Below are positions 1 through 64,000 of a DNA stretch of 64,000 nucleotides, in pieces; position 1 is the first letter of the stretch; every line of letters starts with the position of its first letter. The notes below the pieces were generated by a model. It worked only from the letters and a program-made list of their open reading frames with translations, had not been told where the DNA came from and did not search any database. Source of the stretch: Paracoccaceae bacterium (GTDB taxonomy: Bacteria > Pseudomonadota > Alphaproteobacteria > Rhodobacterales > Rhodobacteraceae); NCBI GenBank assembly GCA_024304985.1, contig JAMWZC010000002.1:372001-436000 (forward strand). The letters run 5' to 3'. The position numbers were made by a program, and so were the translations under genes.

Positions 1-884
1 ATCCAGCGGTGGCCCAGTTCCTCTTTGATCAGGCTGAGATACACGAGCGCATCCTTGGCCTTGGAAATGCCACCCGCCGGTTTGTAGCCGATCTTGATCC
101 CCGTGCGTTCGTGATAGTCGCGGATGGCCCGGATCATCACAAGGCTGACGGGCAAAGTGGCGTTGATGCTTTCCTTGCCGGTCGAGGTTTTGATGAAATC
201 CGCCCCGCCCATCATGCAGACAAGGCTTGCGCGGGCGACGTTGCGCAGGCTGCCCAGTTCGCCTGTGGCAAGGATCGCTTTCACATGGGCATCGCCGCAG
301 GCCGCGCGCATCTGGCGCATCTCGTCATAGAGCGCCTGCCAGTTCCCGGTCAGGACGTGACGGCGAGAGATAACGATGTCGATTTCCCTTGCCCCTGCCT
401 TCACGCTCTCGCCGATCTCGGCAAGGCGCAGGTGAAAGGGCGACAACCCGGCCGGAAAGCCTGTTGAGACGGCGGCGACCGGGATTCCGCTGCCCTCCAG
501 TGCGCGAACAGCGGCAGGCACCATGTCGTGATAGACGCAGACTGCCCCGACGGTGATGTCAGGCATCCCCAGTGCCGCCAGCAGGTCAGGGCGCACGGGC
601 TGGCGTGCCTTGGCACAGAGCCGGGCGACACGTCCCTCGGTGTCGTCACCGGCCAAGGTGGTCAGATCAATGCAGGTGATTGCCTTCAGAAGCCATGCGG
701 CCTGATAATCCTGCTTGACCGACCGTCGCGTCCCAAGACTGGCCGCGCGCCGTTCTATGGCGGAACTGTTGGCCTGCACGGCGCGCACCCAATCCATATC
801 CAGCTCCATGCCGGGATTGCGTGTCTCGTGCGCAGGCAGGGTCTGGGGAAGATGCGTTGTTGGCACTGTAGGGGTTTGCTGCAT
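1..884 (-). CDS. deoC: Deoxyribose-phosphate aldolase (3' end outside window)
   Basis: Cleaves 2-deoxyribose 5-phosphate to glyceraldehyde 3-phosphate and acetaldehyde in cytosolic deoxynucleoside breakdown. The minus-strand frame contains the DERA hallmark FIKTSTGK, whose first Lys forms the Schiff base, and further on KPAGGI with the second active-site Lys. It runs off the left edge shortly after the segment LIKEELGHRW, so only the extreme C-terminus is missing. The chosen start gives about 20 residues before RNPGMELDMDW, typical of long alphaproteobacterial DeoC proteins. An in-frame ATG at 944 would add 20 residues, and neither start has a strong ribosome binding site. It is divergent from the metal transporter operon. 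Family identity is firm; the start is uncertain. Confidence 0.9.
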   Translation of the reverse strand, partial: MQQTPTVPTTHLPQTLPAHETRNPGMELDMDWVRAVQANSSAIERRAASLGTRRSVKQDYQAAWLLKAITCIDLTTLAGDDTEGRVARLCAKARQPVRPDLLAALGMPDITVGAVCVYHDMVPAAVRALEGSGIPVAAVSTGFPAGLSPFHLRLAEIGESVKAGAREIDIVISRRHVLTGNWQALYDEMRQMRAACGDAHVKAILATGELGSLRNVARASLVCMMGGADFIKTSTGKESINATLPVSLVMIRAIRDYHERTGIKIGYKPAGGISKAKDALVYLSLIKEELGHRW

Positions 885-974
885 GTCACACTCGGTTTCG
901 GCGTCGCGCCAAAGGTCGCATGTGCCCGGATCAGAGGCAAGCATGCCGCAACATTGCCATCACGACGTTTTGTT

Positions 975-991
975 TTGCGAATAATTCGCAA
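975..991. promoter_or_regulatory. Fur/Mur-like operator, copy 1
   Basis: TTGCGAATAATTCGCAA is a perfect 8-bp inverted repeat around one central base, directly upstream of the -35 box of the metal transporter operon. Size and form resemble alphaproteobacterial Fur-family (Fur/Mur/Irr) boxes. Which regulator binds is inference. Confidence 0.65.
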
Positions 992-996
992 TTACA

Positions 997-1025
997 TTGA
1001 CAAAGTTGCGAACCATTCTCAATAT
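997..1025 (+). promoter_or_regulatory. Sigma70-type promoter of the metal ABC operon
   Basis: TTGACA (997-1002) and CAATAT (1020-1025) are separated by 17 bp, close to the consensus. Transcription would start near 1032, leaving a leader of about 43 nt before the ATG at 1075. The spacer and -10 box are overlapped by operator copy 2. Confidence 0.65.
1006..1022. promoter_or_regulatory. Fur/Mur-like operator, copy 2
   Basis: TTGCGAACCATTCTCAA is an imperfect second copy of the 17-bp palindrome. It lies exactly 31 bp (about three helical turns) from copy 1, between the -35 box and the first bases of the -10 box, a position suited to repression. Confidence 0.6.
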
Positions 1026-1074
1026 CCGCCCAACGTCCCGCTGTTATCATGTCTTACGTTCAAAAGGTGACCCG

Positions 1075-2043
1075 ATGACCCTGACACGACGCCATGTCCT
1101 GACCGCCTTTGCCGCCAGCATCGCCGTGCCGCGCCTTGCCATGGCCCAGACCTCCCAACCTCCGTTGTCCATCGTTGCCACGACCGGGATGGTCGCAGAT
1201 GCGGCCCGGCAGGTGGGAGGAGATCTTGTCACCGTCACCGCGCTGATGGGGCCGGGGATCGACCCGCATTCCTATCGCCAGACCCGCAGCGACATTGTTG
1301 CCATGTCCCGTGCCGATCTGGTGCTTTGGCACGGGCTGTATCTTGAGGCACAGCTTGAAGATGTCCTTCTGGGTTTTGGCCGGACCCGCACTGTCGTTGC
1401 GGTGGGCGAGGCTGTTCCCGTGGCCGACCGGATCGCACATCCCGATTACGAGGGTCGCTTTGACCCACATGTCTGGATGGACCCCGATTTGTGGCGCCAT
1501 GTCGTGCTGGCCGTGCGCGACACCTTGAGCACCGCAAGACCTGACGAGGCCGACACCTTCGCCGCCAATGCCGAGGCGCATCTGGCCGATTTGACCCGAC
1601 TGTCTGCCTATAAGGCGCGGAGCCTGTCCTCGGTGCCCAAGGAGGCGCGGGTCTTGCTGACCGCCCATGACGCTTTCGGCTATTTCGGCCGCGCGCAAGG
1701 CTTTGAGGTGATGGGTATTCAAGGCATCTCGACCGAGTCCGAGGCAGGGCTGAACCGGATCGGTGAACTGGTCGACATGCTGGTTGAGCGCCAGATTGGT
1801 GCCGTGTTCGTGGAAAGCTCGGTGTCTGACCGAAATATCCGTGCGCTTATTGAAGGGGTGGCCGCCAAGGGCCATGCGGTGCGCGTCGGGGGCGAAGTTT
1901 ACTCGGACGCGATGGGGCCGGACGGCACCTATGAGGGCACCTATCTTGGCATGCTGGATCACAACATCTCGACCATCGCCGGTGCGTTGGGCGGTGATGT
2001 GCCGCCTCGCGGCATGGACGGCAAACTGAGCGCGGGTCTCTGA
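1075..2043 (+). CDS. troA: TroA-type Mn/Zn ABC transporter substrate-binding protein
   Basis: Periplasmic receptor of a manganese/zinc ABC importer (cluster A-I, TroA family). The 322-residue product starts with a twin-arginine-like signal (TRRHVLT, ending near AMAQ at 25). Predicted metal ligands are His65 (GIDPHSY), His132 (DPHVWMD), His198 (TAHDAFGYF) and Asp278 (YSDAMG). This His3-Asp set matches TroA rather than the His2-Glu-Asp set of PsaA-like Mn proteins, so the metal could be Mn or Zn. The start at 1075 has AAAGGTGA just upstream. A longer frame from 997 begins inside the -35 box and is not credible. It is the first gene of a four-gene operon, 2 bp ahead of the ATPase gene. Confidence 0.93.
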   Translation: MTLTRRHVLTAFAASIAVPRLAMAQTSQPPLSIVATTGMVADAARQVGGDLVTVTALMGPGIDPHSYRQTRSDIVAMSRADLVLWHGLYLEAQLEDVLLGFGRTRTVVAVGEAVPVADRIAHPDYEGRFDPHVWMDPDLWRHVVLAVRDTLSTARPDEADTFAANAEAHLADLTRLSAYKARSLSSVPKEARVLLTAHDAFGYFGRAQGFEVMGIQGISTESEAGLNRIGELVDMLVERQIGAVFVESSVSDRNIRALIEGVAAKGHAVRVGGEVYSDAMGPDGTYEGTYLGMLDHNISTIAGALGGDVPPRGMDGKLSAGL

Positions 2044-2045
2044 AA

Positions 2046-2873
2046 ATGGCGCATCCCCTGTCGACCCCACGGAGCCTGTTGCAAACGGAAGGTACGGTCG
2101 CCGCCACGCCGGCACCGCCCCCCGCCCTTCAGGTGGGAGGGCTGACCGTGGCCTATGGCGAAAAGCCCGTGGTGTTCTCCGTCGACATGTCGGTAGCGCA
2201 AGGCACGATGACCGCGATTGTCGGCCCGAATGGTGCGGGCAAGTCGACCTTGCTCAAAGCGGTTCTCGGATTGGTCAAACCCTTGTCGGGCGAGGTGCGC
2301 CTGTTCGGCCTGCCGCTGTCGCGCGCCAGGGACCGCGTGGCATATGTGCCGCAACGCGCCAGCGTTGACTGGGATTTCCCGGCCCGCGTGATTGACGTGG
2401 TGCTGATGGGGCTTCACCGCGAGTTGGGCCTGCTGCGTCGGGTCCGGCCCGCGCATCTGGACCGCGCCCGCGCGTGTCTGGCCCGTGTCGGGATGGAAGA
2501 TTTCGCTACCCGTCAGATCGGGCAACTGTCCGGCGGGCAGCAACAGCGCGTCTTTCTGGCCCGCGCCTTGGCGCAATCAGCGGACCTTTATCTGCTGGAC
2601 GAACCGTTCGCCGGCGTCGACGCCGCGACCGAGAAAGCCATCATCGCGGTTCTGAAAGACCTCAGGGCCGAGGGGCGCACCATCGTGGCCGTGCACCATG
2701 ACCTGTCAACGATCCGCGCCTATTTCGAACATATGTTCCTGATCAATATGCGTGCCATCGCCGCCGGTCCGGTTGCCGAGGTATTTACCGCCGCCAACCT
2801 CCAGCGCGCCTATGGGGGGCGACTGGGCGAGGCGCAGGTCGCAGGGATGCAGGCCGGGGATGCCACGCCATGA
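2046..2873 (+). CDS. troB: Mn/Zn ABC transporter ATP-binding protein (TroB type)
   Basis: Cytoplasmic ATPase that powers the metal importer. In the 275-residue product I see Walker [10 protein letters not shown] (around 60), the signature LSGGQQQR, Walker B LYLLDEPFAG and the H-loop VHHD, in the normal order. About 27 residues precede the conserved start of the ABC fold, so the true start could be later. It begins 2 bp after the receptor gene and overlaps the first permease gene by 4 bp (ATGA), indicating translational coupling. The membership and order match troABCD/sitABCD loci. Confidence 0.93.
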   Translation: MAHPLSTPRSLLQTEGTVAATPAPPPALQVGGLTVAYGEKPVVFSVDMSVAQGTMTAIVGPNGAGKSTLLKAVLGLVKPLSGEVRLFGLPLSRARDRVAYVPQRASVDWDFPARVIDVVLMGLHRELGLLRRVRPAHLDRARACLARVGMEDFATRQIGQLSGGQQQRVFLARALAQSADLYLLDEPFAGVDAATEKAIIAVLKDLRAEGRTIVAVHHDLSTIRAYFEHMFLINMRAIAAGPVAEVFTAANLQRAYGGRLGEAQVAGMQAGDATP

Positions 2874-4072
2874 TCTGGCAGGCGCTGACCTTGCAACTGG
2901 GATACAATGCCACGCTGGTGGCAATTGGTGCCACGATGCTGGGGATCGCCGCAGGGGTAACAGGCAGTTTTCTGTTCCTGCGTAAACGCGCCCTAGTCTC
3001 GGATGCGGTGTCCCACGCCACGCTGCCTGGGATCGGGCTTGCCTTCATCGTGATGGTCGCACTGGGCGGCGAGGGGCGTTTTCTGCCGGGGCTGATGCTG
3101 GGCGCTGCTGTGTCATCCGGTCTGGGTTTGCTGGTGATAGGCTGGATGATCCGCCGGACGCGCCTGACGGAAGACGCGGCGATCGGTGCTGTCTTGTCGG
3201 TGTTCTTTGGTGCAGGGATCGTGATCCTGACCGTGATCCAATCAATGCAGGCAGGCCGTCAGGCGGGGCTTGAATCTGTCCTGCTTGGATCGACCGCCGG
3301 GATGCTGCGCGCTGATGCGTTGGTGATCGCGGCGGGCGGGGCGCTTGTGCTGTTGCTGGTGATGCTGCTGCGTCGGCCGATGCTGGCGGTGGGGTTTGAC
3401 CCGGACTTCGCGGCGGTGACAGGCACGAATGTTGCGCGGATCGATCTGGCGATGATGGGTCTGGTCATGGCCGTGACCGTCTTGGGCATCACGACCGTGG
3501 GTCTGGTGCTGATCGTGGCGCTGCTGATCATCCCGGCGGTCACGGCGCGGCTCTGGACGGATAACGCGCTGCGGATGGTGGGGCTTGCGGGACTCGCTGG
3601 AGGGCTTGCCGCCTTTGTCGGCGCTGCAGTCTCGGCCACGGCGCCGGCCTTGCCTACAGGACCGATCATCGTGCTGGCCAGCTTCGTTCTCTTCGTTCTG
3701 TCGATCGCGCTGGCACCTGCGCGCGGTGGGGTGGCCTTGCTGCTGCGGCAGATGCGCTTTCGCCGCAGGGTGCATCGCCGTCAGGGGTTGCTTGCGCTGG
3801 CTGCGGGTCAGCCGATCCACGAACCCTTTACCTTGACACTTCTCGCCCGTGAAGGAATGGCCCGCGCCGATGGCGTTCCAACCGAGGCCGGGCGCATCGC
3901 CGCCGCCAAGGCGCTGCTGGACGAAGCGCGCTGGGCCGCCTTGCGCGGTGATCCGGCGCAGGGTCTGACTGCCAGTCGCTATGACGGGCTGACTCCGATC
4001 GAAACTGTCCTGACTCCGGACCAGATCGCCGAACTCGATCGCCACTTGCCGCGCCCGCAGGCGGTGATCTGA
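2870..4072 (+). CDS. troC: Mn/Zn ABC transporter permease with C-terminal domain (TroC/MntC type)
   Basis: First membrane subunit of the metal importer (ABC-3 family). Residues about 1-285 form the multi-helix permease, with the family segment LVSDAVSHATLPGIG near 40. The protein is 400 residues long. The last 110 or so are a soluble Arg/Ala-rich tail after FRRRVHRRQG, resembling the winged-helix-like extension of MntC/TroC permeases. That extension is absent from the sister permease downstream. It overlaps both neighbours (4 bp and 1 bp). The domain assignment of the tail is inference from position and length. Confidence 0.92.
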   Translation: MIWQALTLQLGYNATLVAIGATMLGIAAGVTGSFLFLRKRALVSDAVSHATLPGIGLAFIVMVALGGEGRFLPGLMLGAAVSSGLGLLVIGWMIRRTRLTEDAAIGAVLSVFFGAGIVILTVIQSMQAGRQAGLESVLLGSTAGMLRADALVIAAGGALVLLLVMLLRRPMLAVGFDPDFAAVTGTNVARIDLAMMGLVMAVTVLGITTVGLVLIVALLIIPAVTARLWTDNALRMVGLAGLAGGLAAFVGAAVSATAPALPTGPIIVLASFVLFVLSIALAPARGGVALLLRQMRFRRRVHRRQGLLALAAGQPIHEPFTLTLLAREGMARADGVPTEAGRIAAAKALLDEARWAALRGDPAQGLTASRYDGLTPIETVLTPDQIAELDRHLPRPQAVI

Positions 4073-4998
4073 TGGGGGCCGAGTTTGTCGCTCTATCCCT
4101 GACGCCGTTGCTGATTGGTGTGCTGGCCGCAGTCACCTGCGCCTTGCCGGGGAACTTCTTGTTGTTGCGGCGTCAGGCACTGATCGGGGATGCCATCAGC
4201 CATGTGGTCCTGCCGGGGATCGTGGTGGCATTCCTGCTGACGGGACGCGTCGCGGCGCTGCCCATGATGCTGGGGGCCGCCGGAGCCGCCCTTGTCTCGG
4301 TCGTGCTGATCGAAGCCGTGCGCCGCACCGCGCGGATCGAGGCGGGCGCGGCCATGGGGGTGATCTTCACCACGCTTTTCGCCGCGGGTGTCCTGCTTCT
4401 GGAACAATCGGATACCAGCGGAGTGCATCTGGATGTGGAACACGCACTCTATGGCAACCTGGAAAGCCTGATCTGGCTGGATGCCACGGGTTGGGCCTCG
4501 CTGCTGGATCCGGTGGCCTTGTCTGGTCTGCCGCCAGAATTGCCGCGCATGGCGGTGGCTCTCCTCATCGTGGCTCTGTCCATTGCTGTGATGTGGCGGC
4601 CGCTGGCGATTGCGACCTTCGACGAGGGTTTCGCCGCCACGCTCGGCCTGCCAGTCCGTGCAATCGGGCTGGCACTGGTGATGCTGGCGGCCTTGGCGGC
4701 CGTGGCGGCTTTCGACGCCGTCGGCTCGATCATCGTGATCGCCATGTTCATCTGCCCTCCCGCCGCCGCGCGGATGATGACCGACAGGTTACTGGCCCAG
4801 GCGGCGTGGAGCGTCGGATTTGCCATACTTTCAGCGGTTCTGGGATACGTGCTTGCCGGCTATGGTCCCCTATGGCTGGGTTTCGCCAATTCAGTCAGCG
4901 CGGCGGGCATGATCGCGACGGTTTCAGGTCTGATTCTTGGCGTCACGATGATGATCGGCCCCTGTCGCCGCCGCGCCGGGGGCGCCACCGTGCACTAA
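4072..4998 (+). CDS. troD: Mn/Zn ABC transporter permease (TroD type)
   Basis: Second ABC-3 family permease of the metal importer, 308 residues, hydrophobic throughout. It carries the paired motif LIGDAISHVVLPGIV near residue 38, matching the first permease. It starts at the overlapping TGATG with troC, so the two subunits are translated together, as expected for a heterodimeric channel. It is the last gene of the operon. Downstream is only the dispersed element at 5001-5033, then a convergent gene. Confidence 0.92.
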   Translation: MGAEFVALSLTPLLIGVLAAVTCALPGNFLLLRRQALIGDAISHVVLPGIVVAFLLTGRVAALPMMLGAAGAALVSVVLIEAVRRTARIEAGAAMGVIFTTLFAAGVLLLEQSDTSGVHLDVEHALYGNLESLIWLDATGWASLLDPVALSGLPPELPRMAVALLIVALSIAVMWRPLAIATFDEGFAATLGLPVRAIGLALVMLAALAAVAAFDAVGSIIVIAMFICPPAAARMMTDRLLAQAAWSVGFAILSAVLGYVLAGYGPLWLGFANSVSAAGMIATVSGLILGVTMMIGPCRRRAGGATVH

Positions 4999-5000
4999 GC

Positions 5001-5033
5001 TTTCCACTTGCCTGAAGTATCCCTGCCTGAGGC
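5001..5033 (-). repeat. Dispersed intergenic element, copy A (diverged)
   Basis: Read on the minus strand it gives GCCTCAGGCAGGGATACTTC followed by AGGCAAGTGGAAA. It aligns with the copies at 42109, 43397 and 60286 (GGGATATTT, spacer, GCAAGAAGA). It lies between two convergent gene ends. Confidence 0.5.
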
Positions 5034-5059
5034 GCCCTCCACCGCAAGGCACGTATGTC

Positions 5060-5770
5060 TCAGCGTGTTTTCTGCCGCAGCGCCATCAGCCCGTCCCGCG
5101 CGGCGTCGCTTGGGTTCAGGGTCTCGACCGGAACGCCCTGCGATGACAATGCTTCGGAATAGAGGCTGTTCTGCGCGATCACGATCACCTGCTGGCCCAG
5201 CCAATAGGGCCGCATCGCCGCCAGTTCCGCCCCCAAAAGATGCCCGGCCACAGCATCAGCCGACTCCGCGAGTTTTGCACTGCGCAGGTGCAGCGCCAGA
5301 CGCTCGGGTCGTGACATGGTGTCGGTCAGGGCCGCCAGATCGGCGTGATCGGCAGCCCCCAACGCGCGGGCCAGTTCCGGCGTCAGGGCAGACTGAAAAC
5401 TGACCACCTCTTCGGCGCTGATCTGACACCAGTGTGTGACTTCGGTCATGGGAAGGCAGATGACACCGTCCCAGTTCCGACGTGTTGCCAAGGCACCGGC
5501 AATCCGCAATCGGGCGACAGGGTCCAGATGGCCGCGCGGTCGGTCTTGTGTCATAGCGGGCATCGGCAAGGCGTCAGGCAGAACGGGCGCTGGCACGGGT
5601 AGGGCTGTGCATCCTCGGTCAACAGTCAGCACAGGCGCATCGCCCAACTGGGCCAGAACGGCGGCGAGGTTCTGGCCGGATGTAGCCGCGACGACGCTTG
5701 CTCCATCAAATCGCCAGCCGGAGGCAATGCCACCGTTGTCTTCGATCCCGATCCAGATGTCCTGTGTCAT
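5060..5770 (-). CDS. 2-dehydro-3-deoxygalactonokinase-like protein (short, divergent)
   Basis: Resembles the DgoK kinase family, which phosphorylates 2-keto-3-deoxygalactonate. Matching points are the stretch PAMTQDRPRGHLDPVARLRIAG, the core GVICLPMTEVTHWCQIS, then EEVVSFQSALTPEL, and a C-terminal Ala-rich region ending with a QGVPVETL segment. At 236 residues it is shorter than the roughly 300 usual for DgoK. The N-terminal phosphate-binding loop (normally DWGTTN-like) is degraded to IGIEDNGGIASGW, and the conserved GEE(T/S)Q motif is replaced. It may therefore have lost kinase activity. The start at 5770 (MTQDIW) is preferred, although the frame is open for 12 more codons. No sugar-acid genes lie nearby. 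Confidence 0.6.
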   Translation of the reverse strand: MTQDIWIGIEDNGGIASGWRFDGASVVAATSGQNLAAVLAQLGDAPVLTVDRGCTALPVPAPVLPDALPMPAMTQDRPRGHLDPVARLRIAGALATRRNWDGVICLPMTEVTHWCQISAEEVVSFQSALTPELARALGAADHADLAALTDTMSRPERLALHLRSAKLAESADAVAGHLLGAELAAMRPYWLGQQVIVIAQNSLYSEALSSQGVPVETLNPSDAARDGLMALRQKTR

Positions 5771-5815
5771 AGTGGTGCAGATAAGCGGCAGGCATGGTCC
5801 CGTCAATCGGCACGG

Positions 5816-7591
5816 TCAGGTGGTCGGGGCAGATGAACCTGCAGTCAGAGCGACTATTGCATCATATTGCGACAGGAACACGCGCCCTGACAGATCATCA
5901 AGGAAATGACTGCGTTTCAACCGGTCCATCACAGGGCCTTTCACCTCGGACAGGTGAAGGGTAATTCCCATGTCGCGCAAACGGGCATTGATCGCCTCAA
6001 GGCTTTCCAGCGCGGACATGTCGATCTCGTTCACGGCGGAACACATCAGCACTACATGCCGGATGGGCTGGTCACAGGTCACACGATTGGTGATGTAATC
6101 CTCAAGGAACCGGGCATTGGCGAAATAGAGGCTTTCGTCGATCCGCAGTGTCACGACCCCGGGATCGGTTTGAACCTTGTGGCGCAAAATATTGCGGAAA
6201 TGCTGGGTGCCGGGGACAAGACCGACCTCGGCGACATGGGGGCGCGATGTCTTGTAGAGAAACAGCGCCAACGACAGGATCACGCCTGCGGATACACCCA
6301 TTTCGACGCCAAGCCCCAACGTGATGGCGATGGTTGTGGCGACGGCGGCAAAGTCGATCCGCGAATAGGTCCAGCTGCGTTTCAGGATCGACAGATCCAC
6401 GAGGCTGAGGACCGCGACGATGATGGTTGCCGCCAATGTCGCCTTGGGCAGGAAATGCAGCAGCGGGGTCAGGAACATCGCGGCGAGCAGGATGCCGACG
6501 GCGGTAAAGGCCCCAGCGGCCGGAGTTTCGGCACCGGCGTCGAAATTCACCACCGAACGGGCAAAACCGCCCGTCACGGGATAGCCACCGGACAGCGCCG
6601 CCGCGATATTCGCCGTGCCAAGACCCACCAGTTCCTGATCCGGGTCGATCCGTTGGCGCTTCTTCGCGGCCAATGTCTGGGCGACCGAGACGGACTCGAC
6701 AAAGCCGATGACCGAGATCAGCAGCGCCGAGATGAAAAGCTGTCCCCAGACCTCGCCTGAAAAGCTGGGCAGTGTCAGCGGGGGCAATCCGCTGGGGATT
6801 GTGCCGACGATAGCCACACCCTTGCCCGCCAGATCGAAGGCCCAGACCGTCAGTGTGGTGACGGCCACAGCGGCCACGGGTCCGGCCTTGGCCAGCAGAT
6901 CGGCCAAGCGCGGGCGAAACCCTGCGCTGATGAGAAGCGGCTTGAGGCCCTTGCGGACCCAGAAAAGAAAAGTCGTCGTCATCACTCCGATCGTCACGGT
7001 TATCGGATTGATATCTGACAGGTTGACCCAAAGGTTGCCCAACAGTTGAACAAGTGAATGCCCACCGCCGCTGATGCCCAAAATCGTGCCGATCTGGCTG
7101 GCGGCAATCAGTAGGCCGGATGCCGTGATGAACCCGGCGATCACCGGATGGGACAGGAAATTGGCAAGAAACCCCAACCGGAATACACCCATCACGGTCA
7201 GGATCAGGCCTGACATGAAGGCCAGCGTGATCGCCGCCATGGCGTATTCGGCTGTGCCTTCCAGCGCCATGTTGCCCATAGCGGCGGCTGTCATCAGCGA
7301 GATGACCGCGACCGGCCCAACGGCCAGCGCGCGACTGGTGCCGAAGATCGCATAGGCCACCAGTGGCAGGATCGAAGCGTAAAGGCCCATTTCGGGCGGC
7401 AACCCCGCGAGCAGAGCATAGGCGAGGGACTGGGGGATCAGCATGATCGTGACGATCACAGCCGCTACCGTGTCGGATGTCAGCGTGTCACGGTCATAGG
7501 TTTTCGTCCATTGCAGGATTGGCAGGTGCCGTTCAAGTCTGCCACGCCCAAAACGCGACGTCCGAGAAGGCCGGGGCATGGAACTGGACAT
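5816..7591 (-). CDS. SulP family anion transporter with STAS domain
   Basis: Inner-membrane anion transporter of the SulP/SLC26 family; substrates in the family include sulfate and bicarbonate. The 591-residue product has the N-terminal family signature (IPQSLAYALLAGLPPEMGLY) near residue 60, then ten or more hydrophobic segments to about 430. A C-terminal STAS domain follows, with NEIDMSALESL around 525. The start at 7591 has AGGAAG upstream; the frame is open 17 codons further without a better site. It is transcribed away from the usp gene. The sequence does not settle the substrate: no cysteine or carbonic-anhydrase gene is adjacent. Confidence 0.88.
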   Translation of the reverse strand: MSSSMPRPSRTSRFGRGRLERHLPILQWTKTYDRDTLTSDTVAAVIVTIMLIPQSLAYALLAGLPPEMGLYASILPLVAYAIFGTSRALAVGPVAVISLMTAAAMGNMALEGTAEYAMAAITLAFMSGLILTVMGVFRLGFLANFLSHPVIAGFITASGLLIAASQIGTILGISGGGHSLVQLLGNLWVNLSDINPITVTIGVMTTTFLFWVRKGLKPLLISAGFRPRLADLLAKAGPVAAVAVTTLTVWAFDLAGKGVAIVGTIPSGLPPLTLPSFSGEVWGQLFISALLISVIGFVESVSVAQTLAAKKRQRIDPDQELVGLGTANIAAALSGGYPVTGGFARSVVNFDAGAETPAAGAFTAVGILLAAMFLTPLLHFLPKATLAATIIVAVLSLVDLSILKRSWTYSRIDFAAVATTIAITLGLGVEMGVSAGVILSLALFLYKTSRPHVAEVGLVPGTQHFRNILRHKVQTDPGVVTLRIDESLYFANARFLEDYITNRVTCDQPIRHVVLMCSAVNEIDMSALESLEAINARLRDMGITLHLSEVKGPVMDRLKRSHFLDDLSGRVFLSQYDAIVALTAGSSAPTT

Positions 7592-7642
7592 GAGGGCAAT
7601 CTTCCTGAAGTCGTGCCGGACCGGAAGGTGCCAGCAAGTCAA

Positions 7643-7652
7643 ACATATATGT
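7643..7652. promoter_or_regulatory. AT-rich palindrome upstream of SulP gene
   Basis: ACATATATGT, a perfect 10-bp palindrome preceded by CAA, lies 52 bp upstream of the SulP start. A matching inverted copy is at 7835-7846. The 320-bp gap 7592-7911 between the two divergent genes holds no credible gene. Confidence 0.35.
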
Positions 7653-7834
7653 CAGTTAGAATGTGATGTTCAACCACGGTCACACTGCGGGCCCCAGAGG
7701 GGTAGCAAGGGTCATCTGATGCCATCCAGGTTTGGGACAAAATATGCAGGTCTCGCAGTATGGCAGCCATTCAGCCTTCGATTCAGCAAAACAAAGGCCG
7801 ATTGACCTGAAGCAGCGGCGATTACAGGAACACG

Positions 7835-7846
7835 TCATATATGTTT
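7835..7846. promoter_or_regulatory. AT-rich palindrome upstream of usp gene
   Basis: TCATATATGTTT is an inverted near-copy of the motif at 7641-7652 (AAACATATATGT). It lies 66 bp upstream of the usp start and may be a shared operator of the divergent pair. Confidence 0.35.
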
Positions 7847-7911
7847 CAAACCCCTCCTGCGCTAAACTGTCGCGGTATCTTTCGATACAAGCCAACATGC
7901 AGGAGGGACAG

Positions 7912-8346
7912 ATGTCTGCAAAATTCATCGTCGGCTATGATGGGAGCGAGGCCTCTCGACGGGCGCTCGACTTTGCCGTGGGCCGGGTCAAGCTTCAGGG
8001 CGGCACGGTTGTTCTGGTCCATGTGCTGGAATGGTCGCCCTATTCGTTCCTGAGTCCAAGCGAACTGGAAGAACGCCACAAGCGTCGCACCGAGGAACTG
8101 GAGCGAGCCGAGAAAGCGCTGGTCGCACCTGTGCTTGAAAAGGTCCGCGCCGATGGCGTCGAGGCGGAAAGCAAGATCCGCTATGGCCATATCGCCGAGA
8201 CGATCTGCAAGATCGCCGAAGAAATGGGCGCAGTGCAGATCGTGATCGGACGCAACGGTCACACCCGACTTGGCAGCCGGATCTTCGGATCGGTGGCAGG
8301 TCATCTGGCGCAGGCAGCCCCGGTGCCCTGCACCATCGTTCCATGA
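7912..8346 (+). CDS. Universal stress protein (ATP-binding UspA-like)
   Basis: A 144-residue single-domain Usp, probably a cytosolic ATP-binding stress or signalling protein. It begins [16 protein letters not shown] and ends with the nucleotide-binding pattern G-x2-G-x9-G-S ([15 protein letters not shown]), followed by the PVPCTIVP strand typical of the family. The start at 7912 has an excellent AGGAGGGA site; a longer open frame upstream has none. It is 19 bp ahead of the symporter gene and almost certainly cotranscribed with it, so it may tune or be linked to that transporter. Confidence 0.93.
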
Positions 8347-8365
8347 GCAGCAACAGGAGAGACAG

Positions 8366-9919
8366 ATGACACGGAATGCAATTCCCGCGGCGTTTGCCGC
8401 GATGGCTGCGCTTGCGGCCCTGATCTTCTCGGGTGTGCCGGCTCGGGCGCAATCCATCGACGAGACCGTCAATCAGATTTTCGCAGATTCGACGGGTTGG
8501 TTTGTCAGTTTCATCTTCGCTTCCATCCCCGGCACCTCGATCGCATGGATCGTTCTTTGGCTGGTGGTCGCGGCGAGCGTTTTTACAGTCTATTTCGGGT
8601 TTATCCAGTTTCGTGTGATCGGACATTCTCTGGCGCTGGTCAGTGGCAAATACTCTGATCCCGATGACGCGGGCGAGGTCAGCCACTTTCAGGCGCTGGC
8701 TACGGCCCTGTCGGGGACCGTCGGTCTGGGCAATATCGCGGGTGTGGCGGTGGCGGTCAGCATCGGCGGCGCGGGCGCGACATTCTGGATGATCCTTGCG
8801 GGTCTTCTGGGAATGGCGTCCAAGTTCACGGAATGCACCTTGGGCGTGAAGTATCGCAACGAATACCCGGATGGGCGCGTGTCCGGTGGTCCGATGTATT
8901 ACCTGACCAAGGGCTTCGCCGAGCGCGGCTTGCCGGGCGGCAAGTTTCTGGCGGTTCTGTTCTCGATCTTCTGCGTGCTGGGCGCATTGGGCGGCGGGAA
9001 CATGTTTCAGGCCAATCAGGCGCACCAGCAGTTGACCGGTGTGTTCGGCGAATATCCCGGGTGGATCACGGGGATCGTCTTCGCGGGGATCGTCTTTGCG
9101 GTGATCGTGGGCGGGATCAAGTCCATCGCCCGCGTGACAGAGAAAGTCGTCCCCTTCATGGGCGTTCTTTATGTCGGCACGGCGCTTGTCATCATTCTGA
9201 TGAATGTGGACATGGTGGGTGCAGCGTTCGGCCAGATCTTCAACGGGGCTTTCACAGGCAACGGAATCGTGGGCGGTATGGTTGGTGCACTGATCCAGGG
9301 CTTTCGGCGTGCGGCCTTTTCCAACGAAGCGGGTGTCGGGTCCGCGGCCATCGCCCACTCGGCGGTCCGCACCAAGGAGCCGATTACCGAAGGTTTCGTG
9401 TCCCTGCTGGAGCCGTTCATCGACACAGTGGTGATCTGCACCATGACGGCGCTTGTGATCATCATCACAGGGCAGTTGGTGACCGATCCCGAAACCGGCC
9501 TTTATGTGATCAACGAGGCCGGGCAGGTGACGACGGCAACAGGCGCTTCGGGCGTGGGCCTGACCTCGGCTGCGTTCGAATCCACTTTCTCATGGTTCCC
9601 GTATATCCTTGTGGTTGCGGTGGTGCTGTTCGCCTTTTCGACGATGCTTAGCTGGTCCTACTATGGTCTGAAGGCGTGGACCTTCATGTTTGGTGAGGGG
9701 CAGGCTCAGGAACTGACCTTCAAGACCATCTTCTGCATCTTCATCGTGATCGGTGCGGCGGCCAGTCTTGGGCCAGTGATCGACTTCTCGGATGCGGCGA
9801 TCTTCGCCATGGCCGTCGTCAACATAGCGGGCCTCTATTTCCTGATGCCGATCGTGAAACGAGAGCTCGAAAGTTATTTGAGCCGTCTTCGGTCCGGCGA
9901 GATTAAACGTTTCAAATGA
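8366..9919 (+). CDS. Alanine/glycine:cation symporter family protein (AGCS)
   Basis: Inner-membrane sodium- or proton-coupled amino-acid symporter (AlsT/DagA family). The 517-residue product has the family core [16 protein letters not shown] near 115 and [22 protein letters not shown] after it, with about ten membrane segments. An N-terminal cleavable-looking hydrophobic stretch ends at ARAQ (near 30) before the first conserved helix, as in many alphaproteobacterial members. The start at 8366 has AGGAGAGA upstream and lies 19 bp after usp. The gene ends 34 bp before a strong bidirectional terminator. Confidence 0.93.
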
Positions 9920-9953
9920 GCGTCCGTATATAACGCAGGTTCGGTCAAGAGTG

Positions 9954-9984
9954 GAAAAGGCCAGAGCATTGCTCTGGCCTTTTC
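9954..9984. terminator. Bidirectional intrinsic terminator
   Basis: AAAAGGCCAGAGC pairs perfectly with GCTCTGGCCTTTT around a 3-nt loop (ATT), giving A and T tracts on both sides. It separates the convergent AGCS and aminotransferase genes. Confidence 0.9.
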
Positions 9985-10010
9985 GTGGTTCTCGCGTTGG
10001 GTCGGACCGC

Positions 10011-11363
10011 TTAGGCGGCGGCGAAACCAGCGTCCAGTGCCGTGAGGATTGTATTCACCTCGGCTTCCGTGATGGTCAGGGGCGGCGACATCAGAATGTT
10101 GTGCGCGCCCAACCGCACCATCGCCCCTGCCTCGTAGGCGGTCTTGTGGATACGCTTCATGGTGGGCATATCCATCGGCGTCTTCTTCGCCCTGTCGCTG
10201 ACCAGCTCGATCCCGGTCATCAAACCGTGCCCGCCGCGCACATCGCCGATGATGTCGTGTTTCTGGGCCAGTTTCAGCACGCCTTCATAAAGCTGTGTTC
10301 CGCGCGGCCCTGCATTGGCAGCGGTGTTCAGGCGGATCGTTTCCGACAGGCAGGCGGTCACGGCTGCCGCGCCCACGGGATGCGCTGAATAGGTATAGCC
10401 GTGGAAGATCGCGCCTTCGCCGGTGGTGTCCTTCTCGAAGACATCTGCGATCTTCTGGTTCACCAGCGTGGCCCCAACCGGGAAATAACCCGAAGTGATG
10501 CCCTTGGCACAACTCATCATGTCGGGCTGCACGCCCCAATGGCGCGAACCGGACCAGTCGCCCGTGCGGCCAAACCCGGTGATGACCTCGTCCGAGATCA
10601 TCAGGATGCCGTGACGGTCGCAAATCTCACGCATCAGTTTCATGAAGCTTTCATGCGGCACGATCACGCCGCCTGCCCCTTGAATCGGTTCCATGATGAA
10701 AGCGGCGATGGTGTTGGCGCCCTGAAAGGCGATCTCGTCTTCCATTGCGGCCGCGATATTCTGGGCCAGCTTCGCGCCATCCGTCTCGTTGAACGGGTTG
10801 CGGTAGGTATAGGGGCTGGGCAAGTGGAAACATCCCGGCAACATCGGTTCGTAATTCAGGCGAAAGCGGTTGTTGCCATTGACCGAGGCGCCGCCGAAAT
10901 GCGTGCCGTGATAGCCTTTCTTGAGGCTGAGGAACTTGGTCCGCGTCGGTTCGCCCCGCAGGCGGTGATACTGGCGTGACAGCCGCAGGCAGGTTTCCAC
11001 GGAGTCCGACCCGCCCGAGGTGAAGAAGGCGCGCACCATCCCGTCGGCTTCAAAGAATTCGCGCACCATATAGGACGCCTCGATGGCAGCGGGGTTCGAC
11101 GTGCCGGCAAAGGCGGAATAATAGGGCAGGTCGTAGAGCTGCTTGGCGATGGCGTCCTTCACCACATTGTTGGAATAGCCAAGGTTCACGCACCACAAGC
11201 CCCCCACGGCATCCACGACCTTGTGACCGTCAAGGTCGATGATGTGCACGCCCTCTGCCCCTTTGATGATCGTGGGGGCATTGGCCTGAAGATCCCCCGG
11301 ATGGCCCATCGGATGCCACATGTGGCGGGCGTTGTTCTCTTTCAGGAAGTTGTCGTCTTTCAT
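10011..11363 (-). CDS. Class III aminotransferase (omega-amino acid/amine:pyruvate type)
   Basis: PLP enzyme that transfers a terminal amino group from an amine or omega-amino acid to a keto acid, probably pyruvate. The 450-residue product has the fold-type I landmarks FFTSGGSDSVE (near 115), Asp258 in SDEVITGFGRTG, and the PLP Lys287 in CAKGITSGYFPVG. The region around VGGLWCVNLGY resembles putrescine, taurine and beta-alanine pyruvate aminotransferases, so the substrate cannot be read from sequence. GGAGG lies 8 nt before the ATG. It follows the Pot-type ABC genes after an 82-bp gap that contains its own candidate promoter and palindrome. It therefore probably acts on the imported amine or a product of it. 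Confidence 0.88.
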   Translation of the reverse strand: MKDDNFLKENNARHMWHPMGHPGDLQANAPTIIKGAEGVHIIDLDGHKVVDAVGGLWCVNLGYSNNVVKDAIAKQLYDLPYYSAFAGTSNPAAIEASYMVREFFEADGMVRAFFTSGGSDSVETCLRLSRQYHRLRGEPTRTKFLSLKKGYHGTHFGGASVNGNNRFRLNYEPMLPGCFHLPSPYTYRNPFNETDGAKLAQNIAAAMEDEIAFQGANTIAAFIMEPIQGAGGVIVPHESFMKLMREICDRHGILMISDEVITGFGRTGDWSGSRHWGVQPDMMSCAKGITSGYFPVGATLVNQKIADVFEKDTTGEGAIFHGYTYSAHPVGAAAVTACLSETIRLNTAANAGPRGTQLYEGVLKLAQKHDIIGDVRGGHGLMTGIELVSDRAKKTPMDMPTMKRIHKTAYEAGAMVRLGAHNILMSPPLTITEAEVNTILTALDAGFAAA

Positions 11364-11391
11364 GGGGGAGCCTCCGAGTCGCGGGTGTGTC

Positions 11392-11432
11392 GAATTTGAT
11401 CAAATTCTGTCACTGCGCGCAGATACTGTCCA
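11392..11432 (-). promoter_or_regulatory. Candidate promoter with overlapping palindromic operator for the aminotransferase gene
   Basis: On the minus strand TGGACA (11432-11427) and CAGAAT (11409-11404) are 17 bp apart. The perfect 16-bp palindrome GAATTTGATCAAATTC (11392-11407) covers the -10 box, as expected for a repressor site. The TTGATC core recurs near 15522 and 16562 in the same locus. Confidence 0.5.
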
Positions 11433-11445
11433 GTGGCGCGTGATC

Positions 11446-12297
11446 TCAGGACTTGCGCTGAAAGGCGATCATCACCAGTGCCAGCAGGCTGGACCCCAGC
11501 ATCAACAGCAAGGACACCGCATTGAGCAGTGGTGTTGAGCCCAGTTTCAGCCGGTCGAACATGGCGATGGTCAGGGGTGAATCCGAACCGACAAGCATCA
11601 GGGTGGTGTTGAAATTCTCGAAACTCATCAAGAAGGACACGACGAAAGCACCGATCATCGCCGGGGCCAGATAGGGCAATGTGATCGTGCGCACGGCAGT
11701 CAGGTGGTTCGCGCCAAGATTCAACGCAGCCTCCTCCAGCGTGCGGTCAAACTTTTGCAGGCGCGCGGCGATAACCAATGTGGCGATGGTCGTGACGAAT
11801 GAAAACTGCCCAAGGATCACCAGCACCAGACCGGGTCTCAGCGCCTGAATGTCGAATTCGGCCGCGTCCCATGCCGCATTTGCCAGCGTGCTGGAAAAGA
11901 CAAGGATCGAGATGCCCAGAACGATGCCCGGGATCACCAGCGGCAGCAGCATCAGCACGTAAAGCAACCCTCGCCCCCGGAACTGATACCGGTTGAAGAG
12001 AAACGCATTGGTCGTGCCCACCGCAACCGACAAAGCCGATACCGCCAGACCGATGATGACGGACGTGCCGATGGCGCGCAGGATCGGGCCTTCGTGAAAG
12101 ACACCGATCATCGGACGCTCGGACCCGAAGAACCAGTCAAGGGTGAAGCCCTCCCATGGCAGGGACGGGAACTGGCTGTCGTTGAAAGCGAAGACCGCCA
12201 CCACCGTCAAGGGCAGCGCCAGATAGATGAAGAACAGCGCAACATAGGCCCCATAGGCGATGCGGATCAGCGGGTTCTGCGGGATTGTCGGGATCAT
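11446..12297 (-). CDS. ABC transporter permease, PotC-like
   Basis: Second inner-membrane subunit of a polyamine/opine/iron-type ABC importer (binding-protein-dependent permease family). The 283-residue product has six hydrophobic segments and the EAA loop EEAALNLGANHLTAVRTI around 190, which docks the ATPase. AAGGAAGGTGG precedes the ATG. It lies 13 bp after the first permease gene in the order D-A-B-C, as in potABCD-like loci. The actual substrate is unknown; an amine is suggested by the aminotransferase downstream. Confidence 0.9.
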   Translation of the reverse strand: MIPTIPQNPLIRIAYGAYVALFFIYLALPLTVVAVFAFNDSQFPSLPWEGFTLDWFFGSERPMIGVFHEGPILRAIGTSVIIGLAVSALSVAVGTTNAFLFNRYQFRGRGLLYVLMLLPLVIPGIVLGISILVFSSTLANAAWDAAEFDIQALRPGLVLVILGQFSFVTTIATLVIAARLQKFDRTLEEAALNLGANHLTAVRTITLPYLAPAMIGAFVVSFLMSFENFNTTLMLVGSDSPLTIAMFDRLKLGSTPLLNAVSLLLMLGSSLLALVMIAFQRKS

Positions 12298-12310
12298 TCT
12301 GCCACCTTCC

Positions 12311-13168
12311 TTACCCCATTGTCTTTTCCAGGGTCTGTCCGGTCAGGCGCAGCACGGCCCAGACGATCAGCGATGACAGGATCAGAAGCATGAAACCGAA
12401 AGCGGCACCCAGCTCCCAGTTGAAGCGGACGATGAACTGCGAATAGATCATCTGCGTGAACCACAAGCTGTCCTTGCCGCCCAGCATGGTAGGGGTCAGG
12501 TAATTGCCCAAGGACAGCATGAAGACCACGATACTGCCCGAGACGATCCCCGGCATGGCATGGGGAATGACGATTTCGCGCAGGATGCTGGGGCCGGACC
12601 CGCCCAGATCATAGCCCGCCTCGATCACGGCATCGTCCAGACTGTCCAGCGTCGTGACAAGTGGCACGACCATGAACAGCATCGAGGTATAGACCAGCCC
12701 CACCATCATCGCGGCGTCGTTATACAGCATTTCGACCGGCCCCGCCGCCAGCCCCGCCCATTGCAACAAGCCCGAGATGACGCCGCTTTCCCGCAGCAGG
12801 ATCATCCAGCCAAAGGTGCGGACCAATTCTGACACCCAGAACGGCACCAGACACATCAGGAACAGCACGGAGCGCGCGCGCCCCCGTGCCATCTTGGCGA
12901 TGTAGTAGGACACCGGAAAGGCGATCAGCAAAGTCAGAACAGTCGCAAGGATCGACATCATCGCGGTGCGCGCGAAGGTCACCATGTAAAGCGGCTCGGT
13001 CAGGATCGTCGTGTAGTTTGCAAGGCCGGTTTCATACTGCCGCACGCCGACACGTTCACGTAGCGACAGCAGGAACAGGTCGATATGCGGGATGATGATC
13101 AGCAGCGACAGCCAGAGCAAGAGCGGCGTGAGCAACAGGATCAGCCCGAGTTTCTGTCCCGCGCGCAT
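12311..13168 (-). CDS. ABC transporter permease, PotB-like
   Basis: First inner-membrane subunit of the Pot-type importer, 285 residues. After an N-terminal helix (LGLILLLTPLLLWLSLLIII) it has five more membrane segments. The EAA-type loop is DAVIEAGYDLGGSGPSIL near 190, a good match to the PotB/HisM permease motif. The gene starts 3 bp after the ATPase stop codon, so translation is coupled. It pairs with the PotC-like subunit to form the heterodimeric channel. Confidence 0.9.
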   Translation of the reverse strand: MRAGQKLGLILLLTPLLLWLSLLIIIPHIDLFLLSLRERVGVRQYETGLANYTTILTEPLYMVTFARTAMMSILATVLTLLIAFPVSYYIAKMARGRARSVLFLMCLVPFWVSELVRTFGWMILLRESGVISGLLQWAGLAAGPVEMLYNDAAMMVGLVYTSMLFMVVPLVTTLDSLDDAVIEAGYDLGGSGPSILREIVIPHAMPGIVSGSIVVFMLSLGNYLTPTMLGGKDSLWFTQMIYSQFIVRFNWELGAAFGFMLLILSSLIVWAVLRLTGQTLEKTMG

Positions 13169-13171
13169 CGC

Positions 13172-14278
13172 CTATGGCCTCGCCACAGCAAAGGCGTTGC
13201 CCTGATCCCCGGACCAGCCGATATGCACACCCGCGCCGCGTGTCAGATGGGCGAATTCGCCTGATTGCGGCAGGGCCACTTCGATCTCGGCCCCTGTGGC
13301 ATCCATCACGATCACGCGGCTGGCTGCCCCGTTGAACAGGATCGTCGCGACATGGCCACTGATCTGGGTGTCGAAATGGGACAACTGCGCGGAATCCTCG
13401 GCCAGCCGGATCGCCTCGGGGCGGACAAAGACCTCGGCCCGGTCTCCGACAGGCAACTTACGGCCGGGGCTGATGGCCCGCAGGATCAGGCCGCCGTCTG
13501 TCTTCACCTCAAGGGCCTCTCCCTCGGCCCGGGTCACGCGGCCCTGCCAGCGGTTGGCATCGCCCACGAAGCCTGCCACGAAGGCGGTCTGGGGGCGGTA
13601 GTAAAGGTCACGCGCCGTGCCCATCTGCTCGAACCGGCCCGCATTCATTACGGCGATCCTGTCAGACATGACAAGGGCCTCGGACTGGTCATGGGTGATG
13701 TAGACAAAGGTGGTATCAAAGGCCGCCTGCAGCGCCTTCAACTCGACCTTCATATGTTCACGCAGCTTCAGGTCCAGTGCGCCCAAAGGTTCGTCCAGCA
13801 GCAGCACGTCAGGTTCCAGCACCATGCAGCGGGCAATGGCGACGCGCTGTTTTTGCCCTCCCGACAACTCATCCACCTGCCGCGCACCGATACCGGGCAA
13901 GCCGATCCGATCAAGTGCTTCGTCCACCTTGCGGGCAATCTCGGCCTTGGCCATGCCCTTGCGGCGCAGGCCATAACCGATGTTGTCGGCGATGTTCATC
14001 ATCGGGAACAGGGCCAGATGCTGAAACACCATGTTCACCGGGCGCTTGTTAGGCGGCACGTCCAGAACGGAGCGTCCCTTGATCCGGATATCGCCGCTGC
14101 TGGGTTCAAGAAAACCTGCGATCATCCGCATGATCGTGGTCTTGCCACAACCTGAGGGTCCAAGGATCGAAAAGAACGAGCCCGCAGGCACGGTGAAGGA
14201 CACGTTATCCACCGCCGTTGCAGACCCGAAGCGTTTTGTCAGCGCATCACATTCCAGATCGGGCATCGGCGTGGTCAT
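13172..14278 (-). CDS. ABC transporter ATP-binding protein, PotA-like
   Basis: ATPase of the Pot-type importer, 368 residues. The N-terminal ABC domain has Walker A GPSGCGKTT (near 40), signature LSGGQKQR, Walker B VLLLDEPLGALD and H-loop THDQSEAL. Residues from about 240 form the C-terminal TOBE-type regulatory domain usual for PotA/FbpC/UgpC proteins. An alternative start lies 4 codons in. Upstream, between it and the receptor gene, is a hairpin (14313-14341) that should reduce ATPase and permease transcripts relative to receptor. Confidence 0.92.
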   Translation of the reverse strand: MTTPMPDLECDALTKRFGSATAVDNVSFTVPAGSFFSILGPSGCGKTTIMRMIAGFLEPSSGDIRIKGRSVLDVPPNKRPVNMVFQHLALFPMMNIADNIGYGLRRKGMAKAEIARKVDEALDRIGLPGIGARQVDELSGGQKQRVAIARCMVLEPDVLLLDEPLGALDLKLREHMKVELKALQAAFDTTFVYITHDQSEALVMSDRIAVMNAGRFEQMGTARDLYYRPQTAFVAGFVGDANRWQGRVTRAEGEALEVKTDGGLILRAISPGRKLPVGDRAEVFVRPEAIRLAEDSAQLSHFDTQISGHVATILFNGAASRVIVMDATGAEIEVALPQSGEFAHLTRGAGVHIGWSGDQGNAFAVARP

Positions 14279-14312
14279 GCAAGGCTTTCCAGGCTTCTCG
14301 GTTCAAAAGCAA

Positions 14313-14341
14313 AGGCGGCACCTGCACAGCGCAGGTGCCGC
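14313..14341 (-). terminator. Intra-operon hairpin (attenuator) after the receptor gene
   Basis: GGCGGCACCTGC pairs over 12 bp with GCAGGTGCCGCC around a 5-nt loop. On the minus strand it is followed by a broken T tract (TTTGCTTTT). Placed between receptor and ATPase genes, it probably stabilises or partly terminates the receptor transcript. Confidence 0.75.
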
Positions 14342-14357
14342 CCGTTGTGTCAGTGGG

Positions 14358-15428
14358 TCAGCGCGCGGCCTGCACGCGGTCGAGCACGGCACCTTCCAGC
14401 GCCTCAAGACCTGCGGGAACCGGCGGATACCACTTGATATTGTCGACGGCTTCCTGCGGGAAGCTGGCCTGATACTTGGCTTTCAGCGCATCCGAGACGA
14501 ATTCATCCGCGCCTTTCGAGGCGGTGAAGTTGCCAGCGGATTCGGTGATCATCGCCGCGATTTCCGGCTTCATCACGAAGTTGATCCAGGCATAAGCGGC
14601 GTCATCCGCCTGACCCTTGGCAGGGATCACGAAAGTGTCGATCCAGCCCAGCGCACCAGAGGTGGGCGCTACGAAGGTCACATCGGGGTTGTCCTCGTTC
14701 AGCTTCCAGCCGCCGGTATCCCATGCCATCGCGGCCACAACCTCGCCCGAGCGGACCAGACCCATCAGCTCATCGCCGCCGGACCAGTAGGTCTTGACGT
14801 TGGGCTTGCAGGCGATCAGCGCCTCTTCGACCTTGGACAGGATCTCGGTATAGGCGGCCTCGTCGGCATAGGCGGCGAAGGGGTCCATCCCCATCGAGAA
14901 TGCAAAGCCGATCAGCGTGGGACGGCGCATCCGGTAGGACACCTTGCCCGCGACGGCATCACTGCAAAGATCTGTGTAATCCTTGACATCGGCAGCCTGC
15001 GCCGTGTTCAGCACCAGACCATCAGTGCCCCAGACATGCGGGACGCCGTAAACATCGCCTCCGACTGTGGTATTGGCCTTGGTCGCTTCCAGCATCGAGG
15101 GGATGAACAGAGCGGCGTCGATCTTGGACAGATCCATCGGCTTGTAGATGCCAAACTCCTCCTGCGGGCCGGCGATGCGGTCCTGGCTGGGTTGGGCCAG
15201 ATCGAACCCGCCGCCACCGGTTGCGCGCAACTTGGCGATCATTTCCTCATTGTTCGATGTGGTCACTTCGACAGTGTGGCCAGTTTCGGCCTCGAACATC
15301 TCGATGACATTCTCGGGGGCGTAGCCGCCCCATGTCAGCAGGCGCAGCGTATCGGCACTGGCAGGTGCGGCCAAGCCAAGGGCCAGCGCCGACGCGGTAA
15401 GTTTCAACGTAAAGGCAGAGGTTTTCAT
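14358..15428 (-). CDS. ABC transporter substrate-binding protein, PotD-like
   Basis: Periplasmic receptor of the Pot-type importer, 356 residues from the chosen start. It has a Sec signal (MKTSAFTLKLTASALALGLA, ending near ASA) and then DTLRLLTWGGYAPENVIEMFEAE, typical of the PotD/spermidine-putrescine-binding family. Later features are SYRMRRPTLIGFAFSMGMDPFAAY and AMAWDTGGWKLNED. The start at 15428 replaces a 34-codon upstream extension that lacks a ribosome binding site. It is the first gene of the leftward operon. Upstream AT-rich DNA (about 15520-15550) carries TTGATCA-type half sites. The ligand is likely an amine or amino acid derivative but is not identified. Confidence 0.88.
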   Translation of the reverse strand: MKTSAFTLKLTASALALGLAAPASADTLRLLTWGGYAPENVIEMFEAETGHTVEVTTSNNEEMIAKLRATGGGGFDLAQPSQDRIAGPQEEFGIYKPMDLSKIDAALFIPSMLEATKANTTVGGDVYGVPHVWGTDGLVLNTAQAADVKDYTDLCSDAVAGKVSYRMRRPTLIGFAFSMGMDPFAAYADEAAYTEILSKVEEALIACKPNVKTYWSGGDELMGLVRSGEVVAAMAWDTGGWKLNEDNPDVTFVAPTSGALGWIDTFVIPAKGQADDAAYAWINFVMKPEIAAMITESAGNFTASKGADEFVSDALKAKYQASFPQEAVDNIKWYPPVPAGLEALEGAVLDRVQAAR

Positions 15429-15586
15429 GATGTATCCCTGTGTTGGAGAACGGATGTACCGACGGCGACCAATCACACCAGTGAAACAGTTTTGCGAAAC
15501 CAAGCCCGCTGTCTGTTCCTTTTTGATCATTTGATAAAATCAAGATATTCGCTTGGGTCCAAAGTCAACATTTTCGCGCATCGCCC

Positions 15587-16459
15587 TCATGTGAACTTGC
15601 GGAACAGGCGGGTGCGGTCGAACATCCCCTCAAGATCCTGCATCCGGGCGCGGGTGCTGTTCCAGGTGCGTTCCTGCACCTCGGCGACCAGCGCCTCGGC
15701 CATCAGCATCAGGGTCACCAGACTGTCCCACGCGCTGGGCACGACGATCCGGCCGCAGAAGGTGCAGTCGGCAAACTCATGCACGGGAGAGCGCCACTGA
15801 TCCGTGAGCAGGATGATCCGCGCGCCCCTGTCACGGGCCAGTTCCGCCAGTTTCAGCGTGCTGTTCTCATATCGGCGGACATCGAAAATCACGACGACAT
15901 CGCCTGCCCTGAGGTCAAGGAGGTCATGGGCCCATGTGCTTGACATCGCATGGACATGGGTCACGCCCGCGCGCAAGACCTGCATGTGCAGGAACAGATA
16001 TTCGGCAAGAGCATGCGTAATCCGCCCGCCTGCGACAAAAACCCTGCGGTCCGGATCGGCCAGCAGGACGCAGGCCCGCTCGAAGGTATCAAGGTCGATC
16101 TGGGTCAGGCTCTGGTGGATATTTCCGATCACCGCATCCGTAAAACGATTGAGGATATGGCCCTCGGGGGCGGAATGCACCCATGTGTCTCGTTTCGTGA
16201 TCGGGTCGGAAATGCGCGCCTCAAGTTCGCCTCGCAGGGCGGACTGGAATTCGGGAAAACCGGAAAACCCAAGTTTCTGCACCATCCGCACGACTGTCGG
16301 GGTCGACACATCCGCCGCCTTGGCCAGATGCGTGATCGAGGCAAGACCGGTCACAGGATAGTTCTGCAGCAAGGTATCGGCCAGTTGCCGCTCGGCCCGC
16401 GTCAGCGTGTCGAAGGCCGTTTGCAGCCGTTCGGCGATGGTCTGGCTTTCATCGGTCAA
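15587..16459 (-). CDS. RpiR/MurR-type transcriptional regulator
   Basis: Dimeric DNA-binding regulator with an N-terminal HTH (about 20-75, with ITHLAKAADVSTPTVVRMVQKLGFSGFPEF) and a C-terminal SIS domain (about 115-260). SIS domains usually bind phosphosugars, although RpiR members also control amino-acid and amine genes. It lies between the receptor gene (same strand) and the divergent TRAP operon, so it is the obvious local regulator of both arms. The TTG start at 16459 is preferred because AAAAAGGAT lies upstream. A GTG at 16492 would add 11 residues but has no binding site. The start remains uncertain; the family is clear. Confidence 0.85.
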   Translation of the reverse strand: MTDESQTIAERLQTAFDTLTRAERQLADTLLQNYPVTGLASITHLAKAADVSTPTVVRMVQKLGFSGFPEFQSALRGELEARISDPITKRDTWVHSAPEGHILNRFTDAVIGNIHQSLTQIDLDTFERACVLLADPDRRVFVAGGRITHALAEYLFLHMQVLRAGVTHVHAMSSTWAHDLLDLRAGDVVVIFDVRRYENSTLKLAELARDRGARIILLTDQWRSPVHEFADCTFCGRIVVPSAWDSLVTLMLMAEALVAEVQERTWNSTRARMQDLEGMFDRTRLFRKFT

Positions 16460-16506
16460 GGCTTGGCGATCCTTTTTGTTCAATATATGCACAGAACGAT
16501 TCGGGG

Positions 16507-16567
16507 TGAAGAAAATCTTTCAGAAACATCGTTGACAGGTCGGGGGGGCTTGGATCACGCTTGATCC
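16507..16567. promoter_or_regulatory. Candidate operators between regulator and TRAP operon
   Basis: Two inverted repeats lie in the divergent gap. GAAAATCTTTC (16511-16521) is flanked by TGAA and CAGAAAC. GGATCACGCTTGATCC (16552-16567) has 6-bp arms and a 4-bp spacer. Either could be an RpiR binding site. Confidence 0.4.
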
Positions 16568-16637
16568 ATAGGGGGCCTGCCATGCTGTTTTTGCCGGATC
16601 AACCAGATGTCACGAACCGCGCCGTCAGGCAGGCGTC

Positions 16638-17234
16638 ATGCACCCGGTGATGCGTGGCTACATCCGGATCGTTGATGCAATCAACTACCGGTTGGGGCGG
16701 TTGGTGATGTATGGCATCTTCGTCATGGTGGCGATCCTGCTTTGGTCGTCGGTGTCCAAGACCTTCTTCACACCCTCCCTGATGACGCTGGAAATGGCGC
16801 AATTCGCCATGGTGGCCTATTACATGCTGGGCGGGCCTTATGCGTTGCAGATGGGCGCAAATGTGCGGATGGACCTATTCTATCATACATGGAGCGACAC
16901 CCGAAAAGCGTGGTTTGACGCCTTTACCGTTTTGTTCCTGCTGTTCTTCCTGGGTGTATTGCTTTGGGGTGCATTGAGTTCGACGGCCTATTCGCTGGGT
17001 TACTTCGGGCGTGAGCCGCTGACCTTCTATGGCGAATTGATCAGGGCCTTTCTGACCGGCGGGCCAAATGGCGCCTCCGAGGTGCTGGGCCGGTTCGAGC
17101 GCAGCCCGACGGCATGGCGCCCTTACATGTGGCCGATCAAGGTGCTGATGACGCTGGGCATCTTCCTGATGCTGCTTCAGGCTATCTCGGAGTTCTTCAA
17201 GGACGTGCTGCGTCTGCGTGGCGAGGTGGTGTGA
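16638..17234 (+). CDS. dctQ: TRAP transporter small permease (DctQ)
   Basis: Small membrane subunit of a tripartite ATP-independent periplasmic transporter, 198 residues with four hydrophobic segments (about 22-45, 60-80, 100-125, 165-185). The segment MGANVRMDLFYH near 75 is the usual DctQ landmark (G-x-H/N-V-R-x-D). It is longer than typical DctQ because of an extra loop (about 130-160). The ATG at 16650 is a possible later start; the ribosome binding site is weak for both. Its stop overlaps the dctM start (TGATG). Confidence 0.9.
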   Translation: MHPVMRGYIRIVDAINYRLGRLVMYGIFVMVAILLWSSVSKTFFTPSLMTLEMAQFAMVAYYMLGGPYALQMGANVRMDLFYHTWSDTRKAWFDAFTVLFLLFFLGVLLWGALSSTAYSLGYFGREPLTFYGELIRAFLTGGPNGASEVLGRFERSPTAWRPYMWPIKVLMTLGIFLMLLQAISEFFKDVLRLRGEVV

Positions 17235-18556
17235 TGTCCTACGACATGATCGCCATCTTCATGTTCTCGCTGATGATGCTGATGCTGTTCACTGGCCAGC
17301 GCGTCTTTGCTGCCATCGGTGGTGTGGCGGCGGTGTCTGCCATGATGCTCTGGGGCACGGGCGGGGCGGAAATCCCCTTTTCGGCAGCGATGAAACTGAT
17401 GAAATGGTATCCGCTGCTGACGCTGCCGATGTTCATTTTCATGGGCTACATACTGTCGGAAAGCAAACTGGCCGATGATCTCTACAGGATGTTTCATGTC
17501 TGGATGGGGCCGGTGTCGGGTGGTCTGGCGATCGGCACGATCGGGTTGATGGTGCTGGTCTCGGCGATGAACGGCCTGAGCGTTGCAGGCATGGCAATAG
17601 GAGCCACCATCGCGCTGCCCGAACTGCTGCGGCGTGGCTATGACAAGCAAATGGTCACGGGTGTCATTCAAGCGGGGTCCAGCCTTGGTATCCTTGTGCC
17701 GCCTTCGGTCGTTCTGGTGCTTTACGCAATGATCGCGCGGCAGCCGGTGGGTCAGTTGTGGCTGGCAGGCGTGGTGCCGGGGCTGATGATGGCGGGGATG
17801 TTCATTCTGTACATCTATATCCGCTGTCGATTGAATCCGACCTTGGGCCCGGTCCTGCCCATTGAGGAGCGGAATGTCTCACGCGCAGAAAAGCTGCGCC
17901 TTCTCAGCGCGGGCCTGCTGCCGCTGGTGATCTTTGCTGCGATGATGGTGCCTTTTGTGAACGGCTGGACAAGCCTTGTCGAAAGCTCGGCCATCGGGGC
18001 CATGACTGCCTTCTTCGCGGCTGTCCTCAAGGGCCGCATGACACGAGCGGTTTTTGAAACCTCGGTCCGCCAGACCTTGATGATCTCCTGCATGTTCATG
18101 TGGATCATTCTGGCGGCTCTGGGATTTGGCGCGATCTTTGACGGGCTGGGTGCGGTGCGGGCCATCGACACGCTGTTCACCGACCGGCTTGGCCTGAACC
18201 CTTGGGTCATCCTGATCTTGATGCAGCTTTCGTTTCTGCTGATGGGGACCTTTCTGGACGATACCGCAATGCTAGTGATCGTGGCGCCCCTTTATGTCCC
18301 GCTGGTGGGCGCATTGGGCTTTGACCTGATCTGGTATGGGATCCTTTACACGATCACCACGCAGATTGCTTATATGACGCCGCCTTTCGGCTATAATCTG
18401 TTCTTGATGCGGGCCATGGCCCCACCCGAGATCACGTTGCGCGATATATACGCGTCGATCCTGCCGTTCGTATTGGTGATGTTGTGTGCGCTGGCCCTGA
18501 TCATGATCTTCCCGCAGATCGCGCTCTGGCTGCCCGAATTGGTTTACGGAAAATGA
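17234..18556 (+). CDS. dctM: TRAP transporter large permease (DctM)
   Basis: Large membrane subunit of the TRAP transporter, which uses an ion gradient for solute uptake. The 440-residue product has 11-12 hydrophobic segments. It carries the family features MFIFMGYILSESKLADDLY (near 65) and IQAGSSLGILVPPSVVLVLYA (near 150), plus LNPWVILILMQLSFLLMGTFLDD towards the end. The start at 17234 overlaps the dctQ stop; the frame is open further upstream only by chance. A 66-bp gap separates it from the receptor gene. Confidence 0.93.
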   Translation: MSYDMIAIFMFSLMMLMLFTGQRVFAAIGGVAAVSAMMLWGTGGAEIPFSAAMKLMKWYPLLTLPMFIFMGYILSESKLADDLYRMFHVWMGPVSGGLAIGTIGLMVLVSAMNGLSVAGMAIGATIALPELLRRGYDKQMVTGVIQAGSSLGILVPPSVVLVLYAMIARQPVGQLWLAGVVPGLMMAGMFILYIYIRCRLNPTLGPVLPIEERNVSRAEKLRLLSAGLLPLVIFAAMMVPFVNGWTSLVESSAIGAMTAFFAAVLKGRMTRAVFETSVRQTLMISCMFMWIILAALGFGAIFDGLGAVRAIDTLFTDRLGLNPWVILILMQLSFLLMGTFLDDTAMLVIVAPLYVPLVGALGFDLIWYGILYTITTQIAYMTPPFGYNLFLMRAMAPPEITLRDIYASILPFVLVMLCALALIMIFPQIALWLPELVYGK

Positions 18557-18622
18557 CCTCCGCAAGGAGCAACAAAAAGGCAAGAACCGCCCTTTGAACC
18601 AAAAGCAACAGGAGAGAATGAA

Positions 18623-19654
18623 ATGACAACAAGACGCAAATTCCTGACCACAGCCGCATTGGCAGGCCCCGCCGCACTGGCCACGCCCGCTATTGCGCAA
18701 AGCACCATTCGCTGGCGTATGCAAACCTATGCCGGTGCCGCGCTGGGCGAGCATGTGATCAAGCCTGCCGTGGACATGTTCAACAAGATCGCCGGCGACA
18801 AGATGCAGATCGAGCTGTTCTATGCCGATCAGATCGTTCCGACCGGAGAACTGTTTCAGGCGCTTCAACGCGGCACGCTGGACGCAGTGCAGTCGGATGA
18901 CGACTCCATGGCCTCGCCGACCGAAGTCACGGTGTTCGGCGGCTATTTCCCTTTCGCCTCGCGCTACTCTCTCGACGTGCCGGTGTTGTTTAACCAGTAT
19001 GGCCTGAACGAGATCTGGGACGCTGAATATTCCGCCGTCGGCGTGAAGCACATCAGCGCTGGCGCCTGGGATCCCTGCCATTTCGCCACCAAGGACCCGA
19101 TCAACAGTCTCGCCGATCTGCAAGGCAAGCGCGTGTTCACCTTCCCGACGGCTGGACGTTTCCTTGCGCAATTCGGCGTCGTCCCCGTCACCCTGCCTTG
19201 GGAAGATATCGAGGTCGCGGTCCAGACCGGCGAGCTGGATGGGATCGCTTGGTCGGGCATCACCGAGGATTATACGGTCGGCTGGGCTGATGTGACCAAC
19301 TACTTCCTGACCAACAACATCTCGGGCGCATGGGCTGGATCGTTCTTTGCCAATATGGATCGCTGGAACGAATTGCCCGAGGACATGCAGACCTTGTTCC
19401 GCGTCTGCTGCGATCAGTCGCACTACTATCGCCAGTGGTGGTATTGGGGCGGCGAGGCGAACCTGCGCGTCAACGGCACCAAACTCCAACTGACCAGCAT
19501 CCCTGACGAAGAATGGAAAACCGTCGAAGATGCTGCGCTGGTCTTCTGGGACGAAATCGCATCGGAATCTGAGGTCAAAGCCAAGGTGGTCGAGATCTTC
19601 AAGAAGTATAATGCCGACATGCAGAAGGCCGGACGGCCCTATCGCTACACCTGA
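18623..19654 (+). CDS. dctP: TRAP transporter substrate-binding protein (DctP)
   Basis: Periplasmic receptor of the TRAP transporter, 343 residues, with a twin-arginine signal (TTRRKFLTTAALAG, cleavage after AIAQ near 26). LADLQGKRVFTFPTAGRFL around 165 matches the region where DctP proteins use Arg to bind an organic carboxylate. The Trp/Tyr-rich segment HYYRQWWYWGGEANL near 275 resembles the TakP-type (2-keto acid) receptor group. AGGAGAG lies upstream of the ATG. TRAP receptors normally need a carboxylate on the ligand. The solute is therefore probably an acid, unlike the ligand expected for the Pot-like importer. Confidence 0.9.
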   Translation: MTTRRKFLTTAALAGPAALATPAIAQSTIRWRMQTYAGAALGEHVIKPAVDMFNKIAGDKMQIELFYADQIVPTGELFQALQRGTLDAVQSDDDSMASPTEVTVFGGYFPFASRYSLDVPVLFNQYGLNEIWDAEYSAVGVKHISAGAWDPCHFATKDPINSLADLQGKRVFTFPTAGRFLAQFGVVPVTLPWEDIEVAVQTGELDGIAWSGITEDYTVGWADVTNYFLTNNISGAWAGSFFANMDRWNELPEDMQTLFRVCCDQSHYYRQWWYWGGEANLRVNGTKLQLTSIPDEEWKTVEDAALVFWDEIASESEVKAKVVEIFKKYNADMQKAGRPYRYT

Positions 19655-19695
19655 TATCTCTTGCGGGCAGGCGTGGCCTGCTCAAGGATCACAGG

Positions 19696-19720
19696 CGGCC
19701 CCGGCACTTGTGCGGGGCCG
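19696..19720 (+). terminator. Hairpin between dctP and the ligase gene
   Basis: CGGCCCCG pairs with CGGGGCCG around a 9-nt loop, without a T tract. It is a probable attenuator or mRNA-stabilising hairpin after the receptor gene, like the one at 14313-14341. Confidence 0.6.
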
Positions 19721-19766
19721 TCTGCGGGAACGGCAGACGACACAAAGACATAAGGGAGGCCACGAC

Positions 19767-21131
19767 ATGGCCGGATTGATGACATTCGAGGCCCTGAAAT
19801 CCGCTGTTGCTGCGGGGACTGTGGATACGGTTCTGGCCTGCATCGTGGATATGCAAGGCCGCCTGCAGGGCAAGCGTTTCGTGGCGCAGCATTTCATCGA
19901 CAGCGCGTGGGAAGAAACTCATTGCTGCAATTACCTGCTGGCGACCGATATAGCCATGGCCACGCCCGATGGCTATGCCGCGACCAGCTGGCAAAAGGGC
20001 TATGGCGATTACATGATGAAGCCTGACCTTGGCACGATCCGTCCGCTGCCTTGGCTCGAGGGGACGGTCATGGTGATGTGCGATGTGATGGATCATCACG
20101 GCCATCATGAAATCGCCCATTCCCCCCGCGCGATGCTGAAGAAGCAGATCCAACGTGTCGAGGCGCTGGGCCTGACACCGATCATGGCGACCGAGTTGGA
20201 GTTCTTCCTGTTCGCGCGCTCCTTCAAGCAGATCGCCGCTTCTGGATTCCGTGATCTGGAGCCGATCAGCAACTATAATGAGGATTACAACATCCTCCAG
20301 ACCACGCGAGAGGAGCACGTGATGCGTCCTCTGCGCAATCACCTCTACGCCGCAGGGATCCCGGTCGAGAATTCCAAGGGCGAGGCTGAGGCCGGGCAGG
20401 AAGAGCTGAACATCCGCTATGCGCCCGCGCTGGACACCGCCGATCACCATACGATTGCCAAGCACGCAGCCAAGGAAATCGCCGACCAACACGGGCATGC
20501 CGCCAGCTTCTTGCCGAAATGGCATCAGGACCGTGTCGGCAGTTCGTCTCATGTCCACCAGTCCTTATGGAAGGACGGCGCGAATGCGTTTTTTGATCCG
20601 GATGCCGAACACGGCATGTCCGATCTCATGCGGAAATACATGGCCGGGCTGATCCGCTACGCCCCCGATATGACCGTGTTCATGGCCCCCTATATCAACA
20701 GCTACAAACGCTTCTCCAAAGCCACCTTCGCGCCGACCAAGACGGTCTGGTCCGTGGACAATCGCACGGCCGGGTTCCGCCTGTGTGGTGAAGGCAGCAA
20801 GGCGATCCGCGTGGAGTGCCGCATTCCCGGCTCTGATATGAACCCCTATGTCGCCATGGCCGCGATGCTGGCTGCCGGTCTGGCCGGGATAGAAGAAGGG
20901 CTGGAGTTGCAGCGCCCCACCACGGGTGACATCTATCAAGCGGCACAAGGCGGCGAGATCCCCAGGACCCTGCGCGATGCGGTGGATACGCTGCGCCACT
21001 CCAAAATGCTGCGGGCCGCGATGGGCGATGACGTGATCGACCATTACACCCGCGCCGCCCTGTGGGAGATCGAGGAGTTCGACCGCGTGGTGACCGACTA
21101 TGAAATTGCCCGTGGCTTCGAGCGGGCCTGA
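19767..21131 (+). CDS. Glutamine synthetase family gamma-glutamyl-amine ligase
   Basis: ATP-dependent ligase of the GlnA/PuuA/GlnT superfamily, predicted to join glutamate to an amine as the entry step of a gamma-glutamyl pathway. The 454-residue product has the metal-binding segment TELEFFLFA (near 145), the ELNIRYAP region (near 215), FLPKWHQDRVGSSSHVHQSL (near 250) and the substrate Arg segment NRTAGFRLCG (near 332). It lacks the Tyr-adenylation region of housekeeping GlnA, and its neighbours are not nitrogen-regulation genes. AGGGAGG lies before the ATG. It is followed after 6 bp by the aldehyde dehydrogenase gene. The amine could be a polyamine, a monoamine or an amino alcohol. Confidence 0.85.
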   Translation: MAGLMTFEALKSAVAAGTVDTVLACIVDMQGRLQGKRFVAQHFIDSAWEETHCCNYLLATDIAMATPDGYAATSWQKGYGDYMMKPDLGTIRPLPWLEGTVMVMCDVMDHHGHHEIAHSPRAMLKKQIQRVEALGLTPIMATELEFFLFARSFKQIAASGFRDLEPISNYNEDYNILQTTREEHVMRPLRNHLYAAGIPVENSKGEAEAGQEELNIRYAPALDTADHHTIAKHAAKEIADQHGHAASFLPKWHQDRVGSSSHVHQSLWKDGANAFFDPDAEHGMSDLMRKYMAGLIRYAPDMTVFMAPYINSYKRFSKATFAPTKTVWSVDNRTAGFRLCGEGSKAIRVECRIPGSDMNPYVAMAAMLAAGLAGIEEGLELQRPTTGDIYQAAQGGEIPRTLRDAVDTLRHSKMLRAAMGDDVIDHYTRAALWEIEEFDRVVTDYEIARGFERA

Positions 21132-21137
21132 CTGGAA

Positions 21138-22520
21138 ATGACCAAGATGATCAGATGTATCTCGCCGATTGATGGATCGGTTTATCTCGAGCGTCCCGCT
21201 TTGTCGCTGGACGCCGCACAAGCCGCCGCGGCGCGCGCGCGCGCCGCGCAGAAGGGATGGGCCGCGCGCCCCTTGGCCGAACGCATCGCGCTGGTCCTCA
21301 AGGCCGTCGAGCATGTGGGTGCCATGAACGATGTGATCGTGCCGGAACTGGCGCATCAGATGGGTCGCCCCATCCGCTATGGCGGCGAATTCCGCGGCTT
21401 CAACGAACGCGCGCAGTATATGGCCGAAATCGCGCAAACCGCCCTCGCCCCCATCGTTCTGGAAGACAGCGCCGCCTTCAAACGCCACATCACGCGCGAG
21501 GCGCATGGCGTTGTTCTGGTCATCGCGCCGTGGAACTACCCTTACATGACCGCCATCAACACCGTCGCCCCCGCCCTGATCGCGGGCAATACGGTGGTGC
21601 TCAAACACGCAAGCCAAACCCTCAAGGTCGGTGAGCGTATGGCCGAGGCGTTTCATGCCGCTGGCATCCCTGAGGAAGTATTCCAGAACGTCGTGCTGGA
21701 TCACGATACGACGTCCGCACTGATTGCGGCGCGTGCCTTTGATTTCGTGAACTTCACCGGATCGGTCGCCGGTGGCCGCGCCATTGAACGCGCCGCGGCG
21801 GGCACCTTTACCGGGCTGGGGCTGGAACTGGGCGGCAAAGACCCCGGCTATGTCATGGAAGACGCCGATCTGGACGCCGCCGTCGATACGCTGATGGATG
21901 CGGCGATGTTCAACTCGGGGCAGTGCTGCTGCGGGATAGAACGCATCTATGTGCATGAGAGCCTGTTTGACGCTTTCGTGGAAAAATCAGTTGCGCTGGT
22001 ATCCGGCTACAAGCTGGGCAATCCGCTTGATCCCGAAACCACGCTTGGCCCGATGGCGCAGGTGCGGTTCGCCGATCTGGTGCGGGCGCAAACCGCCGAG
22101 GCTGTCGCCGCAGGCGCGAAAGCCCTGATCGACCCCACGCTTTTCCCGCAGGATGGCGGCGCTTACCTGATGCCGCAAATCCTGATCAACGTTGATCATT
22201 CCATGCGTGTGATGCGAGAGGAAAGCTTTGGTCCCGTCGTCGGGATCATGCCGGTGAAGGACGATGCCGAGGCGCTGCGCCTGATGAATGACAGCGATTA
22301 TGGCCTGACAGCTTCCCTCTGGACCGCTGATGTGGATCGCGCCGAACGCCTTGGCGCACAGATCGAAACCGGCACGGTCTTTCTGAACCGCGCCGATTAT
22401 CTGGACCCCGGCCTGTGCTGGACCGGATGCAAGGACACCGGACGCGGCGGCGGGCTGTCGGTGATCGGCTATCACAACCTGACCCGTCCGAAATCCTACC
22501 ACCTGAGGAAACAGCAATGA
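21138..22520 (+). CDS. NAD(P)-dependent aldehyde dehydrogenase
   Basis: Oxidises an aldehyde intermediate to the acid. The 460-residue product has the NAD-binding PWNYPYMTAINTVAPALIAGN (131-151), general base Glu230 in LELGGKDPG, and a catalytic Cys in GQCCCG (Cys264 by the GQxC pattern; three Cys in a row). In context it would oxidise a gamma-glutamylated or free amino aldehyde made by the aminotransferase or the alcohol dehydrogenase. It begins 6 bp after the ligase gene and overlaps the next gene by 4 bp, so the three enzymes are one translational unit. Confidence 0.92.
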   Translation: MTKMIRCISPIDGSVYLERPALSLDAAQAAAARARAAQKGWAARPLAERIALVLKAVEHVGAMNDVIVPELAHQMGRPIRYGGEFRGFNERAQYMAEIAQTALAPIVLEDSAAFKRHITREAHGVVLVIAPWNYPYMTAINTVAPALIAGNTVVLKHASQTLKVGERMAEAFHAAGIPEEVFQNVVLDHDTTSALIAARAFDFVNFTGSVAGGRAIERAAAGTFTGLGLELGGKDPGYVMEDADLDAAVDTLMDAAMFNSGQCCCGIERIYVHESLFDAFVEKSVALVSGYKLGNPLDPETTLGPMAQVRFADLVRAQTAEAVAAGAKALIDPTLFPQDGGAYLMPQILINVDHSMRVMREESFGPVVGIMPVKDDAEALRLMNDSDYGLTASLWTADVDRAERLGAQIETGTVFLNRADYLDPGLCWTGCKDTGRGGGLSVIGYHNLTRPKSYHLRKQQ

Positions 22521-23662
22521 CCCTGCGCGCCAACTGGTCCTATCCCACCGCCATCCGTTTCGGGGCGGGCCGCATCTCTGAACTGGCCGAGGCTTGTGCT
22601 GCGGCAGGTATCCGCAAACCCCTGCTGGTGACCGACAAGGGGCTGGCCAGCCTGCCCATCACCGCAGCCACGCTGGATCTGATGCAGGCCGCCGGACTGG
22701 GCCGTGCCCTGTTCGCCGATGTCGATCCAAACCCGACCGAGATCAACTTGGCCGCCGGTGTAGCTGCCTACAAGGCGGGCGGGCATGACGGGGTGGTCGC
22801 TTTCGGCGGCGGCTCGGGCCTTGATCTGGGCAAGGCGGTGGCCTTCATGGCGGGCCAGACCCGGCCCGTCTGGGATTACGAGGATATCGGCGACTGGTGG
22901 ACCCGCGCCGATTCATCGGCCATCGCGCCCATCGTGGCAGTGCCGACCACCGCGGGAACAGGGTCCGAGGTGGGCCGCGCATCCGTCCTGACCAATTCGG
23001 TCACGCATGAGAAGAAGATCATCTTTCACCCGAAGATCCTGCCATCCGTGGTGATCTGCGATCCTGAACTGACCGTGGGCATGCCAAAGGCGATCACTGC
23101 GGGCACCGGGATGGATGCCTTCGCCCATTGTCTTGAGGCCTATTGCTCGCCGCATTTCCACCCTATGAGCCAAGGAATTGCGCTGGAAGGGATGCGGTTG
23201 GTCAAGGAATATCTCCCGCGCGCCTATGCTGATGGCACCGATATAGAGGCCCGCGGCCAGATGATGGCGGCAGCAGCGATGGGGGCCGTTGCGTTCCAAA
23301 AGGGCTTGGGCGCGATCCACGCGATCAGCCACCCGATCGGGGCGGTGCATAACACGCATCACGGCACCACGAATGCGGTGGTGATGCAGCCCGTTCTGCG
23401 CTTCAACCGCGCGGCGATCGAGGAGCGGATTGAGCAGGCTGCAGCTTACTTGGGCATTTCAGGCGGGTTCGACGGCTTCTATGCCTTTGTGGGTGCCTTG
23501 AATGCAAAGCTTGGGATCCCCGCCAACCTGACCGCCCTTGGCGTCACGAACCCTGACTTGGCGGCATTGACAGCCTCGGCCCTGCAAGACCCCAGCACGG
23601 GCGGCAATCCGGTCGAAATGACAGCCGAGAACACGCGGGCCTTGCTGGAAGCGTGCCTCTGA
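22517..23662 (+). CDS. Iron-containing (type III) alcohol dehydrogenase
   Basis: NAD-dependent alcohol dehydrogenase of the Fe-ADH family, 381 residues. The nucleotide loop is GGGSGLDLGK (97-106). Predicted metal ligands are Asp200, His204, His268 and His282, all present (MDAFAHCLEAY, GAIHAISHPIG, NTHHGTTN), so it should be active. It overlaps the aldehyde dehydrogenase gene by ATGA and ends at the terminator 23673-23705. Polyamine gamma-glutamyl pathways do not normally need such an enzyme. Its presence suggests a hydroxylated substrate (for example an amino alcohol) or reduction of a semialdehyde. Confidence 0.92.
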   Translation: MTLRANWSYPTAIRFGAGRISELAEACAAAGIRKPLLVTDKGLASLPITAATLDLMQAAGLGRALFADVDPNPTEINLAAGVAAYKAGGHDGVVAFGGGSGLDLGKAVAFMAGQTRPVWDYEDIGDWWTRADSSAIAPIVAVPTTAGTGSEVGRASVLTNSVTHEKKIIFHPKILPSVVICDPELTVGMPKAITAGTGMDAFAHCLEAYCSPHFHPMSQGIALEGMRLVKEYLPRAYADGTDIEARGQMMAAAAMGAVAFQKGLGAIHAISHPIGAVHNTHHGTTNAVVMQPVLRFNRAAIEERIEQAAAYLGISGGFDGFYAFVGALNAKLGIPANLTALGVTNPDLAALTASALQDPSTGGNPVEMTAENTRALLEACL

Positions 23663-23672
23663 CAATTTGAAG

Positions 23673-23705
23673 AACCCGGGGCCGCCGACTGGCTGCCCCG
23701 GGTTT
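23673..23705. terminator. Bidirectional intrinsic terminator
   Basis: AACCCGGGGC pairs with GCCCCGGGTT (10 bp) around a 12-nt loop. It separates the end of the catabolic operon from the convergent NCS2 permease gene. Confidence 0.85.
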
Positions 23706-23710
23706 GGTCC

Positions 23711-25060
23711 TCAGTCGATCTCTTCCGGTAGAACCAGATTGAGGATGATCGACAAACCTGCAGCAGGCAGCAGCCCCGATGTCAGCAGGATCTGAAGTGT
23801 TTTCGGCAGATGTTGCAGCGCGGTTGGCTCCAGCTGCAGGCCCAGACCCACCGACAGCGACACAGCAAAGATCACCATGTTCCGGCGGTTCCAGCTGACA
23901 TCCGACAGCATGTTCACACCTGCCGCACAGACCATGCCAAACATGACGATCACACCGCCGCCCAGCACGTTGATCGGCACGGTCGATACAATGGCCCCGA
24001 ACTTGGGCACCAGACCGCAGACGATCAGGAAGATCGCGCCGATGGTCACGACATGGCGACTCATCACGCCGGTCATGCTGATCAGACCCACGTTCTGGCT
24101 GAAGGACGTGTTGGGCAACCCGCCAAAGATGCCGGCCACGGCTGTGCCCACGCCGTCGGCATAGGTGGCACCCGTGATCTCGCGGTCCGTCGCTTCGCGC
24201 CCCGCGCCGCCCTTGCAGATACCCGATACATCGCCCACGGTTTCAATGGCAGAGATCACCGCCATGAAACACATGCCGATAATAATGGCGATGTTGAACT
24301 CGATGCCCCATCTGAAGGGCGTCGGCAATTCGAACATACCCGCGCGGGCCACGTTGCCGAAGCTTACCTGCCCCATGAGATAGGCAACCACATAGCCCGC
24401 GATCAGGCCGATCAGCACGGCTGCGACCGACATCATCCCGCGCGTGAAGAACTTGAGCGCAAGGGTGACCACGATGACCACCAGCGCAGGCGTCCACATC
24501 GCCAATGATCCGAATTCAGGCTTGCCCATCAAGGGCACACCGCCCGCCGCATATTGAATGCCTACCTTGACCAGCGCCAGACCGATCATCAGCACGATCA
24601 ATCCTGTCACCAGCGGCGGCAGGGCAAAACGAAGCTTGCCTATGAAGGTGCCCAGAAAGACATGGAACAGCCCGCCGATGGCAACACCTGTCATCAGCCC
24701 GGCCAGCCCCGCGGTACCCTGCCCTGCAACGGCCGGGATCATCACGGGCAAGAAGGCGAAGGACGTGCCCTGCACGATGGGCAAACGCGCGCCGACGGGG
24801 CTGAAACCGATGGTCTGGAACAGCGTGGCGATGCCTGCGAACAGCATGGACATCTGGATCATGTAGATCATGTTCGGGAAATCGGGCGAGTTCGAGCCAA
24901 AGCCAAATCCTGCCGCACCCGCCACGATGATGGCAGGCGTCACGTTTGATACGAACATGGCCAGCACATGCTGGATGCCCAGTGGCACGGCCTTGGCAAG
25001 GGCCGGAGTATAATTTGGGTCGCGCAATTGGTCGGGCGTACCCAGCGAGGTGTCAGCCAT
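23711..25060 (-). CDS. NCS2 family purine permease (probable urate/xanthine transporter)
   Basis: Inner-membrane nucleobase:cation symporter, 449 residues with 12-14 hydrophobic segments. The family core is visible: ETVGDVSGIC near 270, then IFGGLPNTSFSQNVGLISMTGV near 315, containing the QNVG motif of purine members (UapA/XanQ/UacT). The downstream and upstream genes break down urate products, so urate is the likeliest substrate. Xanthine is possible. It is the last gene of the leftward purine operon, 57 bp after allA. Confidence 0.9.
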   Translation of the reverse strand: MADTSLGTPDQLRDPNYTPALAKAVPLGIQHVLAMFVSNVTPAIIVAGAAGFGFGSNSPDFPNMIYMIQMSMLFAGIATLFQTIGFSPVGARLPIVQGTSFAFLPVMIPAVAGQGTAGLAGLMTGVAIGGLFHVFLGTFIGKLRFALPPLVTGLIVLMIGLALVKVGIQYAAGGVPLMGKPEFGSLAMWTPALVVIVVTLALKFFTRGMMSVAAVLIGLIAGYVVAYLMGQVSFGNVARAGMFELPTPFRWGIEFNIAIIIGMCFMAVISAIETVGDVSGICKGGAGREATDREITGATYADGVGTAVAGIFGGLPNTSFSQNVGLISMTGVMSRHVVTIGAIFLIVCGLVPKFGAIVSTVPINVLGGGVIVMFGMVCAAGVNMLSDVSWNRRNMVIFAVSLSVGLGLQLEPTALQHLPKTLQILLTSGLLPAAGLSIILNLVLPEEID

Positions 25061-25117
25061 CCCTGAAGTCTCCTTGTTGATATGATGGGGTGAGCCCTCT
25101 TGGCGGGGCCTTGCGGT

Positions 25118-25606
25118 TCAGCGCGTGATGATGCGGGGCACCTCAAGCGGGAATTCCTGTAGGTTCGGCGTGGCGCCGATCCGGTCGATGACGGCAAAAA
25201 GGCCAGGGGCCTGCAGCGGTGTCAGCACACCGTGCCACGTGCCGCGATGCAGGTTGACGCCCTGACCGGGAGCCGCGATGAAAGCCGTGATCCGGCCGGG
25301 CTGGCCTGCGTCATCTTCGGCCACGATCACCAGCCAATCGGTCATGCTCATCGGAATGAAGGCTTGCGATCCGTCGGGATGCCGCTCCAGCAGATCAAGC
25401 GTGTAGGGCAGGCTGCGCGGTTCCGCCTTGAAAACACTGATGCCAGCGCGCCCCTCGGGGCCAAAATCAAGCTGCGCGCGGTCGTGCCAACGGCCGCAGA
25501 AGCCCTGATTGATCATCTTGTCCGCTTGCCCCTCCGCCTCAAGCACATCGCCATAGGGTGCGAAATCCTGTGCCGTCAAAGGGCGGGCCGTGATCGTGGT
25601 CTGCAT
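25118..25606 (-). CDS. allA: Ureidoglycolate lyase
   Basis: Splits ureidoglycolate into glyoxylate and urea, the last step of this purine route. The 162-residue product is family-sized. It contains FAPYGDVLE, a KMINQGFCGRWHD segment, ISVFKAEPRSLPYTLDLLERHPDGSQAFIP split by the cupin fold, and GVNLHRGTWHGVLTPL with the conserved His residues. AGGAGGT lies just before the chosen ATG; the frame is open for 56 codons upstream without such a site. It lies 62 bp after the ureidoglycine aminohydrolase gene, the preceding enzyme in the pathway. Confidence 0.93.
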   Translation of the reverse strand: MQTTITARPLTAQDFAPYGDVLEAEGQADKMINQGFCGRWHDRAQLDFGPEGRAGISVFKAEPRSLPYTLDLLERHPDGSQAFIPMSMTDWLVIVAEDDAGQPGRITAFIAAPGQGVNLHRGTWHGVLTPLQAPGLFAVIDRIGATPNLQEFPLEVPRIITR

Positions 25607-25625
25607 CGGAACCTCCTGTGACGGT

Positions 25626-25662
25626 GCGCGGGCGGAATTTGAGTATTTGAAGAACAGTGAAG
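25626..25662. repeat. Possible degenerate copy of the dispersed element
   Basis: GCGGAATTTGAGTATTTGAA followed by GAACAGTGAAG lies at the 3' end of the aminohydrolase gene. It shares the GC block, ATTTG and purine-rich AAGAA end with the other copies but lacks GGGGATATTT. Low confidence. Confidence 0.25.
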
Positions 25663-25668
25663 CGGCGG

Positions 25669-26481
25669 TCAGAGCGTCAGGGACACGTGGCGGTTCACAT
25701 CCTTGTAGAGAAGGTAGCGGAAATCCTCGGTCCCCGTGGCGACGCAGGCCTGCGGGCAAAAGGCGCGCAGCCACATGAAATCGCCGGGGCCGACCTCGAC
25801 CCAGTCGGTGTTCAGCAGGTAGCGCGCGGTACCTTGCAGCACATACAGCCCGTGTTCCATGACATGGGTTTCAGCGAAGGGGATCAGCCCGCCGGGTTTG
25901 AAGGTCACGATATTCATATGCATGTCGTGGCGCAGGTCGTTGGGTTCGACAAAGCGGGTGGTGCCCCATTTGTCCGTGTTGGGCATCCAGTTGACCGGGG
26001 TTTGCTGATCCGAGGTCACGAAGGCCGTCGGATGGTCGATCCCCGTTGCCGCGACATAACGTTTTCGGATCCAGTGGAACTGAAGCGGCACATCGCCGGG
26101 ATTTGCCAAGGACCATTTGCTGCCTGCCGGGATATAGGCGTAGCCACCGGCCGACATGTCATGGTTTGCCCCGTCGATGGTCAGGCGCATCTGGCCGCTG
26201 GCAACAAGGATCGTGCCTTGCGCGCCGCGATCAGGTTCGGGTGTGTCACTGCCACCGCCCGGAGCCACCTCAACCGCATACTGCGCGAAGGTTTCGGCAA
26301 ACCCAGACAGCGGGCGCGCGATGATCCAGGCGCGGGTGTCAGACCAGCCGGGCAAAAGGCTCGCGGTGATGTCGCGCATCGTATTGGCCGGGATGAAAGC
26401 ATAGGCGGTGGTGAAAACGGCCTTGCCGTCGGGCATCACATCCTGTCCGGGCAGGCCACCGGGGGGAAAGGCATAGGTCAC
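25669..26481 (-). CDS. (S)-ureidoglycine aminohydrolase
   Basis: Bicupin Mn enzyme that releases ammonia from (S)-ureidoglycine to give (S)-ureidoglycolate. The 270-residue length fits UGHase/YlbA. The C-terminal cupin shows the typical run: ETHVMEHGLYVLQGTARYLL, EVGPGDFMWLRAFCPQAC, then FRYLLYKDVNRHV. The His/Glu metal ligands are in the first of these segments. The 5' end overlaps the 3' end of the allantoinase fusion gene by 4 bp, and allA follows, so three consecutive or near-consecutive steps are cotranscribed. Confidence 0.93.
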   Translation of the reverse strand: MTYAFPPGGLPGQDVMPDGKAVFTTAYAFIPANTMRDITASLLPGWSDTRAWIIARPLSGFAETFAQYAVEVAPGGGSDTPEPDRGAQGTILVASGQMRLTIDGANHDMSAGGYAYIPAGSKWSLANPGDVPLQFHWIRKRYVAATGIDHPTAFVTSDQQTPVNWMPNTDKWGTTRFVEPNDLRHDMHMNIVTFKPGGLIPFAETHVMEHGLYVLQGTARYLLNTDWVEVGPGDFMWLRAFCPQACVATGTEDFRYLLYKDVNRHVSLTL

Positions 26482-27890
26482 AGCATATCCTCGAGTCTCA
26501 GGCGCGCGATCCGTTCGACCTGTGCGCAGGCGGTGGTGAATTCGGTGGCGCGGTCATTGTTCAGCCGCGTCTCAAAGGCGGCCAGGATGCTGGCCTTGGT
26601 GTTGTCGCGCACCGCGATGATGAAGGGAAACCCGTGCCGCGCGACATAGGCGGTGTTCAGTTCCGTGAAACGCGCGCGTTCGGCATCGGTCAAGGCGTCC
26701 AGCCCGGCGCTGGCCTGTTCGGCGGTGGACTCTGCTGTCAGTCGCTTCGCTGCGGCCAGTTTGCCCGCCAGATCGGGGTGTGCCGTCAAAACGCCAAGCC
26801 GCTCTGCCTCGGTGGCCGAGCGGAACATCCGCGCAAGCGCGTTGTGCAGACCCGCAGGAGTGTCATGGGCAGGCCCAAGTTCCAGTTCCCAGGCACGTTC
26901 GGCGATCCATGGCGAATGTTCGAAAATACCACCAAACTTGGCAACGAAATCTGCCTTTTCCATCTGGCTCGGACGAAGACGGCGCTGATGCGGATGGATT
27001 GCCGCCCAATGCCGGGCGATGTCGATGCGGCGCGGACACCAGACCCCGTCAAACTCTGCGATATAGTCGATAAAGCGTTTCAACCCTGCCAGCTTGCCCG
27101 GGCGTCCGATCAGGCGGCAGTGCAGTCCCACGGACATCATCGCAGGCCGGCCCTCAACACCCTCGGCATAAAGGGTATCAAAGGCATCCTTGAGGTAGTC
27201 GAAGAACTGCCCGCCTGTGATGTAGCCGGGGGCGGTGGCAAAACGCATATCATTGGCTTCCAGCGTATAGGGGATGATCAACTGGTCACGATCCCCGACC
27301 TCCAGCCAATAGGGCAGGTCGTCATCATAAGTGTCACTGATCCAGTCGAAGCCGCCTTCCTCAGCCACAAGCCGCACGGTATTGGCCGAACAGCGACCGG
27401 TATACCACCCGCGCGGGCGTTCGCCGACTACCTCGGTATGCAGGCGGATCGCCTCGGCAATCGCGGCGCGCTCCTGATCTTCGGGCATATCGCGGTGTTC
27501 GACCCATTTCAGCCCGTGGCTCGCGATTTCCCAGCCGGCAGACTTCATCGCCTCGACCTGTTCGGGGCTGCGCGCAAGGGCCGAAGCAACACCGTAGACG
27601 GTGACCGGAATCCCTGCCCCGGTGAACAGGCGATGAAGGCGCCAGAACCCGGCCCGCGCGCCATATTCATAGATCGATTCCATGTTCCAGTGCCGCATGC
27701 CGGGCCAGGGTGCTGCCCCCGCAATGTCGGAGAGAAAAGCCTCGGACGCCGCATCACCGTGAAGGATGGCATTCTCGCCCCCCTCTTCGTAATTCACCAC
27801 GAATTGAACGGCGACCTTCGCGCCGCCGGGCCATTGGGCCAGCGGCGGGTGCGCGCCGTATCCGATCATGTTGCGTGGGTAGCGGTTCAT
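26478..27890 (-). CDS. Bifunctional PuuE-type allantoinase / OHCU decarboxylase fusion
   Basis: Two purine enzymes in one 470-residue chain. Residues about 1-300 are a metal-independent allantoinase of the polysaccharide deacetylase fold (PuuE): [56 protein letters not shown]. Residues about 310-470 are OHCU decarboxylase (UraD): [17 protein letters not shown], the catalytic His in [12 protein letters not shown], and [18 protein letters not shown]. The C-terminal half acts before the N-terminal half: OHCU to (S)-allantoin, then allantoin to allantoate. The gene is divergent from uraH, which makes the UraD substrate. It heads the leftward purine operon. Confidence 0.93.
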
Positions 27891-27940
27891 GGGTCTTCCT
27901 CGCTTGGCTGAACAGAACTCTATGACAGGATGGTCAGTTG

Positions 27941-27978
27941 GATTATCAAGAAATCCGATAAAGACTTATGCGATAATC
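27941..27978. promoter_or_regulatory. Inverted GATTATC/GATAATC pair in the divergent purine promoter region
   Basis: GATTATC (27941-27947) and GATAATC (27972-27978) are inverted copies 31 bp apart, with GATAAAG between them at 27957. The gap 27891-28056 separates puuE-uraD from uraH and should hold the control region of both. Confidence 0.35.
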
Positions 27979-28056
27979 GGCGCGCGGCATTTGCCCCTGT
28001 CCTGCGCTATGGCTTGGGCTAGACTGCCCAGCAAGACCGCAGAAAAGGAGCGCTTC

Positions 28057-28416
28057 ATGGCCCAAGGATACCTGACCACTCATGTGCTGGATACCGCAAG
28101 GGGCTGCCCTGCGGCTGGCTTGGCCATCGACCTTTACCGGATCGAGGAGGGCGCGCGCGTGCATCTGGCGCGCAAGGTCACGAATGACGATGGACGCACC
28201 GACGCGCCAATTCTGCCGCAAGGTCAGTTCGCGGAAGGCGTTTATGAGTTGGAGTTTCACGCGGGCGCCTATCTTGACGCAACCGGCACACCGCCGGAAG
28301 CGCCGCGCTTTCTTGATATCGTCCCGATCCGCTTTGGGATCTCGGATGCGGCTGCGCATTACCATGTGCCTCTGCTGCTCTCGCCCTTCGGCTATTCCAC
28401 TTATCGGGGAAGCTGA
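28057..28416 (+). CDS. uraH: 5-hydroxyisourate hydrolase (transthyretin-like)
   Basis: Hydrolyses 5-hydroxyisourate to OHCU, the first step after urate oxidase. The 119-residue protein has the full catalytic set of the family: His9 (LTTHVLD), Arg47 (DDGRTD), His103 ([13 protein letters not shown]) and the C-terminal tetrapeptide YRGS. There is no signal peptide, so it is cytosolic. AAAAGGAG precedes the chosen ATG; the frame is open upstream by chance. It is divergent from the puuE-uraD operon and 45 bp ahead of smpB. Confidence 0.95.
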
Positions 28417-28461
28417 GCCCCCCGGATGGACAGTTGCCCGCGCGCGGGATATTCAGCGCGC

Positions 28462-28935
28462 ATGGCCCAGACGAAATCAGACCCCAATTACAAGGTGATC
28501 GCCGAGAATCGCCGCGCGCGCTTTGATTACGCGATCGAAGAAGATATCGAATGTGGTATCATTCTTCTGGGCTCCGAGGTGAAGTCGCTGCGCGAGAACG
28601 GGGCGAATATCGCGGAAAGCTATGCCTCGGTCGAGGATGGTGAACTATATCTGATCAACGGCTATATCGCACCATTCCAGCAGGCCCGCGTATGGAAGCA
28701 TGAAGAGCGTCGGCGCCGCAAACTGCTGGTCTCGCGCAAGCAACTGGCGCATCTTTGGAATGCCACGCAACGCAAGGGTATGACGCTGGTGCCGCTGGTG
28801 ATGTATTTCAATGACCGTGGTCTGGTGAAGCTGAAGATCGGCGTCGCCAAGGGCAAGAAGAACCACGACAAGCGCGAGACCGAGGCCAAGCGCGACTGGG
28901 CCCGCCAGAAGCAACGCCTTCTGAAAGAGGGCTGA
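28462..28935 (+). CDS. smpB: SsrA-binding protein SmpB
   Basis: Partner of tmRNA in ribosome rescue. The 157-residue product is family-sized, with [33 protein letters not shown], the [14 protein letters not shown] loop and the basic C-terminal tail rich in Lys and Arg ([17 protein letters not shown]). The start at [11 protein letters not shown] is chosen; a 12-codon upstream extension is unlikely. No ssrA (tmRNA) gene is visible in the window. Confidence 0.96.
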
Positions 28936-29041
28936 TATCGCCTGAAAACAGGGGTTTTGGCCGTAGATGGCCCGCCCTTTGACTTGCCAGCCTCTGACCC
29001 CCGATGTAGGCAGGGCAAGACGCATCAACAGGGGGTTTCCC

Positions 29042-29899
29042 ATGGCACTTGATGATCCCAGAAAGCTGGTGTCCACCGATTGGCTGGCCGCACATATGAA
29101 GGACCCGGATCTGCGGATTCTGGATGCGACCTATTTCATGCCAGGCGATCCGCGTGACGCAAAGGCCGCCTATGCCGCCGCTCATATCCCCGGCGCGCGT
29201 TATTTCGACATTGACGATATCAGTGATCACCGGTCGGACCTGCCGCATATGGCCCCGCCGGTCGAGAAATTCATGTCCCGCATGCGCGCCATGGGCGTGG
29301 GCGATGGGCATCAGGTTGTGGTTTATGACGCCGAAGGCCTGTTTTCAGCCGCGCGCGTCTGGTGGCTATTCCGCCTGATGGGGCAGATGGATATCGCCGT
29401 GCTGGACGGTGGTTTCCCGAAATGGCTGTCTGAGGGCCGCGAGGTCGAGGATATGGCCCCGATGGTGCGCGACCGCCACATGACCGTCCGCCGCCAGAAC
29501 CAGATGGTCAAGGATGTGACTCAGGTGTCGGCGGCCTCGAAGCTGGGGGACCACGAGATCGTGGACGCCCGCGCCGCCGAGCGTTTCGCCGGTGAGGTGG
29601 ACGAGCCGCGACCCGGCCTCCGCAAGGGGCATATCCCCGGATCCAAAAGCCTGCCGTTCAAGAACCTGCTGAATCCTGATGGCACGATGCTGGACGTTGA
29701 CGGTCTGCGTGCGGCTTTTGCCACAGCAGGCGTGGACCTGTCCAAGCCGGTGATCACCACCTGCGGGTCCGGAGTGACCGCCGCCATCCTCAGCCTTGCG
29801 CTGGAACGGATCGGCAAGACCGACCATTCGCTTTATGACGGGTCATGGTGCGAATGGGGTGCATTCCCCACATTGCCCGTCGCAACCGGAAAGGCCTGA
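29042..29899 (+). CDS. sseA: 3-mercaptopyruvate sulfurtransferase (two-domain rhodanese)
   Basis: Transfers sulfur from 3-mercaptopyruvate to an acceptor. The 285-residue product has two rhodanese domains (about 10-135 and 165-280). The C-terminal domain carries the nucleophile Cys241 in CGSGVTA, the six-residue loop diagnostic of mercaptopyruvate sulfurtransferases rather than thiosulfate ones. The N-terminal domain has lost the Cys (YDAEGLFSAARVWW). It is followed after 6 bp by the aromatic aminotransferase gene. The aminotransferase could supply 3-mercaptopyruvate from cysteine, which would make the pair functional; this is inference. Confidence 0.92.
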   Translation: MALDDPRKLVSTDWLAAHMKDPDLRILDATYFMPGDPRDAKAAYAAAHIPGARYFDIDDISDHRSDLPHMAPPVEKFMSRMRAMGVGDGHQVVVYDAEGLFSAARVWWLFRLMGQMDIAVLDGGFPKWLSEGREVEDMAPMVRDRHMTVRRQNQMVKDVTQVSAASKLGDHEIVDARAAERFAGEVDEPRPGLRKGHIPGSKSLPFKNLLNPDGTMLDVDGLRAAFATAGVDLSKPVITTCGSGVTAAILSLALERIGKTDHSLYDGSWCEWGAFPTLPVATGKA

Positions 29900-29905
29900 A
29901 AACGC

Positions 29906-31090
29906 ATGTTTTCCAATCTGAAAGAACATCCCGCCGACAAGATCCTTGCGCTGATGCAGCTCTACAAGGACGATCCTCGCCCGACCAAGATCGACCTTGG
30001 TGTCGGTGTTTACAAGAACGCGGAGGGGGTCACTCCGGTGATGCGTGCGGTCAAGGCCGCCGAGCGAAAGCTGGTGGAAGAGCAGACGACGAAATCCTAT
30101 GTCGGGCTGGCGGGTGATCCGGCGTTTTCCGATGTGATGATCGATCTGGTGCTGGGCGGGGCCGTGCCGCGCGACAGTATCGCCGCTGCGGCCACGCCGG
30201 GCGGCACAGGTGCCGTGCGGCAGGCGTTCGAACTGATCCGCATGGCGAACCCGCAGGCGCGGGTGTTCGTCTCCAACCCGACATGGCCGAACCATGTAAC
30301 CATCTTGAATTATCTGGGGATGGAGGTTGTCGAATACCGTTATTTCGACGCCGAGTCCCGTGGTGTCGATTTCGGCGGCATGATGGCCGATCTGGCCGAT
30401 GTGCGCGCGGGTGACGTGGTGCTGTTGCATGGATGCTGCCACAACCCGACGGGTGCCAACCTGAACCTGACCGAATGGAAAGCCGTGGTTGATCTGCTGC
30501 TGAAAACGGGCGGCGTGCCGATGATCGACATCGCCTATCAGGGTTTTGGTGATGGGCTGGACGCTGATGCACAGGCCGTCCGGCTGGTTGCGTCCTCAGT
30601 GCCGGAATGCCTGATCGCGGCAAGCTGCTCCAAGAATTTCGGGATCTACCGCGAGCGGACGGGTTTGCTGATGGCGGTAGCGCAGGACAAGGGGCTGCGC
30701 GGGTTGACGCAGGGCTCGCTCAACTTCCTGAACCGGCAGAACTTCTCCTTCCCGCCCGATCACGGCGCCCGCGTGGTGACCGAAATCCTGCAGGACGCCA
30801 CGCTGCGCGCCGATTGGGCGAGCGAGCTTGAGGAGGTCCGGCTCTCCATGCTCGACCTGCGCAAGCAACTGGCGGCAGAGTTGCAGCGCCAGTCCGGGTC
30901 GGATCGTTTCGGCTTTATCGCGCAGCATCGCGGCATGTTCTCACGCCTTGGCACGACGCCTGAAATGGTCGCCCGCCTGCGCGAAGAACACGCGATCTAC
31001 ATGGTGGGCGACAGCCGCCTGAACATCGCGGGGCTGAACAAGACAACCGTGCCGATCCTGGCCAAAGCCATCGTGGATTGCGGGATCTGA
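29906..31090 (+). CDS. Aromatic/aspartate aminotransferase (class I, TyrB/AspC type)
   Basis: PLP enzyme of the aspartate aminotransferase Ib group, 394 residues. PLP Lys243 is in SCSKNFGIYRERTG. The region HGCCHNPTGANL (near 176) and the N-terminal DKILALMQLYKDDPRPTKIDLGVGVYK are typical of TyrB/AspC of proteobacteria. Substrates of this group are aspartate, tyrosine and phenylalanine. It sits 6 bp after sseA and ends at the terminator 31100-31121. Confidence 0.92.
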   Translation: MFSNLKEHPADKILALMQLYKDDPRPTKIDLGVGVYKNAEGVTPVMRAVKAAERKLVEEQTTKSYVGLAGDPAFSDVMIDLVLGGAVPRDSIAAAATPGGTGAVRQAFELIRMANPQARVFVSNPTWPNHVTILNYLGMEVVEYRYFDAESRGVDFGGMMADLADVRAGDVVLLHGCCHNPTGANLNLTEWKAVVDLLLKTGGVPMIDIAYQGFGDGLDADAQAVRLVASSVPECLIAASCSKNFGIYRERTGLLMAVAQDKGLRGLTQGSLNFLNRQNFSFPPDHGARVVTEILQDATLRADWASELEEVRLSMLDLRKQLAAELQRQSGSDRFGFIAQHRGMFSRLGTTPEMVARLREEHAIYMVGDSRLNIAGLNKTTVPILAKAIVDCGI

Positions 31091-31099
31091 CCAATGGCA

Positions 31100-31121
31100 G
31101 GGCGGGATTATCCCGCCCTTT
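31100..31121 (+). terminator. Intrinsic terminator
   Basis: GGGCGGGA pairs with TCCCGCCC around TTA, followed by TTTT. It ends the sseA-aminotransferase transcript and abuts the stop codon of the convergent RHH gene. Confidence 0.92.
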
Positions 31122-31325
31122 TCATTCTGCCTCGACCGCGCGGGAACACCAGTAGGATATGATCGCATTGCGCGACATGCCCCGCCTGAGCGCGACCTTG
31201 TCGATCTGCGCCAGCAGATCAGCATTGAACCGCAGCGCCACCGGCACTTTGACCGCACGCTGCGGCACCTCGGGCAGCTTTTCAGCCTTGTCCTCAGACT
31301 TCTTCGATTTCTTTGCCATAGCCAT
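31122..31325 (-). CDS. Small ribbon-helix-helix-like protein
   Basis: A 67-residue protein with a Lys-rich N-terminus (MAMAKKSKKSEDKAEK). Residues about 27-60 resemble a CopG/Arc-type RHH motif: a short strand KVPVALRFNADL, a helix LLAQIDKVALRRG, then the turn MSRNAIISYWCSRAV. This suggests a DNA-binding regulator. No toxin gene is next to it, so an antitoxin role is not supported. The second Met (31319) is an equally likely start. It lies in a small island between two terminators. Confidence 0.6.
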   Translation of the reverse strand: MAMAKKSKKSEDKAEKLPEVPQRAVKVPVALRFNADLLAQIDKVALRRGMSRNAIISYWCSRAVEAE

Positions 31326-31377
31326 ATCCCATCGTAATGATGGGCCATGTATATCATAAATTCACCGTCCGAGCATG

Positions 31378-31406
31378 AAAAAACCCCGGACCCATGGCCG
31401 GGGTTT
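31378..31406 (-). terminator. Intrinsic terminator of dapA
   Basis: AAACCCCGG pairs with CCGGGGTTT around 8 nt. On the minus strand the stem is followed by TTTTTT. It lies 19 bp after the dapA stop codon. Confidence 0.9.
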
Positions 31407-31425
31407 CATCTGTTATCGAATGGGA

Positions 31426-32301
31426 TCAGTTGATCAGACCGGCAAAGCGCATCGCGTCATCCATGCGCGCTTTGACCCCGTCGGTCAGACCGACCAAGGG
31501 CAGACGCACCTCGTCGCTGCACAGTCCCAGACGCGACAAGCCATATTTCGCGCCCGCAACACCGGGTTCCGCAAATATCGCCTCATGCAGGGGCATCAGA
31601 CGGTCCAGCAGCGTCAGCGCCGTCGTATAATCGCCCTTCAGCGTGGCCGTCTGGAACTCGGCGCACAGACGCGGCGCGACATTCGCGGTCACGGAAATAC
31701 AACCAACTCCTCCATGGGCATTAAAGCCCAAGGCCGTGGCATCCTCACCCGACAACTGGACGAACTCTGCCCCGCAAGTCATGCGCTGTTTGGGCACACG
31801 GCTCAGATCGCCGGTCGCATCCTTGACGCCTACAATCCGCGGGAGTTTGGCCAGTTCGCCCATCGTGGCGGGCAGCATATCCACGACCGACCGGCCGGGG
31901 ATGTTGTAAATGATGATCGGCAGATTGCAGCAATCATGGATCGTCTTGAAATGCGCGATCAACCCGGCCTGCGTCGGCTTGTTGTAATAGGGCGTCACCA
32001 CAAGTGCTGCATCGGCGCCCACGGCCTCGGCATGCTGGATCAGGCGGATACCCTCGGCGGTGTTGTTCGACCCTGCGCCCGCGATCACAGGGATACGCCC
32101 GGCGGCAGCCTTGACCACCTCCTCGATCACGATCTCATGCTCGCGGTGGGTCAGCGTCGGGCTTTCGCCGGTCGTTCCAACGGGTACCAACCCGTGCGAG
32201 CCTTCGGCGATATGCCATTCCACAAGTTTCTTGAGCGTCTCGATATCCAGCGCGCCGTTCTTGAACGGCGTGATGAGGGCGGGAATGGAACCCTTGAACA
32301 T
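31426..32301 (-). CDS. dapA: 4-hydroxy-tetrahydrodipicolinate synthase
   Basis: Condenses pyruvate with aspartate semialdehyde in lysine and diaminopimelate synthesis. The 291-residue product carries the Schiff-base Lys160 ([10 protein letters not shown]), Tyr132 (IIYNIPGRS) and the GTTGE motif (42-46). The start at 32301 has AAGGAG upstream; ten extra codons in frame are unlikely. It is divergent from the lytic transglycosylase gene, a shared cell-wall theme. The 136-bp gap holds no riboswitch that I can recognise. Confidence 0.96.
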
Positions 32302-32437
32302 GACACGCTCCTTTGCATTGCATGACGGCACGTCGCCGCCGGTGAATAGACCTCGACCAATCCTGTCGCCAACGTGAATTGAAGCTGCGGACTCGGGGAT
32401 ATAGTCTGGTGCTGTCTATCCTTTGTCCCTCTGGAAA

Positions 32438-34411
32438 ATGCAAGAGATGTTGCGAAAAGCGATCCTTACGGCCACGCTTGCCGGCCTGTTCATGACCACT
32501 GCCGCGCCTGCCCAGACACCGGGTCCGCAGCCGCTTGCCTCGGCCATGGCGGCAGTGCGGGCAGGCAACTGGGACAATGCCGCCGCACTGGCGGGCCGGG
32601 CCGGTCCTGAGGCGGTGACGTTGGTCGAATGGCACCGTCTGCGCGCCGGTCGTGGCACACCGGACGAAGTATTGCGTTTTCTGGAACGTCATGCCGACTG
32701 GCCCGGCCTTGCCTTGCTGCGACGCCGCTCGGAAGAGGCGTTCGTGACGGCAACCGACGCGCAGGTCTTGCAGTTCTTCGCTGGTCAGGCCCCACAGACC
32801 GGTGCAGGCGTCTTGCGCCATGCTGCCGCCTTGCGGGCTACGGGGCAATCGGGTCTGGCCGATGCGTCCATTGTCGAGGCTTGGCGGACCTTGAGCCTTG
32901 ATGAGCCGATGCATCAGGCCTTTCTGGCGGGCTATGGGACTCTTCTGGCGTCTCATCACGCGGCGCGATTGGACATGACGCTTTGGCGCGGGTTGACCAG
33001 TGACGCCGAGCGGATGTTGCCGCTGGTCAACGCGGACCGGCGCGCGCTGGCCAACGCGCGGCTGGCGCTCAAGGCGCAGCGCGACGGCGTGAACACGCTG
33101 ATCGACGCCGTTCCGGCCGCGTTGAAATCCGATCCAGGTCTGGCCCATGACCGTTTCAACTGGCGCATCCAGAAAGGCCTGACCGAGGGCGCGATCGAAC
33201 TTCTGCTGGAACGGTCCGCATCGGCCGCGCTTTTGGGTGATCCACAACGCTGGGCTGGCTGGCGCAGCTATCTGGCGCGCGCCCAGATGCGCGAGGGAAA
33301 GTCGGATGTGGCCTATCGTCTGGCGGCGTCACATCAACTGACCGAGGGGTCAGACTACGCCGATCTGGAGTGGCTGGCGGGCTATATCGCGCTGACCTAC
33401 ATGAAGGATACCGATCTGGCACTGGATCACTTCCAGAGGTTGCGGATGGCCGTAACCACGCCGATCTCTTTGGGTCGCGCGGGCTACTGGATCGGACGCG
33501 CGCAAGACGCGGCGGGCGATCCCGAAGGTGCCGCGCAAGCCTATGCCGAAGGGGCACAGCATCAGACCAGCTTTTACGGTCTGTTGGCTGCTGAACGTGC
33601 GGGATTAGCACCCGACCCCGTGTTGCGCGGGGCAGATGTGCCACCTGACTGGCGCAATGCCAGCTTTACAGGTTCCTCGGTCTTTCAGGCCGGACAGCTT
33701 TTGCTCCGCGCCGGCGAATTGGGTCTTGCCGAGCAGTTCTTCACCCATCTGGCCGAGGGGCTGGATGCCACCGGACTGGCACAATTGGGCGAAATGGCGC
33801 TGGACCTGAACGAGCCGCATCTGGCCGTGATGATCGGCAAGGCCGCTGCCGAAAAGGGCATCGTCCTGCCGCGCCCCTACTATGCGCTCCATCCGATGCG
33901 GGACATGCGACTGCCTGTGCCGGTCGAGTTGGCAAAGTCGATCGCCCGCCGTGAAAGCGAATTCGATCCCGGCGTGGTCAGCGGTGCAGGTGCGCAGGGG
34001 TTGATGCAGCTGATGCCGGGCACAGCCGCAGAAGTGGCGCGCGATCTTGGGCTTGCCCATGACGCGGCGCGCGTGCTCTCGGACTGGGCCTATAATGCGC
34101 GTCTGGGCAGCGGCTATCTGGCTCGGCTTGGTGCGGATTTCGGTGGCAATGTCGTTCTTGTCTCAGCCGCCTATAACGCCGGTCCAAGCCGCCCCATCCG
34201 TTGGATGACCGAACAGGGCGACCCGCGCGGCATGAGCGCCGAGCAGGTGGTGGACTGGATCGAACACATCCCGTTCCGCGAAACGCGGAACTATGTGATG
34301 CGTGTGGCCGAGTCCTTGCCGATCTATCGCGCGCGCATGGGCCGTGATCCGCATCCTGTGCCCTTCAGTCGCGAATTGTCAGGCGCGACGGTTTTGCCGC
34401 TCGCGCCATAG
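32438..34411 (+). CDS. Soluble lytic murein transglycosylase (Slt type)
   Basis: Periplasmic enzyme that cleaves peptidoglycan glycan strands. About 657 residues: a signal peptide (LRKAILTATLAGLFMTTAAPAQ), a long alpha-helical repeat region (about 30-470), then the SLT catalytic domain. The catalytic Glu is near residue 505 in RRESEFDPGVVSGAGAQGLMQ, followed by LMPGTAAEVA and SAAYNAGPSRPIRW. The start could also be the ATG at 32447, which begins the signal peptide directly. Its 3' end overlaps the convergent DMT gene by 33 bp. Confidence 0.93.
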   Translation: MQEMLRKAILTATLAGLFMTTAAPAQTPGPQPLASAMAAVRAGNWDNAAALAGRAGPEAVTLVEWHRLRAGRGTPDEVLRFLERHADWPGLALLRRRSEEAFVTATDAQVLQFFAGQAPQTGAGVLRHAAALRATGQSGLADASIVEAWRTLSLDEPMHQAFLAGYGTLLASHHAARLDMTLWRGLTSDAERMLPLVNADRRALANARLALKAQRDGVNTLIDAVPAALKSDPGLAHDRFNWRIQKGLTEGAIELLLERSASAALLGDPQRWAGWRSYLARAQMREGKSDVAYRLAASHQLTEGSDYADLEWLAGYIALTYMKDTDLALDHFQRLRMAVTTPISLGRAGYWIGRAQDAAGDPEGAAQAYAEGAQHQTSFYGLLAAERAGLAPDPVLRGADVPPDWRNASFTGSSVFQAGQLLLRAGELGLAEQFFTHLAEGLDATGLAQLGEMALDLNEPHLAVMIGKAAAEKGIVLPRPYYALHPMRDMRLPVPVELAKSIARRESEFDPGVVSGAGAQGLMQLMPGTAAEVARDLGLAHDAARVLSDWAYNARLGSGYLARLGADFGGNVVLVSAAYNAGPSRPIRWMTEQGDPRGMSAEQVVDWIEHIPFRETRNYVMRVAESLPIYRARMGRDPHPVPFSRELSGATVLPLAP

Positions 34412-35251
34412 GGTGAACAGGCCCGCCGCCACGATCAGAGCCGCACCGATGGCGACATTGGTGCGGATCGTCTCGGAAAAGACCACGATTCCAAGGACCG
34501 ACACAAAGACAAGCTGCAGATAGGCGAAGGGTTGAACCGCGCTGGCTTCGGCCACCTCATAGCATTTGATCAAGAGCCAGTGTCCCAGCGCGCCAGTGAT
34601 GCACAGCAGCCCCATCCAGCCCCAGTCAGGGGCGGTCATCGGTTCCCAAAACCAGATACCGACGCTTGTCATGGCCAGTGACCCCACGGTGCCAGTCCAG
34701 AAAAAGCTGGTGGCGGTGCTGTCCTTGCGCGCAGCATAGCGGGTGAGGAGGCCATAGAGCGCGAACATCAGCGCAGCGAGAAGCGGAACGATCGCCTCGA
34801 TCCGAAAGACACCGAAACCCGGTTGCAGGATGATCAGCACACCGATGAACCCTACACCGATGGCCGCCCAGCGCCGCCAGCCGACTTTCTCTCCAAGGAC
34901 CGGGCCTGACAGAGCCGCGATCAGCAAGGGATAACAGGTAAAGACCGCGTGGCTTTCAATAAGGCCAAGCAGTGTGAAGGCCAGCACCATCACGCAGATC
35001 TCGGTCACCAGTAGAACTGCCCGAAACGCCTGAAGGATCGGCTGCGAGGTCTTGGCCGCTGCCCGCAGTCCGCCTGCCTTGCGCGCGGCGATGGACATGA
35101 CGAACGCGGCAAAGAACCAGTAGCGGATCATGATGACCATGAAAACGTTATACTCCCCCGCCAGATGGCGCGAAATTCCGTCCTGCATGGCGAACACGAA
35201 GGTGGTCGCGATCATCAACAGGATGCCAAGGCGGGTGTTCTGTTCGGTCAT
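34379..35251 (-). CDS. DMT superfamily (EamA) transporter
   Basis: Inner-membrane drug/metabolite transporter, 290 residues with ten hydrophobic segments in two EamA repeats (about 8-140 and 150-282). The second repeat begins near ALMFALYGLLTRYAARKD. The substrate cannot be inferred. Its ATG overlaps the stop of the tRNA methyltransferase gene (ATGA), so the two are cotranscribed. Its 3' end overlaps the convergent lytic transglycosylase gene. Confidence 0.88.
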   Translation of the reverse strand: MTEQNTRLGILLMIATTFVFAMQDGISRHLAGEYNVFMVIMIRYWFFAAFVMSIAARKAGGLRAAAKTSQPILQAFRAVLLVTEICVMVLAFTLLGLIESHAVFTCYPLLIAALSGPVLGEKVGWRRWAAIGVGFIGVLIILQPGFGVFRIEAIVPLLAALMFALYGLLTRYAARKDSTATSFFWTGTVGSLAMTSVGIWFWEPMTAPDWGWMGLLCITGALGHWLLIKCYEVAEASAVQPFAYLQLVFVSVLGIVVFSETIRTNVAIGAALIVAAGLFTLWRERQNRRA

Positions 35252-35925
35252 TCGTTGGCCTTCCGCGCCACGGTCATATGTCTCTTGCTGCCGTATCCCT
35301 GCTGTCGGGTCACGTCAAACCCTGCCGCTTGCAAGCCGCGCCGGACGAAACCGGCGGCAGTATAGGTGGCGGCTGTGCCGTCCGGCGCTGTATGCTTGCC
35401 AACCTCGGCCAGAAGGTCCTCGCCCCACATCTCGGGGTTCTTGGCGGGAGAAAAACCGTCAAGAAACCAAGCATCCGCCTGTCCCTGCCAGAGCGGAAGG
35501 GTTTCGCGCGCATCGCCCTGTATCAGGGAGAATTTCAGATCGGGCAGAACGAACGTATGGGGGCTGTCGTGCCAGAATGGCGACAATTCCTCGGCCAGTA
35601 AAGCAAGTTCGGGAAAGGCGCCTTGCGCGCGTCGCATCTCAAGCGCGGTCATGGGATAGGCCTCGAATGTGGTGAAGTGCAACTGGCCGCGTTGACCTGA
35701 GCCGCGCCACAGATGCAGCGCCGCCAACAGGTTCAGCCCGGTGCCAAAGCCAAGCTCGGCAATATGGAACCCGTCGCGAAAACGGGCGGGAAGGTCATTG
35801 CCCGCCAGAAACACATGCGATGTCTCGGCCAGCCCGCCCTGCAACGAGAAATATGGATCGTCAAACCGGGTCGAGACGGGCAGGTCGCCGTCGCGCCAAG
35901 CGATCTGTGCGGACTGGTCTTGCAC
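35248..35925 (-). CDS. mnmD: tRNA 5-aminomethyl-2-thiouridine methyltransferase domain protein (MnmD / MnmC1-like)
   Basis: SAM-dependent methyltransferase matching the N-terminal half of MnmC, which methylates nm5s2U at tRNA position 34. The 225-residue product has YFSLQGGLAETSHVFLAGNDLP, the SAM loop AELGFGTGLNLL (near 58), and the DUF752 segment WFLDGFSPAKNPEMW (near 145). It ends with GFDVTRQQGYGSKRHM. The start is a GTG at 35925 with TAAGGGA upstream; no ATG is available. In enterobacteria this domain is fused to an FAD oxidase. Here the putative oxidase is a separate divergent gene 59 bp away. Confidence 0.82.
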   Translation of the reverse strand: MQDQSAQIAWRDGDLPVSTRFDDPYFSLQGGLAETSHVFLAGNDLPARFRDGFHIAELGFGTGLNLLAALHLWRGSGQRGQLHFTTFEAYPMTALEMRRAQGAFPELALLAEELSPFWHDSPHTFVLPDLKFSLIQGDARETLPLWQGQADAWFLDGFSPAKNPEMWGEDLLAEVGKHTAPDGTAATYTAAGFVRRGLQAAGFDVTRQQGYGSKRHMTVARKANE

Positions 35926-35984
35926 GGGGGCATCCCTTAGGAAGGGCAATGAAAACAGGGCGACAATGCAAAGGATGACCGGGA

Positions 35985-37025
35985 ATGGCAATGGCGGATG
36001 TGACCGTTCTCGGGGCCGGGATCTTTGGCCTGTCAGTGGGATGGGCCTGTGTGCTGCGCGGGGCGAAAGTGCGCGTGATCGACCCGCATGGGCCGGGCGC
36101 GGGCAGCAGCGGCGGCATCGTCGGCGCACTGGCCCCACATGTGCCCGAACAATGGAACGAAAAGAAAGCCTTTCAACTGGATAGCCTGTTGATGGCGGCA
36201 GATTTCTGGGCCGGGGTCGAGACGGCATCGGGCCTGTCCACCGGGTATGCACGGTTTGGACGCGTGCAGCCTGTCGCGGATTTCGCGGGGCTTGATCTTG
36301 CCCGCGCGCGTGGCGAGTCTGCAGCGGATCTCTGGCAAGGACAGGCTGTATGGGAAGTGCTGCCTGCTGAAAAACTGGGTGACTGGGCACCGCAAAGCCC
36401 GTCGGGCTGGGTGATCCGCGACACGTTGACCGCGCGTTTACATCCCCGCATGGCATGTGCCGCCTTGGTCGCCGCGCTGCAGGCGCGCGGGGCTGAGGTG
36501 GTCAAGGATCACGCCCATCAAGGACGGGTGATCCACGCCACAGGTGTGGCCGGGCTTGACGCGGCCAGTGCCGCTCTGGGTCGCAGTTTCGGCAGCGGCG
36601 TGAAAGGGCAGGCGGCGTTGCTCGCGCTGGACCGGCGTGATGCGCCACAGTTATTTGTCAATACGATCCATATCGTGCCCCATGCAGACGGGACTGTGGC
36701 CATCGGATCGACCAGCGAGCGGGACTATGACGACCCGAAGAGCACGGATGCACAGCTTGACGCGGTCATCGCCCGGGCCCGTGAGGCTGCGCCGGCACTG
36801 CGCGAGGCACCCGTCATCGACCGATGGGCCGGGGTCCGCCCAAGGTCACGCAGCCGCGCGCCGGTGCTTGGCGTGCATCCGGTTCACAAGGATCACTTCA
36901 TCGCCAATGGCGGCTTCAAGATCGGGTTCGGCATGGCCCCCAAGGTGGCACAAGTCATGGCCGATCTGATGCTGGATGGGGTGGACAGTATACCGGCCGG
37001 GTTCCGACCAGAGGCGAGCTTGTAA
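35985..37025 (+). CDS. FAD-dependent oxidoreductase (DAO family, candidate MnmC2)
   Basis: FAD-binding oxidase of the glycine/D-amino-acid oxidase family, 346 residues. The N-terminal Rossmann motif is VLGAGIFGLSVGWACVLRG (8-26), followed by VRVIDPHGPGAGSSGG and GALAPHVPEQWNEKK. The latter resembles the MnmC2 region where ASGNPAG-type sequences lie. The C-terminal GVRPRSRSRAPVLG and ANGGFKIGFGMAP close the FAD site. Its head-to-head position with the MnmC1-like gene supports a role in removing the carboxymethyl group from cmnm5s2U in tRNA. A generic amino-acid oxidase remains possible. A start two codons later is possible. Confidence 0.75.
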   Translation: MAMADVTVLGAGIFGLSVGWACVLRGAKVRVIDPHGPGAGSSGGIVGALAPHVPEQWNEKKAFQLDSLLMAADFWAGVETASGLSTGYARFGRVQPVADFAGLDLARARGESAADLWQGQAVWEVLPAEKLGDWAPQSPSGWVIRDTLTARLHPRMACAALVAALQARGAEVVKDHAHQGRVIHATGVAGLDAASAALGRSFGSGVKGQAALLALDRRDAPQLFVNTIHIVPHADGTVAIGSTSERDYDDPKSTDAQLDAVIARAREAAPALREAPVIDRWAGVRPRSRSRAPVLGVHPVHKDHFIANGGFKIGFGMAPKVAQVMADLMLDGVDSIPAGFRPEASL

Positions 37026-37028
37026 CCG

Positions 37029-37841
37029 TCAGGCGGCTTGTGCCTGCATGCACTGTCGTCCGTCCGGCCCGCGCACCCACATCGTCCCGTCATCGCACCA
37101 GCACAGATCAGCCGCTTCAAAATGCATCAGCGGTGCCGTCGCACGAAAGCTGAACTGGCGCAGGGTGCCCAAACGTTCCTCGGCCAGCAGCATCAGATGC
37201 TGCGCCAGCAGCGGACCGTGGGTCACCAAGCCTGCATAGCCTTCGACATCGCGGGCGTAATCCAGATCGTAATGGATGCGGTGCCCGTTGAAGGTCAGGG
37301 CGGAATATCGAAACAACAGCGTGCTGTCGAAATGCACGGTGCGGCAGATCTCCTCATCCGTCCGCGCCTGCGGGGCCACAGGTGCGGGGGCATCCGGCGA
37401 AGGGTCCTCACGATAGACCAGATCCTGCCATTCGGTCACGCAAGCCTGCCCAACCTGCGCGATCTCGTGCCGCAGGGTGACAAAGCCTAACGGACCCGTG
37501 CGCCCATCCTTGCGGGTCACGCTGTCGATTGTCGTGGTCTTTACCGCATCGGTGCCTGCGATCAGGGGCGCGTGGAATTCCAGCCGCCCTCCCGCCCACA
37601 TCCTTCGCGGCAGACCCAGATCGGGGATCAGCCCCAGCCCGGTGGCCGGATGCCCGTCCCGGCCCAGTCGCGCCGGGGGCTGTGGGTCCCAGAAATGAAG
37701 CTGATGGAAAAAGGGCGGCAAGGCGCGTCCCACCGTGATCGTGGGCGTCAGCCCAAGCGCCACCTGCAAGGCAGCCCCGCGCGCGGGGTCCATTGGATCG
37801 GTGATCGTTTGACTGTCTGGGCGGGTAGTATCATGTTGCAT
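37029..37841 (-). CDS. MaoC/HTD2-type acyl-CoA hydratase (mesaconyl-C4-CoA hydratase-like)
   Basis: Hot-dog-fold dehydratase of about 270 residues, with an N-terminal FAS1-type half (FFHQLHFWDP, GLPRRMWAGGRLEFH) and a C-terminal MaoC half. The catalytic pair lies in RYSALTFNGHRIHYDLDYA, followed by GLVTHGPLLAQHLM. This two-part layout matches 3-methylfumaryl/mesaconyl-C4-CoA hydratase and yeast Htd2 relatives. No further genes of the 3-hydroxypropionate or methylaspartate routes lie nearby, so the substrate is open. It is convergent with the FAD oxidase gene (3-bp gap) and divergent from the VOC gene. Confidence 0.8.
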   Translation of the reverse strand: MQHDTTRPDSQTITDPMDPARGAALQVALGLTPTITVGRALPPFFHQLHFWDPQPPARLGRDGHPATGLGLIPDLGLPRRMWAGGRLEFHAPLIAGTDAVKTTTIDSVTRKDGRTGPLGFVTLRHEIAQVGQACVTEWQDLVYREDPSPDAPAPVAPQARTDEEICRTVHFDSTLLFRYSALTFNGHRIHYDLDYARDVEGYAGLVTHGPLLAQHLMLLAEERLGTLRQFSFRATAPLMHFEAADLCWCDDGTMWVRGPDGRQCMQAQAA

Positions 37842-37883
37842 GGGCGCAGATTAGGCGCGGCTTTCACGGGGAACAATCGCGAA

Positions 37884-38288
37884 ATGACACCCAGAGTCAC
37901 AGCACTGGACCATCTGGTTCTGACGGTCGCCGATATCGGCGCGACGGTCGATTTCTACACCCGCGTGCTGGGAATGCGGAGCGAAAGCTTTACCCCCGCG
38001 GGCGGCGCACCCCGTATGGCGCTGCGCTTCGGGGCGCAGAAGATCAACCTGCATCAAGTCGGCGCCGAGTTTCGTCCCCATGCCGGCCATGTGCAGGCGG
38101 GATCAGCCGATCTCTGCTTTCTAAGCGAGACGCCATTGGATGCCTGGCAAGCGCATCTTGCGGCACAAGCTATCACTGTCGAAGAAGGCCCCGTTCGCCG
38201 CACAGGGGCAGAAGGGCCGATCCTGTCGATCTACCTGCGTGACCCCGATTGCAACCTGATCGAAGTATCGAACCGCCTGCCAGCCTGA
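37884..38288 (+). CDS. VOC family (glyoxalase-like) protein
   Basis: A 134-residue single-chain VOC protein with two beta-alpha-beta3 repeats: ALDHLVLTVADIGATVDFY (8-26), KINLHQVGAEFRPH, and the final SIYLRDPDCNLIEVSNR. The metal-ligand positions His10, His52-like and Glu near 128 are present, so a metalloenzyme (lyase, dioxygenase or resistance protein) is likely; which one is unknown. The ATG at 37884 gives the family's usual N-terminus. A longer frame reaches back across the divergent hydratase gene. Confidence 0.85.
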   Translation: MTPRVTALDHLVLTVADIGATVDFYTRVLGMRSESFTPAGGAPRMALRFGAQKINLHQVGAEFRPHAGHVQAGSADLCFLSETPLDAWQAHLAAQAITVEEGPVRRTGAEGPILSIYLRDPDCNLIEVSNRLPA

Positions 38289-38340
38289 GGCGCGTCGCGT
38301 GCTGGATAGAGTAATTGTGAAACGATGAATCAGAGGGCCC

Positions 38341-39237
38341 TCAGCCGCGCGGCGTCACCTGCCGGACAAGCCCCTCTTGCGCGACATTGGCCACCAGCCG
38401 CCCGTCGCGGGTGAAAACGCGGCCCCGATTGAAGCCGCGTGCGCCACCTGCCCAAGGGCTGTCCATCGTATAAAGCAGCCAGTCATCCACGCGGAACTCG
38501 TCATGTACCCACAACGCGTGATCAAGGCTGGCGAACTGCATATCCAAATCCGTAAAGGTCTTGCCATGCGGCATCATCGAGGTGCCCAGCAACCCCATAT
38601 CCGAGGCAAAGGCCAGTGCCGCCCGATGCATCGCGGGATCGTCGGACATGCGGCCCCGGACCCTGATCCAGATATCCTGCACCGGTGGCCGGGGTGTCCG
38701 GTCAAACGGAGGGCGCGGCGTGACCGAGCGCATCTCGACCGGGCGTGGCGTTTTCAGCCAGTTGCGAAAGGCCTCGGGCAGGGCATCACCCATGCGGGCG
38801 GCCATCGCTTCTTCGGTTTCCAGATCCTCGGGGGCGGGCACATCGGGCATACTGTCCTGATGCGTCAGCCCCGGCTCAGGTACGTGAAACGAGGCGGCAA
38901 GATTCAGGATCGGCTTCCCATGCTGGATCGCCACGACGCGGCGGGTGGCGAAACTACCTCCATCACGGTCCCGCTCAACCCGGTAGAGCACGGGCTGCGT
39001 CGCGTCACCGGGACGCATGAAATAGCCATGCAGAGAATGGTTGGGTCGTGAAGGATCAACCGTCATCGTCGCCGCCATCAGCGCCTGCCCGATCACCTGC
39101 CCACCAAAGCTGCGCCCGCGCCCCTGCGGTGTGGCGATGCCGCGATAGAAATCCTCCTCGATCCGCTCCACGGTCAGAACGCGGGTCAGGCTGTCAGCAA
39201 GGTGCTGGTCTGATGCTTGTGCTGCGCTGTCTGTCAT
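38341..39237 (-). CDS. tesB: Acyl-CoA thioesterase II
   Basis: Double hot-dog thioesterase that hydrolyses medium- and long-chain acyl-CoA. The 298-residue product has RIEEDFYRGIATPQGRGRSFGGQVIGQAL split over the N-terminal domain. The C-terminal domain has FASLDHALWVHDEFRVDDW, with the catalytic Asp in SLDHALW. AAGGGAC precedes the chosen ATG. It follows polA by 22 bp and is probably cotranscribed with it. Confidence 0.94.
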   Translation of the reverse strand: MTDSAAQASDQHLADSLTRVLTVERIEEDFYRGIATPQGRGRSFGGQVIGQALMAATMTVDPSRPNHSLHGYFMRPGDATQPVLYRVERDRDGGSFATRRVVAIQHGKPILNLAASFHVPEPGLTHQDSMPDVPAPEDLETEEAMAARMGDALPEAFRNWLKTPRPVEMRSVTPRPPFDRTPRPPVQDIWIRVRGRMSDDPAMHRAALAFASDMGLLGTSMMPHGKTFTDLDMQFASLDHALWVHDEFRVDDWLLYTMDSPWAGGARGFNRGRVFTRDGRLVANVAQEGLVRQVTPRG

Positions 39238-39259
39238 CTGTTTGTCCCTTGTGCCGTGG

Positions 39260-42076
39260 TCAATGCGCCTCGGCCCAGTTGTGCCCTTTGCCACCATCCA
39301 CGATCAGCGGCACATCCAGTTTCAACACCGGCTCGCAGGCGGTTTGCATCACCTCTCGCGCGGTGTCGATCAACCGGTCGGCGGCGTTTTCATCCACTTC
39401 GAAGATCAATTCGTCATGCACCTGCAACAGCATCGTGGCGGGCTGGCCCTTGATCGCGGCGGGCATGCGGATCATCGCGCGGCGGATGATATCAGCGGCT
39501 GTGCCCTGAATGGGCGCGTTGATCGCTGCGCGCTGGGCAAAGCCTGCGGTCGGTCCCTTGGCATTGATGTCTGGCGTGTGGATCTTGCGCCCGAACAGCG
39601 TCTGGACATAGCCATGGTCGCGCGCAAAGGCCTTGGTTTCGTCCATATAGGTGCGGATACCGGGAAAACGCTCGAAATAACGGTCGATGAAACCCTGCGC
39701 CTCGGCCCGCGGGATGCGCAGGTTCCGCGCCAGACCAAAGCCGGAAATCCCATAGATCACGCCGAAGTTGATCGCTTTTGCGCGGCGGCGGATATCGGAC
39801 GTCATCTGGTCCATCGGCACGTCGAACATCTCGGAGGCGGTCATGGCGTGAATGTCCTGCCCCTCACGGAAGGCCTGTTTCAGCGCGTCGATCCCGGCGA
39901 TATGGGCCAGAATCCGTAGCTCGATCTGGCTATAGTCTAGACTGACCAGCACACGTCCTTCAGGGGCCACAAAAGCCTCGCGAATGCGGCGGCCTTCCTC
40001 GCTGCGCACGGGGATGTTCTGCAGGTTGGGATCGGCCGAGGACAGTCGCCCCGTATTCGCCCCCGTCTGCATATAGGACGTATGCACCCGCCCCGTTTCG
40101 GGGTTGATGTGATCCTGCAATGCATCCGTATAGGTGGATTTCAGCTTGCTCAACTGCCGCCAGTCCAGCACGCGACCGGGCAGATCGTGCATTGTCGCCA
40201 GATCCTCCAGCACATCGGCACCCGTGGCATAAGCGCCGGTCTTGCCCTTCTTGCCGCCCTCCAACCCCATCTTGTCGAACAGGATCTCGCCCAATTGCTT
40301 GGGGGAGCCGACATTGAACGTCTCACCGGCCAGTTCGTGAATCTCGGCCTCCAGCCCCGCCATCTTCTGCGCGAAAGCATTGGACATGCGGCTGAGGGTG
40401 TCGCGGTCCACCTTGACGCCTGCCATCTCCATCCGCGCCAATACGGGCACCAACGGGCGCTCAAGGGTTTCATAAACGGTCGTGACCCGCGCGCGGTGCA
40501 GTTGAGGGCGGAACAACTGCCACAGGCGCAGGGTAATTTCCGCATCTTCGGCGGCGTAGGTTACCGCTTCGTCAATCGGCACGCGGTCAAAGGTGATCGC
40601 GGATTTGCCGCCACCCAGAAGCGTCTTGATGGCAATCGGTTCATGCCCCAGATACCGCTCGGACAGCGTGTCCATCCCATGCCCGTGCAGTCCGGCATTC
40701 AGGGCATAGGACATCAGCATCGTATCATCGATGGGCGCCACCGTAATTGCATGGCGGGCAAAGATCTTGGCGTCATACTTCATGTTCTGCCCGATCTTGA
40801 GGATGCTGTCGTCCTCAAGCACAGGCTTCAGCGCGGCCAGAACATCCGACATGGGCAATTGCCCCTCGGCAAGCGCGTCTGATCCGAACAGATCATCCGC
40901 CGCCCCCGCCTTGTGACCCAGCGGGATATAGCATGCGCTGCCCGCCTCGACGCACAGGGAAATCCCAACCAGTTCGGCGCGCATCTCGTCAAGGCTGGTA
41001 GTTTCAGTATCCACGGCCACATGGCCCCGGTCACGGATCAGAGTGATCCAGCGCTCAAGGGCGGCCATATCCGCCACGCGTTCATAGGTCTTGGGAAAGG
41101 GCACCTCGGCGGGGGCGGTGCCGTTGTCCGGGCTGTCGCTCAAAGGTGCCGCCCCGGCAGGGTCGGTGTCCTTGATCACGGGTGCCTTGACGCCCAGCGC
41201 ATCCGAGATCCGCTTGGTCAGGGTGCGGAACTCCATCTCCGCCAGAAAGGCCAACAGCTTGTCCGGATCAGGATCACGAATTTCCAGATCATCCAACGTG
41301 AAATCCAGCACCATGTCGCAGTCAAGCTGCACCAACCGCTTGGACAGTTCGATCTGTGCGCGGTGCTGCTGCAACACCTCCCGCCGCTTGGGTTGCTTGA
41401 TCTCTTCCGCACGATCAAGAAGCGCCTCAAGCGAGCCGAACTCGTTGATCAGCAGCGCCGCCGTCTTGATGCCGATACCGGGGGCGCCGGGGACGTTGTC
41501 CACGCTGTCGCCTGCCAGCGCCTGCACATCGACCACATGTTCGGGGCCGACGCCGAATTTCTCGATCACACCCTCGCGGTCGATGCGGCGGTTCTTCATG
41601 GGGTCCAGCATCTCGACCCCGTCACCCACCAGCTGCATCAGGTCCTTGTCCGAACTGACGATGGTCACGCGGCCCCCGGCCTCACGGGCCTGACAGGCCA
41701 GGGTCGCGATGATGTCATCAGCCTCGAACCCCTCCAACTCCTTGCAGGCGATGTTGAACGCCTCGGTCGCGGCGCGCGTCAAAGGGATCTGGGGGCGCAG
41801 GTCCTCGGGCATGGCCTCGCGGTTGGCCTTGTAGAGGTCATACATGTCGTTGCGGAACGTATGGCTGCCCTTGTCGAAGATCACGGCCACATGGGTCGCC
41901 GCATCCGCGCCGCTGTTGTTTTCCACATAGCGCTGCAACATGTTGCAAAAGCCCGACACAGCGCCAATCGGCAAGCCATCGGACTTCCGCGTCAGCGGCG
42001 GCAGCGCGTGATAGGCGCGAAAGATGAAGGCCGAGCCGTCGATCAGATGCAGGTGGCAACCCTTGCCGAATGTCAT
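39260..42076 (-). CDS. polA: DNA polymerase I
   Basis: Full-length 938-residue polymerase for Okazaki fragment processing and repair. The 5'-3' exonuclease domain (about 1-290) begins HLHLIDGSAFIFRAYHALPP. The 3'-5' exonuclease domain (about 340-530) keeps the metal-binding VAVDTETTSLDE and YAAEDAEITLRL motifs, so proofreading should be active. The polymerase domain has motif A VSLDYSQIELRILAHIAG, motif B RRRAKAINFGVIYGISGFG and motif C LLQVHDELIFEV. The 436-residue open frame on the opposite strand is a codon-bias shadow. Confidence 0.97.
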   Translation of the reverse strand: MTFGKGCHLHLIDGSAFIFRAYHALPPLTRKSDGLPIGAVSGFCNMLQRYVENNSGADAATHVAVIFDKGSHTFRNDMYDLYKANREAMPEDLRPQIPLTRAATEAFNIACKELEGFEADDIIATLACQAREAGGRVTIVSSDKDLMQLVGDGVEMLDPMKNRRIDREGVIEKFGVGPEHVVDVQALAGDSVDNVPGAPGIGIKTAALLINEFGSLEALLDRAEEIKQPKRREVLQQHRAQIELSKRLVQLDCDMVLDFTLDDLEIRDPDPDKLLAFLAEMEFRTLTKRISDALGVKAPVIKDTDPAGAAPLSDSPDNGTAPAEVPFPKTYERVADMAALERWITLIRDRGHVAVDTETTSLDEMRAELVGISLCVEAGSACYIPLGHKAGAADDLFGSDALAEGQLPMSDVLAALKPVLEDDSILKIGQNMKYDAKIFARHAITVAPIDDTMLMSYALNAGLHGHGMDTLSERYLGHEPIAIKTLLGGGKSAITFDRVPIDEAVTYAAEDAEITLRLWQLFRPQLHRARVTTVYETLERPLVPVLARMEMAGVKVDRDTLSRMSNAFAQKMAGLEAEIHELAGETFNVGSPKQLGEILFDKMGLEGGKKGKTGAYATGADVLEDLATMHDLPGRVLDWRQLSKLKSTYTDALQDHINPETGRVHTSYMQTGANTGRLSSADPNLQNIPVRSEEGRRIREAFVAPEGRVLVSLDYSQIELRILAHIAGIDALKQAFREGQDIHAMTASEMFDVPMDQMTSDIRRRAKAINFGVIYGISGFGLARNLRIPRAEAQGFIDRYFERFPGIRTYMDETKAFARDHGYVQTLFGRKIHTPDINAKGPTAGFAQRAAINAPIQGTAADIIRRAMIRMPAAIKGQPATMLLQVHDELIFEVDENAADRLIDTAREVMQTACEPVLKLDVPLIVDGGKGHNWAEAH

Positions 42077-42108
42077 GCGCGCCCCTTTCGCGGGCCTTGG
42101 GCCCGCTG

Positions 42109-42141
42109 CGTCTTCTTGCTCAAAATATCCCCGCCGGAGGC
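42109..42141 (-). repeat. Dispersed intergenic element, copy B
   Basis: On the minus strand: GCCTCCGGCGGGGATATTTT then GAGCAAGAAGACG. It lies between the zinc-finger gene end and the polA start. The GC-rich inverted part followed by ATATTTT could also act as a weak terminator. Confidence 0.7.
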
Positions 42142-42174
42142 ATCTGCCCGTTCAAGCAGAACACTGGCCAGCGA

Positions 42175-42354
42175 TCAGACCTTGCCCTCGAAATCGCGGT
42201 GCACGAATTTGCAATCGCAATAGGGACATTCCACCCATCCATGTTCGTGCGGTATCTGTAGCCAGACACGCGGATGGCCCAGGGCACCTTCGCCCCCGTC
42301 ACAGGCCACGCGGTAGGTATCGACAAGCTTTGTCTCTGGCGCCTCGATCGTCAT
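42175..42354 (-). CDS. Small zinc-finger protein (zf-CHCC, NDUFS6-like)
   Basis: A 59-residue protein with a CHCC zinc site: Cys18 (VACDGG), His27 ([10 protein letters not shown]), Cys43 and Cys46 (ECPYCDCKF). This pattern belongs to the zf-CHCC family related to the complex I accessory subunit NDUFS6, common as short free-standing proteins in alphaproteobacteria. AAAGGGA precedes the ATG. The frame is open much further upstream, but that part crosses the divergent ABC gene. Confidence 0.85.
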
Positions 42355-42429
42355 CTCGGGACATTCCCTTTCGCGGTCAATTGGATTAGGTCCGTTATGA
42401 GCGATGAGACGAGCAGGGGCAAGTAGACC

Positions 42430-43362
42430 ATGAGCGGCAATGCGATCGAAATCCGGGGGCTGGTGAAAACCTATGGCGGGGCCAAGGGCCAACCGGAAAA
42501 ACAGGCGCTGCGGGGCGTTGACCTTGATATTCCTACCGGTTCGGTCTTCGGCCTGCTGGGGCCGAACGGGGCGGGCAAGTCCACGCTGATCAACATCCTT
42601 GCAGGGCTGGTGGTCAAGACCGCAGGACAGGTGCGGATCTGGGGCTTTGATCAGGATGTGAACCCGCGCCAGTCGCGCGCCGCGATCGGCGTGATGCCGC
42701 AAGAGCTGAACCTTGACCCGTTCTTCACGCCGCGCGCCGCGCTGGAAGTGCAGGCGGGTCTTTACGGCGTGCCAAAATCCCAAAGGCGCAGCGACGAAAT
42801 TCTGGCCCTGATCGGGCTTGAGGACAAGGCCGATGCCTATGCCCGCACCCTGTCAGGCGGGATGCGGCGGCGGCTTCTGCTGGGCAAGGCGCTGGTGCAT
42901 CACCCGCAAATCCTTGTGCTAGACGAACCCACAGCAGGCGTGGACATCGAATTGCGCCAGATGCTGTGGACCAATATCCGCAGGCTGAACCGCGAACAGG
43001 GCATGACCATCATCCTGACGACCCATTACCTCGAAGAGGCCGAGGAAATGTGCGACCAGATCGCCATCATCAATCAGGGACAGGTCGTCGCCCGCGACAG
43101 TACAGCTAACCTTCTGGGCCAGATGGACCGCAAGACCATGGTGATCCACCCCGCCAGCCCGGCCCAGACCTTGCCTGCCGGCCCGGGGTTGGACGTGACA
43201 CGGCGTCCCGACGGATCGCTGGCCATCAGCTATCACACCAGCCAAACCTCGGCCGAGCAGGTCTTGGAAGCGGTGCATGATGCGGGTGTGTCCATCCGCG
43301 ACGTCAAGACAGAACAGGCCGACCTGCAGGATGTATTCCTGAACCTGACCCGCTCTGCCTGA
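42430..43362 (+). CDS. ABC-2 type exporter ATP-binding protein
   Basis: ATPase of the drug/polysaccharide-exporter type, 310 residues: Walker [10 protein letters not shown] (near 46), signature [15 protein letters not shown], Walker [13 protein letters not shown] and H-loop [13 protein letters not shown]. It has a C-terminal extension of about 80 residues after residue 230, as in CcmA/YadG-like proteins. No permease gene follows: the next gene is convergent. The membrane partner must therefore be encoded elsewhere. Confidence 0.9.
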
Positions 43363-43396
43363 TCCCATCCCGCGCGCCTGCGACACCTCTCGGATG

Positions 43397-43434
43397 CGCT
43401 CCGCGCGGGGATATTTTAGGCAAGAAGAAACAGG
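43397..43434 (+). repeat. Dispersed intergenic element, copy C
   Basis: GCGCTCCGCGCGGGGATATT then TTAGGCAAGAAGAAACAGG. It lies between the convergent ABC ATPase and HIT genes. Confidence 0.7.
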
Positions 43435-43443
43435 GCGCGGCGC

Positions 43444-43827
43444 CTATTCTGCGCGCGGCAGCATCCGGCCCAGCACACGTCCGCCAAGGATATGCACATG
43501 CAGATGCGGCACTTCCTGCACGCCCGCGGCACCCGCGTTCGAGATAGCGCGGAAACCGCCGCCACCCATTCCGGGCTGCACCTCCATGATCCGGCAAACC
43601 TCGCCGATGGCGCGGGTGAAGTCCACGATCTCGGCATCCGAGGCGGCCTGCGCGAAGTGATCATAGGTGACGTAAGGCCCCTTGGGGATCACCAGCACAT
43701 GGACGGGTGCCTGTTCGGAAATGTCATGAAAGGCCAGCGTGTGTTCGGTCTCCAGAACCTTGCGGCTTGGAATCTCCCCGCGCAGGATCTTTGCGAACAC
43801 GTTCTGGTCGTCATAAGTATAGGCCAT
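43444..43827 (-). CDS. HIT family hydrolase (HinT-like)
   Basis: Nucleotide phosphoramidase-type histidine triad protein, 127 residues. It starts with DDQNVFAKILRGEIPS and carries the triad HLHVH at 108-112 (His108, His110, His112) followed by ILGG, as in HinT. Cytosolic. It begins 8 bp after the glycosyltransferase gene on the same strand and may be cotranscribed with it. Confidence 0.93.
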   Translation of the reverse strand: MAYTYDDQNVFAKILRGEIPSRKVLETEHTLAFHDISEQAPVHVLVIPKGPYVTYDHFAQAASDAEIVDFTRAIGEVCRIMEVQPGMGGGGFRAISNAGAAGVQEVPHLHVHILGGRVLGRMLPRAE

Positions 43828-43835
43828 CGGGCACC

Positions 43836-45413
43836 TCAGTCGGCAAAAAGATAGTCGGTTGCTGCGATTTCATGCGCCTTGTCGTGGGAAATGGCAAGAA
43901 ACTGCGACAGTTTCCGCGTGTTCTCTTCGACCGGGTCGATCTCACGGATGCGGTGGTGATGTTCAAAGTTCTGATCGCGGATCCGGTCGCTCTCGAAGGT
44001 CATGTCGTTGCGGATCGTGGGCAGCAGCCGCGCCAGCGTATCGGGCGGGGTCTGCTCTCCCGCCAGACCCACGCGTTTCGCATGACCGATCAGGTAGTCG
44101 TCCGAGAACTGGCATTCGACCTCGAGCAGACGTGTGGTCGAGCGGTCACCGCAAAAATCCTGCAAGAGGTCCAGATTGCCGGGGTCCATGCACACGATCA
44201 ACCGATCCGTTTCGTAATAGTCGAACAGCATCCGCATCAGCGCGCGGCGATGCCGCGTGCGCTTGCCAAGACTGGACTGGATGCCGCCCAGATCAGGCAG
44301 ATAGGTGCTCTCCTCGTTGAAAAGATACTCGATCACCGGCACGTTCGTGACCTGACGGATACGGTAGAGCAGGCGTTTGGCCACGTGCCATTTCTTGCAG
44401 ACCAGAATCAGCAATTCACGCTCTCTGCCCAGCGTGCTTTCCGTCTCCCAGAAGCGGGACGCGAAGCGGCGACCGATCCGGCCCCGCCCGGCAAGGAACT
44501 TGTAAAGACTGCGCCCCTCGTTCGAGATCTGGAAGCGCACCCCTTCGGCGGCATAGAGATCGCCCAACCGCGCCTTGAGCGTCGTGGCGCCGGGGCTAAT
44601 CTTGCGCGCGAAAAGGAAATCCTGGCTGAGCAGCAAATCGTAATGGTCGTTGTAAAATGTCACCGGCATCCCGTAATCCGAGAACATCAGGAAGGTCAGG
44701 GTGCGGCAGTTGATCTCGGCCTCGGGGATCAGGTGGCGGACGAGGGTCTGAAAGAATGTCTCATCCGGGATCCATGTGGTGCTGAAGAAGCGCATCACAT
44801 CGGGACGGCGGCGGGTGAAATCGAGGATCTGTTCGATCGTGCGGCGGCGCAGGCACCACCATTGGCTGCCGATCTGGATCTGAAGGTCCTGCGGGATATC
44901 TCGCTTCAGACCGAGACGTTTCTGAAGGTTGAAAGCAGCATAGAACAGGCGCTTGTTGTTCCGTTCGTTGAAGAAGTGCCTGTAGATCAGCCGGTCCTCC
45001 TTCATCCCGGTCTTGATCCAGTCACTTTCGAAGAAGTCGAAGCTTTCGATGTAGTCCATGTCTGCGGAGTCAAGGAAGGCATGGGCGTATTCTGCCGACT
45101 TGATGGCCATGCAGTCACCCGACAGCATGTAAAAATGCGTGGCGCGGGGAAAAGCGTCCACCGCCGCATGAACAGCCGCCAAAGTTGCCCTGACCAAAGA
45201 CCATTCACCCCAGCCGCATTTGACCCGCCGCTTGGCGAAGGTGACATTGGGATTGTTCCGCAGCGCATCCCGTATCTTGCGATAATGGGCGTCACTGGCG
45301 CGCCCATCGAAATGGATGGCCATGAAGTCGCCCACAGCCGTCAGACGCTGTGCCTGCGCGATGATCGCTTCGGGGTCCTTGTGGCACAGAAGAATGAATG
45401 CAATTCTCGCCAT
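43836..45413 (-). CDS. GT14-like (core-2/I-branching) glycosyltransferase with DUF5928-like C-terminus
   Basis: The N-terminal part (about 1-240) resembles branching N-acetylglucosaminyl/xylosyltransferases: RIAFILLCHKDPEAI, AIHFDGRASDAHY, HFYMLSGDCMAIKS, DYIESFDFFESDW and GSQWWCLRRRTIEQIL (near 182). The rest, to residue 525, is Arg-rich and matches no enzyme I know. I recall it as a Rhodobacterales-type C-terminal domain (DUF5927/5928), from memory only. There is no signal peptide or membrane helix, so it acts in the cytosol. It is divergent from a sulfotransferase gene, suggesting synthesis of a sulfated surface glycan. The AT-rich 144-bp gap 45414-45557 probably holds both promoters. Confidence 0.78.
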   Translation of the reverse strand: MARIAFILLCHKDPEAIIAQAQRLTAVGDFMAIHFDGRASDAHYRKIRDALRNNPNVTFAKRRVKCGWGEWSLVRATLAAVHAAVDAFPRATHFYMLSGDCMAIKSAEYAHAFLDSADMDYIESFDFFESDWIKTGMKEDRLIYRHFFNERNNKRLFYAAFNLQKRLGLKRDIPQDLQIQIGSQWWCLRRRTIEQILDFTRRRPDVMRFFSTTWIPDETFFQTLVRHLIPEAEINCRTLTFLMFSDYGMPVTFYNDHYDLLLSQDFLFARKISPGATTLKARLGDLYAAEGVRFQISNEGRSLYKFLAGRGRIGRRFASRFWETESTLGRERELLILVCKKWHVAKRLLYRIRQVTNVPVIEYLFNEESTYLPDLGGIQSSLGKRTRHRRALMRMLFDYYETDRLIVCMDPGNLDLLQDFCGDRSTTRLLEVECQFSDDYLIGHAKRVGLAGEQTPPDTLARLLPTIRNDMTFESDRIRDQNFEHHHRIREIDPVEENTRKLSQFLAISHDKAHEIAATDYLFAD

Positions 45414-45557
45414 TCAGGAAACCACAAGCCTTTGGTTACAGATATGAGGAAGAGTGATACCGATCCCAGAGGAATGAATAAACAGGCTTTCTTTCGATTT
45501 TGCAAAGTTGGTATATAGCGTCGCATAAAAAAGACGCGTGGTTTGGAGGCAGAGCAG

Positions 45558-46376
45558 ATGGGGTTTCCGGGCACTTGGATGACGGAAAGCGAGAGCGTGG
45601 TCTATCGCGTGGTGCCGAAATGCGCCTGCTCGACCATCGGACAGATCCTCTTTTACTCGGATCATGGCGCGTTCTTCGACGGTGACATCCATGATTCCAC
45701 CGCTGGCCTGCACAAATGGGCACAGCCTGAAAGTCAGGTCCTGATCGAGAAGAATGTGAAGGAGCATGCCTCCTATGCCTTCACCTGCGTGCGCAATCCC
45801 TATACCCGCATCCTGTCGTCATTCTTTGACAAGATCTGTGGCATCCAGCGGAACGGGCGTCGCTATCGCGGCAATCTGGTGCCCATGCTGACCCAGAAAT
45901 ACGGGATCGAGGTTGGAGGCGAGGATGGCACAGCCGAATTCGACCAGATCCGCAGTTTCCGCCGTTTTCTTCTGTTCGCACGCGACACCATCCGCTGGCG
46001 CCGCCCGATGGAGCCGGATATCCATTGGTCGGCGATGTCGGGGCATGTCTCGACCTTCATCGTCAATGGCGGTCGCTACGACAGCATCTTCTGGACCGAG
46101 GCGTTCAATGACGGGATGCAGACCGTGCTGGACTCGATCGAAACGCCCCACAAGGTGGATCTGGCGACGATCCCGCGTTTCAATGAATCCGAGGGGCACG
46201 GGCCCAAGCGTCTGCATCCGGTCGAAGATTACTTCGACGATCTGTCGATGCATCTGGTTTATGAGATCTACAAGCGCGACTTCGACCTGTTCAAATACGA
46301 TTTCGAAAACCCTGCCAACAAGATGCCGGTGGGCGAGATCGATCTGGACGAGGTGCACGCAAAGCTGGGTGATTGA
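45558..46376 (+). CDS. Sulfotransferase family protein (PAPS-dependent, carbohydrate type)
   Basis: Transfers sulfate from PAPS, probably to a sugar. The 272-residue product carries the 5'-phosphosulfate loop PKCACSTI (20-27) and the 3'-phosphate segment RNPYTRILSSFF (79-90), as in sulfotransferase family 2 (HNK-1/chondroitin-type). There is no membrane anchor. GGAGG lies 8 nt before the ATG; a TTG five codons earlier overlaps that site and is rejected. It is divergent from the GT14-like gene, and its 3' end is 5 bp from the convergent hydroxylase gene. Confidence 0.88.
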   Translation: MGFPGTWMTESESVVYRVVPKCACSTIGQILFYSDHGAFFDGDIHDSTAGLHKWAQPESQVLIEKNVKEHASYAFTCVRNPYTRILSSFFDKICGIQRNGRRYRGNLVPMLTQKYGIEVGGEDGTAEFDQIRSFRRFLLFARDTIRWRRPMEPDIHWSAMSGHVSTFIVNGGRYDSIFWTEAFNDGMQTVLDSIETPHKVDLATIPRFNESEGHGPKRLHPVEDYFDDLSMHLVYEIYKRDFDLFKYDFENPANKMPVGEIDLDEVHAKLGD

Positions 46377-46381
46377 GGCGG

Positions 46382-47602
46382 TCAGCCCCGCATCAACTCT
46401 GGCAGGTCGCCGGTCAGCCCGGCGGCCTCACGGATAAACCCGCGACGCAGGCCCGGGATGGCATTGACGACACCCATGCCGATATCGCGGCCCAGCCGTA
46501 ACAAAGGGTTGTCGCTTGCAAAGATCTTGTTCGTCAGGTCCGTCGCCAGCGCCAGTGTCGCGGTGTCGAACCGCCGCCATTGCTGATAGCGTTCCAGCAC
46601 CGAATCCGAGGCGATATCCTCGCCGCGGTGTCTTGCATCCGTCATCACCTGCGTCAGTGCCGCGATATCGCGCAGACCTGCGTTAAGGCCCTGTCCAGCG
46701 ATCGGATGCACGCCATGCGCGGCATCTCCCACCAGCGCAAGACGAGGTGCGATAAAGCTGTTGGCGAGGGTCAGGTTCAACGGATAGGTGTAGCGCGCCC
46801 CGGCCAGCCGGATCTCGCCCAGAAAATCGCCGAAACGCGGACGCAGCATGGTCAGGTAGTCCTCATCCGACAAGGCATTGAACGCCGCGGCATTGGCATG
46901 CGTTTCCGACCAGACGATGGAACTGCGATTGCCCTTCAGCGGCAGGATCGCCAGAGGTCCTGGCGGCATGAAGAACTGATGTGCGATGCCGTGATGCGGA
47001 AGGTCATGCGCGATGGCGCAGACCAGCGCGGTTTGTCCGTAATCCCATCCTGTCCGGCTGATTCCTGCCCGCTCTGCCGTGCCGGATCGGCGTCCATCGG
47101 CACCCACCAGCACTCGCCCAGTCAAGATCCGGCCAGAGGCGAGGGTGACCGTGATCCCCTGCGCGCCAGCATCCTGCGCAATGACGGTCTCGCCGTTCAG
47201 CTTTGTAATCAAAGGGTTGTCAGTGATCGCCTCAAGTACCGCCTGGCGCAGATGGCGGTCCTCGACCATGTGGCCCATCGGGCCTTCTTCGATCTCGGCA
47301 TGGTCAAAATGCAGATGGAAGGGCGAAAGCGGCCCCTCGCCGGCGCGGCCGTCGCTGACCTTGATCTCCAGCATCGGCTGCGCGTCATCCGCCAGCGCCT
47401 CCCACAGCCCAAGCCGCCGTAGCAGGCGGACCGAGGCCAACGCCAACGCGTATGAGCGACCGTCGAACCCGTCCGCCGCAAGCGAGTCCGCAGGCTGTGC
47501 GTCGATCACAGTCGAAGTCAGGCCCGACCGGGCAAGGGCGAGTGCCAGAACAGGGCCATTCAGCCCGCCGCCCACAATCAGGATATCGCTGTCATATGTC
47601 AT
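46382..47602 (-). CDS. UbiH/UbiF/COQ6-type FAD monooxygenase
   Basis: Flavin hydroxylase of ubiquinone synthesis, adding a ring hydroxyl to a polyprenyl phenol. The 406-residue product has the dinucleotide motif VGGGLNGPVLALALA (9-23), the DG motif GADGRRSGTAE (near 172) and the GD motif LVGDAAHGVHPIAGQGLNAGLRD (in two parts near 290). The position hydroxylated (C1, C5 or C6) cannot be told from sequence. The start at MTYDSD is chosen, dropping a 37-codon extension that runs into the divergent amidase leader. Confidence 0.9.
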   Translation of the reverse strand: MTYDSDILIVGGGLNGPVLALALARSGLTSTVIDAQPADSLAADGFDGRSYALALASVRLLRRLGLWEALADDAQPMLEIKVSDGRAGEGPLSPFHLHFDHAEIEEGPMGHMVEDRHLRQAVLEAITDNPLITKLNGETVIAQDAGAQGITVTLASGRILTGRVLVGADGRRSGTAERAGISRTGWDYGQTALVCAIAHDLPHHGIAHQFFMPPGPLAILPLKGNRSSIVWSETHANAAAFNALSDEDYLTMLRPRFGDFLGEIRLAGARYTYPLNLTLANSFIAPRLALVGDAAHGVHPIAGQGLNAGLRDIAALTQVMTDARHRGEDIASDSVLERYQQWRRFDTATLALATDLTNKIFASDNPLLRLGRDIGMGVVNAIPGLRRGFIREAAGLTGDLPELMRG

Positions 47603-47690
47603 GGCGCAAATATGGGGGAATGGATGGGATTGTCCATGCGCCTGACTGACGCTACCGTCTGCGACATATCGGTATTGGGAGGGGTTGGGG

Positions 47691-49019
47691 ATGCAGGATT
47701 GGCTGGGCCGCACAGCGGCGGATCAAGGACGAGCCATCGGCGCGGGAAAACTGGACCCGGTCGATCTGACACAGGCCTATCTGGACGCCATCGCCGCGCA
47801 TCCGATGACAGACCGCATCTATGCCCGGACCATGCCGGACCGCGCCTTGTCCGAAGCCGGGGCTGCGCGGGCGCGCGCGCGGGCCGGACTGCGCCTGTCG
47901 CCTCTCGACGGTGTGCCCATCAGTTGGAAAGACCTTTTCGATACCGCCGGGGTGCTGACCGAGGCGGGCTCTGCCCTGCTGAAAGGGCGCGTGCCGGACC
48001 GCGATGCCGACGTGTTGCGCAACGCCACGGCCGCGGGACTGATCTGTCTGGGCAAGACCCATACCAGTGAACTTGCTTTCAGTGGGCTGGGCCTGAATCC
48101 CGTGACCGCCACCCCGCCGAATGTGAATGACCACGCCGCTGTTCCGGGTGGGTCCAGCTCGGGTGCTGCGACATCCGTGGCCTTTGGGCTGGCTTCGGCG
48201 GGGATTGGCACAGACACGGGCGGGTCGGTGCGGATTCCGGCAGGCTGGAACGACCTTGTCGGCCTCAAGACCACGGCAGGGCGGGTGTCCTGCGCCGGTG
48301 TTGTTCCGCTGTGCGAGCGGTTCGATACGGTCGGACCTCTGACACGCTCGGTCGAGGACGCGGCGCTTCTTCTGGCCGCACTTGAAGGGGGTAAGCCCGC
48401 AGATTTGCGCGGGGCAAGCCTGTCAGGGCGGCGTCTGGCGATCCTGAAGACCGTCGTGATGGACGATCTGCGCGATGCGCCCGCCACGGCTTTTGCCAAG
48501 GCTGTCCAGCGGCTTGAGGCCGCAGGCGCCACCATCGAAGAGGTCGAAGCCCCTGAACTGGCAGAGGCAATGAAGCTGGCTCCTATCCTGTTCACCGCAG
48601 AGGCATACGGCATCTGGCGCGAGGTGATCGAAGCAGCCCCCCATCTGATGTTCGACCAGATTCTTGAACGCTTCCGGGGCGGAGCGGCCTTCAAGGCTGC
48701 TGACTACGTGGCCGCATGGCGCACCCTTGATGCGGGGCGGCAGGCATGGCACGCCCGCATGGCCGGTTTTGACGCGGTGATCTGCCCGACCGCGCCCAAT
48801 ACGCCGCCAAATCTGGAGCGGCTGATGTCGGATCACGACTACTATGTGACCGAAAACCTGCTGACCCTGCGCAATACGCGCGCAGGGAATCTGATGGGCC
48901 TTTGCGCCACGACCCTGCCCACAGGCACGCCCGGTTGCGGGATCATGCTGATGGGGGCGCCTATGGCCGAAGAGCGGCTGTTGCGCCTGTCTGCGGCGGC
49001 CGAAACCGCGCTCGGTTAA
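47691..49019 (+). CDS. Amidase signature family hydrolase
   Basis: Ser-cisSer-Lys amidase, 442 residues. Visible catalytic elements are Lys80 in ISWKDLFDTAG, the cis-Ser in VPGGSSSGAA (151-160), and the nucleophile Ser179 in GIGTDTGGSVRIPA. The family includes GatA, but there is no gatB/gatC here and the C-terminal half differs, so it is a general amidase of unknown substrate. GGGAGGGG lies before the ATG at 47691. It is divergent from the UbiH-type gene with an 88-bp gap. Confidence 0.9.
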   Translation: MQDWLGRTAADQGRAIGAGKLDPVDLTQAYLDAIAAHPMTDRIYARTMPDRALSEAGAARARARAGLRLSPLDGVPISWKDLFDTAGVLTEAGSALLKGRVPDRDADVLRNATAAGLICLGKTHTSELAFSGLGLNPVTATPPNVNDHAAVPGGSSSGAATSVAFGLASAGIGTDTGGSVRIPAGWNDLVGLKTTAGRVSCAGVVPLCERFDTVGPLTRSVEDAALLLAALEGGKPADLRGASLSGRRLAILKTVVMDDLRDAPATAFAKAVQRLEAAGATIEEVEAPELAEAMKLAPILFTAEAYGIWREVIEAAPHLMFDQILERFRGGAAFKAADYVAAWRTLDAGRQAWHARMAGFDAVICPTAPNTPPNLERLMSDHDYYVTENLLTLRNTRAGNLMGLCATTLPTGTPGCGIMLMGAPMAEERLLRLSAAAETALG

Positions 49020-49176
49020 GCGGAACAGCCGACCCAGGGCATCTTTGCAGCACCTCTTTTGCTGAAATGCCACAAGAGGCCGGAATCCCGCTGCTTTTTC
49101 TGGACGCAAGCCGCGCGGTTCGATAGTTTGCAACCAAACGGGGCGTCATGATCCCGATGATTGAGGCAGTTTAAAC

Positions 49177-50355
49177 ATGTTCCCCGAGCGGTTCTCGAAC
49201 CTACCGGCCTATGCGTTTCCGCGCTTGCGGGAACTTCTGGACGCGCACGCGCCCGGCGGACCAGTCGTGCATATGACGATCGGAGAGCCGAAACACGCTT
49301 TTCCCGATTGGGTCGGCCGCGTGATCGCCGAGAATATCGCCGATTTCGGTCGCTATCCGCCCAACGAGGGAACGCCCGAACTGCTGGATACGATCGGTGC
49401 GTGGATCGCGCGGCGCTATGGCGTAAGCCTTGATGCACAAAAGCAGGTGATGACGCTGAACGGCACGCGCGAGGGGCTCTATAACGCCTGTATGGCGCTG
49501 GTCCCGGAACAGAAAGCCGGGGCCAAGCCCGCGATCCTGATGCCGAACCCCTTCTATCAGGTCTACATGATCGGCGCGATTTCGGTGGCGGCAGAGCCTG
49601 TCTTCGTGCCCGCCACCCGTGACGGAGGCTACCTGCCCGATTACACGTCCCTGCCCGTCGAGGTGCTGAACCGGACAGCAGCGGCCTATATCTGCTCGCC
49701 CGCCAACCCGCAGGGATCTGTGGCAAGCCGGGAGTATTGGCACAATCTGATAGCGCTGGCAGAGCGCTATGATTTCAAGATCTTCGCCGATGAGTGCTAT
49801 TCCGAGATCTATCGTGACGCGCCGCCCGTCGGCGCGCTTGAGGTGGCCGCCGAGATGGGTACGGATCCCGAGCGCGTGGTCATTTTTCACTCGCTGTCCA
49901 AACGCTCCAATCTGCCGGGCCTGCGGTCAGGTTTCATGGCGGGCGGTCCGCAAAGCATCGCACGGGCGCGTCAGCTGCGCGCCTATGCCGGTGCACCGAT
50001 CCCCCTACCGTTGCAGCGGGCCTCGGAAACGGTGTGGGCCGACGAGGATCATGTGATCGAGAACCGTCGTCTCTATGGCGAGAAATATCAGGCCGCCGAT
50101 GCGGTCTTCGCGGGTGTGAACAGCTACAAAGGACCTGACGCCGGGTTCTTTCTGTGGCTGCCCGTCGAGGATGGCGAGTCAGCGGCATTGAAACTCTGGC
50201 AGCAGACAGGCGTGCGGGTTCTGCCCGGTGCCTATCTGAGCCGCGACGTGAACGGGGACAACCCCGGCAAAGGCTATATCCGGGTCGCAATGGTGGCCCC
50301 AATCAACGAGATGCAGGCCGGGCTGATCGCCCTGCGCGACTGCATCTATGGGTAA
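49177..50355 (+). CDS. Class I/II aminotransferase (DapC-like)
   Basis: PLP aminotransferase of 392 residues. PLP Lys242 is in [15 protein letters not shown], and Asp205 lies in [13 protein letters not shown]. The start [21 protein letters not shown] and [14 protein letters not shown] are characteristic of the group annotated as succinyldiaminopimelate aminotransferase (DapC) in alphaproteobacteria. That would fit lysine/DAP synthesis with dapA 17 kb away; the substrate is inference. The 157-bp gap upstream holds a short inverted repeat GTTTG-CAAC-CAAAC (49126-49139). It ends 16 bp before ftsK. Confidence 0.85.
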
Positions 50356-50371
50356 GAGGACGAGGGCAGGC

Positions 50372-53300
50372 ATGGCATATCAGACCCGTGGGCGCGATCC
50401 GCTGTTCGACAGCGACGTTCAGGCAGCGATTGAAAAGCGCGGCAAGGAACTGTTGGGGCTGGTGCTGATCGTTCTGGGCTGCGCGGCGGCGGCGATGGTC
50501 ATCTCCTACAATCCCGAAGATCCGTCTTTCCTGTCGGCCACCGATGCGCCGGTGCAGAACTGGATGGGCCGGATGGGTGCGACCATCGCGGCCCCCCTGT
50601 TCATGATCGCAGGCTGGGGCAGTTGGGCCATCGCCATTGTGCTGTTTGCTTGGGGCGTGCGCTTTGCGCTGCACAGGGGCGAAGAACGCGCCATGGGGCG
50701 GCTGATCTTTGCGCCCATCGCCGTGGCGCTGTGCTCGGTATATGCCGCAACACTCAATCCCGGAGATGTCTGGCGCGAGACGCATCATTTCGGTCTGGGC
50801 GGCGTCTTCGGCGACATGATCATGGGGATGGTGTTGACTACCGTTCCACTGGGTTCTGCCGTGGGGATCAAACTGGCATCGCTGGTTCTGGCGCTGGCGA
50901 TGCTGGCATTGGGATCCTTTGTGCTGGGCTTCACCCGCATCGAATTGAAGCGGATCGGACGCTTTCTTCTTGTCGGACTCATTCTGTCTTATGCGCGGCT
51001 GATGCAGATGATGGGACGCGGCGCATCCGGTACGGTCCAGATGGCGCAGGGCTTGCAGGCTCGCGCTGCCGAGAGGCGGTTGATCCGCACGCGTGAGGCC
51101 GAAGAGGCTGCAGCCTTGGCTGCAACGCAATCCATGCAGGCGAGCTCAGCACTGATGGCAGACCCGCGTCGTGCGCCCTTGATGGCACAGTCTGAACGCG
51201 CCCCATTGGTGGCGCGACGCAACGACCTTCCCCCGGCGCCTCCGTCGATGAACTGGGAAGAAGACGAACAATGGCAGGACGAGGCTGCATGGCAGCACGA
51301 ACCTGATCCGGGTCCCATCGGCAAGATCAAATCTGGTCTGCTGGCCCGTGTTCCCGGTTTCGGCCGCCGCGTCGAAGCCATGCCCGAGCCGGAACTGGTC
51401 GAACAATATCCGGCCGCCGCTTTTGCCCAGCATGATCTGGCCCCCGGTGACGACCGTATCCGGGCCAAGATCGCAGATGTCATCAAGTCACGCGTGCGTC
51501 CTGTGCCGCCCATGGCCCCGGCGCAACACGCCCCTTTGACTCGCGGACGTGGGCGTGGGCCGGATCCGCTTGTCTTCAATCCGACCCGAACCGCGATCAA
51601 GGCCGAACCGCCGCTGACCGCGGCCCACAAAGGCGTGGTGGCTGCGGCTGCTTCCGCCGCCATGACTCCGGTCGCGTCTATCGCTGCCGCTGCGACGCCT
51701 GTGGCCTATGCCGCCGGGTCGCATGATGACAACATTTTCGACGACTCCTATGACAACGCCTATGATGCGCCGTTTGATCAGGTGGATGATGCGGATCAGG
51801 ATGATTACGACGCCTTTGCCTATCAGGCCGATCAGCCCTACACCCTCCAGCCCGAGCCTATGCAAATCCCGGTGGCGCAACCCCGCAGCGTGGTGCAACA
51901 CCCGCCGCGCAAGCCTGTTCAGCCCTCGACCCGCGCCAAGGCCGAGGCCCAGCCCGCGCTGAAATTCGACCCGGAAGAGGCCGTTTATGAACTGCCCCCA
52001 CTGGCGCTGTTGTCGAACCCCGCGCTGATCCAGCGACACCACCTCAGCGATGAGGCGCTGGAGCAGAACGCGCGGATGCTCGAATCCGTGCTGGATGATT
52101 ACGGTGTCAAGGGCGACATCGTTTCGGTCCGCCCCGGACCCGTCGTGACCATGTATGAGCTGGAACCCGCGCCGGGCCTCAAGGCCAGCCGCGTGATCGG
52201 TCTGGCAGATGACATCGCCCGGTCCATGTCGGCCCTGTCGGCGCGCGTCTCCACCGTGCCTGGCCGCACCGTAATCGGGATCGAACTGCCGAACGAGAAC
52301 CGCGAAAAAGTGGTCCTGCGCGAGATCCTTTCGGCGCGCGATTATGGCGACAGCAACATGAAACTGCCGCTGGCGCTGGGCAAGGACATCGGCGGCGATC
52401 CCATCGTCGCGAACCTCGCCAAGATGCCTCACCTGCTGATTGCCGGAACTACGGGGTCGGGTAAATCGGTGGCGATCAACACGATGATCCTGTCGCTGCT
52501 CTACCGCCTGACGCCGGAAGAATGCCGGTTGATCATGATCGACCCCAAGATGCTGGAACTGTCCGTCTATGACGGCATCCCTCATCTGCTCTCGCCCGTT
52601 GTGACCGACCCGAAAAAGGCGGTCGTCGCCCTAAAGTGGGTCGTGGGCGAGATGGAAGAGCGCTATCGCAAGATGTCCAAGATGGGCGTGCGCAACATCG
52701 ATGGCTATAACAGCCGCGTGGCCGATGCGCTGGCCAAGGGCGAGATGTTCAGCCGCACGGTCCAGACCGGCTTTGACGATGAGACTGGCGAACCGGTGTT
52801 CGAAACCGAAGAACTGATGCCCGAAAAGATGCCCTATATCGTCGTCATCGTCGACGAGATGGCGGATCTGATGATGGTCGCCGGCAAGGAGATCGAAGCC
52901 TGCATACAGCGCTTGGCGCAGATGGCGCGGGCCTCTGGTATACATCTGATCATGGCGACTCAGCGCCCGTCGGTGGATGTCATCACCGGCACGATCAAGG
53001 CCAACTTCCCGACCCGGATCTCGTTCCAGGTGACGTCCAAGATCGACAGCCGCACCATTCTGGGCGAAATGGGCGCCGAGCAGCTTTTGGGCATGGGCGA
53101 CATGCTCTACATGGCGGGCGGCGCCAAGATCATCCGGTGCCATGGCCCCTTCGTCAGCGATGAAGAAGTCGAGGAGATCGTCAACCACCTCAAGGCCTTC
53201 GGTCCGCCGAAATACATGAACTCGGTTCTGGATGGCCCGGACGAGGATCGCGAGGCCGATATCGACGCAGTTCTGGGTCTGGCCAGCGGCGGCAATACCG

Positions 53301-53497
53301 ATCTCGAGGATGCGCTGTACGACACCGCCGTGGCGATTGTCGTCAAGGATCGCAAATGCTCCACCTCCTATATCCAGCGCAAACTGGCCATCGGCTACAA
53401 CAAGGCCGCGCGTCTGGTCGAGCAGATGGAAGAGCAGGGCGTCGTCAGCCCGGCCAACCACGTGGGCAAGCGCGAAGTGCTGGTGCCGGAACACTGA
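50372..53497 (+). CDS. ftsK: DNA translocase FtsK
   Basis: Septum-located motor that pumps chromosome ends and aids dimer resolution during division. The 1041-residue product has four or five N-terminal membrane helices (about 28-200). A Pro/Ala/Asp-rich linker follows (about 220-520, with acidic runs such as [15 protein letters not shown]). The RecA-like motor has Walker [14 protein letters not shown] (near 693), Walker [13 protein letters not shown] and [12 protein letters not shown]. The C-terminal gamma winged helix (about 970-1035, [21 protein letters not shown]) reads KOPS-type sites. The ATG at 50372 has a GAGGGCAGG site; an ATG at 50348 inside the previous gene is less likely. Confidence 0.96.
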
Positions 53498-53597
53498 GGC
53501 ACCATCACTTCACGCACGGCTCTCGGCGGTGTCTCGCTTTTGTGACGCAAGGCAAGGTGCAGAGCGAACAAAAGCGGCATATATGGAGAGCATGAAC

Positions 53598-54215
53598 ATG
53601 ATGCGCTTTCTTCTGGCCCCCCTGCTCGGACCTGTCCTTGCGATGGCGTTGGCCCTTCCGGCGGCGGCAGAGAAACTGCCGCTTGCTGAAATATCCAGTT
53701 ATCTGAACGACATGCGGACCGCGTCCGGCGACTTCACGCAGATCAACGCGGATGGCACCATTTCCACCGGCACGATCTATATAAACCGACCGGGGCGGAT
53801 CCGCTTTGAATATGCCCCGCCCGATCAGACGCTGGTTCTGGCCAGCGCCGGCACAGTTGCGATTTTTGATCCCAAGTCCAACACCGGACCCGAGACATAT
53901 CCACTGGCACGCACGCCTTTGTCGATCATCCTTGCCGAGCGGGTGAACCTTGGACAAGCCCGCATGGTGACGGGGCACAGCTACGATGGCACCGCGACGA
54001 CCGTGACGGCACAGGACCCGCAACATCCCGAGTATGGCAATATCCAGATGGTCTTTACCGGCAACCCGATACAGTTGCGCCAGTGGGTCATCAATGACGA
54101 TGCGGGAAACAGCACAACAGTGGTGCTGGGCGATCTGCGTCTTGGCCAGTCCATCGCCGCACGGATGTTTGATATCGGGGCCGAAGCGGATCGGCGTGGT
54201 GAAGGCGGGCGCTGA
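53598..54215 (+). CDS. lolA: LolA family outer-membrane lipoprotein carrier
   Basis: Periplasmic chaperone that carries lipoproteins to the outer membrane, 205 residues. It has a Sec signal (LLAPLLGPVLAMALALPAAAE), then ISSYLNDMRTASGDFTQINADG, with GTIYINRPGRIRFEYAPP forming the hydrophobic half-barrel. GGAGAG lies 7 nt before the chosen ATG; two other in-frame ATGs (53592, 53601) are possible. It follows ftsK by 100 bp, an order common in alphaproteobacteria. Confidence 0.9.
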   Translation: MMRFLLAPLLGPVLAMALALPAAAEKLPLAEISSYLNDMRTASGDFTQINADGTISTGTIYINRPGRIRFEYAPPDQTLVLASAGTVAIFDPKSNTGPETYPLARTPLSIILAERVNLGQARMVTGHSYDGTATTVTAQDPQHPEYGNIQMVFTGNPIQLRQWVINDDAGNSTTVVLGDLRLGQSIAARMFDIGAEADRRGEGGR

Positions 54216-54236
54216 ACCCGCCTTCCGAAGACCATA

Positions 54237-54782
54237 TCAGCCGCGCGCAATTTCCGCTCGTAGGGCGGCCATCAGATCCGTCAGGGTCTTGATGTAGATC
54301 TCGCCCTTCAGGTGACCGTTCTCGTCGAATTGCTCCGAGGTCTGCGCCAGCAACATCTCGGGCCCCTGCAGGATGCGGGGACGAAACGCGACCATGCAGT
54401 TGCGCAGCATCACCTGCGCGCGCTCCCCTCCCGCGCGGCCAGCGGTGGCGGACAGAATTGCCACCGGCTTGCCCGACCAGGGCGACCCCTTGGTGCGGCT
54501 GACCCAATCCAGCGCATTTTTCATCACTCCGGAAATGCCCTTGTTGTATTCGGGCGTTGAAATGACGACAGCATCGGCAGCGGCAATCTGGTCTGCCAGC
54601 TTTTGAACCGCGGCGGGGATGCCTTCTGCATCCTCCAGATCACCGTTGTAGAGCGGCAGGTTCAGATCGCCCTCAATAAACTCAGCCTCACCGAACAGTC
54701 GCGCTGCCTCGGCCAGAAGTTTACGGTTGAACGATCCGGCGCGTAGCGATCCGGACAGGCCCAGAAGAACGGGTTGCGACAT
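54237..54782 (-). CDS. NADPH-dependent FMN reductase
   Basis: Flavodoxin-fold reductase of the ChrR/YieF/AzoR-like group, 181 residues. FMN-binding segments are LSGSLRAGSFNRKLL (9-23), ISTPEYNKGISGVMKNALDWVSR (near 78) and the SATAGRAGGERAQ loop near 115. It probably reduces quinones or azo/chromate compounds; the substrate is not defined. AAGGTG precedes the chosen ATG. It is convergent with lolA. Confidence 0.9.
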   Translation of the reverse strand: MSQPVLLGLSGSLRAGSFNRKLLAEAARLFGEAEFIEGDLNLPLYNGDLEDAEGIPAAVQKLADQIAAADAVVISTPEYNKGISGVMKNALDWVSRTKGSPWSGKPVAILSATAGRAGGERAQVMLRNCMVAFRPRILQGPEMLLAQTSEQFDENGHLKGEIYIKTLTDLMAALRAEIARG

Positions 54783-54922
54783 TTGAGGCACCTTCAAAAC
54801 TGTTGAACAGGATAGGTCACACCTAACCCATCGGACCGCGTGGACAAGTCATGCAGGCGCACAGGCGCTGTGATCGACTGCACGCTGCTCTGTTGAAGTG
54901 CATTCTTGATCCGGCAGAATAG

Positions 54923-54953
54923 AGAACGCCCCGCCAATCAGGCGGGGCGTTCT
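54923..54953 (-). terminator. Intrinsic terminator of the OmpA-lipoprotein gene
   Basis: AGAACGCCCCGCC pairs over 13 bp with GGCGGGGCGTTCT around a 5-nt loop. On the minus strand it follows the OmpA gene stop by 24 bp. The trailing T tract is poor. Confidence 0.85.
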
Positions 54954-54977
54954 ATTTCGTTGACCAGTTCCGGCGGA

Positions 54978-55640
54978 TCAGCCGTTGGGAACAATCACGA
55001 TCTCGACGCGGCGGTTCTGCGCGCGACCTTCTGGTGTCAGGTTCGACGCGATGGGCTGATCTTCGCCCGCGCCGAAGGTGCGGATCCGACCGCCCGACAC
55101 TCCGCTGCTGATCAGCACGCCTGCAACTGCATTGGCACGACGCTCGGAAAGCTGCTGATTATAGGAGGCAGCACCCGTGTTGTCGGTGTGGCCCACCACC
55201 TGAATCGTGGTGTCGGGATAGCTGTTCAGGCTGCTGGCGATGGTGCGCAGATCACCCTGCAGATCCGAACGCAGCGTGGCGCTGTCCGTGGCGAACAGGA
55301 TGTCCTGCGGCATCGACACGATCAGGCGGTCGCCTGTATTTGTGATGCGCGCCTGGTTGCCCAGATCCCGGCGCAGTTCGGCTTCCTGCTTGTCCAGGTT
55401 GTTGCCGACGATGGCACCGGTGCCTGCACCCAGAATACCGCCGATCACGGCACCACGTGCACGGTTGTCACTTACCAGCGCGCCTGTGGCCGCGCCCAGC
55501 ATCCCGCCAACGACGGCACCCTGACGGGTGTTGCGGTTCGGGTCGTTCGGGTCACCCGTGCCGGTCGGTTCGGTGCAAGCGGTCACGGCTACCAGCGAAA
55601 GGCCAGCCAGCAGCAGAAGGGGTTTTTGAGCTCGGGTCAT
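54978..55640 (-). CDS. OmpA family lipoprotein with glycine-zipper segment
   Basis: Outer-membrane lipoprotein that binds peptidoglycan, 220 residues. It has a lipobox (LVAVTAC, Cys22). A Gly/Ala-rich glycine zipper (about 40-80, GAVVGGMLGAATGAL and GAVIGGILGAGTGAI) may insert in the membrane. The C-terminal OmpA domain (about 105-215) has GHTDNTGAASYNQQLSERRA and the final QNRRVEIVI, with the peptidoglycan-binding Asp and Arg. It resembles YiaD/Pal-type proteins. The start at 55640 has AAGAGG upstream, and a good promoter lies at 55683-55711. Confidence 0.93.
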   Translation of the reverse strand: MTRAQKPLLLLAGLSLVAVTACTEPTGTGDPNDPNRNTRQGAVVGGMLGAATGALVSDNRARGAVIGGILGAGTGAIVGNNLDKQEAELRRDLGNQARITNTGDRLIVSMPQDILFATDSATLRSDLQGDLRTIASSLNSYPDTTIQVVGHTDNTGAASYNQQLSERRANAVAGVLISSGVSGGRIRTFGAGEDQPIASNLTPEGRAQNRRVEIVIVPNG

Positions 55641-55682
55641 GTGATGCCTCTTGGTTACGTCTGAATGTTCAGATCTGTAACG

Positions 55683-55711
55683 CTTATAACCCAAGCTTCG
55701 TTCCCTCCCAA
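55683..55711 (-). promoter_or_regulatory. Sigma70-type promoter of the OmpA-lipoprotein gene
   Basis: On the minus strand TTGGGA (55711-55706) and TATAAG (55688-55683) are 17 bp apart. The leader contains a short palindrome CTGAATGTTCAG about 20 nt before the ATG. Confidence 0.55.
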
Positions 55712-55784
55712 CCCAAGGAAATATCGGACTTGGCAGAAAATCGCCCATTGTCCCGCAATCGTGATCAATCCAGCCCTTACATCG

Positions 55785-56657
55785 TCAGGCGTCCACCCGC
55801 GCGGATTCATAGGCCAGCATCGCGCGTTTGACCGGAAGGCCCCAGTGATAGCCACCCAGCCCCCCCGATTTTCGCAGCGCCCTATGACAAGGGATCAGCC
55901 AACTGACCGGATTGCGCCCCACGGCCGTGCCCACGGCGCGCACCGCCCGGGGATGGCCGATGGCTCCGGCGATGTCGGAATATGTGGTGACATGACCTGA
56001 CGGGATGGACAGCAGCGCCTCCCAAACCTTGATCTGGAAAGGGGCGCCGATCAAATGCAGCGCCGCCTCGCCGCCGCCACCAAAGGCCGCAGTGACCCAA
56101 GGGGCCACGGCATCCGGCGCATGGTGATAACCGGCTGCGGGCCAACGCGCAGTCATATCGGCCATTGCGGCATCCCGACCTGTCTCTTCGGTAAAGGCCA
56201 GACCGCAGAGGCCGCGCTCGGTGCCCATCGCCAGAACCTCGCCAAAAGGACTCGTGAACCAGCCATAATTGATCTGCAACCCCTCGCCCCGCTTGGCGAA
56301 TTCACCGGGGCTCATGGCCTCCCACCGCAGGAAAAGATCGTGCAACCGTCCGGTGCCCGACAGCCCCGCCGTTTCGGCGGCCTCCAGTGTCGTCATACGG
56401 TCGGTCAGCAACCGCTTGGCATGATCCAGCGCCAGATACTGTTGATACCGCTTGGGCGAGACCCCGACCCACGCGGAAAAAAGCCGCTGGAAATGCGCCG
56501 CACTCATCCCCATCCGCGCGGCCAGATCATCCAATGCCAAAGGGCTGTCCGCCGCATCGATGATCTCGATGGCGCGGCGCATGACGTGATAATGATAGCC
56601 GTCGGCAACTTTGTCCGTGATGGAAAGGGAGGCTGTGGTTTCGCGTGTCATCTGCAT
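55785..56657 (-). CDS. AraC-HTH / methylated-DNA-cysteine S-methyltransferase (Ada-like, no N-terminal zinc domain)
   Basis: DNA-repair protein of 290 residues. An AraC-type HTH occupies about 25-125 (LDDLAARMGMSAAHFQRLFSAWVG). A C-terminal O6-alkylguanine methyltransferase domain follows, with acceptor Cys257 in LIPCHRAL and the preceding SGHVTTYSDIAGAIGHPRAVRAVG. The Ada N-terminal methylphosphotriester (CxxC zinc) domain is missing. It can therefore repair O6-methylguanine but probably cannot be switched on by the Ada route. An alternative start lies two codons later. It is divergent from nth, another repair gene. Confidence 0.92.
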   Translation of the reverse strand: MQMTRETTASLSITDKVADGYHYHVMRRAIEIIDAADSPLALDDLAARMGMSAAHFQRLFSAWVGVSPKRYQQYLALDHAKRLLTDRMTTLEAAETAGLSGTGRLHDLFLRWEAMSPGEFAKRGEGLQINYGWFTSPFGEVLAMGTERGLCGLAFTEETGRDAAMADMTARWPAAGYHHAPDAVAPWVTAAFGGGGEAALHLIGAPFQIKVWEALLSIPSGHVTTYSDIAGAIGHPRAVRAVGTAVGRNPVSWLIPCHRALRKSGGLGGYHWGLPVKRAMLAYESARVDA

Positions 56658-56793
56658 CTATCCTGATGTGTCGGGTCGATCCTAACGCAGCTTTGGCGGC
56701 TATCGCGACCCGAATGTTGCGCTTTCGCGCAAGCTGGGCGGATGCGATGCCTTGGCCCTTGCCCGGATGGGCCGGTCAGGGCATAGACCGGAC

Positions 56794-57438
56794 ATGGTCA
56801 GACAACTAGATTACCATACGCTGCGTGCGATCTTCACCCGCTTTCAGGCGGCTGATCCCGAACCCAAGGGAGAGTTGGAGCATGTGAATGCCTATACGCT
56901 CGTGGTCGCCGTCGCGCTCAGCGCGCAGGCCACCGATATCGGCGTGAACAAGGCAACGCGGGAATTGTTCAAGATCGCCGATACGCCGCAGAAAATGCTG
57001 GATCTTGGCGAGGAAGGTCTGATCCAGCATATCAAGACCATCGGCCTCTTCCGCAACAAGGCCAAGAACGTCATCAAACTCAGCAGTATCCTTGTGGACG
57101 ACTATGGCGGGGAGGTGCCCAATTCCCGCGCAGCCCTTGAATCCCTGCCCGGCGTGGGGCGCAAAACTGCCAATGTCGTGCTGAACATGTGGTGGGGCAT
57201 GCCCACGCAGGCGGTGGACACCCATATCTTTCGCGTCGGCAACCGCACCGGAATCTGCCCCGGCAAGGACGTGACCGCCGTAGAACGCGCGATCGAGGAC
57301 AATATCCCCGCTGATTTCCAGCATCACGCGCATCACTGGCTGATCCTGCATGGTCGCTATACCTGTGTTGCGCGCAAACCCAAATGTAACGCTTGCCTGA
57401 TCCGTGATCTGTGCCCGTTTGAGGAGAAGACCCCATGA
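56794..57438 (+). CDS. nth: Endonuclease III
   Basis: Bifunctional DNA glycosylase/AP lyase for oxidised pyrimidines, 214 residues. It has the helix-hairpin-helix LPGVGRKTA (118-126) with catalytic Lys124, Asp142 in QAVDTHIFRV, and the [4Fe-4S] cysteines 191, 198, 201 and 207 in the normal C-x6-C-x2-C-x5-C spacing. The start MVRQLDYHTL gives the family's standard length; an ATG at 56767 would add 9 residues. It overlaps the adenosine kinase gene by 4 bp. Confidence 0.96.
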   Translation: MVRQLDYHTLRAIFTRFQAADPEPKGELEHVNAYTLVVAVALSAQATDIGVNKATRELFKIADTPQKMLDLGEEGLIQHIKTIGLFRNKAKNVIKLSSILVDDYGGEVPNSRAALESLPGVGRKTANVVLNMWWGMPTQAVDTHIFRVGNRTGICPGKDVTAVERAIEDNIPADFQHHAHHWLILHGRYTCVARKPKCNACLIRDLCPFEEKTP

Positions 57439-58421
57439 AGACCTATCAGGTTGTCGGTATCGGCAACGCCATCGTCGATGTCATCAGCCAGTCCGACGAC
57501 AGTTTTCTGGACCTGATGGGTATTCAGAAAGGCATCATGCAGCTTGTCGAGCGTGAACGCGGCGAACTGCTCTATGGCGCGATGGAGAACCGCCGTCAGG
57601 CACCCGGCGGCTCGGTGGCCAATACGCTGGCAGGGCTTGGCAATCTTGGGCTTGAAACGGCCTTTATCGGCCGCGTGCACGATGATGCGTTGGGCCGTTT
57701 CTATGCGGATGAAATGGCCAAGGGGGGCACGGACTTCGTGAATGATCCGGTCAAGGGCGGCGAGTTGCCCACGTCGCGCAGCATGATCTTTGTCTCGCCC
57801 GATGGCGAGCGGTCGATGAACACCTATCTCGGCATTTCCGCCGAACTCGGCCCCGATGACGTGCCTGCCGATGTGGCGGGCAAGGCAAAGATCCTGTTTC
57901 TTGAAGGCTATCTCTACGACAAACCCAAGGGGAAAGAGGCTTTTGAGGCCGCCGCCGCCGCGTGCCGCAAAGGTGGCGGCAAGGCCGGGATCGCGCTCTC
58001 CGACCCCTTCTGCGTCGATCGTCACCGCACCGATTTCCGGCGGCTTGTCCGGTCACTGGATTATGTGATCGGCAACGAGCATGAATGGAAATCGCTCTAC
58101 GAGACGGATGATCTGGGCACAGCTCTGGAACAAGCCGCGTCCGAGTCCGGTTTGATCGTCTGCACGCGGTCGGGCCACGACGTGGTGCTGGTGCAGGGCG
58201 AACAGACCGTGACCGTTCCGGTGACCGAAATCGTGCCCGTCGATGCCACAGGCGCAGGCGACCAATTCGCGGCCGGATTCATCTATGGCATGGCGACCGG
58301 GCAGGACCTTGAAGTGTCGGGCCGTATGGGCTGTGTGGCAGCGGCCGAGGTCATTGGCCATTTCGGCGCGCGCCCCGAAGCGGATCTGAAGACGCTATTC
58401 AAACAGGCCGGCCTGATCTGA
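57435..58421 (+). CDS. Adenosine kinase (PfkB family)
   Basis: Phosphorylates adenosine (or a related nucleoside or sugar) with ATP. The 328-residue product starts VVGIGNAIVDVISQSDDSFL. It has the PfkB first signature PGGSVANTLAGLGNLG (57-72) and the second signature DATGAGDQFAAGFIYG (near 275), whose Asp is the catalytic base. The length and GIQKGIMQLVE segment fit bacterial adenosine kinase. It is coupled to nth by an ATGA overlap. Its 3' end is 12 bp from the convergent rluA. Confidence 0.9.
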   Translation: MKTYQVVGIGNAIVDVISQSDDSFLDLMGIQKGIMQLVERERGELLYGAMENRRQAPGGSVANTLAGLGNLGLETAFIGRVHDDALGRFYADEMAKGGTDFVNDPVKGGELPTSRSMIFVSPDGERSMNTYLGISAELGPDDVPADVAGKAKILFLEGYLYDKPKGKEAFEAAAAACRKGGGKAGIALSDPFCVDRHRTDFRRLVRSLDYVIGNEHEWKSLYETDDLGTALEQAASESGLIVCTRSGHDVVLVQGEQTVTVPVTEIVPVDATGAGDQFAAGFIYGMATGQDLEVSGRMGCVAAAEVIGHFGARPEADLKTLFKQAGLI

Positions 58422-58433
58422 TCCCCTGACCCC

Positions 58434-59081
58434 TCAGAACGGCACAGGCGCGCGGAAACTCATGCCGCGCCCGGTGTCGGGATGGCTCAGGCGCAATTCC
58501 TCGGCATGAAGCATCAGGCGCGGGTGATCCGCCGCCTGACCACTGGCATAGATCGTGTCGCCAAGGATCACATGCCCCAGAGCCAGCATATGCACCCGCA
58601 GCTGATGGGTGCGCCCCGTGCGCGGGAACAGCCGCACCCGAGTCGTGTCGCCTTCGTGCCGTAACACACGCCAGTCCGTTTGTGCCGGGCGACCTGTGGT
58701 GTGGCAGACCATTTGGCGGGGCCTGTTTTCCCAATCCACGATCAAGGGCAGATCGACGGTGCCTTCGCGCGGTTTCAGCAAACCCTCCAGACGCGCCTGA
58801 TAGGTCTTTTTCGTTCGCTTTTCCTCGAACTGCAGGGAAAGGTTGCGCTGGGCGTGGGGGGTCAGCGCAAAAACGATCACGCCCGATGTGTCACGGTCCA
58901 GCCGATGCACCAGCAGCGCCTGCGGGTGAATCACCTGCAACCGCGTGATCAGGCAATCGGCCAGCTCCGGCCCACGCCCCGGCACGGACAACAGTCCGGC
59001 AGGCTTGTCCAGAACGATGATCTCGTGATCTTCGTGCAGGATGCTCAGGGGATCGGTCGGAGGGTCATAGGCATTATCCAT
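58434..59081 (-). CDS. rluA: RluA-type pseudouridine synthase (23S/tRNA)
   Basis: Makes pseudouridine in rRNA and/or tRNA. The 215-residue product has LDKPAGLLSVPGRG and the catalytic motif HRLDRDTSGV with Asp62, then RTGRTHQLRVHMLALGHVILGD. It lacks an S4 domain, like E. coli RluA (23S position 746 and tRNA position 32); the exact target is inference. GGAG lies close to the chosen ATG. It is the last gene of a leftward run with the LysE and fRMsr genes. Confidence 0.9.
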   Translation of the reverse strand: MDNAYDPPTDPLSILHEDHEIIVLDKPAGLLSVPGRGPELADCLITRLQVIHPQALLVHRLDRDTSGVIVFALTPHAQRNLSLQFEEKRTKKTYQARLEGLLKPREGTVDLPLIVDWENRPRQMVCHTTGRPAQTDWRVLRHEGDTTRVRLFPRTGRTHQLRVHMLALGHVILGDTIYASGQAADHPRLMLHAEELRLSHPDTGRGMSFRAPVPF

Positions 59082-59112
59082 CCGCTCCAAGTGGCGCATC
59101 GGTGGGGCTTGT

Positions 59113-59742
59113 TCAAGCCCCGGATGGCGCTGCGGGCGGCGCCGATACGCCAAGAAGCACACCGTAAAGGATGAAGCACAGCGCCATGCCGCGCCTGAGC
59201 CAGACGTTGAACACGGCACCAAGAGCAGCGCGACCCAAGGCTGCGCCAAGTGCGGTATAGGTGCAGTAGCTGCCCGCCGTGATCAAATGCGCGGTGGGAA
59301 AGATCACCCACATCTGCGTCCAAATGGGGACATCCGGCTGCACGAATTGGCTGAAAGCAGCAAGGTAGCCAGCCACGCTCTTGGGATTGATCGTGGCGAT
59401 CATGAAGGCCCGCGTGTAGATCGAGCCCGCGTGCGGTGCGACCACAGGCGCTGGCTTGGCCGCATTGATCCAGCCGCGCAGGCCCAGCCAGATCAGCACC
59501 GCCGCCCCTGCCAGCTTGGCGATACCGAAGGCCTGCGGTGAGGCCGCGATCAGGGCCGTCACCCCCAGTGCGGATAGGGTCAGGAACAGTGTCGCCTGCG
59601 TCAGGATGCCCAGCACGCCCCAAAGGCTGCGGGTGAACCCGTGGGTCATGCCGTTGGTGATGCAATTCACCGCGTTTGGTCCGGGCGTGGTGACAAAGAC
59701 CACCCAGAACAAGGCAAAAACGGCCCAAGCTTCAAGGCTCAT
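59113..59742 (-). CDS. LysE/RhtB family exporter
   Basis: Inner-membrane amino-acid or metabolite exporter, 209 residues with six hydrophobic segments. The N-terminal VVFVTTPGPNAVNCITNGMTHG matches the RhtB signature (TPGPN), and ATINPKSVAGYLAAF near 115 is the second conserved region. The substrate is unknown. It is 24 bp after the fRMsr gene and 31 bp before rluA. Confidence 0.9.
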   Translation of the reverse strand: MSLEAWAVFALFWVVFVTTPGPNAVNCITNGMTHGFTRSLWGVLGILTQATLFLTLSALGVTALIAASPQAFGIAKLAGAAVLIWLGLRGWINAAKPAPVVAPHAGSIYTRAFMIATINPKSVAGYLAAFSQFVQPDVPIWTQMWVIFPTAHLITAGSYCTYTALGAALGRAALGAVFNVWLRRGMALCFILYGVLLGVSAPPAAPSGA

Positions 59743-59766
59743 GCAAGCAGCGCCGTCAGAAGGACA

Positions 59767-60225
59767 TCACTCTGCATCCCTGAAAACATCCGCTAGAATG
59801 GATTGAATCGCCTGTGCGTCATCCTCGGTAAACGCATCCGGCTGATCGCTGTCGATGTCGAACACCCCCAGCAACTTGCCCGCGCCGCTGAACACCGGCA
59901 GCACCAATTCCGACCGGGTTGAAGAGGAACAGGCAATATGGCCCGGAAATGCCTCGACATCCGGGACAATCTGCACCTGCCCCGTGCGCGCCGCGGCACC
60001 GCAGACGCCACGCGAGAACGGGATCACAAGACAGCCATGTCCACCCTGATAGGGGCCGATCTTCAACAGCTCAGGGGCCGTTACACGGTAGAACCCGGTC
60101 CAGTCGAAACGGTCGTCGCTGTGATGCACCTCGCAGGCTACGGTGGCCATGAGGGCGACGGTGTCGCTCTCACCCTCGGTCAGGGCTTTGATCGTGGCGG
60201 CAAGGTCGTTGTAATTGACGTGCAT
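59767..60225 (-). CDS. Free methionine-(R)-sulfoxide reductase (GAF domain)
   Basis: Reduces free Met-R-sulfoxide; single GAF domain of 152 residues. All three fRMsr cysteines are present: GCLVIPFSRGVCGAA supplies two and GHIACSSSTRSELVLP the third. DRFDWTGFYR near 40 and LLGVFDIDSD near 118 complete the family pattern. The start MHVNYNDL gives the normal length; the frame is open 28 codons further. Upstream (60241-60320) lie two small hairpins and dispersed-element copy D. Confidence 0.9.
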   Translation of the reverse strand: MHVNYNDLAATIKALTEGESDTVALMATVACEVHHSDDRFDWTGFYRVTAPELLKIGPYQGGHGCLVIPFSRGVCGAAARTGQVQIVPDVEAFPGHIACSSSTRSELVLPVFSGAGKLLGVFDIDSDQPDAFTEDDAQAIQSILADVFRDAE

Positions 60226-60285
60226 GACATGACTTTCTGGTGCAGGGAATGGGGGCTTCCGCCCCCACCGTCGAACTGCGTTCGA

Positions 60286-60320
60286 CGCCCCCGAGGATAT
60301 TTCGGGCAAGAAGAAACCGG
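60286..60320 (+). repeat. Dispersed intergenic element, copy D
   Basis: CGCCCCCGAGGATATTTCGG then GCAAGAAGAAACCGG. It lies directly after the thiolase stop, next to inverted repeats GGGGGC-TTCC-GCCCCC and GTCGAAC-TGC-GTTCGAC (about 60251-60287). Confidence 0.7.
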
Positions 60321-60322
60321 GA

Positions 60323-61495
60323 TCAGACCCGTTCGATGGCGATGGCCGTGCCCTCGCCGCCGCCGATGCAGATGGCCGCCACGCCGCGCTTCAGGCCGCG
60401 CGTTTCAAGCGCGTTCAGCAGTGTGACCATGATCCGCGCGCCAGAGGCACCGATGGGATGGCCCAGCGCGCAGGCGCCGCCATTCACGTTCAGCTTGTCG
60501 CGGGGGATGCCCATTTCCTGCATGAAGGCCATGGGGACCACTGCGAACGCCTCGTTCACCTCCCACAGATCCACGTCATCCACGCTCCAGCCCAGCCGTT
60601 TGAGCAGTTTCTGCGCAGCCGGGACGGGGGCTGTCGTGAACAGGCCCGGTGCCTGCGCGTGGCTGGCGTGCCCCATGATCCGGGCGCGGATGTTCAAACC
60701 CTGCGCACGCGCCGCATCCTCGGATGCCAGCACAAGCGCGGCAGCTCCGTCTGAAATCGAGGAAGAGTTGGCCGCCGTGACCGTGCCATCCTTGCGGAAA
60801 GCGGGCTTCAACTGAGGGATCTTTTCCGGCTTGGCCTTGGCGGGCTGCTCATCCGATTCAACCATGATCTGCCCGGTCCTTGTGGCCAAGGCCACCGGCG
60901 TGATCTCACGGGCGAAGGCTCCGGTCCTCTGCGCATCCAGTGCATTGGACAAGGAAGCCAGCGCATATGCGTCCTGCGCCTCGCGGGTAAATTGGAAAGT
61001 TTCGGCGCAGTCCTCGGCAAAGGTGCCCATCAGGCGGCCTTTGTCATAGGCGTCTTCCAGCCCGTCAAGGAACATGTGGTCGATCACTTGCCCATGCCCG
61101 ATTCGTGCCCCCCCGCGCATGGCGGGCAAAAGGTAGGGGGCGTTGGACATGCTCTCCATGCCGCCGGCGATCATCGTTTCGGCATGGCCAAGCGCGATCT
61201 GGTCATAGGCGATCATCGCGGCCTTCATGCCGGATCCGCACATCTTGTTCAGTGTGGTCGCAGGAACCTCTTCACCCAGCCCACCGGCGAATCCTGCTTG
61301 CCGCGCAGGGGCCTGACCCTGACCGGCGGGCAGGACGCAACCCATCAGAACCTCGTCCACCGTGGATGTCCCGGCATCGGCCAGAGCCGCCTTGATCGCC
61401 GCCCCACCCAGAACAGAGGCTTCGATCCCGTCGAATACACCTTGAAAGCCGCCCATCGGCGTGCGTGCGGCTCCTGCAATCACAACGGTCTTCAT
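60323..61495 (-). CDS. Acetyl-CoA C-acyltransferase (thiolase)
   Basis: Condenses or cleaves acyl-CoA units. The 390-residue product has the acyl-binding Cys86 (LNKMCGSGMKA), His346 in GGACALGHPIGASG and Cys376 in AICIGGGEG, a complete active set of the acetoacetyl-CoA thiolase type (PhaA/AtoB). No reductase or PHB synthase gene is adjacent, so biosynthetic or degradative use is undecided. AAAGGGAG precedes the ATG; 11 extra codons in frame are unlikely. Confidence 0.93.
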   Translation of the reverse strand: MKTVVIAGAARTPMGGFQGVFDGIEASVLGGAAIKAALADAGTSTVDEVLMGCVLPAGQGQAPARQAGFAGGLGEEVPATTLNKMCGSGMKAAMIAYDQIALGHAETMIAGGMESMSNAPYLLPAMRGGARIGHGQVIDHMFLDGLEDAYDKGRLMGTFAEDCAETFQFTREAQDAYALASLSNALDAQRTGAFAREITPVALATRTGQIMVESDEQPAKAKPEKIPQLKPAFRKDGTVTAANSSSISDGAAALVLASEDAARAQGLNIRARIMGHASHAQAPGLFTTAPVPAAQKLLKRLGWSVDDVDLWEVNEAFAVVPMAFMQEMGIPRDKLNVNGGACALGHPIGASGARIMVTLLNALETRGLKRGVAAICIGGGEGTAIAIERV

Positions 61496-61584
61496 GCGTG
61501 GTCTCCCTTTGATGTCCGGCCTCTGCATACCGGATGGTAAGGAATCGCGTCTAGCCTTGCGAGGTCGAAATGCAAAAGGGACTC

Positions 61585-61944
61585 ATGAAGATGCAACTCA
61601 CCTCGCGGGAACTGGGGGGATGGACAGTTGTGACGGTCATGGAAGACCGCATCGACGCGGTTGCCGCCATAGCCTTCAAGGAAGCGATACGGCATGCGAC
61701 CGATGGTGGCACAGGGCCAGTTATCCTTGATCTCGGCCGCGTGGATTTCATCGACTCCAGTGGCCTTGGATCCATCGTTGCCGTGATGAAGCATCTTGGA
61801 CGCGAGCGGCGACTGCACCTTGCCGATTTGCAGCCGAACGTGGACCGGGTCTTTCGTTTGACGCGGATGGACAGCATCTTCCCGATCCATGCCACTGTCG
61901 CAGACGCCACGGACTCTTCACCGGATCACCCGGATGATCGCTGA
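61585..61944 (+). CDS. STAS domain anti-anti-sigma factor
   Basis: A 119-residue SpoIIAA/RsbV-like protein. The phosphorylation site lies in DFIDSSGLGS (Ser58 or Ser59). It should bind the kinase-like anti-sigma factor encoded next, in a partner switch. AAGGGA lies just before the chosen ATG; ATGs at 61570 and 61591 are possible. Its 3' end overlaps the next gene by 11 bp. No sigma factor or PP2C phosphatase gene is in the window. Confidence 0.88.
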   Translation: MKMQLTSRELGGWTVVTVMEDRIDAVAAIAFKEAIRHATDGGTGPVILDLGRVDFIDSSGLGSIVAVMKHLGRERRLHLADLQPNVDRVFRLTRMDSIFPIHATVADATDSSPDHPDDR

Positions 61945-62425
61945 GCGGATGCGCGCCCTTGATCCTTCGGACGCAAGGCCCCGCGCTACGTTGCGCCTGA
62001 TGTTTCCGGCCACCGAAGATGCCGTGCGCGCGGGCCTGTTGCACTGTCGTCGCGCCATGAGGACGGCCGGCATGTGCACCGACCTGACCGGACGCGCCGA
62101 GATCGTTCTGGCAGAGGCTCTCAACAACATCACCGAACACGGTCGCCCTCATGGGCAAACGGGCTGGATCAGCCTGCGCTGCGACCTTTGCCAGGCAGGT
62201 CTGCGGGTCGTGATCACGGATCGATGCCGCCCTTTGCCCCAGGACCTGCTGGCTTTATCGGGCGATATGCGACCTATGCCCGGCAATCTTGATCTGGCCG
62301 ACCTGCCGGAAGGTGGTTTCGGCTGGCACTTGATACGCCTGCTGACCCACGATCTGGCCTGCAAGCACGAGGCTTTTGGAAACCGTTTATGCTTTCTGGT
62401 GCCGCGCAATCCTGGAAAAGACTGA
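61934..62425 (+). CDS. Anti-sigma factor kinase (HATPase_c, RsbW/SpoIIAB-like)
   Basis: A 163-residue GHKL ATPase domain that should phosphorylate or sequester the STAS protein. The N-box is EIVLAEALNNITEHG (56-70), normal for RsbW. The G1 box, usually DxGxG, reads TDRCRPLP (95-102), an odd loss of both glycines. The G2 region GGFGWHLIRLL (127-137) is intact. ATP binding may therefore be changed. The start overlaps the STAS gene, so the two are made together; an ATG at 61949 is an alternative. Confidence 0.85.
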   Translation: MIAERMRALDPSDARPRATLRLMFPATEDAVRAGLLHCRRAMRTAGMCTDLTGRAEIVLAEALNNITEHGRPHGQTGWISLRCDLCQAGLRVVITDRCRPLPQDLLALSGDMRPMPGNLDLADLPEGGFGWHLIRLLTHDLACKHEAFGNRLCFLVPRNPGKD

Positions 62426-62754
62426 TACGCGAAGGCGCGCGCGGGGGGCGGGACCATGGTGCCAATCTCATGGAGACCGCCCTTTCTATCTGAAACAGCG
62501 CATCCGTGACCTTTGAAACTGATGATCAATCGGCAAGCGCCAAAGGTTTCGTAGAAATGCCGCAATCCAACCCGAATAGCGCCAGATTCGCTGCGCATAA
62601 GGAAGGTTGTAGCTGCATGGCTTCTCCCGGCGTCGCGCGTTTAATAGCCCCCACCCAGTGCGCGATGTCGGGACCTTGCCTTCCGCCTTGTTCAGACAGT
62701 TGCATTCAGGCGCAAGCCTCCTACTGTGCCACTAGAACAATAGGAGGGTTCCCC
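62426..62754. other. Intergenic region without recognisable gene
   Basis: I see no protein or RNA gene here, only short partial repeats (ACCTTTG at 62513 against CAAAGGT near 62541). It probably holds the promoter of the gamma-glutamyltransferase-like gene; a TAGGAGGGT ribosome binding site is at its end. Confidence 0.5.
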
Positions 62755-64000
62755 ATGAGAGATTTCCAGAGTCCGGGTCGGTCCACGGTGATGGCCACCA
62801 ACGGGATGTGTGCCACATCGCATCCTCTGGCGGCCAAGGTCGCCATCGAGACGCTGGAGCGTGGAGGAACGGCCATGGATGCCGCCATTGCCGGCGCTGT
62901 GCTTCTGGGAATTTGCGAGCCGCATATGTGCGGCATCGGCGGTGACTGCTTCGTCTTGATCTCGCAGCCGGGCCAGCCCGATATCGTGGCGCTGAACGGG
63001 TCGGGTCGTGCCCCCGCGGGCGCGAACGCGGCCGCGCTGCGGGACCGTGGGCAGACAACCGTGCCTCTGCGCGGGCCCGAGGCCGTGACCATTCCCGGTG
63101 CAATCGATGCATTCTGCACCCTGTCCGAAGATCATGGAAAGCTGGGAATTGACGCCCTTCTGGCCCCTGCCATCCGTTACGCTGAAGAGGGTGTTCCCGT
63201 CGGTCCGCGCGTGGCGATGGACTGGCCTGGCGCGTCCAAGGCGCTGCAGGGTCATGCACCGCAATACTATCTGCCGAATGGACAGGTGCCCGTGAAGGGG
63301 CAACTTTTCCGCCTGCCCGCGCAGGCCGAGGCGCTGCGCCGCATCGCGCGTAATGGACGCGCTGGGTTTTACGAAGGTGAGGTGGCCGAGGATCTGGTCG
63401 CCGCGTTAAAAGCTGCGGGGGGCGTGCATGAACTGTCCGATTTCGCCACGCAGCGCTGCAACTACAACAATCCGGTGAGCGGCCTCTACAAGGGGACGGA
63501 ACTTGTTGAGCACGCGCCGAACGGGCAGGGCGCGACCGCCATTCTGTTGCTGAACATCCTGTCGCACTTCGATATCGCCAGCATGGACCCGCTTGGCGTG
63601 GAACGTCTGCATATCGAGGCTGAGGCGACAAGACTGGCCTATGACGCCCGCAACCGATTTATCGCGGACCCGGACCACACCACCCGGCTGGATCACATGC
63701 TGGCCCCCGAAACCGCCCGGCGCTTGGCTGGTCTGATCGATCCCAAGCGGGCCATGGCCTCGGCCCACGCGGCGAGCGAGGCGATCCACAAGGACACGGT
63801 CTATATCACAGTGGTGGACCGTGACCGCATGGCCGTGTCGCTGATCTATTCGCTGTTCCACCCTTTTGGCTCGGGTATCGCGTCCGAGAAATTCGGCATC
63901 CTGCTCCAGAACCGCGGCGCGGGCTTCACACTGGAAGAGGGCCACGCCAACGAAATGGCACCCGGCAAGCGTCCTATGCACACCATCATTCCCGGCATGT
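62755..64000 (+). CDS. Gamma-glutamyltransferase-like Ntn hydrolase (3' end outside window)
   Basis: The first 415 residues of a GGT-family protein, autoprocessed at a Thr into two chains. The N-terminal part has ATSHPLAAKVAIETLERGGTAMDAAIAG and CGIGGDCFVL. The predicted nucleophile is Thr348 in HKDTVYITVVD. Classic GGT has a TTHxSVVD start here and an LNN motif later; this protein shows DTVYITVVD and LLQNRGAGF. It therefore belongs to a GGT-like subgroup (YwrD/acylase type) whose substrate may not be glutathione. There is no signal peptide, so a cytosolic enzyme is likely. The best ribosome binding site in the region (TAGGAGGGT) precedes the ATG. Confidence 0.88.
   Translation, partial: MRDFQSPGRSTVMATNGMCATSHPLAAKVAIETLERGGTAMDAAIAGAVLLGICEPHMCGIGGDCFVLISQPGQPDIVALNGSGRAPAGANAAALRDRGQTTVPLRGPEAVTIPGAIDAFCTLSEDHGKLGIDALLAPAIRYAEEGVPVGPRVAMDWPGASKALQGHAPQYYLPNGQVPVKGQLFRLPAQAEALRRIARNGRAGFYEGEVAEDLVAALKAAGGVHELSDFATQRCNYNNPVSGLYKGTELVEHAPNGQGATAILLLNILSHFDIASMDPLGVERLHIEAEATRLAYDARNRFIADPDHTTRLDHMLAPETARRLAGLIDPKRAMASAHAASEAIHKDTVYITVVDRDRMAVSLIYSLFHPFGSGIASEKFGILLQNRGAGFTLEEGHANEMAPGKRPMHTIIPGM

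Follow-up and report, generated by a model that had tools for sequence, protein, structure and literature searches.

The 64,000-nucleotide stretch of DNA analysed here (the window), from a marine Paracoccaceae bacterium, in all probability carries an eto operon, which would break down ethanolamine by a route that does not use ethanolamine ammonia-lyase and combines import by a TRAP transporter, ligation, two oxidations, RpiR control and an unlinked hydrolase. The gamma-glutamyl ethanolamine route has already been published and the pathway itself is not new; what we claim is modest, namely that the last step of this known pathway shows a gap at the level of the genus. The features of the locus are as follows.

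15587-16492, minus strand: RpiR-type regulator (HTH_6 and SIS domains), divergent from the operon (Pfam; synteny)
16493-16637, no strand: hydrolase-free gap of 145 bp between RpiR and DctQ, where relatives carry the gene for gamma-glutamylglycine amidohydrolase (GGAH), a protein of about 260 aa from the formylglutamate-amidohydrolase (FGase) family
16507-16522, no strand: predicted operator TGAAGAAAATCTTTCA, a 16-bp palindrome TGAA-N8-TTCA lying between the RpiR gene and the operon
16638-17234, plus strand: TRAP small permease (DctQ), EtoV-like (PF04290, 62 bits; synteny)
17234-18556, plus strand: TRAP large permease (DctM), EtoW-like (PF06808, 220 bits; synteny)
18623-19654, plus strand: TRAP solute-binding protein EtoX, ethanolamine-binding type (81% identity to 4uab/4xf5)
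19767-21131, plus strand: glutamine synthetase (GS)-like ligase (Gln-synt_C, 333 bits)
21138-22520, plus strand: aldehyde dehydrogenase, ALDH (PF00171, Aldedh, 393 bits; synteny)
22517-23662, plus strand: iron-type alcohol dehydrogenase, Fe-ADH (PF00465 and PF25137, 162 plus 144 bits; synteny)

The ligase starts at the ATG at 19767, with the ribosome-binding site AAGGGAGG ahead of it. Its stop codon, ending at 21131, is separated by 6 bp from the ALDH ATG at 21138, and the ALDH stop and ADH start overlap as ATGA (22517-22520), confirming the coordinates and spacing by which a reading made from the window's letters alone (the sequence-only reading) had linked these three genes. That reading was right about the three enzymes but left out the regulator and the TRAP transporter (15587-19654): ligase, ALDH and ADH are the last genes of a unit that also takes in the RpiR and TRAP genes upstream. 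The next gene after ADH encodes a xanthine permease on the opposite strand, which bounds the operon on this side; the permease and the apparent ureide/allantoin breakdown genes that follow it (23711-27890, minus strand) are kept beside the eto operon in the genus. The order RpiR-EtoVWX-ligase-ALDH-ADH is conserved across dozens of genomes (synteny), and in a scan of named genomes that yielded 80 loci it was found in nearly all of those that retain the transporter. At three loci (L027, L042 and L069) ADH follows the ligase, with no ALDH between them.

The RpiR gene likewise occupies the same position in nearly all relatives with a retained transporter. The palindrome TGAA-N8-TTCA, which is predicted to be the RpiR operator, occurs exactly in 26/62 regions upstream of RpiR as compared with 0.3 expected from shuffled sequences, a count in which related rows are not independent. 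On its other side, RpiR is abutted by genes for a polyamine-type ABC transporter (PotD/A/B/C-like; 11446-15530, minus strand), as it is at L007, L008, L010, L011 and L012. Genes for such a transporter also occur in L025, where they neighbour a solitary ligase gene, and downstream of ADH in four Maritalea loci, and this repeated association suggests a functional link.

The identity of the substrate is indicated by the transporter. In a search of solved structures, EtoX was 81% identical over 318 amino acids to the protein of entries 4uab and 4xf5 (E = 3e-189), with the next-best solved TRAP protein far behind (E = 1e-17). The second of these entries, 4xf5, presumably holds 2-amino-1-propanol, and that its ligand may differ from ethanolamine is a point against ethanolamine as the substrate. 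The protein itself is Csal_0678 of Chromohalobacter salexigens, which was solved with ethanolamine bound (PMC12410723, PMC4646407) and is an atypical TRAP protein lacking the carboxylate-binding arginine (PMC4646407). Alignment of EtoX to 4yzz places Phe172 at the position of this arginine in typical TRAP proteins, and Phe is the commonest substitution there (PMC4646407). Judged by its identity and this alignment, the window's EtoX is of the Csal_0678 type, with the TRAP arginine missing, and an adjoining transporter of the EtoX type argues for ethanolamine rather than putrescine as the substrate. Counting against the assignment, in two members of the genus (L009 and L019) ligase, ALDH and ADH are kept, the RpiR, TRAP and ABC genes are lost, and EtoX is absent from the whole genomes, so that the three enzymes may also serve without the transporter. 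At these two loci (about 6490-11893) a class-III aminotransferase gene, the counterpart of window 10011-11363, stands head to head with the ligase.

The ligase agrees with the ethanolamine assignment. The best solved relative of the ligase is 5dm3 (E = 4e-214, 714 bits, whole-length match), which we take to be from Chromohalobacter salexigens, the same organism as Csal_0678. The ligase falls below the NCBIfam cut-offs for GlnA and GlnIII (243 vs 429 and 239 vs 470 bits, respectively), as well as for GGputSyn (216 vs 650). A true GlnA is encoded elsewhere in the genome, and in an alignment with it Phe321 of the ligase replaces the GlnA flap Glu, and the loop of Asp50 and Ser53 that holds ammonium-site residues is missing. 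The sub-cut-off scores and the loss of ammonium-site features led us to reject a glutamine synthetase of type I or III; the protein is very likely an ethanolamine gamma-glutamylase. The catalytic Cys264 and Glu230 are present in ALDH, and the metal ligands Asp200, His204, His268 and His282 were located by motif in ADH. In NCBIfam, ADH scores best as a 4-hydroxybutyrate dehydrogenase and ALDH as semialdehyde dehydrogenases, all far below the curated cut-offs; by analogy, we infer that ADH is a gamma-glutamylethanolamide dehydrogenase and ALDH a gamma-glutamyl-acetaldehyde dehydrogenase.

In the pathway that we propose, EtoVWX would import ethanolamine, which the ligase would join to glutamate at the expense of ATP, yielding gamma-glutamylethanolamide. 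Fe-ADH would oxidize the alcohol of this compound to an aldehyde and ALDH the aldehyde to gamma-glutamylglycine, which a hydrolase encoded elsewhere would split into glutamate and glycine, with RpiR probably controlling the operon from the operator in the divergent promoter region. Gene identities and gene order come from the present analysis, whereas for the reactions, induction and growth we rely on published homologs. The proposal of the sequence-only reading, an amino alcohol that is gamma-glutamylated and then oxidized as alcohol and as aldehyde, matches the route for ethanolamine already described for Phaeobacter sp. MED193, C. salexigens and Streptomyces coelicolor (PMC10132767, PMC6529630).

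The enzyme of the last step is missing from its usual place. The amidohydrolase gene has been described at the position between RpiR and EtoV (PMC10132767), and in nearly all transporter-bearing loci an ORF of about 260 residues sits between RpiR and DctQ; all those tested (5/5) belonged to the FGase family (PF05013). The RpiR-DctQ gap measures about 150 bp in the window, L007 and L008, as compared with 867-1056 bp at the remaining loci that carry the two. We surveyed 101 genomes of graded kinship for the hydrolase and cross-tabulated it with the ligase and EtoX. Of the family's genomes beyond the genus, 20 had adjacent ligase and EtoX genes, and in all of them (20/20) the hydrolase lay within a few kilobases on that contig; in the window's genus it was found in 0/7 genomes, anywhere in the genome, at the search threshold used, several of these genomes being drafts (72-100% complete). 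That the genus as a whole lacks the gene is well supported, and this bears out the observation, made from the sequence alone, that the route calls for a hydrolase which the locus does not contain, its usual place being the 145-bp gap. The window's own genome contains no close copy of the dedicated hydrolase, the best match being a conserved paralog with 31% identity, and this lack too counts against the assignment of the operon to ethanolamine. In the ligase tree the window's clade (support 100/100) is nested among hydrolase-bearing relatives, so that the simplest reading would be that the genus lost its dedicated amidohydrolase. We tentatively suggest that, following a clean loss, the genus may use a different, unlinked hydrolase or keep gamma-glutamylglycine for another use.

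Several proteins could fill this gap. The genome encodes three FGase-family proteins, of which the nearest paralog (C10:118563, 31% identity) adjoins pyruvate kinase; it was rejected as a gain of the genus because a counterpart is also found in four hydrolase-positive relatives. HutG (C7), also rejected, belongs to the histidine cluster. A PuuD-like protein (C9:154592) was rejected as a genus-specific replacement, since it occurs in nearly all family genomes, with or without the hydrolase; a PuuD-like peptidase C26 protein kept in nearly the whole family (L174:5590-6363) lies two genes from a malate synthase G look-alike. About five GGT-family matches were detected in the genome, none tied to the operon. 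One is the GGT-like gene at the window's end (PF01019, 449 bits; ORF start near 62506), which runs off the window. The sequence-only reading had named this gene as a distant possibility, and the gene is real, but the hydrolase expected is of the formylglutamate-amidohydrolase family and not a GGT; as one of about five, and unlinked, it was rejected as the dedicated enzyme. The pyruvate-kinase-linked paralog, the PuuD-like protein and the several GGTs are thus candidates, and the evidence singles out none.

The shared loss could also mean that the operon of this genus is decaying or redirected, with no dedicated enzyme cleaving gamma-glutamylglycine and a changed role for the pathway. The absence of the hydrolase from 7/7 genus genomes is in line with this, as are the two members that also lack EtoX, RpiR and the ABC genes. 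We nevertheless consider it unlikely, because the frames of all seven remaining operon genes are intact, EtoX and the ligase are 98% and 93-96% identical, respectively, to those of genus relatives, and several hydrolases elsewhere in the genome could take over the last step.

Other alternatives concern the substrate. The same chemistry acting mainly on another short amino alcohol (2-amino-1-propanol or isopropanolamine) would yield gamma-glutamylalanine or a similar product, and the second entry of the 4uab protein, 4xf5, is compatible with this. L-alaninol, moreover, is an intermediate of a gamma-glutamyl route in isopropylamine breakdown. This reading appears distinctly improbable, given that no isopropylamine-specific genes lie near the operon, that the MED193 homolog of EtoX binds ethanolamine with a Kd of 7.9 uM, and that the MED193 operon responds to phosphorylethanolamine (PMC10132767). 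Least probable is a reading of the ligase as a glutamine synthetase or as an enzyme for polyamines, with dehydrogenases that act on an unrelated alcohol or semialdehyde, as the top family scores of ADH and ALDH and the polyamine-type ABC transporter adjoining the regulator might suggest. All those scores are far below the curated cut-offs, the ligase lacks the ammonium-site features of GlnA, and the closest solved relatives belong to an ethanolamine operon. In addition, the same genome has a separate Puu-like cluster (C1:674-680 kb; L106:10813-15728), with two PuuA-like ligases flanking a class-I glutamine amidotransferase, a DAO-family oxidase after them and an amino-acid-type ABC transporter before them. 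The Eut ethanolamine ammonia-lyase route was also discarded, as EutB (PF06751) had no match in the genome, which is 98% complete.

Ethanolamine derived from membrane lipids commonly serves as a source of nitrogen and carbon in the sea, and the eto route is widespread in marine alphaproteobacteria. To this route the window adds a genus whose last enzyme must lie elsewhere, making the cleavage of gamma-glutamylglycine a testable question.

Among known systems, the closest is the operon of Phaeobacter sp. MED193 (MED193_10021-10056), described by Westermann et al. in 2023 as encoding RpiR, GGAH, EtoV, EtoW, EtoX, ethanolamine gamma-glutamylase, gamma-glutamylacetaldehydeamide dehydrogenase and gamma-glutamylethanolamide dehydrogenase; its eto proteins increase during growth on phosphorylethanolamine, and the authors cite prior work on C. 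salexigens and Agrobacterium (PMC10132767). RpiR, EtoVWX, ligase, ALDH and ADH follow the same order in the window, but MED193 has an amidohydrolase (MED193_10026) between RpiR and EtoV that the window and its genus lack. C. salexigens shares the 81% likeness of EtoX (4uab, 4xf5) but is a gammaproteobacterium. In S. coelicolor, GlnA4 (SCO1613) makes gamma-glutamylethanolamide in vitro and later steps have been proposed, the last by the formylglutamate-amidohydrolase-family enzyme SCO1615 (Krysenko et al. 2019; PMC6529630). The chemistry proposed there is the same as in the window, whereas the regulator differs (EpuRI) and a TRAP transporter is not reported (PMC6529630). The Puu putrescine route of E. 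coli shares gamma-glutamylation followed by oxidation and ALDH, but employs the amine oxidase PuuB and the hydrolase PuuD where the window has an alcohol dehydrogenase; as the sequence-only reading had noted, no PuuB- or PuuD-type gene is found in the locus (ORFs, Pfam). Apart from the hydrolase gap, the window's operon is an ordinary instance of the known cluster.
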